Of a DNA stretch of 64,000 bases, positions 1 to 64,000 are shown in pieces; positions within the stretch are counted from its first letter, which is position 1; every line of letters begins with the position of its first letter. Below the pieces are notes generated by a model. That model ran no database searches, had not been told where the DNA came from, and saw nothing but the letters and a program-made list of their open reading frames with translations. The stretch spans positions 7,378,001 through 7,442,000 of the forward strand of contig OU612072.1 of assembly GCA_914767715.1 (NCBI GenBank), given 5' to 3'. This DNA is from Membranipora membranacea. Its lineage: Eukaryota > Bryozoa > Gymnolaemata > Cheilostomatida > Membraniporidae. The position numbers and the translations under genes were made by a program.

Positions 1-492
1 GTTTTCTGAGCTCAGATTTAGGCCTCAATTTGGAGTTTTCCTCTCTCCAGTTTGGTACTTTTAACACGCGCCGCATAGGAAAAACGTGCAGAAAAGAGGG
101 TTCTATTGAAAACCGCTTTTAATAGGATAAAAATTATTTTTGATTCAGAATCTGCAACATTGAAAACTCATATGGACATAGTTTGGGTAATAATTTCAGT
201 ATTTCAATTATAGCATTTTCCGCCTGTTTTGCGGACAATTTGGCAGAATCTTTCATGAGTTGCGTCACTAAAATTAAGATTTATCAACATTAAAGCCTCC
301 AATGATTTGGAACCCTGTCTGACAGGGTTTTCAATGGTGCAGACTCTGAATCAAAAATCAGTTTTATCCTAACATTAGCGGTCTTCAATATAACCCTCTT
401 TCAGCAGGTTTTTTCTATGCGGCGTGGGTTAAACGTACCAAATTGGAGAGAGGACAACTCCGAATTGAGGCATAAATAAGGGTTCAGAAAAC
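1..492. mobile_element. Foldback/MITE with ~175-bp inverted arms
   Basis: Bases 1 to about 178 are the imperfect reverse complement of about 318-492. Both outer ends read GTTTTCTGA inward and both arms contain matching blocks such as TTTGGTAC and GCCGCATA. The loop (180-317) has no coding sequence. The element starts at the window edge, so its true left border and target duplication cannot be seen. Short look-alikes of the outer arm (AATTTGGAGTT or its complement) recur near 5065 and 9970, suggesting a dispersed family. Confidence 0.8.
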
Positions 493-1000
493 AGTCTATT
501 TACAACAGCGTATGTCAATACTAAGGGCATTAGAGGTTAAGAAAAATCTGTTTTCCTTATTCAATAGTCATTGATCTTGCACTGTGAGAAGTATGGGATC
601 CATTGATGTAACGGTGAGTTGCCATGGTTACTCGATATGATGTTTTATTGCGGATTGTAATAAAACATGATGGTCGAAGTCTGTTAGATTAGTGTTCCGC
701 TAATCCCATCATTAGCAGGCTGAAGAGCAATTCATCCAGATTACACCTCTGCTCCTCGTATCGATCGATCTCAGCGACGACTTTGTGTTATTTCAGTCTT
801 GTGACCTCGCCATTAGCTGGAGGTCTATTAAAAAGAGGCTCTTGATTCACCAGCAAAATTCCTTGCTGGATTATTCTCGGCTGGAAAGTGTGGAGGAAAA
901 ATTCTCATCGATATTCGAGAATTGATCACGGAATAGGAAACTTTTCTTCTCTGATATAGCCATATATGAGGACTAGATTACAGGCAAACCAGAAATACTA
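493..1000. other. Upstream region of the Reeler/chitin-binding gene
   Basis: No ORF or recognisable repeat is seen in this roughly 500-base stretch between the foldback element and the first start codon. It should hold the promoter and 5' UTR of the gene beginning at 1001, but no convincing TATA box or initiator could be picked out. Confidence 0.4.
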
Positions 1001-1226
1001 ATGACTCAGATGATCATGAGGACTCTGTCGTTGTGCCGTTTGCGGACAGCTTCTTTGGCCGTATTAATACTAGCTCTGTTTTCTGAGAGGATAGATGCCT
1101 ACTCTGCGGGGCCGCCTGATGATGCCTGCATAACGAGAGAACCTGGTCATGGTTATAGCCCACAATCGGGGGCATGTCCGTACACCATCGACGCTCGCAA
1201 CTGGATACCTGGCCAAGGCTCTACAA
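1001..1226 (+). CDS. Exon 1: signal peptide and start of Reeler domain
   Basis: The exon encodes 75 codons plus one base. In-frame Met codons at residues 1, 4 and 6 could all start translation; the first is used here. A hydrophobic run ending in ...RIDA, followed by YSAGPP, looks like a cleavable signal peptide. The mature part begins with the Reeler hallmark: Cys, then PGHGYSPQ, then PY.I....W.PGQ. The donor is A|GTAAGT at 1227, leaving phase 1. Confidence 0.8.
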
Positions 1227-4200
1227 GTAAGTTAAGTCTAGTTATACCTGCTGTGGGAATGTTTTAGGCTACACTTCAGAGTACATATACATATTAGATA
1301 GAGTTTAGCTTCGTTTGCGGTGACTTAATATTACAAAGCTCCAGTTCTCACTTGATTAGTTGGAGTTTATATAAGGCAAGCAGGCTGAGTAATTGTCAGT
1401 AAATAGACATAGATTTCGCTATTTCAAGCCTGCATTTAATACCAAACTATCCTCATGGAATACTTTACTCTGCTGGGGTTTGTGTGTAGACGACTTTCCT
1501 TGAAGCTGTTGACGATTTTGAATAATATATATCCAGGGAGAATTCATTCTCCTTGGTATATCCTACTAGATGTTAAGGAACAAATGTGCAACAATGACAT
1601 TGTCCACCACTTTGAGGTAAAAAGAAGCCAGGATGGTGTTTGAATTTTAAAACCTTGAATAGTACCAATATTACTTACACAATGTGACAAGAATACACAA
1701 CGTCACTTCAGTGTAGATGTTTATTGAATGTTCAGCGTAATCAGTTGCCTTTTATTAGTCAGAGAAAAACACTAACTTGTTTTGCAGATAAAACTAGCGC
1801 GCACACGCAAAAGTTTTGTTGACAGGAAACTTGGACTTATAAATAAATAAATGAAAATAGAGGTTTCCTTCGAAACTTTTAAATTTAGCCACTTCATTCC
1901 AGTACAACTACATCTAACATAATTCGAGAGTCTAAACTATAATATAACGATATCAACATTATATCAACATCATAATGATTAGAATTAGAGCGTTAAATTG
2001 TCATTAGCTTTAGATCAAAAATGACCTATTTTTACCCTTCAATTACAGAAGATCTTACTTTCAATGTTGTCAAAACATCCAAAGTTCTTTTTTTGGCCAC
2101 TCTGATATCGCATTTCTGGACGTCGCAAATTGTGTTTGCTCTTATCTTGCTTATATATCGGGCCAAATAGTTTCATGTGATAACAATTTGACTGGTAATT
2201 TTGTGGTCGGTCATTTGGGTTTGCTTGAAAGGGTCAATTTGACTGATTTGTCCGAAAACTTCCTAACTGTTTGAGGGTTAATTCTGACACAGCAGTTTTT
2301 AGAATTTACCGCACATGTTTGTGTATGTGCGTTAATGATGCATCAAATCTGTGCACTGAATTTAGGCTTAGGCCCATTACTCTCATCCTCAGGATCTGGG
2401 TAACAATGTTTTAAAGCTGTACGTGGTGACAATCTCATCTAGAGAAAGATCATCATCGGTGGTCATACCACCCAAAAACTGTAATTTTGAAATCCTCACA
2501 CAAATAGCTCACAATCCTCACATATATTCCTCAGTTCGGGGCTGATGGAATCTTCAGCCCTCGATTTTTGTTTCCCCAGTCTATCATCAGTTCGCATATC
2601 CTCAGTTTTGAGCGACCTACAACCATCAAACATGAGAACTGAAAGTCCCCTCACCTCGCTAGAGGCTGATTAGTCTCCAATCATAGATATCTCTATGATT
2701 GGAAAGGCATTATATCTAAATCTCTGCAACTTACCATTCTTTCTCTACCTATGTTTCTTCATATCGCTAAACGCTTACCTTCCACTGTGATGGCATCACT
2801 TCTATCTCGTGTAAGGAAAACCCCAAGAATTGTCTCGTGTTCATGATTTTACATAAAAGTACTATTTGAGTCATGTGAAATCTTATTCCTTCTATATTTC
2901 CACCATTACCTATAACCACTAACATCTTATTTTATCTGTAATAAAGTTCTGATTAGGCCGTTTTTAGCATTAGTATGAGGATGATAGAAAATGTTGATTC
3001 AACAGGTTTACAGGTCCAAACCCATCTCTGTCTTTCTGGTTGTATATTTATTGTCGCAGTCCTGGCCTTTAAGTTGATCGACACACACATAATCCCATCA
3101 GCTCTATGGGAGATTATCTCTAATGTATTATAAAAAGGATCATCCCAATCATCACACCAAATCCAGCTAACAGCATATTAAAAAGGCTGCCTCCAGTCTT
3201 AAACTGATTGAAAATCTGAACAATTTGAAGCATAGCTACTTTGTGTTACATTTGGGTTACATTTGTGTTACATTTGTGTCATGGGCGTATATTCCGAAAA
3301 ATCTGACCCACCACTTTTCACCCCAGACACAACTTGCGCGCGAAAATTTCGCGAACTTATTCGCAATATTTGACATTTTTATGGTTTTTCACCCATTAAA
3401 TCCAATTTATACCCAGAAGTGGGTGTTTTATATGGAAAAAGCATGAAAAACTACCCTGATAAGATGTTTTAAGGATGAAAATCCAAAAAATTAAATTAAA
3501 ATAAAAATTTTTCAAAAAAAAAAAAAATTTAATTAATATTTTCTTTTAATTCTAATTGAACCCACGACTTGTCGTGAGTCATGGGTGGTAATATGCGCCC
3601 ATGATTTGTGTCAACATTCGTGTTACATTAGTCTGAGCCCCCAGACTTTGCCCCCTGTCTCCCCTAGAATGCTCAACGGGGTAGCCTAAAAATGCTATAA
3701 TTGAATATTCCATGTCAGAATCAGCTCATTTGGGATTTTCGTTTGCTAGTTGAATCATTAAAACATTTTGGAGGCCAGGGACTAATCCACAGGAAGGGGG
3801 CTTATTTATTTTATTTTGTATATTACATTATACAATAGCCTCCCCTACCAATTTTTCCAATCTACACCCTTTTACGGTGCACGGCCGCAGATACGCAAAC
3901 TTCTGTCTGAAGGGCGACCTTTACTCTGAATCTTAGAGTTTTAGATATGAAGTAGGGTGAAATCATATTCATAAGTGCATACTCAGAGCACTTAGTATTA
4001 AATGTGATAACCAAAACAAAACAAAATGGAAAATGAGAAAATTTTATTGTTGTAGTAATAAATTAATCTGTGATTTAGCATAAGGGTGTAGTCTTAATTT
4101 CTGAGCAATCTCTGGATTTGAACATTAGCTACTTGGGCAAGCTTGAGTATGCTAGTCCCAATGCCAAGTCGTGCTCTTTTGAACATTACCAAAAACCGCC

Positions 4201-7200
4201 TGGAACTTTTTTGGCGACAAATATTATGTAATGGGGCGGCCAGCATGCCTCAAGACTTCAAATTAGCGAGGAATGGCCATTTCAAGCCTATTTCAATAAA
4301 ATAGATCTAACAACATTAGCATAAATCCAAAATAATTTCCATCAAAGTATGCCAATAAAACGTGTATAAACTTGGGTTTATATTGTGACATAAACTAAAG
4401 CTCTCTTAAATGGATTATCTAAATCTGCTAGAAATGCCTCATTAGTCCTCTTGACAAAGTTGATATCATTCTTAAATAATTATTTAATAGTCTCATAAGC
4501 CACCCATTTGCTTTTCCTGCACATGAAACTGGCACTGTGGATGATAAAATTTGATAAATGATTTTGGCTTAGCAACAAATGCTTTAGTGCAGAACAGGTG
4601 AGGCCTTAAAACAAATATCTGTTGTAATAAATGACTCGTAGTTCAAGTCAGCGGTTATTTAATTCTCGGCAGGTACGGCAGATTTTAATCAACGTGGGTA
4701 ATAGACTGTCATATGTGTGGGTGACCACACCTGCAAAGTTTAGATTTGAAGCTGGAATACGTTGTTCGTAATTTCCTTTTTTCTTGGCTGCCAACTTTTA
4801 GAAAACATTCTCATCAAATGTAGGTTATGGCAATTAAGTTTTTAAAAGAAATTTATATTTTGTATAGATCGAATGTAGCAAAGCTTTATACAAAAGTTTT
4901 CTTCCGAAAGTATCCATTTCAAACAGACAGCTATTGAGTTTGCTTAGTTATATACAGGCCATATTCCAATCTCAGTATGTTTCATTACATTCATGATTGT
5001 CTTTCCTACCAGTTTTGATGTTTACGATTTAAACGGTTATCTCATTAAATCTCATTAAATCAGGGCTTAATTTGGAGTTTCCCTACCTCAGCTGCAATTT
5101 ATTGATAAACAACCATATTATGTGCATTATTATTTTATTGATCTTACATGTTCAGCTCTTTTAAACACTAGCTCCGTGGATCAATTTAATATACAGTAGT
5201 AGTAAGGTAAAATGTGTGTTCTTGTGATTCCTGTCTGACTTCTACTACAGCTAAGGATCTCACACACAAAAGGCTCATAACATAATGTACCAAATTGACC
5301 TGCCATTTTATAATTTGGTAATGATCGCACGCCGAATCTTCAATATCCTCCAGAGAGCGAGCAAGCGATTGTTATGATGAGATTATAACAGGTTTATGGA
5401 GAAGACTAATTAAACATTTTTTGTTATAATCTGCCATAATTACAGTCTTGTCTTTCATCCTGTACGTCATTAAAAGGATTTATCTGTCCCTATTTAGACA
5501 CAAGATATTTTAGTATTCATTGTCTGAAACCAGCCATAAATTCTTCTTAATTTGTTTCATTGATCAGTTCAGAACAGTGATCCACATCTCAAATAGGGAG
5601 AGAGAGGAAAAAAGAGACTAGATTTCATACCAGTAGCTCTCTGCTGAAGTGCCTCAACAATTTCGTATTTAAGCTCGAGAAACCGCCAATAAATTTCTGT
5701 AATGTGTTTAATAGTAAGCCTTGCTTTCATCTTTTCTACGCCAAGCAATAAAAAACAGACGCAATCCGCTCCTCTGATTGTCTTACCTGGTCATAAATCA
5801 AGGCTCTTATCCGCATTTCTTGCTCTTATACTAATGTTTAAGTAGAGAGCACTCCATAAATCTCAAGGTGTGGTCCCATCAATGTATGCCCATGGGAATC
5901 GATCTACCTGTTTAGAGTCTTCGGTTGCTAAATTGCTAAGCTCCTCAGAATGCTCTGCCAAGATCATTATATTATAGGCAAATTGATCAGAATGTGGTTC
6001 TTTAGTGGAAAGATTAGTGCTGATTGGAAAGTATCTCAATGTTCCCATCGATTCTCGAAAATCCATTTCCTGCTTTCGTTTAAACTGGCAAATAATTGAC
6101 AAAAACATAGAAAGAAAAAGATATCATAAAAAACGTCGTTCATTCCTTCCACATAAAGCTGAAAAAATTCTGTAGCTTATACAGTTTGGTGCAATTTTGT
6201 TTCTTTTTTCTCTTCAAGCTTTCTCAAATATGATGTTATCCGATCGTTTTACCTTAGGCAAATATAATATGGCAAGCATTGATATCTACTTCTTTTTATT
6301 TTCAGTGTTCCTGCAAAAAGGTGAAGACTCTTCAGACCAAAACAGACAGTTTAAAGGGTTCCTTGTATCCGTTCAGCACCCTAACGGCACCATACTCGGC
6401 TCAATGAGTGTAGACGGTGTCGGTCCTCTGAATGCAGAGGTCGGAGACGCCTGTGTCGGTACTTCTCTCAGTCACAAAGATTCTACCCCTAAGGATTACG
6501 TCGTCTTTCAGTGGATCGCTCCAGCTCACCTCGACCCGACAACAGAGGTCATCGTGAGGTGGGTTGTCTCAACAATTATTAATAATCGGTGCAGCCATAT
6601 TGTGTGTTCTTGTTAGCAGTTTTGGCATGGTCTCTATTACAGCACTCTGCCATGAATTTGCATACACTTTAATGACTGTTCAGTGCTTAAGGCCAATGAG
6701 AACATCCAACATTGAGATGAAAAGTTTTACTTATATGGAGATTGCAAATATTGAATCCATCTAAGAACTTACTCTCTCACTGTGACGAACAGTTTAATGC
6801 ATGCAGACAGAGGGCTCTCTGATCTGGTCAGTAGTGAGACTGAAACATTTGTCATCAATAATAAAAATAATGAATAATCTTTATTTCAAACCATTGGTAC
6901 GCTACCTTATGAAAAGTGGCTACCCTTACAGTTTTTGGTACAAGAAAGAAAACAAATTGATAAACTTGCTTTTTGTTGGCATCTAGGATTAGTATTTTAT
7001 AGCCTTGTTAATGTCCTCAAGGCTATGACACCATCTGTGGCCGATTTACCTGGGTATATATAATTCTTTTCCCACCATTGTCCTCCAAACCTTTCTGCTT
7101 GTTATCTTTCCTGTTTTGGAGATGAGGTTGGAGTTGACTGAGTCAGGCACCCCTTTTCTATGTTTAGGATAATGTCACAGTAAAATCATTCTTTACAAGG

Positions 7201-8965
7201 TTATTAATGATTTACGGCTTCTCCGATCAACACTATCATAAGATATTGCTTTACTCTTCATCATATATTTTCTGAATTTTCATTAAAGGAGATTTCTGAT
7301 GATGTTTAAAATGTCCCGGTTGGTCTACGTTGGTATTGTAGCCTGTAAGTTTGTGTTAAAATCATGGCCTTCAATTAGTGCCAATAAGGGTCTGTGATGT
7401 TCATGCCAAAAAGTACAAATGGATAATTGGGAGGTAAACAATCTGTGCAGTATTAAAAACTGTAGGCTGTAGAATTGGTAAAATTGGTTAAATAGGAACT
7501 TGTAGATAAGTATTCCATCTATTGCCGTCATTAGCATAGATTTATCCCCGATTTTTTGGCATTTTCTCTTGGATCATCCCATTACCCTTGACTAATTTGA
7601 CTAATCTCCAGCAATTATCAAGTTACCAGCACGCCAGATAATATCATGTTCATGATTTTAAACATGACCTTTTTTCGTAATAAAAACCGGTCATTGCTAT
7701 CTACGTACCAAACTGTGGCGGGGGTTATCACATCTCTAATTCAGATATTATTTCTTTGTAGGCTTACTGTTGTTGAGACATTGGATACCTTCTACGTGGA
7801 TTGCAATCCATTCTTTTTAAGAATCAATCCCGATTATTTACCAATTGCTGTACCTTTGACGGAGCCAACAGCTGCACCTACTGAGCCACCTACTGAACCC
7901 CCAACAGAGCCTCCAACAGAACCCCCTACTGAGCCCCCAACGGAACCACCTACTGAGCCTCCAACAGAGCCCGAAACAGAACCCCCAACAGAGCCACCTA
8001 CTGAGCCTCCAACAGAACCCCCTACTGAACCACCAACAGAACCACCTACTGAACCCCCAACAGAACCCCCTACAGAGCCCCCAACGGAACCACCTACTGA
8101 GCCTCCAACAGAGCCCCCAACAGAACCCCCAACAGAGCCACCTACTGAGCCCCCAACAGAACCCCCTACTGAGCCCCCAACTGAACCCCCAACTAAGCCC
8201 CCAACTGAACCCCCAACAGAGCCTCCAACTGAACCCCCAACTGAGCCCCCAACGGAACCACCTACTGAGCCTCCAACAGAGCCCCCAATAGAACCCCCAA
8301 CAGAGCCACCTACTGAGCCCCCAACAAAGCCACCTACTGAGCCTCCAACTGAACTACCTACTGAGCCATCAACTGAGCCCCCAACAGGACCTCCCACGGA
8401 GCCCCCAACAGAACCTCCCACAGAGCCCCCAACAGAACCACCTACTGAACCCCCAACAGAACCCCCTACCGAGCCCCCAACAGATCCACCAACTGAAGCC
8501 CCAACCCCTCCACCTACAGCCGCACCGACTGCTGCATCGACTGCTGCACCGACTGCCGCACCGACTACGGCAAACACACCTGGTGTCATTCGCGAATACT
8601 TTACTACAAGAGGATACAACTCATATTACAGCGGCTCCAATGTGGGATCAAACAGGCGAAACGACTTTTTTGGTGATATCAGAAGCCCCCTTGTTGAAAA
8701 TGCTGAAGGAACTTCGGATCACAGGGAACCATTGTCTTATTTACAGCACACCGTTATATCACAAACAGAATGTACAGAAGGAGGAAACTCGTATCGGATC
8801 GTACCAAACACCGGGTGCAGACAATATTATCAGATCCCAGAGATCCCAGCCGTAGCTTATGGGCGCATGTTTACTCGAGCTTGTCCTAGTATACTTATAT
8901 TTGATCCAATCCAGTGTACATGCAACTGGCCACTAGCCAGTCGATGCCCTGACTCTGTCTCATAA
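1001..8965 (+). CDS. Secreted Reeler - Thr/Pro mucin stalk - chitin-binding protein (3 exons)
   Basis: Joining exons 1001-1226, 6306-6558 and 7762-8965 gives 560 codons plus stop. The intron phases match (1, then 2), and the second junction restores an Arg codon (AG|G). Order: signal peptide about 1-33, Reeler domain about 41-180, a stalk of about 60 TEPP-type tetrapeptides (193-432), a spacer, then a chitin-binding type-2-like module (490-560). Reeler domains occur in reelin, ferric-chelate reductase-like proteins and arthropod 'putative defence proteins'; type-2 modules bind chitin in peritrophins and cuticle or shell matrix proteins. The likely product is a secreted, heavily O-glycosylated protein acting at a chitinous surface such as mucus, gut lining, cuticle or shell. 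The domain calls are strong; the biological role is inference. No transmembrane anchor is seen after the signal peptide. Confidence 0.82.
1227..6305 (+). other. Intron 1 of the Reeler gene (5.1 kb)
   Basis: The intron runs from GTAAGT at 1227 to TTTTCAG at 6305. It contains no convincing exon. It holds an A/T-rich stretch around 3500-3540 and short direct repeats (TTACATTTG near 3245-3275; CTCATTAAAT at 5041-5060). Small ORFs at 1455, 3225 and 5863 (minus) show no family resemblance. Confidence 0.6.
6306..6558 (+). CDS. Exon 2: core of the Reeler domain
   Basis: The exon begins after TTTTCAG and continues the phase-1 codon (A|TG). It encodes the Reeler core: FKGFLVSVQ, a central glycine/acidic stretch with one Cys (DACVG), then FQWIAPAHLDPTTEV, which corresponds to the conserved W.AP block. 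It ends AG|GTGGGT, phase 2. A competing GT five bases upstream (GTGAGG) would not keep frame with exon 3. Confidence 0.8.
6559..7761 (+). other. Intron 2 of the Reeler gene
   Basis: This 1.2 kb intron has donor GTGGGT at 6559 and acceptor TTCTTTGTAG at 7761. Nothing else is recognised in it. Confidence 0.65.
7762..8965 (+). CDS. Exon 3: end of Reeler, TEPP stalk, chitin-binding module
   Basis: The exon starts with LTVVETLDTFYVDCNP, the usual last strand of a Reeler domain with its closing Cys. It continues with the Thr/Pro/Glu repeat, a Ser/Gly/Tyr-rich spacer, and a Cys-rich tail containing GCRQYY, a CP..L.FDP block and CTCNWP before the final Cys. FDP plus C.WP is typical of peritrophin-type (CBM14) domains. 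The Cys normally found just after the YY aromatic pair is absent, while an additional Cys precedes the CNWP motif. The TAA stop is at 8963-8965. Confidence 0.82.
7855..8577 (+). repeat. 12-bp coding minisatellite (Thr-Glu-Pro-Pro array)
   Basis: The array has about 60 near-identical 12-base units of the type CCAACAGAACCC / CCTACTGAGCCC. It encodes TEPP with occasional Lys, Ile, Leu, Ser, Gly or Asp substitutions and ends in PTAAPTAA-type units. All repeats stay in frame, which points to selection on protein length or composition. Variant units are interspersed, so the array is not freshly expanded. Confidence 0.9.
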
Positions 8966-9358
8966 CACTGCAGAGGCCGTCACATGCATTTCACCGAATC
9001 TTATTTATTATTAAGACTTTTACTTAGTCGATGTGTCGGATAGATTTTACACCGAATCTTGATTTGGTGTCAGCCATTATTTCTATAAACACTGATGCTT
9101 AATACCACATTGAGAACTATGCTATAACATTTTTTTTCACCTACATACACCTTTAATGCAATCTGATCAATTTTGGATGTTGATTTTTAATTTTTATGTG
9201 ACATCTTGATTTTTGGTCTTAATATTGCTCAATTCTTTTACACAGTGTTTTCTATGTAGTATGTATAGCGTCTTGGATCGGTTTTGGTAATGTTTCTTGA
9301 GCTTCTATAATATAAAACTATAGTATGTTTCATACAATATATTAGTAATTAATGTCTA

Positions 9359-9364
9359 AAATAA
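9359..9364 (+). promoter_or_regulatory. Candidate polyadenylation signal AATAAA of the Reeler gene
   Basis: AATAAA lies 394 bases after the stop codon on the coding strand; a second copy is at 9439-9444. No transcript evidence is available to choose between them. Confidence 0.4.
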
Positions 9365-9449
9365 ACATATTGCCACAGCTCTTTCTACCAGGATCACTCT
9401 ACAGTCTCTGCTAAGAATTAATATTAATATGCTGGAGAAATAAACTTCC

Positions 9450-11599
9450 AACCACATTCCTGTGTAGAATCGTGCAAGCTATTTTAATCATAATATACAG
9501 TATTGATTATGGGACAATTTCAAAATTTATACAAACTGATGAAAATTAAAAAAATGTTTTAAATTTTAAAGCACCGATATGTAGTATATTCTACAGGCAG
9601 CGTAAAACACTTTGTTCATTTAATTTTAGGGAACTTTTTGTGTTTTGTCTAGTTTTCTATGCTCTTTCATCCATTTGTCAATGTAAGTGAGATATAGATC
9701 AGTTGTTTGTCGAAACCTCCATGCACTAACTAGTTTTAGCCCGGTAAACTTTTGCCCCAGCACAACCCCTTGACAAACTAAATGGATTTGTTTGAGTATA
9801 TTTGTTGATTCATTCATATCTGAGAATTAATCCTGAGATGCGAACCAAAAATCGATGGCCGTAGGGATTCAGGCCGCTAATCGAAATTAAGTTTGCATAA
9901 ACCATTCCTTTCTGATGTACATGTAGTTTAAGGTCGTCAGCTTGGAATTATATGCCCATACTGAAAAAGAGGACAACTCCAAATTTACTTCTGGATTCGG
10001 ATAGTTATTATGAGTTATGACCATAAGCTTCATATTATTATTAAGTCTATGATCACAACCACTCACTGATGATGAAAAAGAGGTTTAGAAAGTTGAGTAC
10101 AACTTAACCTTGACTTAAATCTTGCCTACTCACCACGAGGCAAGCAAATCTTAGATATTACAACCAAGGAGCCTTTTACTCCTTGTTAGAACAGTGTCAT
10201 CTTCCTCCTTGTCTTATTTCATACCATAAAACGGTACAGAAGAGCCAGCAAAAAGAGAAAGTTTTTTCTGTCAGGGATGAAAAGTCAAAGACCTATTAAA
10301 TAGAATGAAAACTCTAAAGATCACCTGATTCATCACACTGTTGAGCAACATAGAAATTCCAAAATTTAAAATAAACCGTATTACAAAGATTTATGCAGTT
10401 CCGAATGGCACTAAAAACCGTCGACATCTACAGCATTGTTATTAAATACAATACAGCATTGCTATACAGCATATAGCGTTAAAAATACATGTTCTTTGAG
10501 TGCTGTAATACATGTTCTTTGAGTGCTATACAGCACCTGCCACACGTCTCAGAACATCCGAGTGTTGTATTAGACTAAGTACCTAAAAATGTCTTAGCAT
10601 GCAACATGGGCGGCACCACTACACCCTCTAATTTTATTATTTCATAAAACTGGCTACTGGCCATACAGAACTGGACATTTCCGTAATGCAGGGCTCATTT
10701 CTCTGCTACAGCTGTAATTGCTTCTGGGGCCAAAAGCCGTGATATGGTCTCATCAGTGTGCATAATGTATATCGTGTTATTTTGTGTATCAATTTATTTT
10801 ATTGTTTAATTAATCCGATCTCCAACTTGTTCAGATGAACGCATAGAGCCTAAAGTCAACCTGCCAGTCGAAAAGTCTGTTTAAAACAAGGCTACCAGCC
10901 ATGCAGGCATAAAAATATGTTGTTTATTTAACTTTACTATGATTTTATTTTGTGCTAATTAACCTACTAAAACTTTCAGAGAAACAAAGATATAATTCGA
11001 TTAATAGGTAAAAGTAATGTGCACAGTTTTGGTTCAGTGCTAACATATATGGAGTGAAAAGTTGTTAGAGCAATGATAATCAGGTTGTTAAAAATAGTTA
11101 CAGTCCTAACATTTAGTTTTTATAATAAAGGATTATCATAACAGACAAAACATATGAAGGAATTGAATGTATGAATAGATTGTATCAAATCTATATAAGT
11201 CGAGGATTAAAATTCCCCACAACATGAAACCCACATTATATGCAGTTTGTTTAAGTTATGGTATGGCACGATCTGATCCAAGCCGATCCGCCAACAATTT
11301 CAAATTGCTACTTTGATCCCTAAAATAAAATCATCAGTTAAAGAAAAAAAAGATATTTTTTCGATGATGTTTTAGAAGCACTTGATGCTAGTCTCTATTT
11401 TTGTTGAGTAAAGGTAGAAAAAGGATAAAAAGTAATGTGGGTGTGTCTTAAACATACTTAGGCCACACCTACAATAGGAATAGGTGAGACCGGATCAAAA
11501 GGGCAGTTTTGGTCAGGATGTCTCTTAGTTTCATTTGCAGAGGGTATTGTGATAGAGTGTGCTGAGATGCACAGAAAACTGTGCTTTTAGCCAATTACT
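9450..11599. other. Convergent intergenic region
   Basis: This lies between the 3' end of the Reeler gene (plus) and the terminal exon of the BED-BAF gene (minus). It holds short direct repeats around 10480-10530 (ATACATGTTCTTTGAGTGCT twice) and several ACAGCAT motifs. A 63-codon minus-strand ORF at 9626-9817 matches nothing recognisable. Confidence 0.5.
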
Positions 11600-11752
11600 T
11601 TACTGAAGTGGGTTACTTTTGTAATATTTGTCGACTGATTCGAATATCGCTTTGTTAACATCACCATCGGTTGAGCCCGCTTTCTTCATCCAAGCCGTGA
11701 ATTGACCAAGGGCGCGTTCACACAGTAAGTAAACTCCAACTAGTTGGTGAGC
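11600..11752 (-). CDS. Terminal exon: C-terminal half of BAF-like domain
   Basis: The acceptor CTTATTACAG precedes GCT (phase 0). The exon encodes 50 residues plus stop. Residues 1-43 align by eye with the second half of BAF: A..LVGVYLL matches the helix AYVVLGQFL, F.AWMKK matches FREWLKD, and FESVDKYY matches the last helix CLREWCDAF. The short tail KSNPLQ follows. Near the 5' end LLCERALGQF lines up with the BAF linker preceding FREW. Confidence 0.68.
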   Translation of the reverse strand, partial: AHQLVGVYLLCERALGQFTAWMKKAGSTDGDVNKAIFESVDKYYKSNPLQ

Positions 11753-14700
11753 CTGTAATAAGAAGTAAATACTCATGTGATGTGAAGAACAGATGAAGCT
11801 GGTATTGTATGGCCATAGCCTGTATTGACCAGCTTTACTGGTAGTGTGGGAAAACAACTAATCATATCAAGACAACCTAGATAGTGTCAAAGGTTTCTTG
11901 AGCCTGAAATCAAAATCCCAATCCTATCTATACTTTCATTTCTTAGGTGTAGTTCAAACTGCCGCATCTTAGAACTCAATTAAAGCATCAGCTGAAAGGG
12001 AGACTATGCACTAGATTGCAGATGTACTCTGACCAATGTTGAATAGTAATTGAATATATTATGTATTATATGATTCAAAGTTTGATGAACTATATAATAT
12101 ACTATATAATGTGATGCTGCAAAACGATCATGTTTAAAACAAACTAAGCTCTTTTCTCAGAGGACTTTTTTCGGGAAGAATTTGAAGTTAAATGTTTATA
12201 AATACATATTCAATATATTATATAAGATAGAATTATTATATAACTAAATTTTTTTCTATGATTTTGAATGGATTTGTTTCTTTGGATCATAAATTTTTCT
12301 TTAGGCAGAGCTTGCGAAACAGAATCTAGAAATCCAAAGCCACATCCGAGAATACACATTAAATAAAATGTATTATATATGAGAATATAAAAAAGATACA
12401 ATATTATTCAATATCATATTATATTGTATGTTATTATATTTGGTTTGAAGTTTAAAATTACAGGTAAGTTTTGTGAAGGTGTTTCCGATAAGCGTAATCT
12501 GAAATGAGTTTCAATTTAGGCATTTAGTGGGTTCAACAATAGCTAGGAGTAGGAGGTGGCTCGGACTTTCATCATGCAAGTGTTGAAAGTCGTGGGTTCG
12601 AATCCCACTGCAGTCCACTGACTACTGGGATTTGTTGGACCCCCAGGTGTGCTCCGACCTGCCTACAAACTGAGAGCAAATTGGCGCAGTCATTGCAGTC
12701 TCGCCCTTAAGGCACACTATTTCGCCGCCACGATGTGGTGAGTGACCAACCATTGGGATTTTAACCAACATTTTAACCAACAACATAATTAAAACATTAT
12801 GTCATATAATTTAATTGATCATTTGAATTTTTTAAAGAGTATGATTTTTTTCGGCATAATGTAAGGTTAAATTTAATACCAAAGTTTACTCGCATTCAGA
12901 TGTGACCACGTTGCTATGGTCTGAGTGAGTGTACACAATAAAACCTCTCAGATTTTTAAAAAGCTGAACTTCATCCTTAAATTCCCGACAATGGCCGTTT
13001 CTAGAAATCATGAGACACCAGTCGCAAAAATTGCTGTAGTTATGGTTGTAATTAAGCTAGAAACAAAATGCTGGTACGGTACCAATGTATAGCTGAGGAA
13101 CTGGGCTATAACATGCAATAGATAACTCAAAATCCATTTCCTATTGCAAATGCCTGGTTTTGATGTGCTGTGTCACATATATGGAACCCTGTTCCTATGC
13201 TTCAGCGGTGTCTTTCAATAAGAAACATCAAATATTGCAATCAAATTGTATACATTCTGTGTGTGCATTTTCGGAACGGATTTGTCTAACTGGAAGACCA
13301 AGTGAGTGATAATTTTGAATGATGTGATAGTGATAACTTGCTTTAGTAAAGAATTGCTCTTTCTAATTGAAAGACCACCGTGGTTGAATATAGTGACGCT
13401 ATTTTAAATCAAAACAATCTTAACAAGAAATACTTACCGTATTAATGTTTTCCTCCTCCAATTTATTAATAATCTTTTGAGGAACATTTAGAACATCAAT
13501 CACTGTCTTGCCTTGCCATTTGATATGAGCTGTAACCAGGATTTAACAATGCAAACATGAGAGGTGATCATGAGGAGAAGGAGTGGATCAGTTGGTTAGA
13601 GCGCCGCTCATTCAGCGCGCAAGTGTTGAAGGACCTGGGTTCGAATCCCACTGCAGTCCATTGACTACTGGGAGTTGTTAGAGCACAAGGTGTGTACACA
13701 TTGTGGCCTAGCCCCTAAGGCACACACTATCCCGCCGCCATTCTTCCGAATGTCATGATTCGACTATACCTTGCAATTTTCATGAACATTTATATATATC
13801 AAGCAAAGATCAAGAATAAAATTTAAATGTCAATTAAATGTCAAAGATATTCTATTTGCTGATAGCTCTTAGGTTATATTTTGTCCTAGACACTCTATAC
13901 GACCAAATATGATGACATCTGTCATCAGATACACATATTTGAAAGCATACAGACAAAATATGTATGACTACTGCGTGTTTTCTGGAGGTGCCCTAATGGA
14001 GAGGCAATCCAGGTGAAGAATTAATTCGGAAAAACTGTGGAAACCCTAACAACTCAATACTAGGAATCCAACAACAAAGTAACTCCTTGAACTTTCTTAA
14101 ATTTATGCCAAGTAAGAAGAATAAAAGACATACCGGCCATCTCAACAGATGTAGGGGCGGATGTGCTCGGTGCTGGTGCTGCTTTCAGTGCTGGTGCTGC
14201 TTTCAGTGCTTTCAGTGCTGGTGCTGCTTTCAGTGCTTTCAGTGCTGGTGCTGCTTTCAGTGCTTTCAGTGCTGGTGCTGCTTTCAGTGCTGGTGCTGCT
14301 TTCAGTGCTGGTGATGCTTTCGGTGCCTTTAAATGATTTGAAAAAAATGGCAAGTTAGTTCTCTGGGCCAATTTATGTTATTTTCTTTTGATATCAGAGC
14401 AGTCCCCTGACTTTGGTTTTGACCTGAGTTAACATCGTATATAACTGGCAGGAGGGCATACCCTGGGAGCACAGGCTTATCTGCCAGCCCTAACACCCCG
14501 AAGCCTCACTATTTTTCTACCCCTGAGCTAACAATTAAGCTTCTCATGATCCGGTGATTATTTGCTATTGGTCACTATTCATGTAGCATTCATTGTCTAA
14601 CATTTAAATGATACAAGTCATGACATACATTGTATGCAGAGGTAGAATAGTGTAATTCGGTGAGTTGTATATTTATATGAATTGAGCATTCGCCACAAAA

Positions 14701-17700
14701 CAATTGTTAGTGCACCATTCCGAGTGTATCAATACTAGAGAGCAATATAGGTGCTAGAATGGTGTAGAAATTTTCTGGCAATGGAAATGATAGACTGGTG
14801 TCTGCCATGACAATGGAAATAATGTAGGATTGTATTTGCTGGTAATAGAAAGGGTGCATGTAAGTGTTTGGTTCATGAATTCAATCCTTAAATTCCCGAC
14901 AATGGCAGTTTCTAGAAATCATGAGACACCGGTCGCAAAAATTGCTGTAGTTATGGTTGTAATTAAGCTAGAAACAAAATGCTGGTACGATACCAATGTA
15001 TGACTGAGGACCTGGGCTATAACATGCAATAGATAACTCAAAATCCATTTCCTATTGCAAATGCCTGGTTTTGATGTGCTGCATCACATATATGGAACCC
15101 TGTTCCTATGCTTCAGCGGTGTCTTTCAATGAGAAACATCAAATATTGCAATCAAATTGTATACATTCTGTGTGTGCAATTTCGGAACGGATTTGTCTAA
15201 CTGGAAGACCAAGTGAGTGATAATTTTGAATGATGTGATAGTGATAACTTGCTTTAGTAAAGAATTGCTCTTTCTAATTGAAAGACCACCGTGGTTGAAT
15301 ATAGTGACGCTATTTTAAATCAAAACAATCTTAACAAGAAATACTTACCGTATTAATGTTTTTCTCCTCCAATTTATTAATAATCTTTTGAGGAACATTT
15401 AGAACATCAATCACTGTCTTGCCTTGCCATTTGATATGAGCTGTAACCAGGATTTAACAATGCAAACATGAGAGGTGATCATGAGGAGAAGGAGTGGATC
15501 AGTTGGTTAGAGCGCCGCTCATTCAGCGCGCAAGTGTTGAAGGACCTGGGTTCGAATCCCACTGCAGTCCATTGACTACTGGGAGTTGTTAGAGCACAAG
15601 GTGTGTACACATTGTGGCCTAGCCCCTAAGGCACACACTATCCCGCCGCCATTCTTCCGAATGTGATCAAGAATAGAATTTACCCTATTAGTATTATCAT
15701 ATATGCATCATTTAACCTGTCAAAAATACTATAGGTGCTGATATATAGGTGCAGTTATATTTTGTTCTAAACGCTCTATAAGACCAAATATGATGACATC
15801 GCTTACGTTCTGTCATCAGATACACATATTTGAAAGCATAAAAACAAAATATGTATGACTACTGCGTGTTTTCTGGAGGTGCCCTAATGGAGAGGCAATC
15901 CAGGTGAAGAATTAATTCGGAAAAACTGTGGAAACCCTAACAACTCAATACTAGGAATCCAACAAAAAGGGAACTCCTTGAACTTTCTTTAATTTATGCC
16001 AAGTAAGAAGAATAAAAGACCTACCGTCCATCTCAACAGATGTAGGGGCGGATGTGCTCGGTGCTGGTGCTGCTTTCAGTGCTGGTGCTGCTTTTAGTGC
16101 TGGTGCTGCTTTCAGTGCTGGTGCTGCTTTCAGTGCTGGTGATGCTTTCAGTGCTGGTGCTGCTTTCAGTGCTGGTGCTGCTTTCAGTGCTGGTGCTGCT
16201 TTCAGTGCTGGTGCTGCTTTCAGTGCTGGTGATGCTTTCGGTGCCTTAATGATTTGAAAAAAAAATGGCAAGTTAGTTCACGGGGCCAATTTATGTTATT
16301 TTCTTTTGAGTGTCAAAGCGGTCCCCTGACTTCGATTTTGACCTGAGTAAACATCGTATATAACTGGCAGGAGGGCATACCCTTGGAGCACAGGCTTATC
16401 TGCCAGCCCTAAGAGGGACTGCACATGTGCGATTGTTTACAGCTTAGCGAGAGAAAACTGTTTGTTTAGTGGTCTAAGTTCCACCCCTTTTATTGTAAGC
16501 GGCTTATAATTACACGCTACAAGCTTCTCCCAGCAGATTATACTAGGGCAATGTTTGCCAGCGAGAAAATAGTCTCATTGGTTAATTAGCAGTATCCAGT
16601 GGCACGTTTATGACGGGAATCATTAAAAGGCTTTGTTTATGGAAAATCATTGGCTGATAGCTAACCTTTAGGCCAGCAGCAGCACCTCAATATTGTTTCA
16701 TTGTGTGTAAGGATGATGAACAGAGAAAATTAATAGCAAATAATCAAATGATATTTATTATTGTTTGGATTTTTGAAGTGGTACTATTCCATAAGTGGGG
16801 CAATAAATAATGTTTTGCTAAAATTATTTCTGATGCAGATTCTACAATATTTCTGCAGAACTAACTTGCAAAAGTTACTTGGCAACATTTAACCAATCAA
16901 AATGGATAATTTTGATGATGAGCCAATGACAGTGCAGAGCATTTTTGTTTATATAAGATGGCCGCCAACCATGAGGCTTGCTGCATCAATTCCCACAACA
17001 CAGAGCATATGATAAAATCCACTGATTAAATTGTCACAACAGCAACTGGACAATGCTCTGAGCAAAGCTGAGGATTGGGTTTTGCTAGACAAACAGCCTG
17101 AGCAGCAGGAAGCTACTGAATTACTCTGGATCAGAGAGATAAGCTACCATCATAATGCATATGATCAATGAACTAAACCTTAGTTCATTGATATGATCAT
17201 GGGATATATATTGTGATAGAATGGAGAAAGAATGATGATAATAGAAATTAACATTCTTTCTATGCTCACAAAATCTGATATCTGAGATTTGCATAACAAA
17301 ACTAGTAGCTGCACAGAAAGCCCACACCAGGAAAAATGTGAGTGTTAAGATGAATGATTGTGATAGTTTAGTTCACTTTCAGGTTTCAATGTTTTTGTTT
17401 ACTACAAGTACATTTATTTGTTTATTTCATGAACATACTAGTGTCTCTTCTAGTACTAATAGCCTATCCTCATCCCAGGTGTTTCAATGTGATGGTAGGT
17501 TATCAATATTATTAGAAAATCAATGATTTAAAAGGATTGGGTTTACGTAAAAAAAATAGGTCTATGTAATTGTTGACCTTACTTTCAGCAAGGAGTAACT
17601 TCGCTATTACAGCTTACTCCAGTCCAAATCACAGGCCTTCTGTAGTTGGTGCAAGTCCAGTGGTCGAGTGCCCCAGTGGTCAAGGCCTAAGAGAGAAAAG

Positions 17701-20700
17701 GCCTCGACCACTGGGGCACTTGACCACTGGACTTGCACCAACTACAGAAGGACTGTGGTCCAAATCACTACATTTAAAGCATGCCAGTTACTCATCAGCC
17801 TTTTAATGCTAGTGGGACTGGATTGCTGTTACTACTAGCAAGGCGTAACACTGCTGTTAGCATTATTAGTAGTGTTAATGGGTTGTGATAGCAGTGTTAT
17901 CAAACTATCATTTATGTATGTAGAATGAAGATACATCTAGTAGTGATGATAACGGAAACAAGGCGACAGCTTGGTTACTCTTTACTGTTCAGTGTTTATG
18001 AATTACAGATGCTCGATTCGTTTTTTTTTCAGCTGGCTTGTACCAAGCGGCTCAAGCTAATGAAATAGAGAGCTTACTATTATATATTTGAAAACTCTGA
18101 TGATGTGGCAAGAGAAGCACACTACCATCAAATACTATTCCAGGAAGACTTATGAAAGGTGAAGGATAGTTCAAAACCTTGAAAACTCTAGAGGAGTAAA
18201 TAGTTTGCTTGAGGAGATGTTCACCATTTCACACACTCCTAAGGCAGGTGACATCCAAGCCTTACTTCATTTAGACTCTCACCTCAGCTTGCCAAAAGTT
18301 AGTGCTAGCTAACATTAAATCACCCATAAACTAGCTAAACTAAGCCAAATATTACTCCTCTAGGGTAACTATAGGTTATTACTGTAGTGTTATATCTATT
18401 TCAGCATCTATGTTTTATTTAAAGAAGAGTCTGCTTGTAAAATATGTGTTTATATATCTACTTGCTTGTAATACGAATAACATATTCCTCCAACAGATTT
18501 GTTTTGCAAGCTTTTTAACTTAGCTGCTAGATGTGACGTGAGATAGAATCATTTTTTGTTCAAAGGTTGTTCTACCTCCGGCTGTTAACTTGAGTTGAGA
18601 TCCAGTTATGCGATTATATTTCCGCTCCTTAATCTTGAGTTTCATCATTCTTTCAGTGATACAGCGAAGGAGGAAGAACCACGCAAAAAGGCTTAAAATA
18701 ACTATTCCGATCATAGATCATTGCCAAAGTCCAAGACTAAGAAGCACCAAATTTAACAAGATGACCAAGTACAAAAATACTCTGCATGCATTTGTGTCAA
18801 AGCATGTTTTCACACGAATTTTATATTCTTGATGTCCTTTGTTGTATGCCCACACGTTGACATAGGTCACATTGCAGGAATGTGTTTTACTGTTTTTTTT
18901 TTGCTTTCCTTCTTGTTTACACAGGTCATATTATTGTTGGTATTCACTTATTGTATTTTTATGTAACAATTTTATATATGTTTGTACATATATCTCACCT
19001 TCCAATTAGTCATTGACTGGATTTTTACCTTGATAAAGAATGTATTATATCAATACAGGTTTTCGATGCATTTCATAAGCACATGAGTTCGTCTTTCTTT
19101 GCTTTCCTTCACGTTGACACTGGTCACATTGTGGATATATCTTTGTTTATACTGGTGCGTACTTGTATTGCACCTCTCAATAAGTCAATAAAGAGGATCG
19201 GTTTGTGCCTTGGTAGATAATACACATACAGAATGCTCATTAAAAAACGAAATTTTGCAACTTTTTTGTCTTTTCTTAGCCTCTGTAGAAAAAATATGCA
19301 CTCTGAGAGTTATGAACTTTACATAATTGGATTCGCAGCGAAATTCGGGTCTAGTTTCACTCAATTCTAGGTAACCCCAGAGAGATAATTATTGATTTTT
19401 GATCACTCATTGGCAAGAAGTTTCTGGACTCTACCTGTTTTTCGCATCTTAACAGTTTTTCACATCTTAACTGGATCCACCCTGTCCCCATATATTCCCA
19501 ATTCATAATTAGACTGCTACCAGTTATTTTATAATAGGGTCTTCTTATAAAAAGATAATGAAAATCACATATGAAGTTTATTTATCGCTGTTATTCTGGA
19601 AAGGTTGCGCAAAACCTATTTTTATGCCACAACTGTGTTTGAGGGGTGTCTACAATCTGTCTGTAGAACGTCAATAGATAGATTTAGCAGTATGATATTT
19701 TCTCAAAAACCACTCAAGATATGCATGATATTGATAAAAAAAATTTCAATGACGCCAATTCATTCTATGATCTTTGCCGAAAGAAGTTAAATGGTAAAAA
19801 ACGCTCTATATACCCCCTTTTCCACATTTCTTACTTGGATCCGCCCCCTTTTGCCCCATTTGTAAAATAGTAAAAAATAAATAAAAAACCACCCCAGACA
19901 AAAGCGGTGGATGCTCATGTTTGAAGGCCGGTTTGCACTGTACGCAATTGTGTGGATGCCTTCAATGCAACAATGGCAGGGACGACACTCAGCAAGATGA
20001 GTATGACCAAATTACCGATGATGAGGACCTTGACCTTTAAACTAGTATGAATTTGCATCCTTTCTTTGTTTTGTTTTAGCAGTGATACTTATGTGCTATT
20101 TAAAATAGCTATTAAATTCAAGATACATAATCAGATTACATGCTTTACCAGAATAAAACTTCATAAACGTTTACCTGTTTTTCACATCCCAACTGGATCC
20201 ACCCCTTTCTCATATATTCTCAATTTATTATTACACTGCTACCAGATACTTTATGATGGGGTCTTTTTATAAAAAAATCATGAAAAATGACATGAGAAGT
20301 ACATTTATCACTGTTATTCTTGCACGCTTGCACAAAACCTATTATTATGCCGCAACTGTGTTCGAGGGGTGACTACAATTTGTCTGTAAAACGTCAACCA
20401 TTGGGTTTAGCTGTATGATATTTTCCCAAAAACTACTCAAGATATGCATGATATTGATAAGAAAAATTCAATGACGCTGCTTTATTCTATGAACTTTGCC
20501 AAGAGAAGTTAAATTGCAAAAAACGCCCTTTTAACCCCCTTTTCCATGTTTCTTACTTGGATTCGCCCCTTTTTGCCCCATTTGTGAAATGGTACATATG
20601 CGTCATCAGAACGGCCATAAAAAACTGCACCAGATCCAGTCTTCAATTTTCTCTGTTCAAGACACTTACGCAAATGTTATTTTTAGAGCCTTTTATGTGT

Positions 20701-21863
20701 AGCCGCTGCTGGCCTACTTATGATTATATCGCAGCTTGTAAACACTCTTTATGTCTGCAGTGAAAAATGAGGAGATAATGAGCAAAGCTAGAATTTCAAG
20801 CTCTATTTTATTTTTACTAGCTCTAGTTTTCTAGCTGGTCTGTGGACCGCTTAACACCAAAGCCTCACTATTTTTCTACCAATTACAATTAAGCTTCTCA
20901 TGATGCGGTGATTATTTGCATTCATTGTCTCACATTTAAATGATAAAAGTCATGACATACATTGTATGCATGTTTGTTGTGGATTCAGAGGTAGAATAGT
21001 GTAATTCAGTGAGTTGTGTATTTATATGAATTGAGCATTTGCCACAAAACAATTGTTAGTGTATACCCTTAAGTGCACCATTCCGAGTGTATCAATACTA
21101 GAGAGCAATATAGGTGCTAGAATGGTGCAGAGATTTTCTGGCAATGGAAATGATAGACTGGTGTCTGCCATGACAATGGAAATAATGTAGGATGGTATTT
21201 GCTGGTAATAGAAAGGGTTCATGTAAGTGTTTGGTTCATGAATTCAATGCAGATTATTTGAACAATAGAAAATTCAACAACATTACATTGCTTGCGTTTT
21301 GAACTTTTTTCACTCCCCAAGTTTCCGGATATGATGAGTGATGAGACCTTTGTGATTTTAGCCTAATTTTGCAACCAAAGTCATTACAAATATTTCGTTG
21401 GTTGGCTGATTGATGGCAGCGAGGGTTATCTCGGTCCCTTCCATGTTTCTTTGTTATGGAATTGATTAGAGCACGCCTTTCATTCAGCCAACTGATTGTT
21501 TACTTTTAATTGTGCTGACCAGTGGTTCTATTCACTTTTCAATACGCCCACTAAGCAGTCCCAAAATTAAAATTGTCGAGATCAACAAATGAAATTTATG
21601 TTACGGTTTTTTAAAAATTATTCATGAAAGTGAATACTTACTGATGCCGTGCCTTTTTCCATATACTCCCTATGTTGTGGTTTATGTTTTGATTTGAGGT
21701 GAGCTATCAGTGGATATGTCCTTCCTTTTTTTTGGACAATTTTTTCTTTACACAGCTTGCATGTTACTATATCTATGGTTTGTCCTGTGCTGTACTTTAG
21801 ACCACATGCTGTTTTCACGAAATATTCCCAGATGCGCGATTTTCTTTTTGTGTTGTCTGCCAT
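11600..21863 (-). CDS. BED zinc finger - (ALKAAP)n linker - BAF-like domain protein (6 exons)
   Basis: Minus-strand exons are 21863-21642 (BED), 16244-16025 (A2), 15440-15349 (B2), 14326-14134 (A1), 13529-13438 (B1) and 11752-11600 (terminal). Exon phases run 0-0, 0-1, 1-0, 0-1, 1-0 and 0-stop, so all six splice in frame (323 residues). BED-A2-B2-terminal (228) and BED-A1-B1-terminal (219) are also in frame. The N-terminus is a BED finger; A exons encode a basic, Lys-spaced Ala/Leu/Pro repeat; B plus the terminal exon resemble barrier-to-autointegration factor in spacing (G-K-V, VP-KII-KLEE, A..LVG.YLL, F..WMK, F..VDKYY). BAF is an about 89-residue dsDNA-bridging chromatin protein. A sequence-targeted DNA-bridging factor is plausible. 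Domain calls are from motif reading; the fusion rests on phase matching, not transcripts. Confidence 0.66.
11753..13437 (-). other. Last intron of the BED-BAF gene
   Basis: The intron runs (minus) from GTAAGT next to exon B1 to TTACAG at 11753. It contains a tRNA-derived SINE at 12545-12735 and a very A/T-rich stretch around 12050-12440. The copy-1 edge of the tandem duplication lies near 12975. Confidence 0.55.
12545..12735 (+). mobile_element. tRNA-derived SINE (copy 1)
   Basis: The head has a degenerate A box (GGTGGCTCGG) and a good B box (GGTTCGAATCC). The tail continues CACTGCAGTCCA.TGACTACTGGG and ends in AAGGCACACTAT.TC.CCGCC. The same head and tail recur at 13573, 15483 and 38309. 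This copy has lost part of the D-arm-like region and is the most diverged. Confidence 0.7.
13438..13529 (-). CDS. Exon B1: N-terminal half of BAF-like domain
   Basis: The acceptor GGTTACAG is at 13530 and the donor GTAAGT begins at 13437. Joined to the preceding G it reads A-HIKWQGKTVIDVLNVPQ and then KIINKLEEENINT. VP.KIINKLEE matches the helix-hairpin-helix region of BAF (GIGEVLGKKLEE). It differs from B2 at one residue: Glu here, Lys in B2, in the KLEE-x-NINT stretch. Confidence 0.68.
13573..13745 (+). mobile_element. tRNA-derived SINE (copy 2, in the A1-B1 intron)
   Basis: The head is complete: A box TGGATCAGTTGGTTAGAGCG and B box GGGTTCGAATCCC, then TGACTACTGGGAGTTG and the shared tail AAGGCACACACTATCCCGCC. 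It is almost identical to the copy at 15483, because both belong to the tandem duplication; the insertion therefore predates it. Confidence 0.8.
14134..14326 (-). CDS. Exon A1: Ala/Leu/Lys/Pro repeat linker
   Basis: The acceptor is TCATTTAAAG at 14327 and the donor G|GTATGT at 14133. The exon encodes 64 codons plus one base: APKASPALKAAP, then repeats of ALKAAP with several ALKALKAAP variants, ending PAPSTSAPTSVEMA. Lys recurs every three or six residues, giving a basic low-complexity linker comparable in composition to linker-histone tails. It is 27 bases shorter than A2, a whole number of codons. Confidence 0.66.
15349..15440 (-). CDS. Exon B2: duplicate N-terminal half of BAF-like domain
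   Basis: Same length (92 bases) and splice sites as B1: acceptor GGTTACAG at 15441, donor GTAAGT from 15348. It encodes ...GKTVIDVLNVPQKIINKLEE-KNINT. Conservation of frame, splice sites and nearly all residues argues against simple decay. In an all-exon transcript this half-domain would lack a partner C-terminal half unless exon skipping joins it to the terminal exon. Confidence 0.65.
15483..15661 (+). mobile_element. tRNA-derived SINE (copy 3, in the A2-B2 intron)
   Basis: Paralogue of the 13573 SINE within duplication copy 2, with the same A box, B box and tail. The two copies differ little, giving a rough relative date for the duplication. Confidence 0.8.
16025..16244 (-). CDS. Exon A2: Ala/Leu/Lys/Pro repeat linker (longer copy)
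   Basis: The acceptor is AAATCATTAAG at 16245 and the donor G|GTAGGT at 16024. The exon has 73 codons plus one base, made of ten ALKA(A/S)P hexapeptides flanked by the same APKASP start and PAPSTSAPTSVEMD end as A1. The underlying 18-base unit (plus strand TTCAGTGCTGGTGCTGCT) expands in frame. Its splice phases (0 in, 1 out) equal those of A1. Confidence 0.66.
16577..16957 (+). promoter_or_regulatory. CCAAT/TATA-type promoter inside the insertion
   Basis: Four CCAAT boxes in both orientations (ATTGG at 16577 and 16648; CCAAT at 16893 and 16923) precede a TATA box TATATAAG at 16950-16957. AAGATGGCCGCC follows immediately, resembling a YY1-type motif and also giving an ATG at 16958. Spacing fits a polymerase II core promoter directed rightwards. 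Confidence 0.5.
16958..17170 (+). other. Possible 5' coding sequence of the inserted element
   Basis: An ATG at 16958 opens a 23-codon ORF (MAANHEACC...). An overlapping frame stays open from about 17015 to 17170 and reads ...LDNALSKAEDWVLLDKQ..., rich in Glu/Gln/Leu and protein-like. No family is recognised. It may be a decayed first exon. Confidence 0.25.
17636..17751. repeat. Hairpin with 52-bp arms flanked by 11-bp direct repeats
   Basis: Left arm 17636-17687 and right arm 17700-17751 are near-perfect reverse complements around a 12-base loop (TAAGAGAGAAAA). GTCCAAATCAC occurs just outside both arms (17622-17632 and 17758-17768), as expected for a target-site duplication. Confidence 0.85.
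18840..19170 (+). repeat. Diverged tandem repeats with TTGCTTTCCTT / GGTCACATTG blocks
   Basis: Two to three degenerate copies carry TTTGCTTTCCTTC followed by GTT(G/T)ACAC..GGTCA(C/T)ATT, near 18850, 18900 and 19100. No coding meaning is seen. Confidence 0.45.
19432..20592 (+). repeat. ~430-bp direct repeat pair (19432-19871 and 20169-20592)
   Basis: The two blocks share ordered landmarks: CAACTGGATCCACCC or its variant, CTGCTACCAG, GCGCAAAACC/GCACAAAACC, ATATGCATGATATTGATAA and GCCCCATTTGT. They are clearly diverged with small indels. The Cys-rich exon lies between them. They may be terminal or subterminal repeats of the inserted element. Confidence 0.75.
19898..20040 (+). pseudogene. Orphan C-terminal exon with CXC-type cysteine motif
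   Basis: After a possible acceptor (CACCCCAG) the frame reads KSGGCSCLKAGLHC, TQLCGCLQCNNG and an acidic tail ending EDLDL-stop. The spacing C-x-C-x6-C-x3-C-x-C-x2-C resembles tesmin/TSO1-like CXC zinc motifs, which also occur at the C-termini of some invertebrate transposon proteins. No upstream exons of the same protein are identifiable, so it is probably a remnant. Confidence 0.4.
20849..21246. repeat. Segmental duplication, copy 2, second part
   Basis: It matches 14491-14885 from ACACC(A/C)..AAGCCTCACTATTTTTCTACC to GTTTGGTTCATGAATTCAAT, with a few indels. It lies in intron 1 of the BED-BAF gene and marks the upstream edge of the duplicated cassette. Confidence 0.85.
21642..21863 (-). 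CDS. First exon: BED-type zinc finger
   Basis: Translation starts at 21863 (context CTGGACAATGGC) and 74 codons run to the donor TCA|GTAAGT at 21641. Residues 11-15 (IWEYF) are the aromatic signature of BED fingers; C35 and C38 with H55 and H60 give C-x2-C-x16-H-x4-H. BED fingers bind DNA and are widespread in hAT transposases and domesticated ZBED proteins. No hAT catalytic or dimerisation region is found nearby. The exon ends in phase 0, as the A exons require. It could instead be the first exon of a lost hAT element. Confidence 0.78.
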
Positions 21864-23596
21864 TGTCCAGCGATTCTAAAATACAAATTTACATTTTTGC
21901 AAGATCATTTTTGGAACTCAATAGCAGCAAGAAATCTCCAACATCCTCAGACTGAGCACCTCTGTGCAACCTTACACAGCGATCACAAAGTTGCTATCAG
22001 AAGTGGTGATGTATACGTATTGGGGCTAATGGGACGGGGTTGGAAAAAAAAGATTCAGGATTGAGTTGGAATAATCAAGACCTCATGTCATCTATTTCCC
22101 AAGCTACTTGAAAACTTGTGTTGAGTACAACTTACTGACACCCTCATTTTTCTCAACGCAAAGTTGAGTCAATAACAAAACCATGCTCATCCATAGAAAG
22201 TTAAAATAGATTGAGTAATAGCTGTGAGCCTATACTGGGTGGCAATGACTGGTAAGTACTTATTTGTTGATCAAGTGTCAAAAGTTAGCTGGTTAGTCAC
22301 CAGTATCCATTGTTCAATGGGGAGAGAAAACTCATTGAATTAAGTGTGCAATTGTAAGCCTGATACATGTCAAAACAATGTTTTTAGGAAAAGACTCATC
22401 TAGACAGTTTGAGGATTGGCTTATCATGCAGATGACGCCCGAATGTGGATTCGGATTCGGCCCAATTGGGCTATTTCGGATGATATGGTAGGCAAATTAC
22501 ACCCACCTACATCCCACCTATCACATCTAGGAATTGTTCTCGATATTAAACAGTGTTATGAACTTTGAAAAATAGGGGGTCAAACAATGGTACTCATATT
22601 TAAACTGCATAGAGGGCTCCAAACTGCAGGAGGTAGTTAAAATTTCCAATTTCTATGAAACATTCAATCACCAATGTGCATAACAACCAAGAATATTTGG
22701 ACTTGACACTTTCAGGGAGACATGAATGTCAATTGGTATGGGATCTTGCGCTGCATGCCATGGTGTCGCACAAACTTTGATGGGTCAAGACTGTATTAGT
22801 AAAATTAATGAGGGCTATCAGAACATTTTTTAAATACTTACCTTTAGCTGGAACCAATTTCTTCCGATTCTTCCGATAGGTTGATCGCCGTCGGAGTAGT
22901 TGTCTCCTTTCAAGGGCGATATGCTGTGTAGTGATAACAGAGTGAGACTTGATTATCTGGATGTAAATAACAGTATATCAGTCATCGGAGATGTAACAGT
23001 TAGGTATTTTGTATAGCTTCACAGCCACGACTCGCAAGGGATCAATTCAAGGAGGGTTTTGGCGTCACATTCACAATCGCAGGGTTTTCAGCAGTGGGTT
23101 GTTAACATATAAGGGGAGGATAAGGAGAAATTGACAGACAACTTTTGTTAGTAATCTGGGACAACACTGTAGGGGTTTCCAGTGGATTATCAGACACCAG
23201 GCCACACCACACTCGGGACCAGATCAGGGTAACAAGTCCTTGCCCATACACTAAAATCAACCACAACAGGCGCCGGGAGCCGAGCACGGGGAAGGGGGCT
23301 TAGTGCCTTCGAGAAAACGGCAACAAATGCACAATCGAAACAGCACTGAGTACTTGTTTCATGAGTTGGTAAATATTGTTGGAGTTGAGTAAGACGAGAG
23401 CAACAAATTATAAACGGAGTAGGATGGCTAATATACAATGAAATAGGACAGTCCAGTATGTCGATGAGAGTAGTCAGTGGTGTGAGTCATAAGTCAGTAA
23501 ACAATATCATGAGTCATCAGTAGTACAATAACGATCAATAGATAAATGAGCAACAAGGGATATAGTAATGCGAACAACGAACAACATATACAGTTA
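21864..23596. other. Region between BED exon and non-LTR element
   Basis: It probably holds the promoter of the BED-BAF gene (minus) and, to the right, the 3' UTR of the retrotransposon. On the minus strand an AAAG|GTAAGTATTT donor-like site at about 22843 follows a short open stretch. A block near 23165-23200 resembles sequence upstream of the second element near 29985, so part may be retrotransposon UTR. Confidence 0.35.
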
Positions 23597-26335
23597 TCAT
23601 AAATCAGTTCGATGGATAGCTGGGTTGAGATATCGGTAGACTCGCTGTTTGAAAGCATATTTCTTCACATTGGTGTTGATTGTACCAACAACAGAACCTG
23701 TCCGGGTGTTGTGATTGTGCATATGGCTTGTGGAGACTTTGCCTTCATCAACAGCTGCTGAACCTGCAATGATTTTGAAGTACAATTTTAGATCGGAATT
23801 TTGTCGTCTTTCAGCTAGAGTCTGCCAATCGAACTGAGACATGAGATCACTGATATGATCCGACTTCTTTTTGTGAAAAGCCCATCTGAAAGCCTTCCGA
23901 TTAATCGCTTCCATAGTGTCGATGTGTTTCACCAAGTGAGGCGACCAGCTTTGAGAAGCGTATTCCAGTATAGGCCTACAAATACATTTATAGCAAATAG
24001 CTCTGGATTTTGTACGAGCTTTTTTCAAATTTCTCATCAACATATGAAGTATTTGAGTGGCTTTTTTACATATCTCCCTGATGTGTTTGTCGAAGGATAA
24101 TTGGTCATCTATATGTACACCAAGATATTTAATACTGGAGACTTGAGTCAGCTTGGAGTTGTTGAGCATGTAACTAGCCTGGGTTGAGTTATGTTTTTGA
24201 CGCTGTATTCTCATGTGCTCACACTTATCCACATTAAACTTCATCTGCCAGGTGTTAGCCCACTCAATTAGTCGATCAAGATCGCTCTGCATATGATCCA
24301 CATCCACCTGTGATTGTATTCGGTGAAAAGCTAAAGAGTCATCTGCAAATAGTCTAAGGTTACAAAAATGGACACAAGATGGCATGTCGTTGATATATAA
24401 TAAGAACAGGAGGGGCCCCAGAACACTGCCCTGGGGCACACCAGAGGTGACATGATGCAAAGAAGATTGGACACCATTAACTGTCACTGTGAGTAGTCGG
24501 TTGGATAGCCATTCAGATATCCAGTTGCAGGTAGATCTATGGATTCCTATGGCTTTCATCTCGAGGAGAAGTTTTGGATGCGAGACGACATCAAAAGCCT
24601 TTGAGAAGTCAAGGACTGCTAGATCAACCGGGATGTTCTGATCATAGGCTTCCACAAGGTCTGTTATGGTTGTAAGAAGCTGGGTGTCGCAACCATGTTG
24701 CTTTCTAAATCCATGCTGGCATTCTACAAGCAGATTGTTATTATCTAGGAAATTGTTTATGTCATGACATAGAATATGTTCTAGTATTTTAGATGTAATA
24801 CAGGTCATAGAGATTGGTCGGTAGTTCAGCGGATTACTGCGAGAGCCTTTCTTGTGGATTGGAATGACATTTGCAAGCTTCCAGTTGTCAGGAACAGCGC
24901 CTGTATCAAGAGAATATTGGTAGATTAATGACAATGGTTTGTAGATAAAATTTGCCAGAAACTTAAGCAAGGCAGAGGAGAGTCCGTCAGGTCCCGCACC
25001 TTTGGTGCGATCAAGTGATTGGAGTTGCTTCAGCACTCCAATTGGCTGAATCCTAATACATGAAAACTGTTGAGCAGTACATGGGTTTGTGGGGGGCTGT
25101 CTACCATCATCGTCTGTAAAGACAGAGCTGAAAGCAGATGCAAAGCAATCAGCGATATCAGCGGCTGAGTCGGACAGGCAACCATCTATCTTCTTGATTG
25201 TATTGCTGTTTCCACGCCTGTTAGAAATGAACTTGAACAGGGGTTTACTGTCTCCATTCTCGAGCTTGCTACAAATATGGTTGTTTATAAATGCATTGTA
25301 ATCATGGTTTATGAGTTTATCACAGAGTTTAGATTGTTTAGACGCTTTTTCTCTGTTCTCGGCAGTATTGTGTAGCTTACTTGTTTTATGCCATCGCTTC
25401 CTCCGATTTACTTCCCTCTCTGTTGACTTGGACATCCAAGGGTTCGGGGTGGGCTTTCTCCTTTTGCTTGGGATGTTTTTAAAAGCGGATTTGAGAATAC
25501 TGGATTTGAAGGTTTCCCAAACTGTGTTTACAGGGGCCCCAACTTTCACTTGCTGGCTAATTTCAGTTTCGATGTCATAGCAGTCAATCATTATCTCAGG
25601 GATTTTGGCCTTTTTGAAATTCCAAAATGGTGTAGTATTGTTGTTATTGATAGAGTGGGAGATGGGATGCTCAGAGAATAGGTCAAACAAAAGCACATGG
25701 TGATCAGAACAACTTGGCTCACTTATAGGGATGGAGAGGTCCAAGTTAGAGAGTACAAGGTCGAGGGTGTTTCCGTGTGTGTGTGTCGGAAAATCAACAA
25801 ACTGTTCGAGGTCACTGGCTTCTACAAAATTCAGAAATGATTCATGCATATTTGGGTTCAGGCGTCTTTTGAGTTGACCTTTCGACCAATCAATGTCTGG
25901 TAGGTTGAAGTCACCTACAATCAGTTGATTACATGAGGTTTGGTTACGATGCCAGGTAAGGAAATCATCTATTGAATTGATAGCTGGTCTCCGATAGTAC
26001 ACTGTAAAAGAGAAAGAAAACCCACCAATACTAAGGTCAAGTGACAGGATTTCACCTCTATCTTCTGGTGTGATCTTATTAACTAGAATATTCGATGTTT
26101 CACTAACACCAATCAATACTCCTCCACCACGACCAGAAGTGTTAACACGATCTAGCCTGTAAAGGGTATAATTATCACAAATTTCTTTATCTAAAATGCT
26201 ACCAATTAGTTTAGTTTCTGTGAGGGCAAATAGGTGAGGTTTGTGATGGTCAAGAATTAACTCCAGTTGGTGCCTTTTCCCACTTATGCCGTTGCAGTTC
26301 CAGACCAATATACTGACAGGATGCTTAGTATCCAT
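23597..26335 (-). CDS. Non-LTR retrotransposon ORF2: endonuclease + reverse transcriptase
   Basis: An uninterrupted 912-codon ORF. Residues 1-215 are an exonuclease-endonuclease-phosphatase domain with its key residues: WNCN at 12-15, E40 in LTETK, GDFN at 141-144 and SDHH at 210-213. Residues about 445-700 form the reverse transcriptase: GPDGL, LDFSKAFD (Asp 576), SGVPQGSVLGP and FADD (663-666). A 200-residue thumb/C-terminal region contains KYLGVHIDDQLSF. No RNase H is present. This layout fits the CR1/Jockey group. It copies element RNA into DNA at a nicked chromosomal target. The ORF starts 45 bases after ORF1. Its intactness suggests a recent insertion. Confidence 0.93.
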   Translation of the reverse strand: MDTKHPVSILVWNCNGISGKRHQLELILDHHKPHLFALTETKLIGSILDKEICDNYTLYRLDRVNTSGRGGGVLIGVSETSNILVNKITPEDRGEILSLDLSIGGFSFSFTVYYRRPAINSIDDFLTWHRNQTSCNQLIVGDFNLPDIDWSKGQLKRRLNPNMHESFLNFVEASDLEQFVDFPTHTHGNTLDLVLSNLDLSIPISEPSCSDHHVLLFDLFSEHPISHSINNNNTTPFWNFKKAKIPEIMIDCYDIETEISQQVKVGAPVNTVWETFKSSILKSAFKNIPSKRRKPTPNPWMSKSTEREVNRRKRWHKTSKLHNTAENREKASKQSKLCDKLINHDYNAFINNHICSKLENGDSKPLFKFISNRRGNSNTIKKIDGCLSDSAADIADCFASAFSSVFTDDDGRQPPTNPCTAQQFSCIRIQPIGVLKQLQSLDRTKGAGPDGLSSALLKFLANFIYKPLSLIYQYSLDTGAVPDNWKLANVIPIHKKGSRSNPLNYRPISMTCITSKILEHILCHDINNFLDNNNLLVECQHGFRKQHGCDTQLLTTITDLVEAYDQNIPVDLAVLDFSKAFDVVSHPKLLLEMKAIGIHRSTCNWISEWLSNRLLTVTVNGVQSSLHHVTSGVPQGSVLGPLLFLLYINDMPSCVHFCNLRLFADDSLAFHRIQSQVDVDHMQSDLDRLIEWANTWQMKFNVDKCEHMRIQRQKHNSTQASYMLNNSKLTQVSSIKYLGVHIDDQLSFDKHIREICKKATQILHMLMRNLKKARTKSRAICYKCICRPILEYASQSWSPHLVKHIDTMEAINRKAFRWAFHKKKSDHISDLMSQFDWQTLAERRQNSDLKLYFKIIAGSAAVDEGKVSTSHMHNHNTRTGSVVGTINTNVKKYAFKQRVYRYLNPAIHRTDL

Positions 26336-26380
26336 CGTGCTTGTTAAAGTTAGACCTGTAAGAGAGAGTACGAAATTAGT

Positions 26381-26998
26381 TTAGAGTTCCCTAGACGAGG
26401 ACTGGTCTGTGTTGACAGTAGAGTCAATAGTCTTGCCACTTTCATCTACAACAATCCATGCTTCAGTGCCTTTCTCTGAACACTGGAGCTGGCCACTGCG
26501 TAACCTGTATTTGTTGTCTTTGAACATATCTGAGAGGTTGTTTCGTATACAACGAAGTTTGTACTCCTTCTCTTGCTCTTCTTTTGTTAGATCGGGGGTT
26601 GCAAACATCCGGTCTCTGTCACTCCACCTGTTAAAATACCTTAGGAAGTCTATCTTCATTATCTCTGTGTGAAATTGTATTTTCACCGGCCGTGGTTTGT
26701 TCTGTGGTCTGTTCAATTTCTGTACACCTAGCCTGGAAACCCTAGTAATAGAGTTTGGTAGAAAACCTAAACCATGCATAATGTCAGAGACCTCTTTATG
26801 GGTGTTGACCTCTTCAGCAAGACCATGCAAGATAGCAGACTGATTACGCTCAAGTTTCTGTCTTTCGAGTGACTCACGTTTTGCTCTTTGATCTAACCTT
26901 TCAGCGATAACCTTCAACTCAGCGTTGTTCCCAGCCGGCACAACTGTATCTAAACTATGTTGAAAAGATGTTAACCTTAGAGGCTGAACTACGTCTGC
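26381..26998 (-). pseudogene. Non-LTR ORF1, C-terminal part (split by insertion)
   Basis: The frame is open from just after a TAG at about 27001 to the stop at 26381. The apparent start at 26941 is GTG and unlikely to be real; upstream codons are also open. It shows a basic coiled-coil-like stretch (AERLDQRAKRESLERQKLER), then a fold like L1/CR1 ORF1 proteins: ILHGLAEE, RLGVQ, RPVKIQF, SDRDRMF and EYKLRCI. It would act as the RNA-binding chaperone of the element. The N-terminal part is found displaced at 28563-28204. Confidence 0.7.
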
Positions 26999-28203
26999 CT
27001 AATGTGGCAATCTGTCACGCTATTATATGTTGGAATGGTGCATTTTAGTAGATATTGTTACGATATATAAACTGCCTCTGCTACACATCTAACTAGAGGC
27101 TTGTATATATAGTAACCATGCGTTTTCTAGACAGCAAATTTATAGCCTACACAATATATCATACCTCAGTATATGTTTCATTTTAATTACGATTTATTAG
27201 ATTTAATATCAGTTAGCAATTAGGAGGGTGATTTACTCATAGTGATTCAGCCCACTGTGGATGTTGAGTAGTAGGCCCATTAGACCATTGGGCTTCCACT
27301 AGTATAGGGTAAGTCATTGAGTCATTCGCAGTGTAACTCTTGAAACTAATTTTGAATACAATCTGGTTCAACTTTATTCGCAAAGAACATTAAGTGGTGC
27401 TTAATGCAGGTAATTTAAATCCTGGCTATATATTAACCTATTTCAAAATACTGACATGTATTAATGTTTCAAAACTATTGAATAATGGTTTATTTAAATA
27501 ATTATATTGCACTGTTGTGTTGTCACAAGGGCTTACCAAACGTTAGCAGCTTACCAGGGAGATAAATGCAAGTAATGTATACAAAGTCAACAGCTACGCA
27601 GTCATAAACGCATTGTTCCCATGCAGTTTAGAGACTAGATTTGATTTTAAGAGAATGGAATAAAACAGTGCAAAATAGAATTGCACACAATTTGGAGCCA
27701 CACAGAGTGTTAGCAAACAAATCGCAAAGCATTTTCTTCCCATATGATGCCAGTATTCTTGCAAATTACTCTCTAGTAAAGTAGCTGTAGTTACTGCGCA
27801 GTTACCATATTGGAAAAAACTGTGTTGCTTTGTATGCACCATTTATGCCTCTACGTGGTCATGAACGCATCATTCCCATGCGGTCTAGAGACTAGATTTG
27901 ATTTTGAGAAAATGGAATAAAACAGTGCAAAGTAGAATTGCACACAATTTGGAGCCACACAGGGTGTTAGCAAACAAATGGCAAAGCATTTTATCACATA
28001 TGATGCCAGTATTCTTGCAAATTACTCTCTAGTAAAGTAGCTGTAGTTACTGCGCAGTTACCATATTGGAAACAAACTGTGTTGCTTTGTATGCACCATT
28101 TATGCATCTACAAGATATTGAATGTTAAACGTGTACCATGCAACACAGAAACATTCCAATTGCGACATTGGAAACATGTTGCCGCATACAATGTGCCCGC
28201 TGG
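26999..28203. mobile_element. ~1.2 kb insertion splitting ORF1
   Basis: ORF1 reading stops at both edges. The right edge ends GTGCCCGCTGGG and carries CATTCCAA...GTTGCCGCAT; the left edge, read inward on the other strand, carries a similar CATTCCAA...ATTGCCACAT. This suggests imperfect inverted ends of about 40 bases. No ORF of note lies inside; an internal 257-bp tandem duplication does. Target duplication and exact left border are unclear. Confidence 0.5.
27590..28112 (+). repeat. Tandem duplication, 257-259 bp period, two copies
   Basis: Copy 1 (about 27590-27848) and copy 2 (about 27849-28112) align throughout, for example CCCATGC(A/G)GT(T/C)TAGAGACTAG, TTGCACACAATTTGGAGCCA and CTGTAGTTACTGCGCAGTTA. 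Differences are mostly single bases plus one short indel. Confidence 0.9.
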
Positions 28204-28563
28204 GTTGTTGTTCGATTCACCAGTCACCTGAGCAAAAGTTTTGGTTAGCTTATGGCTGTCAGTCACTAGTCTACTCAAGTTTTCTATCTTGTCATCAATT
28301 TGTTCAAGTCTTGTTTTCACCTCTGGGCCAAAGAAATATTCTGGTAATTTTGGCAAGCACCTGTGGCAGTACCATACAAGTCCAGTTCTACTAGTTATCT
28401 TAGTCAATTCAGTCATGGTCAGTACATCAGCCCACTCGGGTAGACAATAGGTATGGGCAGAATATTGACAGATATTACATTTTAGTGATGGTTTTGTTTT
28501 GGTTACAGCTTTCAGACATTTTAAGCAGGTGTTTGGATTGGCAGGTCTTACATCAATCTTACA
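28204..28563 (-). pseudogene. Non-LTR ORF1, N-terminal PHD-like zinc finger part
   Basis: The minus frame opens after a TGA at 28566 and reads DVRPANPNTCLKC, KCNICQYSAHTYCLPEW, WYCHRCLPKL, then a coiled coil (RLEQIDDKIENLSRLV). Cys/His spacing C-x2-C...C-x2-C-x4-H-x2-C...C-x2-C is that of PHD fingers, which cap ORF1 in some CR1-like elements. It ends at NNN, where the inserted sequence begins. No start codon lies at the beginning, so the 5' end is probably lost. Confidence 0.65.
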
Positions 28564-28747
28564 TCAAAGACGACATCACGCTAGACCGCCTAGGGGGGCG
28601 TAAGGGGCGTGCCTCAGTTTTTCGACATAAATACATAAGGTTTGGACATTGTTCCAGAATACCATCCCATGGGTAGGGCATTTGGGTTCAGAGTGGGTAC
28701 ATGTACCCATCCAGTAGGGCATCAGTAGTATTGTCCTCTGATTGTCC

Positions 28748-29878
28748 TTAGATTTTCATATCCCGTATTGTCCGGGGCAGAAAACTGTTATGGTAACAGT
28801 TTCCTGTGGCAGCGATAGAGCGTGGCTCGTTCCTTGTTTGTGATCTTGTCGAGACTGTAGTATGGGGCTGATTCATTATTTCATCGTAGGATGTGCAGAG
28901 TGCAGGGTGGGCCTCCTCTCTTGACAGTACCTTATGTAGAAGCTTTACCCTGGAGTTCTTCCGCCGAATATCTAGCTGTTCCAGCTGCAATTTCTCCTTT
29001 GCTTCCGTAACACCCCTCCTCCCCTTCAATCCACAGATCATTCTCACACCTTGGTTTTGCACAATCTCGAGTGCCTCGATCTCCCTCTTTGTTGAAGGAT
29101 CCCAGGCACAGGAAGCATATTCCAGATGAGGAAGGCAGAGAGACTTGTATGCAATCAGTCTGGCTCTCTCCGGTGCCCAGTAGAGAGCTCGTCTGATCAT
29201 CCCAATCTGCTTTCTGGCGCTGCAGATCTTGTCGGCTATGTGGTCAGTGAACTTTAGATCTGACTGCAGTATCACTCCCAAGTATTTGCAGTGATCTGTG
29301 TGCTCCAGCACTATATTGTCCATAGTGTACTCTGGGACTGTTCTCTGGGGATGGAAGGCAATAATCTTACACTTCTTAGCATTAAAACTCATCCCCCAGG
29401 TTTTAGCCCAGGTGTTCAGTGACTCCAAGTTGGCTTGAAATCTCTCCTCATCATTTCTGTTGTCTACATTTTGGTACATCAGTGTATCATCAGCAAATAG
29501 GCCAGCAGAACAATCAACATGACTGGGGAGATCGTTGATATACACCAAAAACAACACTGGACCCAACACCGAGCCCTGTGGGACTCCCGATGTCACTGGA
29601 AGGGATTCAGATTTGGCTCCATCCAGCACCACTGTCTGCGATCGGTTACACCAGGGGTTGACCAGGGGTTTGTGAATTTCGGATTTGATTGCCTCTAGGG
29701 CTAGAAGCAGGGGTTTCAGGCATTCTTGAATCCCGGTTGTCACCTGAAGCCAGGTTTGCAACCAGCCTCCCACCAGTGCAGCACCAGAGTCACCCAACTT
29801 GGAGTCAACAGAAGTGGACAGACAACTACCCACCCCAAAACCCAGGCCCACAGTAACAGAGCAGAACTGGGGTCCCAC
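28748..29878 (-). pseudogene. Second non-LTR retrotransposon, internally deleted (RT thumb retained)
   Basis: A 376-codon frame. Residues from about 80 onward are the back half of a reverse transcriptase: NRSQTVVLDG, SGVPQGSVLGP, FADDT, then CKYLGVILQ, YASCAWDP and a tail ending RTIRDMKI. The first about 75 residues are not RT; LEAIKSEIHKP resembles an ORF1 coiled coil. The endonuclease and the RT fingers are missing, so the junction at NPWC/NRSQ looks like an internal deletion. It differs clearly from the neighbouring element, so the two are not copies of one another. Confidence 0.8.
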
Positions 29879-30492
29879 AGGGCTCTGGAGACAAATACAG
29901 TGTTTTGTTAGTAGTAAATAGGTAGTGGTGTACTTACTGACAGTGCTATAGGAAGTAATACAAACGTTAGTGATTTGGATTATCCACTGGAGGGGTTTCC
30001 CATTGGAAGTTGCAGGTAGCCTCCACTTTACCCAGGAATCTCACCAGAGCACCTCGGTTAAGGCGGGGTTCACTAAAATGCGGAAATGCGGAATTTCTCT
30101 TGCAGTTTTACGATGAAATGACTAAAATGCGGAAATTTGGAAAACACATTCTAATTGGTTAATTGAATCCCACCAAGCCAATCAGGGGTAGTCATCTCAT
30201 TTTCTGCCTAATCCAAAACATGGTCAGGATTTAGGTTGATGCCTGGTGGTGTTCTTCATGAAGAAGCTCTGTAATGCTGCATACTCTACTCTGTTAATGA
30301 AGACTATACTGCTGTAGTGTTTTCCTTGCAAGTTTCAGGTAACAGTTTCCATCCTTGTATAGTAGTACTAGTAGCACTCACTAATTTAGTTAAATATTTC
30401 CAACGTTGTACTGTTACTGTATGTATAAATAAATTAAATAATAATAATCATCATTACTTCACTAACTAATCACTTCTTTTTCTACTTTACTC

Positions 30493-30765
30493 ATGGGTCC
30501 CTGGGACTTACATGTCTTTACTTTGCCGATGACCAGTATCAGTGTTTTTTGGGGTGGTTGATACTGGACATTGGCAAAGTAAAGACATGTAAGTCCCAGG
30601 GGCCCATGCCTTTACTAGGCTTTACCATAGCATCTGGAGTTACAAGCATGTCCAGTATGGTTGATACTGGACATGCTTGTAACTCCAGATGCCTATGGCC
30701 TATACCTTGCTTGGAAAGGACTAGGATGGGTGACCAATGTCCATGATCATGATCATGGACATTGG
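30493..30765. repeat. Cluster of three consecutive hairpins
   Basis: Hairpin 1: arms 30493-30541 and 30559-30607. Hairpin 2: arms about 30630-30657 and 30664-30691, with CATCTGGAGTTACAAGCATG opposite its complement. Hairpin 3: perfect palindrome 30734-30765 (CCAATGTCCATGATC and complement). Hairpins 1 and 2 share CCAGTATCA-type inner ends, and 1 and 3 share GGACATTGGCAAAGTA, so they seem derived from each other. Confidence 0.85.
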
Positions 30766-30980
30766 CAAAGTATACATGCTTGTAACTCCAGATGCCTTTA
30801 CTGTTAGGTAGTACTATTACTACTACTTACTCAGCTTACTAGTTACAAGTCTAGTAGCCTTCCCACTCACTGAACTAAACCATTACTCTGCTGTTATATA
30901 CCAACACTACTCAAGTTAGTGCTGTATTGTGTGCTTAGATCAGTGACTGTGTGGAGTTTATAAGCATGTATACTTTGCCA

Positions 30981-31044
30981 TAGCCTGTCTTGACAAGCTT
31001 TTTTTCGACGGCCACCCTCAAACAAAGCTTTTCAAGACAGGCTA
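30981..31044. repeat. Stem-loop with 20-bp arms
   Basis: TAGCCTGTCTTGACAAGCTT faces AAGCTTTTCAAGACAGGCTA across a short pyrimidine-rich/CG-containing loop. One or two positions mismatch. Confidence 0.7.
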
Positions 31045-31199
31045 ACTTTGCCAATGGACATCGGATTGGCGAAGTATACAATTACATGCTTGTAAGTTCT
31101 CCAGATGCCGATAGTCCCATGGTGCCCCTGGCCTGGGACTTACTTGCAAGCCTTATTTTACATTATATATATAAACCTAGGTAGGAACTCAAGTCCATA

Positions 31200-34000
31200 A
31201 TCTTGTCAAGGTCTTGGTTGGTTTGGTGCATTCAAACTAAACTTTTAACTTCAACTTGATCCAACCCCCTGCGTCACATGGCGCACAACACATTAACCCT
31301 GGGTTGTGATGAGTTGTGTGTGGATGTTACGGCCCTCGGGACATGGGACCTGCGTGTGGTTGCATTATACTCACTCACCGCACAAAAGCACAACAATGAC
31401 TGACTTTAATTAATATTAATTCGATATAAAAATGCCATTTATTTGTACTCATTTGAAACAACATGTGCTGTGCTTCAAAGGCTTCCTTGGTCAGTAGATC
31501 GCCTAACGCTCAGTTAATTCCTCTTACATTGGTTGTTGGGGAATCAATGGGGACATATCCTTAAACATTGTCCGTGTCGTAATTGATTTTGTACTCGACC
31601 ACAGAAATATCAATGGTCGATGGAATTATCAAAATTTGTGCTCCTGTAATTGCTATAGCTATGTATGGGCATAACTACACTACACTGCTGTTGCCAGCTA
31701 CAAAATACCGATGTTTTCCCCTAGCTTACTTGCTGGTTTGATCAAGCACAGTTGCTGTAGCCTACATTAGAAGGTGTGATAAAAAAGTTATTGTTATGAT
31801 ATGCATACAAATTCACTTCATATCACACCAAAATTGAGCTTTGGTTTGTTTATGCCATATGGCTAAATGAAAAAAAAAAGATTTTTCAAGCTAACTTAAT
31901 CATGTACTATACACCCCTCCTTCTTATGATCTCCACTTTAGAAAGCTGAAAGTAGTGAGGCTTGGTGGTTCTTAGAAATGTACATGTAGTTGTATTCAGA
32001 TTACTAGAAATTTGTCAATTTATCCATAGTATTGCTTCTGAATGTATTACTTCTGAAGATCATAACCCACATTGCAATAAAAGAATATGCAGAACAAAAC
32101 CATGTACAGTATGGATATTACCTGGGCCTGTAAGCGCATGATATTTGCTTGTTGCAGGAAAAAAGGTTTTTTTCTCTTACTGGCGATGGTTTTACTGTGA
32201 GAAGAGCGATTGGTGGTCTTCATACTCATTTCTATTCATTGAGAACTGCGACTGAGACAAAGATCAGTGTGAGTAGGCTACCTCTAGTCTTTTAGGAAAA
32301 ACAAGTCTAGATGACAAAGATGTCTGTGGACTTTTCATTTTTCCCATAAGATTACTTCAGCATATTTCAGACCCTGTGTAAAAATATGCTTTAGATGATT
32401 TGTTTGCTGAGTTGTCTGCTCACACTTATTGAGAAGGTAACTTTGAATAGAATTTAACGCTAGCTATATGTGAGCAGTGAGAGTGCAAGCAGGGTGAGGG
32501 TGGTGCGAACCCCTTTGCCTATAGATAGGTCATGAGGCTGGAGGTCCACCCATTTAAACCTGACTTAATTGTCCTCCACATCATTCAGATGCTATAACTA
32601 AGTTTCATAGACCGGCACGCTAGACAGTGCACCGTTTGGAATAAAAATGACACTTGGGCCATATGCCTACACTGCACAGCTTAGTGTTAATGTACTTACC
32701 GCCTCTTTCATCATTAAAGCTGATGAATTGGTCATGGAGATCCTTGGTTCTTGGTTTTGGCCCACAGAATTATTTATTAGACAGCTTATAGTGCATTAAT
32801 CCCAATAGTCTTTTTTTTAACGGATAACCATCAAGTGAAATACTTGCACTACAAAAAAAGCGGCCTCCTTGCAGCTCTTTGCCTTGAAAACATAAAATTA
32901 TCTCTAAACACATTTCTGAGAAGTAGCATATTTGGTTGCACTGATTGTCCATGTACAATTGAAGTAATTTAGTGCAACTTTTGAAATGAGGTTGAAGACC
33001 ACTTGCCATTTTAGATGTGTGGTAGCGAAGATGTCAGATGTTCACTGGTTACTCACAGGAAATGCCACTGTTTCGTCTGTAGTACTCAGCACTAAACAAT
33101 ATGCCTGTCTAACCAATGAGGGAGTTCATTGGTCTAACAAGCAAAAGCCATTGTAAGTTGACCTAGTCATAAAACTTTAAAAAATTACCGAATAATGTGA
33201 AGAAAGCTTGAGTTGCTAGGTGGTCAGGTAATTAGTGTCAAATTATGACATGATTATGACATTTTATGTTTAAAATCAGCATTTATTCATTTTATCTCAT
33301 AGAGCTCCAGTAATTCAATTTGATTCATCAATTGCGGAATAACTAATATATCTGTATCCTCATCATTGATCAGTTTGTCAAACGATGTCCAATTGTTTGT
33401 ATCTTACCTCTTACCGCAGGCGTTTTTTTTGAAGTAGCTTGGCAATGATTTTGTTTGTTATTGGTACTTGTAGAACTGAGTGTCACAAAAAGTTAATTCG
33501 ATCTGTGAGTTAATACAGGTCGATTACTTTCTTCATACCATGCAAGGACAATGCTGCATGCGTGATCATGACTATCCAAAGAGTGGGATACATGGGAAAG
33601 AGACTTTATGTTAAGGTATTTTTGATAACTTTTGGCATTACATGCTGCTAGTGATATGTTCTAGACCTATCTCAGTTGCCTCATAATCCCTGAATGATCA
33701 CACGGTGGGAGTAGGTGTTGATCATACCACTTGCCTCGTGTTTAAGACACTTCTGGCGACAGAATTAGGCTGTAAACAGAGGGCTATCAGCAAGTTGTTC
33801 TTTATAAAACTTCACTGCAAACCTCAAATAGATGAGTGTCCTACCCGCTGGTCCATTTATATCTTAAAAACGCCTAACAATACATAGAAAAATGCAACCA
33901 TGTTGAAGTGAGGAACGATTACAATCATTAACATATCTCTTTGTTCTGTTCTCGAGAGTACCCATGCAAAACTTTCTTGATCACTGCTACACCGAGAATG
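31200..34000. other. Interior of the 7.25 kb element, no genes seen
   Basis: Only short ORFs of up to 79 codons without recognisable motifs are present, and no splice-linked exons could be assembled. Confidence 0.45.
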
Positions 34001-34023
34001 AGCCCACAGCTTTGGTCGAACCC

Positions 34024-34031
34024 TCTTATAT
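34024..34031 (-). promoter_or_regulatory. Candidate TATA box (minus strand) inside the 7.25 kb element
   Basis: On the minus strand the sequence reads GCGCGATGTATATAAGAGGG, with a GC-richer upstream flank and a pyrimidine-flanked CATTCTC about 30-40 bases downstream. This is a reasonable core promoter shape for leftward transcription, but no downstream gene is recognised. Confidence 0.3.
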
Positions 34032-34689
34032 ACATCGCGCAGCTGGAGGCGGGATTTTACTGAGCACCTGTTGCTACCTAACTTTCTGTTATTCCTGTCC
34101 CCATATGCGCCTCGATAAAAAAAATTAATCATGGTTCTACAACCACGTACATGGAACCAAAACGAGCATAAAGATCATCCAATCATATTGGAGGTAGACT
34201 GAATTTTCCACTACCAGTACTGGAAAAAAAACAGTACAATCTCATCATGTCACTTCACGCAATGCCTCAAGTTTTCATAATTGGTTTGTGTACATCCTTC
34301 ATAAATAACCAAAGAGAAGTAAATGAATAAACTAGTTAGGAGGTGACTTTAAGTTAGCACACCCCAATTTCCACAAGGCCATTTTATTAAAACTCCTCTT
34401 GGGTAGTTCAAAAGAACCTATCCTCTTCAAACACGGTTTTTTTGTGCTCTTGGGTAGAGAGGATATACACCCGTAAGAAGTAAGGGGCTAGAAATTCTCT
34501 TCAATGTGACTAAAAATCCAGCTTCAGCAGTACCGATTGCATGGGGTGAAAATTTGTTTTGAGTAACGTAACAGACTATCTGTAGAAATTCCATATCACA
34601 TGTACCCTCCCTGCTGCCACAAAATTGCACTTCCTTACATTGTAGGGTTGGATTAAACAAACCACTAATGTGTTTAACAGGCAGTAACA

Positions 34690-34860
34690 ATGGTTCCCCA
34701 TTTTATAGAAGAGGTATACACCCGATGGGTGCTGGGGGCTGGAACAACCAACCTTGAAAGCTCCCCCAACGGGATTTGAACTCACAAATCCTGCGGCACC
34801 AATCGCCTGGCAGTGAATAACAAGCGCGCTTACCGATTGCACCATTTCACCGTCCCAACA
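34690..34860 (-). mobile_element. tRNA-derived SINE, second family (minus orientation)
   Basis: On the minus strand: A-box-like TGGTGCAATCGGTAAGCGCG, B box GAGTTCAAATCCC, then a tail with CCCCCAGCACCCATCGGGTG and TATACCTCTTC. A diverged partial tail, with ATACACCCGT and GTACCGATTGCAT, lies at about 34430-34560. Confidence 0.65.
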
Positions 34861-34869
34861 AATTTTATA

Positions 34870-37080
34870 TTTCATTTTTTTTATTTCAGATGATTTCCAG
34901 ACTCCTTGCTCAGGTTTGCAGTATTAGTATACTGATGTTATGCAGCATGTTTATTTATAATGGTGAAGAACTGTGTACAATAAGGTCAGTGATATATATA
35001 TTGAGACATATGTTGAATCAAACCACATCATTGCTCAATACTTCAGAATCCCACTTTCAAATTATTTGATAATTTTTCGTCATACTACTGCCGGTCAGGG
35101 ACTTGCATTATACAGGCCTGCGGCAGCAAATATTATTTTACAAATAATCTGTCCTAATTTCAATTTTATAACTGCGAGACCCTTGGGCTTGATGAGTATA
35201 ATGTGCATAAAAAACATGTTTCAATACCTCCAAAATCGCTAGGCATCTCACAACTGGGTGTGAAGAGATACATGTGGTGCGGAACCAAAAGTGACTAGGA
35301 AGCTAGCATGTCAAACAAACAGTTCCAATATTGGAAGCTGATCTTGAGAAAAGGCTGCCAATCTTGCCATGACATGCTAGAAGTTGATCGCTCTTGTCCA
35401 AAAGACTTACCTACCGTGCAGTTAGCAGTTAGATTTATAACCAAGGATTGTCTGTGTGTATCTAAAGCATAACCTTATGTCATATGATACTGTGACAGGA
35501 TAATTTGTCCGATTGGAGGCATATGCCCTAGTTGTAGGTGATAGATATGAAATAAATTCTGAAACATTAGACCTTTAGAGACCCGCACAATGATCAACCA
35601 TCAGCTTTTAGCTAGGGGGTGGTCAAAGAATTTTCAATATCATTAGGGAAGAAGCTGCGGTCTGTTTGTTTCTGTCTCATCAGGGAGTCTCCTTTTCGGC
35701 AGGGAGGAGGGGTGTCTTTTTTCACTTCAAATTGAGACAAATCATAGAGTTGTTCTCTCTTTGACATGTAAGTTCAATGAGGGGACAACCGATGATAAGA
35801 CGTCCTTAAGTTGCCCCCGATCTGCTCAGCTGAAAGTTGGCATTTTTATCATTTCTTCTAGGGATGCATCTACCGAGTTCTGTGATTGCTGAGAATAACT
35901 CTTGCTATGGACTGAAGCTGCCTCATGATCGATAGATTCTAGTCCATCTTGTGCAGAAGGTCACAACAGCCTCTCCAATCAACATGAATTGTGTCTTCGA
36001 GCCGAAAGACACAGCCATCAAGCTGGTACTAGCTGGTACCTTCGTAGAAATGATAGAGAGCTTTTCAAAGTAAATGTAGTCTATCGATAAATTTCAGATT
36101 GTGAAATGTCAAACTTTTCCTTCTGCCAAAATTCAACTCATCTAATGTAGGTCAGTTTTATTTCATAAACACCAAAGTGAATCAAGGTTTAATCTTGCTA
36201 AATACAAAGTTATAGATGTATGTATGCTTATAAACTACGCATCTACACTATCAATACCTGAAACAATGAATTGTTTTTTAAATATCTACCAACTACATTG
36301 TTGGACTCACTTGTGCATTTATTCAGGCTGATCAATATGATTATTGTGTGGCTTATAAAAATAAAAAGTATAATTACTCAGTCTCATTGCGCAATCTTGA
36401 CTATGTGCTTAGATATTATAAGTTATAATTAGTTCATTTGCACTTCAATAGAGCTGAATGAAAAAACCAAAAACACTCTTATGAATTGTTGTGACAAGGA
36501 CCACCTTGCCTTTCCCGGAAAATGGTCTTTGGTGTCAAAGTGGGTGGCTATGCTCTACTGTATACGGTTCTGCTATGAAGGACTTGATCACCAATAGACT
36601 GATCTACATGTTTTCACAGATGTTTTCCTATGTTCTCCGATGAATTTTTTGCTACCACCATGATAATCACCCAACGTCACCACTTGTAAGATATCAGGTT
36701 AACTATCGACATGTGTAAACACCCGGGTTGCTAATTGCATTATTATATGGCTTCACTCTCAATGTATATTAGTGGCCTATATCTTCACTCTCAATGTATA
36801 ATATGCCCATAAAAGCATTTCTCCTCAATAAAACTTGCCTCTATCAAAATCTGCATTTCAGAAAGAGTAACTAGTATGGGGATTTTGTTTGACATAATAT
36901 CATCATATTAGAGTTATCTTCTCCAGTATATTCATGTACATATTTCACTGAAGATTTCACTGGGAATTCCGCTTTACATAAATAGTGCTACAGCTGTACT
37001 ACAACACATTATTTCTAACCCAGATTGCCCATACACGTAGCCTATGAGATGGTTTCATAGAACACATATCAATTTTTTTC
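34870..37080. other. Right interior of the 7.25 kb element, no genes seen
   Basis: AT-rich sequence without exon-like ORFs. The short repeat TTCACTCTCAATGTATA occurs twice near 36752 and 36785. Confidence 0.4.
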
Positions 37081-38049
37081 TTACAGGCCACATTCAGTGG
37101 TAAAAAAGCTAAATTTGAAATTTCCGCATTTTAGTCAATTTTGACTAAAATGCGGAAATATGCTTTTCAAGGTCACAAGTAGGTCACAAGGTGATTTCCG
37201 CATTTTAGTCAATCCCACACAGGATTGACTAAAATGCGGAAATACGCACTAAATTTCCGCAACACGCACGTGAATTTGCGTGATCACGGATTTCCGCATT
37301 TTAGTGAACCCGGGTTAAGGCTGCTAATATGCAGCTTAGTTTGTTGAGAAGGCTTCAATACAGCTTTTTTGGTAGTTTCTGGTACTGGATGATCGGTATA
37401 ACCGCAGGATTTCTCAGATAAAGATTAGAATTCAGGAGGACAAGATTTTCTAAGCGTCTATCTTGACCTTGACCTTTGACCTTGTATCTGTCCTATGTTA
37501 ACACGTTGTGAACTGATCCGTATCTCTGCTCATTATCTCCAGAATTTTATCCCTCTCTGTTTTTTACACTATATGGTCACCCTCCAGTTACACTAGGATA
37601 TATAAATCAGGCATTTACTTAAGGGTTAACTATAGTAGATGCCACTACATATTTTGTTCGGACAAACAAGGTTTTGTTGGTAACAGTTATATTCCCAAAT
37701 TGCTATAGAATTCATTATATTGACTGTTGAGATAAATAGAGCTGAACCAATAATATAAGGGACCGTGCAAACACTCAACACTCTCATTGTTAACATGCTC
37801 TATTGTGCAATATTATTCCTGTCACCCAACTTGACGAGGTGTCCATGTTGCCTCAATGGCCATGAATTGGGACTACTCAAGATCGACATTGCAGACATGA
37901 CTGCCCAACAAAACCCGGCAGCAGTTGACTGAAGGGGTATCAAATCCATTAATATTAGCTTAGCGATGACCTTGCACTCTAACATATATGGGAGGGGGGT
38001 AGAGGTTACTGAAAAGTAAGCACTCTCTAACAAAGGTTCAGTCTGAGCT

Positions 38050-39297
38050 AAAAATTTTAATCGATGCTTGTGGCTTGATATGGGAATCCACAAGCTACCT
38101 TTTCGAATTAATTTTTGGAAGCAGAATTAGAGAAACACCATCATTTCAATCAATCCTCAAGATTATTGCCTATGTAATTAGGGATAATCTTGATTGGAAT
38201 GTGATATTGGCACCAGTTTAAACCCAAAGGTATCATTCATTTTTTTGGATTATGACTTAGTTACATTGTTCTGAAAGCAATCCTAGAATCATCTCTTTTG
38301 GGAAGAGTATGAGGTGGCTCAGTTGATTAGAGCGCCGGACTTCAGCATGCACATGTTGAAGGTCTAGGGTACGAATCCCACTGCGGTCGTCACCTACTTG
38401 TGCATTGGCTGGCCCCTAGATGTGCTTCGAGCTGCCTGGAAACAGAGTGCCTCTCCGATAAGGCACTACAATTTCTCCGCCCATGCTTCGGGATGTGGCA
38501 AGTGATAGGACATATGATTTGAATCATCCTTTTTTGATCAAGACTTAGTTAGGCTTGCCTACAAATCCGTGCAATGTTTGTTATGTTTGAATTATGCGCT
38601 GTGTATCAGTGTTTCTGATAAAGAAACAGCATAAGAATATAAATAACAACAGGGAATCACAATAAAATCAAATATTTCATCATATTTTTGATATTCTGCA
38701 ATTTCAAAGCAGCTTCCATTCAATTATGAAAAAGGCATACCCATGTTACCTCAATGGCAAGGAATCGCAACACAACATGCGATATAAATTTTTATTTTAA
38801 TGCTGGACCATGCATGTAAATGTAGGTATGTAATGACGAGAATGGCAGCGTAATCCGAATAACAGAGTGCTGGATCCGCTCTAGTCTTGTTTTTACAATG
38901 CCCGATAGCAGATTGTACCATGCAAGGCGGGCGTGGGCGATTACAGACATAATATTAGTTACATACAAGGCTTTCAGGCCATCGCTGGAGGCTTGATATG
39001 AGATTTTTCAATTCGGCTAGGAATCCCAAAGCTACCTTTTCTACTGAAAAATTACTTTTTGGAAGCTGAATTACAAAAACATCTTCATTTCAATCCATCG
39101 TCAAGATTATTGCCTATATAATAAGGGATAATGTTGATAGGAATGTGATATTGGCTCCAGTTTAAACTCAAACGTATCATTCATGTCTTTGGATTATGTA
39201 TATCTGTATATCCGTGTTTCTGATAAAGAAACAGCATAAGAATATAAATAACAACAGGGAATCACAATAAAATCAAATATTTCATCATATTTTTGAT
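38050..39297 (+). repeat. Tandem segmental duplication (38050-38692 and 38985-39297)
   Basis: The copies share TTTTTGGAAGC(A/T)GAATTA, CAAGATTATTGCCTAT, GGAATGTGATATTGGC and a nearly identical 90-base end from GTGTTTCTGATAAAGAAAC to CATATTTTTGAT. Copy 1 is longer because a SINE sits between GGATTATG and the shared end; copy 2 lacks it. Weaker similarity continues left (37840 against 38750). Confidence 0.8.
38309..38503 (+). mobile_element. tRNA-derived SINE (first family)
   Basis: A box TGGCTCAGTTGATTAGAGCG and a B box damaged to GGTACGAATCCC. The tail AAGGCACTACAATTTCTCCGCC is as in the copies at 12.5-15.7 kb. GACTTAGTTA occurs on both sides (about 38257 and 38542), a likely target duplication. 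It inserted after the flanking segment was duplicated, or was absent from the copied segment. Confidence 0.78.
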
Positions 39298-39701
39298 GAA
39301 ATTGAGACTATATTTTTGGAGAAAATTAACTGGTCAGAATATCGCAGAGGAAATAAGATTTGATAAAAAACCACAATTTAACTCACCTTGTGGGAATAAT
39401 CCGCTGGCTTGTGACAGGACATGAATAAAATATTGATAGGGATAAAAAATTGAACTATTATCATGGATGATTTAAATGCAGCCCAGACTGGCCCAATCAA
39501 TCCGAAGAAAAACTTTTGTTAAGTTAAAGACCTTTAAAAATTAAGCAAGATTCTTGTCGATTCAAAAAATGGCCCAGACTGGCCCAATCAATCACATAAA
39601 TATTGAGTTAAATGTGCATGCTGTAGAGAAAATAAAGGTGACTCAGACTGGCCATATGAATTGATAATTTAGTAGCTGTATATTTACCAAGACATATCTT
39701 A

Positions 39702-40120
39702 TCAGGCATGGCTGAATATAGGGAGGCGGGTCATTTTGGACTGAATCAGAGTGTTTGCATCCGTTTTCAAAACGGCCTCATGATGAGCCCAGATCCTTAC
39801 ATAACGATTGATTATTTCCCTCACAATGCTGCTTGCATGCTCAGCACAACTGAATAATGAGAGATGGCCTGACTCTATAATATTTGATAGACTCTGCAGC
39901 CGGGCAAGTTCTGGGAATTTAGGACCCAAACCTGTTTTAAGCAATGATCTGATTACTCTCTCCGACAAAAGACACACTCTAAAAACTGCTTCAGAAGGGG
40001 TTTTGAATCCATCACGATTCTTAAGTTTGATTAGTGTCGGCATGTCAACTTCCCTCGCTTTGGCCACATCCTCGACACAGAGGCTACAGCTTAGTTGCAC
40101 CGTTCTGGTTATGAAACCTC
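39702..40120 (-). pseudogene. Terminal exon of a P-element/THAP9-like transposase
   Basis: After an acceptor TCTCTGATAG the frame runs about 140 codons to a stop: GGFITRTV, CSLCVEDV, LIKLKNRDGFKTPSEAVFRV, a helical region and ...THLPIF-like tail (RLPIFSHA). A G(F/Y)..R.. start, a C-x2-C pair and the 'L.LK.R.G...PS..V' block recall the C-terminal region of P/THAP9-family transposases. No upstream exon with THAP or catalytic motifs was found, so it is probably a remnant. Family call by motif memory only. Confidence 0.42.
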
Positions 40121-41940
40121 CTATCAGAGAAAGATGTACGCATTGAGGAATTAATAGTATATTTAATTTATTTAAATATGTCTGCTTATAGATCAAGCCT
40201 GCATCTCCACTGTTTTTGCATGCTACTGCATAAAAATGTATGGAATTTTGAAAAGCGCAGTGCAGTCGGTCATGTGGAATGCACTAAATTAGGGAGAACC
40301 CTGTTCATGCTTCAATTAACCAGTAGTTTCCAGTCTAAAGTATTTATATGTTTATGAGATTACCCCACAGCATGAAAACGTTTATTAAAATTTAAATTTC
40401 GCATATTAAGTATTCACAAAAATATCCAAAATATTACATCCCTAATAAAAAAGGTGTTTGCAAAGTTACCAATGATATTATACATTGTGGATTTACAAAA
40501 TCGATATTCATTAATGATTCACTAGTAAGTTTTCCTATTCTTGGCCAGGTCGCTAAATTTAAATCAGTGAATATTTATATTCTATAGGGTATTGTAGATA
40601 AGGGTATAGGGTGCAAATTGCAAATTCTGAGTACCAGCAGCTGGAATCTAACGTTTTCTGTTTAATACATTAGGAAGTCGCAGACAGAAGAAAAATCTTT
40701 CGCCTTTCCTACCTTAGAAAATTTGAATCAGACGAAGCCGCACTCATGTTGTATACTTAGGTCCCTGGACAACTTTGTAGATCTTGGCTCAATATAGACT
40801 ATACATAGGTACAAACTGATTTGATACACAGCTTTTTAAATATCCCTCTACCACCACCGTCCTCCGAGGGAACAAACTAGTGTTATTGACGCACCATTTT
40901 TTAACAAATGTTAAGACAAGAAACATGCTATAGCATATGTTGTTATGGCACACACAATATTTGATTGCACGATATACTGATTACATTTTATACTTAATTA
41001 CTATATGTTCTATAAAATTCGCCGGTTATATCCAGTTGTAGTGGTCATCATTAGAAATAAGAAGGTCTTATATCCACACATTATATTTATGTGGAGATAA
41101 CTCCTTTTCTGGCCTATGCGCTACAGTGAAAAAGTGAATAGCGCAGTAACGTCGCGTCACTGAATTAGAGAGGACGCTCTAAGCCAGTAGTTTCCAGTCT
41201 AGAGTATTTATATGTTTATGGGTAAGACATATCTTTTGTCCGATGCAGGATCGTAGATTGAAATAAAGTCACTTATGCCTATTTTGTAACCTTACACTTA
41301 TCTTTACTCATTAGGCAGATGCAGATTGTTTGCATAACAAAGAAGCAGGGAAAGATCATCTTAATTTGGTGCTAGTGTTGATGACTTTTGTAATTCAAAT
41401 TACAGGATGTTTATTGTTTACACGAGGCCCTGAACCGTGGCTGCTGCCGTCTAACCAAAGCTTTATTCTCCAAGCTCATGCTACTCCACCCTGCACCGTT
41501 ACAAATAGCCAAGAGGAAATTCTCAAGCCGCTTCCAGCTGGTAAACAACAAGTACAGGCTTATATGTAGTTGCTACCATAACAGTCAGTTGCTGTCTGAC
41601 TCATTACTGTGCCTGCCGCCAACCAATCTTGCTCTCATAAATACTTGGTAAGAACTAGCATGCTGTTTCAGTAGGAATATTATGCACTAGAGACTTGAGT
41701 CCCCTCACTGATGTTACAACCCATAGAGTCAAATTTTCAAATCATAAATAATGAGCAAGGGTGATTTATCTAGTTTAAACAGCTTACCTCCCTTGGTATA
41801 TCATATATTTATAATATTTATAAGAGATCCTTAACAATTATTTGCAGGCATGACCAGCCAACTAGGAAACTTGAGTTACAGAGCCTGGGGCATGGTAATG
41901 AAAAGGCTCCTCGCCTCATCATAGCGACCGACCCTCTACC
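40121..41940. other. Gene-poor stretch
   Basis: No convincing exon is seen. GTCTAGAGTATTTATATGTTTATG-like sequence occurs at about 40333 and 41198, each preceded by CCAGTAGTTTCCAGTCTA, so this is a short dispersed repeat. An ORF at 41330-41569 has a hydrophobic start but no family resemblance. Confidence 0.4.
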
Positions 41941-41945
41941 AACAG

Positions 41946-44225
41946 TACCAGACTACGTTCATTCCAGCTAGTTCAATCTCGTCTACGTTTGTTCCAGCCG
42001 ATGTTCATTCCAAGATTTGGTGTGCATCTTGTGTTTACAAACAAGCGACCCCATAAATCTGACAACAGTCCCTTAGGTGAACACAACTATGCGTTATTAC
42101 AAGGAACTGCACAAGAGCAAAGTTGTGAAAAATCATAAGAAAACTGTTCAAGTCATTTTCATATCCTGTAACAGCATTTTTTACATCAATGGTCATAGAC
42201 TTTGGGATTCTATAATAAAAAGGGAACAACAAAACTTTTATGACGAGACTCTAACACTACTTTCAATTAATATTTTTAATGCCTGAAAAAGAGCAGAAGG
42301 AAAAGAAACAAAAAATAGAAAGAAGCTACCAGCTTTCATTTGAAAAAAAGAAATAGTGGGAAAATGACAAGTAGGAAAACGTCCGGGTGGGAAAATGGAT
42401 TGGTGGGAAAACTTCCAGATGGAAAAATTGATTGGTGAGAAAACGTCCAGGTGGGAAAACAACTTGATGAGAAAACATCCTGGTGGGAAAATGGATCAGT
42501 GAGAAATCGACCTGGTGGGAAAACAGATAATTTGGAAAATGTGCTGGTGGGAAAATGGCTCGGTGGGCTAATGGCTTGGTGGGAAAATGGCTTGGTGGGA
42601 TAAAGGGAGGTGGGAAAATGGCATGGTGGGAAAAAGACATTTGGAAAATGTCCGGATACCGTTATAAACTACTTTTTCAACAAAACAAATTAATCGTACC
42701 TATACCAGTTCTCAAAAGTTTTGAACCATTTAATCATCGCCCAGGCTGAAGAGATTATCTTATTAACAGTTATTGGCCGTATCACTCTACAAAAGTAAGC
42801 TTACATCATATTATGTTATCCACCACATGGCTTTTGGTAAAGATCGTTTTACTGGTTTAAAAGCCTTTATCAATCAACCACCAAACAATGTAACAAAAAT
42901 TCTCACTCTATGTATATTCACGGACATGATCCTTCCCGAGATGACAATGAATATTATTCAAATTACAACAATCATTTGCTTTGACCAGGGACCCTTCCTG
43001 CTTTTACCATATCAACAGTTTGAAACATTAGAATTGTCTCCACTTATAAAAAGAAGGGACAACTACCTGCAATACTAAATGCAATTGGTGATCACCAATA
43101 AGCGTGAACATAAAATATGATTGCATTGAAGAATCTGTGCTGCTAAATTAGGGTGGCTATTTGAAGCAGACAAGGCATAGATGATACTTGGTTAATCATA
43201 CTTCTGTAAGCATATATATACACAGCTTGTTGTGGTGCAACTCAGTTGTATGCTCTGTCTACATTATATGATCAAGTAAAATATTGTTAAGATTATGGCA
43301 TCACAACAATGCTTAAACGCATACTATTTATTTGTTTCATGTCGAAGGTTTTTAATCAGTGAAATTTTTATTGTACACGGAAACATAATATAAACATACG
43401 ACTAACAGAGTTATGAATTGAGTAAAAACGTAAAAATGTGTATTAAAACAGTCAACCTGTGCCCCTTCTTTGCAATTTCAAAGGGATCTAAGGCAAGTAT
43501 GAATACCAAAAATGTGATATTATTCAAAACAGTTCAAAGACATGTAAACACTCACTCCAGGCCTTGGAGGGATTCTAGTATTATATATCGAAACCGTCTG
43601 AAACCGAAACCCGTCACAGCGTGATAAGGCTAGTGTCGTTCAACTCAAGGTATTTTCTGTTATATTTTCTTTTAGGTTGACAAACTTGAGAAATACAAAT
43701 TTAAAAAAAATAGGTAACTGACAAACTTTCATTTGCAAGATCTTGTCATTTTGGCACTGCTCTTTGCGTCCAGCTATTAAAAATAACAAAAGGAACCCCC
43801 ATGTTGAAACAGGGGACATGTTCAATACTTGTCCCAACTTTTTTCCTCGTGTACGAGCAAAGAAGTGTCCAACAGTAACAATATATGATATATGATGGCT
43901 CCTTTATCGCATTAAGAGATCATCAGACAATAACTGAAACTGAACGTCATGCTGCAGTTGGAAAACCAGTTTTGGTACGGATTGATTGAATTGATTGAAA
44001 ACCAATAACTTTAACAATTTCATCAAATCCCCATCAAGAATTGGCCAAACAAAAATACTTATTTCAGATCAAATTCTTGTTAAATATACAAATTGGCATA
44101 TCAGGTCATGCACCCTAGAATTTGATCATATCATATGCTGGTGTGTGCAGGGGATTGGAATGAACGTCGGCTGGAATGAACGACGACATGGTTGAAATTA
44201 GCTGGAATGAAAGTAGACTGGTATG
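41946..44225. mobile_element. Foldback element with repeated TTCATTCCAG motifs in its arms
   Basis: The left arm 41946-42035 and right arm 44141-44225 are inverted repeats: ACGTTCATTCCAGCTAGTTC..., GTTCCAGCCGATGTTCATTCC... opposite their complements. GTTCATTCCAG-type units recur within each arm. A partial further copy begins at about 45618. The internal part includes a minisatellite (42356-42650). Confidence 0.65.
42356..42650 (+). repeat. GGTGGGAAAATGG minisatellite
   Basis: About 17 imperfect units of 16-18 bases such as GGTGGGAAAATGGATT and AGGTGGGAAAACGTCC. Related units recur at 46104-46200. Long minus-strand ORFs here are translations of the repeat. Confidence 0.85.
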
Positions 44226-44767
44226 AAAGTCGAAAATCCTGGAATGAACGTAGAAAGGGCTGGATTGAACATCGACTACATTAGTATATAGAATCAACGC
44301 AAGAGCAGCTCCCAAAATTAGTTGTGTAAATAATATTAATGATGATCATTCACAAAGGCACTCACATCTGTTTATGATGATGGTTACTAAATTTCTGACG
44401 GCGAGATGGAATCAAGCAGGAATTTAGTGCAAAAACTGAAATGGTAATGAAATACTGAAAGAGAAACAGTGATCCTTTGTATATTTCATCAGCAAAACAA
44501 TGGTCAAGCGTAAAGAAATCAGGTGCAACTAATGAATCGTAGTAGTTAACACCTTGGTTCACTGCTATCTGTGAACATTAATTTTTTTTGTAATGGTAAT
44601 TCTGACAGTGAACATTGGTTTCCCTGCACGCTGTCCACCAGTCGTCATTTATCGAAATAGCTAACTCGTATCACCAATGTGGTACAGTTATCACATCGGT
44701 TATGTCTGTGACAAGAACATAAAGATATGTTTTTATCTATCACCTATTTACATTGTATGGACAAATA

Positions 44768-45137
44768 CCGTAATACCTCACTTATAAGGCACCGGCCTTA
44801 TAAGTGAAGCACCTCCCTTGGAAAAAATAAAGATGCTCCAGTTATAAAGCACCCCACAGCTATAAGGCACCCTTTTGAAAACAAAACTGACCAGGATGGG
44901 ATTGGAACCTGCAAAATCCTTCATGCCCCTTGATAGTTAGGCAGACACTATACACACTGAGCTATTCATCCTCCCAAGCTTTTGAGCCATTATAAGGTTT
45001 AGCTATTCAACCTTACAAGGCGCAGTTTCGGTCCAAGATAAATATAAAAATGCTTCAAATGATAGCCGCGCCTATATGCTCCTCTCTTATAGGCGCCTTC
45101 ACATATAAGGCATGCACCTTTTGGTGAGGTATTACGG
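44768..45137. mobile_element. Mariner-type MITE with an internal tRNA-like sequence
   Basis: The ends CCGTAATACCTCAC and GTGAGGTATTACGG are perfect 14-bp inverted repeats, each flanked by TA. Subterminal TTATAAGGC(A/G)C motifs repeat on both strands. The interior, on the minus strand, contains ATAGCTCAGTGTGTATAGTG and GGTTCCAATCCCATCC, like the A and B boxes of a tRNA gene. Confidence 0.8.
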
Positions 45138-45617
45138 TACGAAAATCCTGTCGCAATTCAATCGATGACGTCATATCAACTGCTAATCTTTTAGCCGACT
45201 GTCAAGTCCGATCACTGTCAGTGCTTTTCAATTAATTTTTTTAAAAACCTTTGCCTTAAAATGTACACAACAGACTCTACACCCCTACTCACTTTAGGGC
45301 GCTACCGCAAAGGTAGAATAGCGCTACAGCGCAGGAGGTGGGAAACTTCCAACCCTCCCCCAACGAACATAGCTTGTCATGACCGGCTACCAGTACCAAA
45401 CATAATAAATAAATATATATAGTACCAAATGTGCAGCACATGTGGTTTGGCATGGCAATTATGAATTACCTTGGCATAATCACAAATTATAAATTCAAAC
45501 CAAAACCTTGATGTGACAAGCATTTTTTAAAGTTATTGTGTATAAGATATATGCTAGTCTTTTATAAAAAACAATTATTTTGGGGAGTTGATCTCCTGTT
45601 GACTCTTTATACCAACT

Positions 45618-46200
45618 AATGCAGTTGGCGTTCAATTCAGCACTTTCTACGTTCATTCCAGGATTTTCGACTTTCATACCAGACTGCGTTCATTCCAGTT
45701 AGTTCAATCCCGTCGACGTTTGTTCCAGCCGACATTCATTCCAAGATTCTGTGTGCATTTTCTGTTTAAAAACAAGCGCCCCCAAAATTCTGACAACAGT
45801 TCCTTAGGTGAACACAACTATGCATTATTACAAGGAACTGTACAAGAGCAAAGTTGTGAAAAATCATGAGAAAACTGTTCAAGTCATTTTCATCACCTCG
45901 AACAGCATTTTTAACAACAACGGTCATAGACTTTAGGATTCTAGAATAAAAAAGGAGCAACAAAACTTTAAAAAAAAGTATATATATATATATATAATGA
46001 CGAGACTCTAACATTATGTTTAATTTACATTTTTACTGTCTGAAAAAGAGGAGAAGGAAAAGAAACAAGAAAATAGAAAGACGCTACCAGTGTTAATTTG
46101 AAAAAAGCAAAAGTGGGAAAATTGGAAGTTGGAAAACGTCCGGGTGGAAAAATGGATTGGTGGGAAAACGTCAAGTTGGAAAAATGGATTGGTGGGAAAG
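45618..46200 (+). mobile_element. Partial second copy of the TTCATTCCAG element
   Basis: 45618-45760 repeats the arm (CTTTCTACGTTCATTCCAGG, CGACTTTCATACCAGACTG). 45780-46020 parallels 42050-42260 base for base apart from small changes and a (TA)n insertion at about 45980. The minisatellite follows at 46104-46200. The opposite arm is missing. Confidence 0.75.
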
Positions 46201-46241
46201 GTTCGGTCCCAAAACGGCCGGCGGCCCAAAACGGCCCGCGG

Positions 46242-46656
46242 CCCAAAACGGTCCAGCATGATTTTTGAGTTCGTCATGACCTAAAACCTCTAAAAAACAA
46301 GTTAAGTCAACAAACTTATGCTTTTGTAAAAAAATTAAATTTCAAAATTAAAAAAAAAACGGCCACGCATGGTTTCTAAGTTCTCCAAGTCCCAAAACCT
46401 CTAAAAAACAAGTTAAGTCAACAAACTTAAGTTTTTGGGAAAAACTTAAATTTTCAAACTTTTCAAAAAAATGGCCCAGTATTAATTCTGAGTTCTTCAA
46501 GTCTTGAAACCTACAAAAAATGAGTAAAGTCAACAAACTTAAGTTTTTTTCCCAAAAACTTAAGTTTTTTCCCTAAAACTTCAATTTGTTGACTTAATTA
46601 GTTTTTTTAGAGGTTTTGGGACTTTGAGAACTCAAACATCATGCTGGGCCGTTTTT
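46242..46656. mobile_element. Foldback element with internal ~115-bp repeats
   Basis: The left end AAAACGGTCCAGCATGA...GAGTTC and right end GAACTCAAACATCATGCTGG are inverted repeats. Between them CCTCTAAAAAACAAGTTAAG / GTCAACAAACTTA(A/T)G recurs three times. A CGGCCCAAAA trinucleotide-like run precedes the left end. Confidence 0.7.
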
Positions 46657-48126
46657 CGAAAAGTTTGGTTGAAAGTTTTAGTGAAAATGTTTTACATCTA
46701 TCCAGCCATGATGAGGACCGCACTTATTTTAATGCCTCATTGCTGACCTGAATCTTCTGTGTGCAGCTGAGCTGGCAACGCATCACAGTATAGACTTCAG
46801 TTGTTTGTTGGTGTAATAAATTTATGAGTACTAGTTTTCGCTATATACAGAAATGGTTTGTGGTTGAGGTTGTGTTTTGTAACTGTTCCTCCTTGGTTGT
46901 AGGCCTGGGAATCAGGCCATCATTCAGGCCTTGTCTATAGGCTCATACCCAATTATGTTTAATAATGATTATGCGTTGTTATCTACTCATGTACCAGCAT
47001 TGCGCCGTTCTGGATGAACCTAAATGTTTGTGTTGTGGCTTTATTTTGATTGGCTGATGAGTTTTGATTGGTTGTTGTGTGGAGTTGTCTACCTATGTGA
47101 ACATCTTACCAACACACCCAATAGATTACTTCAAATCCGAATCCCGGTCTACTTGGTTTTGGAAGGCTTTGATGCTGCAGTAAATCTAGGGTAAATCTTG
47201 AATTGCAGAGATTTATCCTTTCTCAAGAATAGTTGATAGCATCAATAGAACCCAAGCCCATCTAAAAAGCATGTTCTCTCTATAATGAAGAGGCAATAAT
47301 AATGTTTCACTGTATTTGTGGTATGCATGCTGAAAGTAAAAAACGGTTAGTCCCAATTTGAAAGGACCCTGCTATGGGATGCCAGTACCAAATCAGGGAT
47401 ATAATTAAGGCTAAAATGATTGAAAAGCTGTAAGTTTTAACTCTAGTACAAGGTACGCTATTCGTTCACTACACACAGTAATGTAAACATACCTACATCT
47501 CTTTATAATCCTAGATTATTTATATCCTGTGAGACAGTTTCATTTGCGAACATGACTCACAATTATGTGGAGAAAGATGCAATTACAGCTTTTTAATATT
47601 ATGCATATTTAACTGGAAGACAATGATATCATCCTAGTATGTCTAAGAAATTGAGGCAAGATTGGGGGGAAAAAGGAAGAATTAAAGCAAACATAATGAT
47701 GGATGTCTTATTGTAAGGCTATGGAAGCTTGTTAAATTGAGATTGATTAATGACAGATTTGCATGTCAAAATCTGTACAAGAAGACAGGAACCTATGGTT
47801 GTTACATTTATTATGTGAATCACTAATACCATTGGTTCAATTTCAAAACATTTCTAATGATATGACTTTGGTTGTCAATAAATTTAACTATATATTATTA
47901 AACATCACTTGAGATCAATACATAAATGTGATGCTGTTTATACTGGGTTAAAAAAGCGACCAAATATGAACAGGATCAAATGTCTGTATCAACCGTACTT
48001 CCCCCCTCTTAAACTTAATCAAATACACTAGGGACATATTAATAGCCTATTCACTTGACCACTGTTTCGCTTTGGATACATTTAAAGGTTTACTTATTTT
48101 CATTTAGGAACACTGCACAATCTCAT

Positions 48127-48170
48127 ATTTTACATTCAGAAATATCCTTTTATATTTCTGAATGTAAAAT
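48127..48170. repeat. 44-bp palindrome
   Basis: ATTTTACATTCAGAAATAT faces ATATTTCTGAATGTAAAAT across a loop of six bases. Arms are perfect. Confidence 0.8.
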
Positions 48171-50745
48171 AATTAAAAGCTTTATCTCGCTTGCTTCTTT
48201 GGGACAGTGACCACTCTCAACACTATAACTGCAAGGCTATAAAGTTCAGAGTTTACCAATCATAATAATGGGTGATGGTGAGACGACGCATAGGGTTAAC
48301 ATACAAGTCAATAAACATCTCCCATCAATCTATGTTACATTTTAGTATCTCCACTTGGAAAGTCAATGAAGTCTACATTGAACTTAAATTATGACCTTAA
48401 AGATAATATTTAACATATTTAAATAAGACCATACCACAGAAATATTATTGCAGAGTTGACATGCCCTGTATCAGATCGTTCATTATTTTAATCATAATTC
48501 ATCTTCTCCCATGATAGGACAGTTGCTATACATTTGTGTAACATCATAACTGGCTTGTGATCTATAGGACTGCCGGTAATGAACCAAATGGAGAATCTCC
48601 ACAATAGAAAATAGAGTTTATTATCAAACTGTGTGGATAATCGAAAAAAGAAATCAAGCTAGCTGCTCTGAAACATTGTTGAACGAAGGTAGAGAAGGAC
48701 ACCGCAAACATTGTCAGACAGTTTGTACAATGAAATACCAGCCTCAACATGTATTGAGGAAATTTCGACTAGATGTGGAGTCAACAACTTTGTACCAATG
48801 TAAGTTTCGTTAATTGAGTTTGCTCAACAACATGAAGGCAATTTATCGTGGAGTAGAAAACATGCATGATAGAGCACCCAACATGCTTCTGGCATGGCCT
48901 TTTGCAGGTTATATTAAACATAGGCCCTGCTCTGTTGTGAAATAACAATAAATTTGTATTGAGATTAAATTTGCCAATGGTACCACTACAAGCTAAAGGA
49001 TCTGGTGAGTAAAGGTGATTTCGGGGATAATCAACTGTCATCAGTTAGCAATAATAAAAATATCATGACTTAACTGTGAATAATTATATTTTGGCGCTAC
49101 TAATTCTGCAGCTTCAATGGAAGTCAAATAAGTCATGGCATCTTTTCACCAGGTGGGCATAACATAAGTTTTTTTCAAGTTGCCATAGCATAGTCCTTGT
49201 ATGTGTGGAAAGTGATATTATTTGAACTTGGCATATTATTCCTATGGGATGAAAACTGGTACAATTGAAAGGTGAGGATTCGGTGCCAGTTTGGTTGTAA
49301 GTTCCAAGTTGCAATCAAACAGGTCTGTTGCAGGCATTGATATGTCTTCATGGATTAGAGGTAAAAAACAAAGTATGGCTATTTGTGGAGAAATTACATC
49401 AGCTTTGTGTCAGTCAGTGATTGTATCTAGCTAGAATTCTGGCAGCTTTAACATCCCAGTAACAAGCTTTAAAAACTCAGGCAAGCTACTTTACACATGT
49501 TTACAAGGGATCAGCTGTAGCGTTACTGAACTTTGGGACCAATGAAAGAAGAGAAATTGTTTTCAGCAATCACACATAAATTGCCAAATGCTTGCTCAGG
49601 GCCAGATATGTTCCCCTAGGCCATCAATATATATCAGTGGCCAGAATTGTGTGCTGTGGTGGTGAGTCTGGCTTAGCCCGGCTGCGCGGGTTTGGCCAGC
49701 AGTAGTTGTCAGGGTTTTGTTTTCTGCGTGTCCGTCATCTGTTATAGAGCTGGAAGTGCTGGTTGCACTGAAAGCCATCCATAGTTTTAAGATTACTTCT
49801 GGTTGCTATGGCATCGTTCCACTGTTCAAATCAATACCCTTATTTTATTACATGTAGACTGATCTTGTCTGATCATACAAAAAATTCATGGACTATCGAT
49901 AGTATCTGGCTCACATCATTCCTTGTATTTAGTATATCACCCAAGTGCTGCACCATACCTCTTTTTTTCACATGTTCGTAATTTGATCGACTTTCTCTAG
50001 CGATAAACTTTTGTCTTGCGCTAACTCCTACGAGTATGATTACCTTAAGATACACTCGAGTAGTCTACCATATAATTGATGGTGGTCTGTTTACTTTGCA
50101 GGTCCCTACGATTATAAGTACACCTTTGAAACTTGCGTGATAGAACTGTGAAAGCATAACTCCAAGTTAGCCCAATGTGTCAAAACTACATACATATGAC
50201 TTAGTTATCGATGTGGTGTGGGGGGCATTACTGGATTGTTTATTCCAGATCCAACCCCATCCATCCTAGTTCCCAGAACATTGACCTCTTCGCATACATG
50301 TCATTCAAATAAACCTTGCAAAAAATTCATGTGAACCATGTTCGAGGGTTGACTATGTCTGTGATGCTTCTTTGGCCTCCATGGATAATGAATTGTATTA
50401 TTATAATCAATGATATTGTAGTCAATGATCAACTTATATTAACAACTCTATTGAGGGTATCGGTTTGCTGTTTGCCTTCATATCACCGCAGATATTGATG
50501 ACTAATTCTATCCACTTACACTAGCTTTGGGTTTGCATTGATATATAATGTATTATTAATTATCATAATAATAAACACTGTCAATGTTGCAAGCATCCCC
50601 AGTGGATTATGAAATTTGGCTTTTGTTGGTCATTTAAGTGGAACTTTATGATTAGGTACAGCTAACACCTCATATAATAATGATTCATTCTATACCACAA
50701 TGCTTGCTATTAGTTTACAATGAGGATAAAATTTATCCTCATGTC

Positions 50746-50836
50746 CTCGTGTCAGGTTTGTATATTGTTTTATTATTGTTATAATAGATTTAATCTATTA
50801 TAACAATAATAAAACGATATACAAACCTGACACGAG
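50746..50836. repeat. 91-bp near-perfect palindrome without spacer
   Basis: Two 45-base arms (CTCGTGTCAGGTTTGTATAT... and complement) meet at a single central base with one mismatch. A separate 21-base palindrome (TGAGGATAAA-A-TTTATCCTCA) abuts it at 50721-50741. Confidence 0.88.
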
Positions 50837-51017
50837 AGTGTTCTCATGAATTATAGCATTATGACTGATTGGTTTGCAGCTTGGCCAATGTGTTGTCTCT
50901 CAACCGATCAGAGCCATCACATTAGCTAGTTTGCAGTTGGAATTTGGATTTATCTGAGGAACTCTTGTAACACCTCAAGTTATTCTACAAAAAGATATGT
51001 TGAAACCATAGACACAT

Positions 51018-51023
51018 TTTATT
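51018..51023 (-). promoter_or_regulatory. Candidate polyadenylation signal of the sulfotransferase gene
   Basis: AATAAA on the minus strand, 420 bases beyond the stop codon at 51444. Position only; no transcript evidence. Confidence 0.3.
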
Positions 51024-51443
51024 AATAAGTCTATGGTTGTATCAGTTTCTCTGCAATAACCCATCCTCTCACGCAAACAGATAAATCAATATAGTTCATT
51101 GGATAAATCATGGTATAAACTAAGGTGTATTTATATAGAGTCATCCAATGTACAATCAAACAGCATCATAGCTAACAATGGAGAAAAACATGGAGCTATG
51201 TATTATGACAAAGCATCCTTTAAAATTGACATGGGTCAGTCACTTGGAGTTGAACACATAGATATGGAGGATATGTACCTGATACAGAAACACTCTTGGA
51301 TGTTGAGCTATTCTGCTTGCCTGCAGGTAAAATTTCCAGCAGTAAAATTTATACTTGTTATAAAAAATTTAGCATTAAACTGACTTGATATGGTATAAAG
51401 TACACAGTATTTTGTATTTTGTATTTGGTATATGATATATGTA

Positions 51444-58699
<7,256 letters not shown>

Positions 58700-60280
58700 G
58701 ATAAACTTTCCTTTCTTCTGTTGGTAAACTGTAAAGCAGTGCTCATTTATCCTGGGCTCTCTTGATTGTTATGAATGACTTGCGCTGATTTCAACTCAAA
58801 CTTCTCTGCCTGTTTTATTGTTGCGCATCATGTTAAACAACTTATCAACTCATCGCTCATAGTGTGCAACAGGCATCAATGTGTGAAGTTTTACACAAAG
58901 CATATGTCACACAATAAAGCTGATTCGATCTTTTTTGCTCAAACTGTAATGAAGTTATCATTGGCTCAAAGCAGTTTCACCAATGAACTAAACCTCCAGG
59001 AAGAACAACTCATAGTTAAGCTGGCTGCTGATTGGCTAATTCCGAATAATTGAAAAATGATGTGCATGCATAAATAATGGTCACTTGAAATTAGAGAGTG
59101 ATCAGTAAAAAATGAAATTGCAATCACTAGGAGTAATTGTTTATGATGAAACATGGTTATGAGGGATAACAGGACTCATACCTTCAACTGCCTGTCCAAC
59201 ATTCCATGATTTAGAGTCAGATGACACATTCCTCAGCATATCTTGCTTGTATATGCTGATTTTAATGAGTTTTTCATCATTTACAATCAAAATGTGAATG
59301 TTCAATGTATTTACCTGCAAGGTATATGTTCTTTGCAATATAGCCCATAGCCACATGTTTTTAGATTGATCAATTATGGGTTCTGCATAGAGATTCCAGG
59401 ATTTATAGAGTGAAAAATTAACATTTTAATGACTTTTCTCTGCATTATTTTTGAGGTTTAAGCATTGTATATCTGCAAAGGATGGCACCTCAACTGTCAA
59501 TGAGCATCTTCTCTATAGTTCCATGTCTCAGTTTAGTGAAATAAACCATCAGTTATGAGAATATTTGGTGTCAACACCATGGCCATCAAGCCTCATCACT
59601 AAGCATATTCACAGAATTGCGGTTATTTTCTAGTGAGTCAGTGTATTCAGTGTAACCCTCCCCTAATTGCTACAAAAGAACTTGGGCTATCATGGAGTTA
59701 TGTTTCCAATTTAGTGTGTTTTTGAGAGGACAACTCTGAACCAACTGCACACACCTCAATTGGTCATGTGACTGCAGTTGTTCTTCCTGGAGGTTTAGTT
59801 CATTGGTTTCACTGTCTTTCCTGCTGTTCAAACTTTGAAAATTATGAAATATTTCATGTTATTTTTTGTTAGGAGGAATCTGACGAGTATCATAGGTTGA
59901 TGTAGAAGACAAAAGTGAAAGAGAAAATAATTGGTACGACAAATCATTCCAGCATTGATTCCAGTCCTTGGCTGATAGATTATTGAACCTGTAAGTTTTA
60001 TTGCATCTTAAAAAGTTTCTGAGAGTTTCTGAGGTGCTGCCACTTTTGGCTGTATGAGTTACAGAGTTTATATGACATATGAATTATTGATCCAATCCAA
60101 AGACACACATGTTTTTAGAGCTGGTCTGGAAGACACTATGAGTCCTGTGTTTTGAATGTATGTGTGACTCTTACAATGGAACACACATCATTGATCAGTT
60201 AAGCTTTAATAGAATGTGCGACGGCATCACTCTACTGATCCCTGCTGACGTCTTATCCAGCTACATAGCTGTGATTACTG
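58700..60280. other. Upstream of the sulfotransferase gene
   Basis: It should contain the sulfotransferase promoter (minus). No TATA box stands out. GAGAGGACAACTCTGAA at about 59726 resembles the arm of the 1-492 foldback family. Confidence 0.35.
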
Positions 60281-60289
60281 CTGCTAGAA

Positions 60290-61320
60290 TCAGCATAAAT
60301 ATGACACACTACAACTCCTTGGCTTCAGGGTTTTCAAAAAAACCTTCGACTGCGTCGACCATAAAATTCTTCTGAGAAAATTGACAATGTACAGTCTAAC
60401 AACAAACTGCACTCTCTCATCTAGGGCACACTTTGTATCCATACAACAAGGTGCAGGAAGCTCAAAGATTCGCCCAATAGACATTGATGTCCCCAAGGCT
60501 CAATTCTGGCACCAAGTTTATTCCTCATATACGTGAAAGATCTATTATCCTACACATTACATTCCAAGGCATTTGCCTACGCTGATGATACAGTTTTCGT
60601 GTCAAAATCTGACAACTTTGATACCCTCAATGATTTATGTGATGCTGGTCTTCACTTGATAGAAAGTTGGTGTAGGAATAATTGGATGTTGTTAAACATG
60701 AGAAAAATCTCACTATATGCTTGCACAACCCTCTCTTAGAGCCACATCTCTAGATTTAGATCTAAAAATTAAAAACAGAAACTTAATCGAAATGTCAATA
60801 CCAAACTCTTTGGTTGTACTTTGAATGAGTCACTGACATGGGATGATCATGTAGACCAGAGTTGCACCAAAATAAACAAAAGTTTGGCATTATTCCAGAA
60901 ATGCAGGGCATTCCTAGAGAGTAAATCATCTTGTAACTTTTATTTACAGTATGTCTTTTGACAATATGATATATGGTATCCGCATATATGGTAACCTATC
61001 ACCACAATATATTCTTGAAAGAATATACTTGCTCCAAAAGAGGGATTTCCGCCTAATAGCAAATGTCAACCACATCCCGTAGCATCTAATCCATACAAGA
61101 GATTTACATACATCTCTTGGTCTGATTCCTTTTCCTCTCCTTGCTGGTCATTTCACCTGTATTTTTGGTTTTCAATTTTGCATTTGATTCGATATCGGAT
61201 CAAACCAATATATGACTCAGAGTTGATATACATCCTCCAAACGGAACTAAAACATATCTATAGATCTCATATGGATTGAAACTTTTCTATTGCAGGCTGC
61301 TGGGTGACAGAACAACAACC
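60290..61320 (+). pseudogene. Fossil reverse transcriptase fragment (non-LTR)
   Basis: Frame-shifted pieces are in RT order: SKKTFDCVDHKILLRKL (60335), PQGSILAPSLFLIYVKDL (about 60490), FAYADDTVFVSKS (60570), NWMLLNMRKI (60680), then LNESLTWDDHVDQ and INKSLALFQKCR (60820-60900). The YADD catalytic site survives but stops and shifts break every frame. No endonuclease part is present, and the 5' end is lost. Confidence 0.82.
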
Positions 61321-61329
61321 ATGATTTTT

Positions 61330-63035
61330 AAGAGGGATTTTCATCTGTGCTTTTTGAATACCTTTTTGTTTTTTTGGAGGCATGTATACACAAGAAATGC
61401 CATGACCAGGATCCTTTGGTGATACATATTATCATATGTTTAGAACAAAGCCAATGCAATAGGTAATGCCATTACCAAAGGCAAAAATGCCACTAGCATT
61501 ATTGAAAAAGTGACCAACGGAGACAGTTGGTGGCAAACAATCCAGGGCAGTACCTCACACGGCTTCACACTGTCGAGGTTTCTTAATAATCAAATTGCCC
61601 CAACCCAGTCAGGTTTCCTACCACTATGGTTTCCTCAGCGGGTTTAAGAAGTAGACGGTTAAGGTTAAGTCAATTTAAGCCTGATGTAAATAACGCCAGC
61701 TACAATTGTCAACGGCACGTACCAGCATCTCAATGAAGTATTGAAAGCCACAACCTACAGGCAAAGGGTCATGACCGCTTTAGAATGACCGGCTATTTAA
61801 AAACCATAAACTTGAAATAGCTCTCTGGTTTTTGTATATGAAAGTTTGAGCATCAGAACTCAGTTGATAATTATCAGTTGGTCTCTAGGAGTAAACTGTT
61901 CTACCTCACGCAACGAAAACCTCACACTGATAGGTTAGTTTCTTTGCATACATGATCAAGCATTATGTCTTTTCAAAGTCTAAATTCTAAACAAATAAAA
62001 TTGAAGTTAAAAGTGGACAATATTCTGTATAGTTTATCCATTATTCACTCCGGTGGGTCAAAAGTTAGGGCAGACCTCCTGCTCCGGAAGCATACTCCTA
62101 GTTCATACCTTATAATTTAATTAATTTGTAATGCAATCTTTGACAACTGAATATAATCTGTTTGATAAGTCCTACTTAACTCTAACCAAAGTCACCCCTA
62201 CTTTTTTAAAACATAAACTAATTTGGAACTTGAATCTATAGACAGTCACATAGTCCATGCTACATCTGAAAGTGTCTCTGAGGAGATGCAGGAAGTGAAA
62301 CCCTACTGACATGTTAGCACCTAAGAAGTTATTGATTGATTCTGTGATAAGTTCACTGAATACCAGGTTACCTTATTGGTCTATATTTACCTGCAGACTG
62401 GCCTTCCAAGGCTCTCTCAGTACCAGGCATGACTGCTTTAGGAGCTAACAAGTAATCTGATATGTCCATTTCTTCAAGCGACCGTCCTATGTCAACTTCA
62501 ATAGTTGAAGTTTGATATAACTGCAGTTCAAGTTACTCCTCCATGTTTGCCACGACGCTGTTTGATGTACACTGGGTCACTGTGTACAATTTACCTCTGG
62601 TTTACAATTTACCCTCTGGTTTATGCTATGTCACATTTGTATATTATCATGTGTCAAAACCTTTATATTGTTGATCACTATAATTCATCTGTAATCTTTG
62701 AGGTGGTAGCCAAATTCCACTAATAAAATTTCATACAATGACAAATGGAATCTATGATACTAAACTCTACTCTAACTTCTGATTAATCACCATTGTTGTT
62801 TGATCTCAATGAAATTGTGGAAGCGTAATTTCCCATTATAGGGCTTCAACAAATTTCATTTTAATTTATATTTTGATCTATTCCCATCTTGAAGACATTC
62901 AATCCCAAGTTTCAAGGTTATATTGCATATTGAAAAGTTATGTTGGCTTCATATATTAACTTTATGGATTTCCCTTTGCTTTACTCTGATTTTTATGACA
63001 TTCAATTTCTGTTGGTTCGAGATATTGTGGAATTT
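61330..63035. other. Gene-poor stretch
   Basis: No supported exon. TTACCTCTGGTTTACAATTTACC (62590-62615) contains a short direct repeat only. Confidence 0.4.
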
Positions 63036-63039
63036 AAAG

Positions 63040-63443
63040 TGCAGTTTGGCGCAGTGGTTAGCGTGCCTGCCACTTGACCAGCCAGTTTTGGGTTCAAACC
63101 CCGTCCGGGACCTTTGACTGATCACTTTGACTGATCACACAGTAACTATAAATAATGGAGGTCTTCTGTATGTACAACATCATCGTGCATGCAGATTAAA
63201 GAACCCTCCTGTATGGTATAGCTCTATACAGGAGTATGCTGTCATCAACCACTGCAGCTCCGGCCTTGTAGCGCTATGCTTCACGCTTGGTTAAAGCTGT
63301 CAGTGGTTGAAAAGTGGCACTAACGACCCGGAAACCTAGTCGTTACTATAAACCTCTTCCAATGCCGCACCACGGTGCAGTCATCGTATACCTAGACGGA
63401 CAGCAAATATGATTATTATATTATTATTATTATTATTATATAG
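63040..63443 (+). mobile_element. tRNA-derived SINE, third family, with (ATT)n tail
   Basis: The head has A box TTGGCGCAGTGGTTAGCG and B box GGGTTCAAACCCC. The body of about 250 bases includes CTCCTGTATGG...CTATACAGGAG, an imperfect hairpin, and GGTTAAAGCTGTCAGTGGTTG. The tail is (TTA)n at 63409-63440. Full-length appearance. Confidence 0.8.
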
Positions 63444-64000
63444 CGTCAATTAAAAGGTTTTGGCAGATTTCATTTTTAACTTTGTGAATTACTCTGATTT
63501 AGATGACACTCGACCCCCACTCATACAATAAGGCCCGATCCGGACCACCCCAAATTTTTAGCCTACTACATATAATGGGGGATGGTAATTAAGTCAAGGA
63601 AGTCAGTTTTTTTCATATAGCCCTCAAGCGCGTATAACCCACACCAAATCTTTATGGAGTTGATATAATCCACTCTTTATGGGAGTAACAGTGCACTGGA
63701 AACTTTTATGGTAGTATCACTGAACTCAATCCTGGAACAGCAGCTCACTCATAGCCTTATAAACAGTTATCACTCAACTTAGGAATACTTACTTGATTTT
63801 ATGAACTCCTGAATCCTCTAATAATTTAGGTTTATAGATGTCTATGTGATTTGCTATGTGATTGGCTGTCCCTAGTAGAGGGTGCCATCTTTACTGTATG
63901 ACCACGTGACAGTCACCTGACTAAAACCGTTACAACAAGATGCATTCTTCCGGATATAATGCAGTCTCTAATAAAAAAATCATTGATTTATGGATTTGTT
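63444..64000. other. Window end, nothing recognised
   Basis: AT-rich sequence without exon-like ORFs or repeats that could be matched within the window. Confidence 0.4.

Follow-up and report, generated by a model that had tools for sequence, protein, structure and literature searches.

Barrier-to-autointegration factor (BAF, or BANF1; PF02961) is a small nuclear protein that keeps chromatin together, usually consists of a single domain and binds DNA regardless of sequence. Its diverged paralogue BAF-L (BANF2), likewise a single-domain protein, is not known to bind DNA and forms pairs with BAF. A role for BAF-L as a regulator of BAF has been proposed, as the title of Tifft et al. 2006 indicates (cited in PMC8877947). 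Among BAF substitutions, G47E abolishes both dimerisation and LEM binding, L58R abolishes LEM binding only (PMC10668030), and A12T weakens the binding of lamin A/C (PMC9458464). ZBED proteins couple a BED finger to the hAT dimerisation domain (PMC10027918). In Drosophila BEAF-32, an N-terminal BED finger is followed by a middle region that is possibly a spacer and by a C-terminal BESS domain that self-associates (PMC5021357).

The DNA considered here, a stretch of 64,000 nt from Membranipora membranacea (OU612072.1, positions 7,378,001-7,442,000; GCA_914767715.1; hereafter the window), corresponds to C8:7378001-7442000 in the genome with which it was compared (339 Mb, 18 contigs). On its minus strand a BED exon and a set of BAF-derived exons look like one gene, a candidate model in which both halves are recognisable from sequence. 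Its layout of BED finger, middle region and C-terminal association domain is most likely best likened to that of BEAF-32, as a likeness of working rather than of descent, with a BESS domain at the C terminus there and a BAF-like domain here. ZBED proteins and hAT transposases share the N-terminal BED finger, but the BAF-like domain of the window gene occupies the place of their hAT dimerisation domain. With BAF itself the domain has in common a gap-free profile match, the place and phase of an intron and the dimerisation glycine, whereas it lacks the hairpin glycines, the LEM leucine and the N-terminal motif and, in the gene model, is fused through a linker to a BED finger. BAF-L is comparable in that it, too, belongs to the BAF family but has diverged from its canonical form, a likeness of description and not of sequence; it stands as a single domain.

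Exon Organization and the Start of the Coding Region

The initial annotation had placed six minus-strand exons in the window (Table 1), and this arrangement is confirmed: the exons carry GT donors, AG acceptors and mutually fitting phases throughout, and open frames run through each of the three joins considered, namely 1-A-B-T (228 aa), 1-A2-B2-T (219 aa) and all six exons (323 aa).

Table 1. Exons of the candidate gene and units of its tandem duplication, in window positions
Feature	Position	Strand	Basis
Exon 1: ATG, BED finger (Cx2C, x16, Hx4H), 74 codons, phase-0 donor	21642..21863	-	Profile and translation
Exon A: linker of Ala/Leu/Lys/Pro repeats (73 residues, 10 of them Lys), in-frame ATG close to its end	16025..16244	-	Translation, composition
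Exon B: N-terminal part of BAF-like domain (helix-hairpin-helix region)	15349..15440	-	Window ranking
Exon A2: linker exon, second copy, three 9-bp gaps relative to A	14134..14326	-	Sequence comparison
Exon B2: second copy of B, 1 base different	13438..13529	-	Sequence comparison
Exon T: C-terminal portion of the BAF-like domain, with the stop codon	11600..11752	-	Ranking; acceptor at BAF intron site
Tandem duplication unit 1 (exons A, B)	14876..16412	-	blastn within window
Tandem duplication unit 2 (exons A2, B2)	12965..14493	-	blastn within window

Exon B contains no in-frame ATG and exon T only one, which lies inside the domain, so the start must come from exon A or from upstream of it. Exon 1, of which one DNA copy was found in the genome, offers an ATG whose -3 and +4 positions are A and G; its donor scores 6/9, with the full GTAAGT on the intron side and a poor exon side. 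The linker encoded by exon A, an 18-bp tandem repeat, is basic and probably flexible.

Because of the ATG close to the end of exon A, the main rival to a fusion is a separate protein of 83 aa. Two transcripts would then exist: one from exon 1, as a small BED-finger gene or a relic of one, the other from a divergent stand-alone BAF-like gene that starts in exon A and has the repeat as its 5' UTR. The in-frame ATG has G at both -3 and +4, the product is close to the usual length of BAF and gives the strongest match of any join to the SAM_BAF profile (28.2 bits), and the intron between exons 1 and A is long (5.4 kb) and contains repeats. Against such a reading, exon A is open over its full length in the frame of the domain, and its phase-0 acceptor fits the BED donor. 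Of ten further candidate first exons with a phase-0 donor of at least 7/9 between 16.2 and 30 kb, two lie inside the frames of reverse-transcriptase elements and eight measure at most 84 nt. Two separate transcripts are accordingly rated as rather unlikely.

Several other features were noted in the window. On the plus strand a Reeler domain frame (6176-6616) is followed by a long PPTE-repeat frame (7601-8965), with a terminal CBM_14 chitin-binding match just below the cut-off. Reverse-transcriptase elements occupy 23600-30040 on the minus strand, with a 927-aa endonuclease and reverse-transcriptase frame and a partial second reverse-transcriptase frame; a weak THAP9_C match on the same strand at 39705-40283 (17.1 bits, cut-off 24) is perhaps the relic of a P-element-like transposase. 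A perfect tetranucleotide array, (AATC)43, lies at 58132-58303.

Identification of the Two Domains

Profile comparison bears out the BED finger proposed in the initial annotation. The zf-BED profile (PF02892, cut-off 20.6 bits) scores 24.1 bits in the 228-aa product and 26.6 in exon 1 alone, and the zinc ligands Cx2C...Hx4H are present in the translation of the exon. Among solved structures, the fingers of ZBED2 and ZBED1 match it weakly (E 0.13 and 0.6), and its structure model is poor (pLDDT 62), all models having been made for single exons, each without an alignment.

The BAF-like half scores close to the cut-off of the SAM_BAF profile (PF02961, 25 bits) in the three joins. It passes in the 228-aa join at 25.5 bits, so that both profiles exceed their cut-offs in this product, and falls slightly below in the 219-aa and 323-aa joins (24.6 and 23.8 bits). 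By single sequence, solved BAFs match the domain weakly (best E 0.12). Of the 120 BAF proteins listed among 735 matches, 13 of more than 100 residues were dropped and the remaining 107 used to build a further profile; its alignment to the domain spans 67 gap-free positions, with low identity to BAF. In ungapped scoring with this profile, exons B and B2 rank first and second (12.0 and 11.2 bits; next 5.6) among 1801 stop-free, GT-ended windows of 25 codons, and again first and second among the 31,148 stop-free windows of the 64 kb, while exon T ranks first of 14,981 (24.2 bits; next 13.3). Each of these top-ranking windows meets its splice site.

Gapped controls gave different results for the two exons. 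For a fixed B, no acceptor among 915 scores as well as that of T (24.5 bits; next 7.8), and the best of 3792 plus-strand acceptors reaches 11.4. For a fixed T, B scores 24.4 bits, but one of 1067 minus-strand donors, at position 30974, attains 24.5, and on the plus strand the highest of 3494 donors attains 23.9; as other donors thus tie with B or come near it, the gapped score of B is insufficient alone. Exon T is modeled by AlphaFold as two helices (pLDDT 91). This model by itself recovered no BAF among 30 Foldseek rows or among the 17 listed of 31 re-aligned chains, the two-helix piece being too small to decide. In Pfam scans the three joined products matched neither the hAT transposase, the hAT dimerisation nor the BESS domain.

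Ancestry of the BAF-like Domain

Descent from a BAF gene of the BAF-like domain, which the initial annotation had recognized by its residue spacing, is well supported by the sequence comparisons: the profile match, the top-ranking ungapped windows, a shared intron and a shuffle test. The canonical BAF gene of this genome lies on the same contig, about 2.4 Mb from the window, and is interrupted at ..FDM|AYVVLG.. in phase 0; the window gene is interrupted at ..INT|AHQLVG.., also in phase 0. Against the genome's own BAF the domain scores 55, a score reached by none of 1000 shuffles. Against other copies in the genome the shuffles reaching the score number 2 of 1000 (C3b), 85 of 1000 (C3a) and 350 of 1000 (a C4 half). 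Two features of database proteins bear, in our reading, on the same intron site and on the doubling of exon B: P0054 and P0081 are interrupted at the BAF intron site by insertions resembling retained introns, and the krill protein P0007 repeats the N-terminal BAF half, which would be a precedent for a doubled exon B.

Further BAF-like sequences occur elsewhere in the genome. Two diverged two-exon genes lie at C3:13846068 and 13855777 (L025, L026); both break, in our reading, at the same intron point, and the first, when joined, scores 74.6 bits with SAM_BAF, its GIG motif reading GIS. At C4:5402863-5432137 (L021-L024), five near-identical N-terminal BAF halves lie within 30 kb, one of them on the opposite strand, with the GIG motif kept; no C-terminal halves were found beside them at E 0.1 in the stretches examined. 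The presence of a canonical BAF and several diverged copies in one genome indicates that the family is diversifying there.

Residues Lost and Retained

How much of BAF function the domain could have kept may be judged from positions that are nearly invariant in the family (human numbering, taken from comparison with solved BAFs; counts from the 107 BAFs). The helix-hairpin-helix residues G25, G27, G31 and G38, which are glycine in 107, 106, 104 and 107 of these, are here replaced by N, P, I and N; in BAF, G25 and G27 are contacts to DNA. The N-terminal KHRxFVxEPMG motif falls outside the match, as the alignment starts at position 18 and leaves the preceding residues, including the segment with A12, unaligned. 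L58, the LEM-contact residue and a leucine in 92 of the 107, is replaced by Q. In contrast to these losses, the dimerisation glycine G47 (107 of 107) is kept, and so are A42, L50 and W62 (each 107 of 107), F59 (106) and K64 (102).

With the hairpin glycines replaced and the N-terminal motif unaligned, DNA bridging by the BAF part is doubtful. This weakens the proposal made in the initial annotation of a DNA-bridging BAF tethered by its BED finger to chosen sites, possibly acting on mobile DNA. Although the BAF descent of the domain and the basic linker agree with that proposal, no tie between the gene and a mobile element was found, nothing found points to a mobile-element role, and as a whole it is very improbable. 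With the dimer glycine kept while hairpin, LEM and N-terminal features are lost, pairing would most likely be the activity left in the domain. Dimerisation is itself uncertain, since D40 and Q48, invariant in all 107 BAFs, are also replaced (by N and V).

Duplication, Repeats, and Selection

The linker exon and the first BAF-derived exon form a cassette that has been duplicated in tandem, the two units being 90.9% identical over 1574 columns. Exons A and A2 differ at 2 bases besides the gaps listed in Table 1. Because the cassette enters and leaves in phase 0, additional copies preserve the frame; and because the intronic sequence surrounding exon B is almost unchanged as well, the likeness of B and B2 does not demonstrate selection. 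Two copies of a repeat about 400 bp long (82.7% identity) lie at 20854-21248, beside exon 1, and at 14495-14885, directly before the second A-B unit, and this repeat may have served the duplication. Another, dispersed repeat, at 13611-13694, 15522-15605, 12568-12651 and 38314-38450, shows box motifs that we read as resembling those of tRNA-derived SINEs; tRNA (ARAGORN) and Rfam (gathering) scans of the 64-kb window gave no match, in this repeat or elsewhere.

A second duplication provides a view of recent change. An inverted partial duplicate (L019) of window positions 13736-11041 lies at C8:7762501-7764949, at a distance of 360 kb from the window gene. It carries exons B2 and T, still open, and at its edge adjoins the intron repeat. 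Neither exon 1 nor exon A was detected alongside, and a search for a new first exon yielded candidates only. Introns and flank differ from the window at 81 of 2200 sites, whereas B2 and T differ at 11 of 245 with no stop, 10 of the 11 changes being nonsynonymous (Fisher p 0.13 for T and 0.32 for T with B2). This pattern is compatible with neutral drift in at least one of the copies and lends no support to present purifying selection.

These observations, together with the repeats and tandem duplication found throughout, are compatible with a decaying or recently assembled locus, its BAF-derived and BED exons being exon-like without yielding a functional protein. All six exons are nevertheless open with intact splice signals, and the duplicate is truncated and may itself be the drifting copy. 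Moreover, a gap-free match over 67 positions and an open frame, kept despite low identity, would be improbable under long neutral drift and argue for constraint during most of the history of the domain. A locus without a functional product is therefore considered unlikely.

Search for BED-BAF Fusions

Consistent with the remark of the initial annotation that it knew of no described BED-BAF fusion, none was found in protein and literature searches, which were limited in reach. Searches with this BAF domain for protein relatives returned two candidates each, none of which was accepted. A broader search for BAF relatives, whose query was a mixed alignment including fly and worm BAF, matched 735 proteins; among the 120 matches listed, all contain PF02961 and none PF02892. 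As the protein search relies on shared words of five residues, a diverged fusion could be missed. In viral contigs, none of 100 pattern matches was confirmed. Within the partial reach of the literature search, no paper was found to pair the full name of BAF with "BED zinc finger" or "zf-BED", and among the listed matches on BAF with BED or transposase terms no BED-BAF fusion is named.

A Proposed Pairing Module Joined to a DNA-reading Finger

The explanation we tentatively prefer, at somewhat less than an even chance, is a single fusion gene with the layout of BEAF-32, in which a BED finger, a linker and a BAF-like pairing module make up one protein. BED exon 1 would be spliced to the basic linker of exon A and then to exons B and T, whose domain derives from a duplicated BAF gene. 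The BAF-derived part has lost its DNA hairpin residues, LEM leucine and A12 segment while retaining the dimerisation glycine, and through this part two fusion proteins, or one fusion protein and an ordinary BAF, could pair. The BED fingers thus brought together would bind paired or separate DNA sites, with the basic linker as a spacer. The BED-to-linker splice, dimerisation, DNA target and cellular role are parts of this scheme that we infer. Counting against it are the weak exon side of the exon 1 donor, the ATG in exon A that permits a BAF-like protein without a BED finger, SAM_BAF scores that miss the threshold in the 219-aa and 323-aa joins, the loss of D40 and Q48, an exon T model that matched no BAF among the PDB rows listed, and a partial duplicate that gives no sign of purifying selection.

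A further and more doubtful step concerns what such a fusion would have achieved in this lineage. Freed from the binding of DNA, LEM and lamin, the BAF dimer fold may have come to pair sequence-specific fingers independently of BEAF-32, and by pairing with BAF the fusion may bring chosen DNA sites to the lamina. If this is true, BAF would have been reused as a protein-pairing part that has lost its DNA surface and become tied to a DNA-reading finger. Such a protein would point to a direct path by which selected DNA sites reach BAF and, with it, the nuclear envelope.
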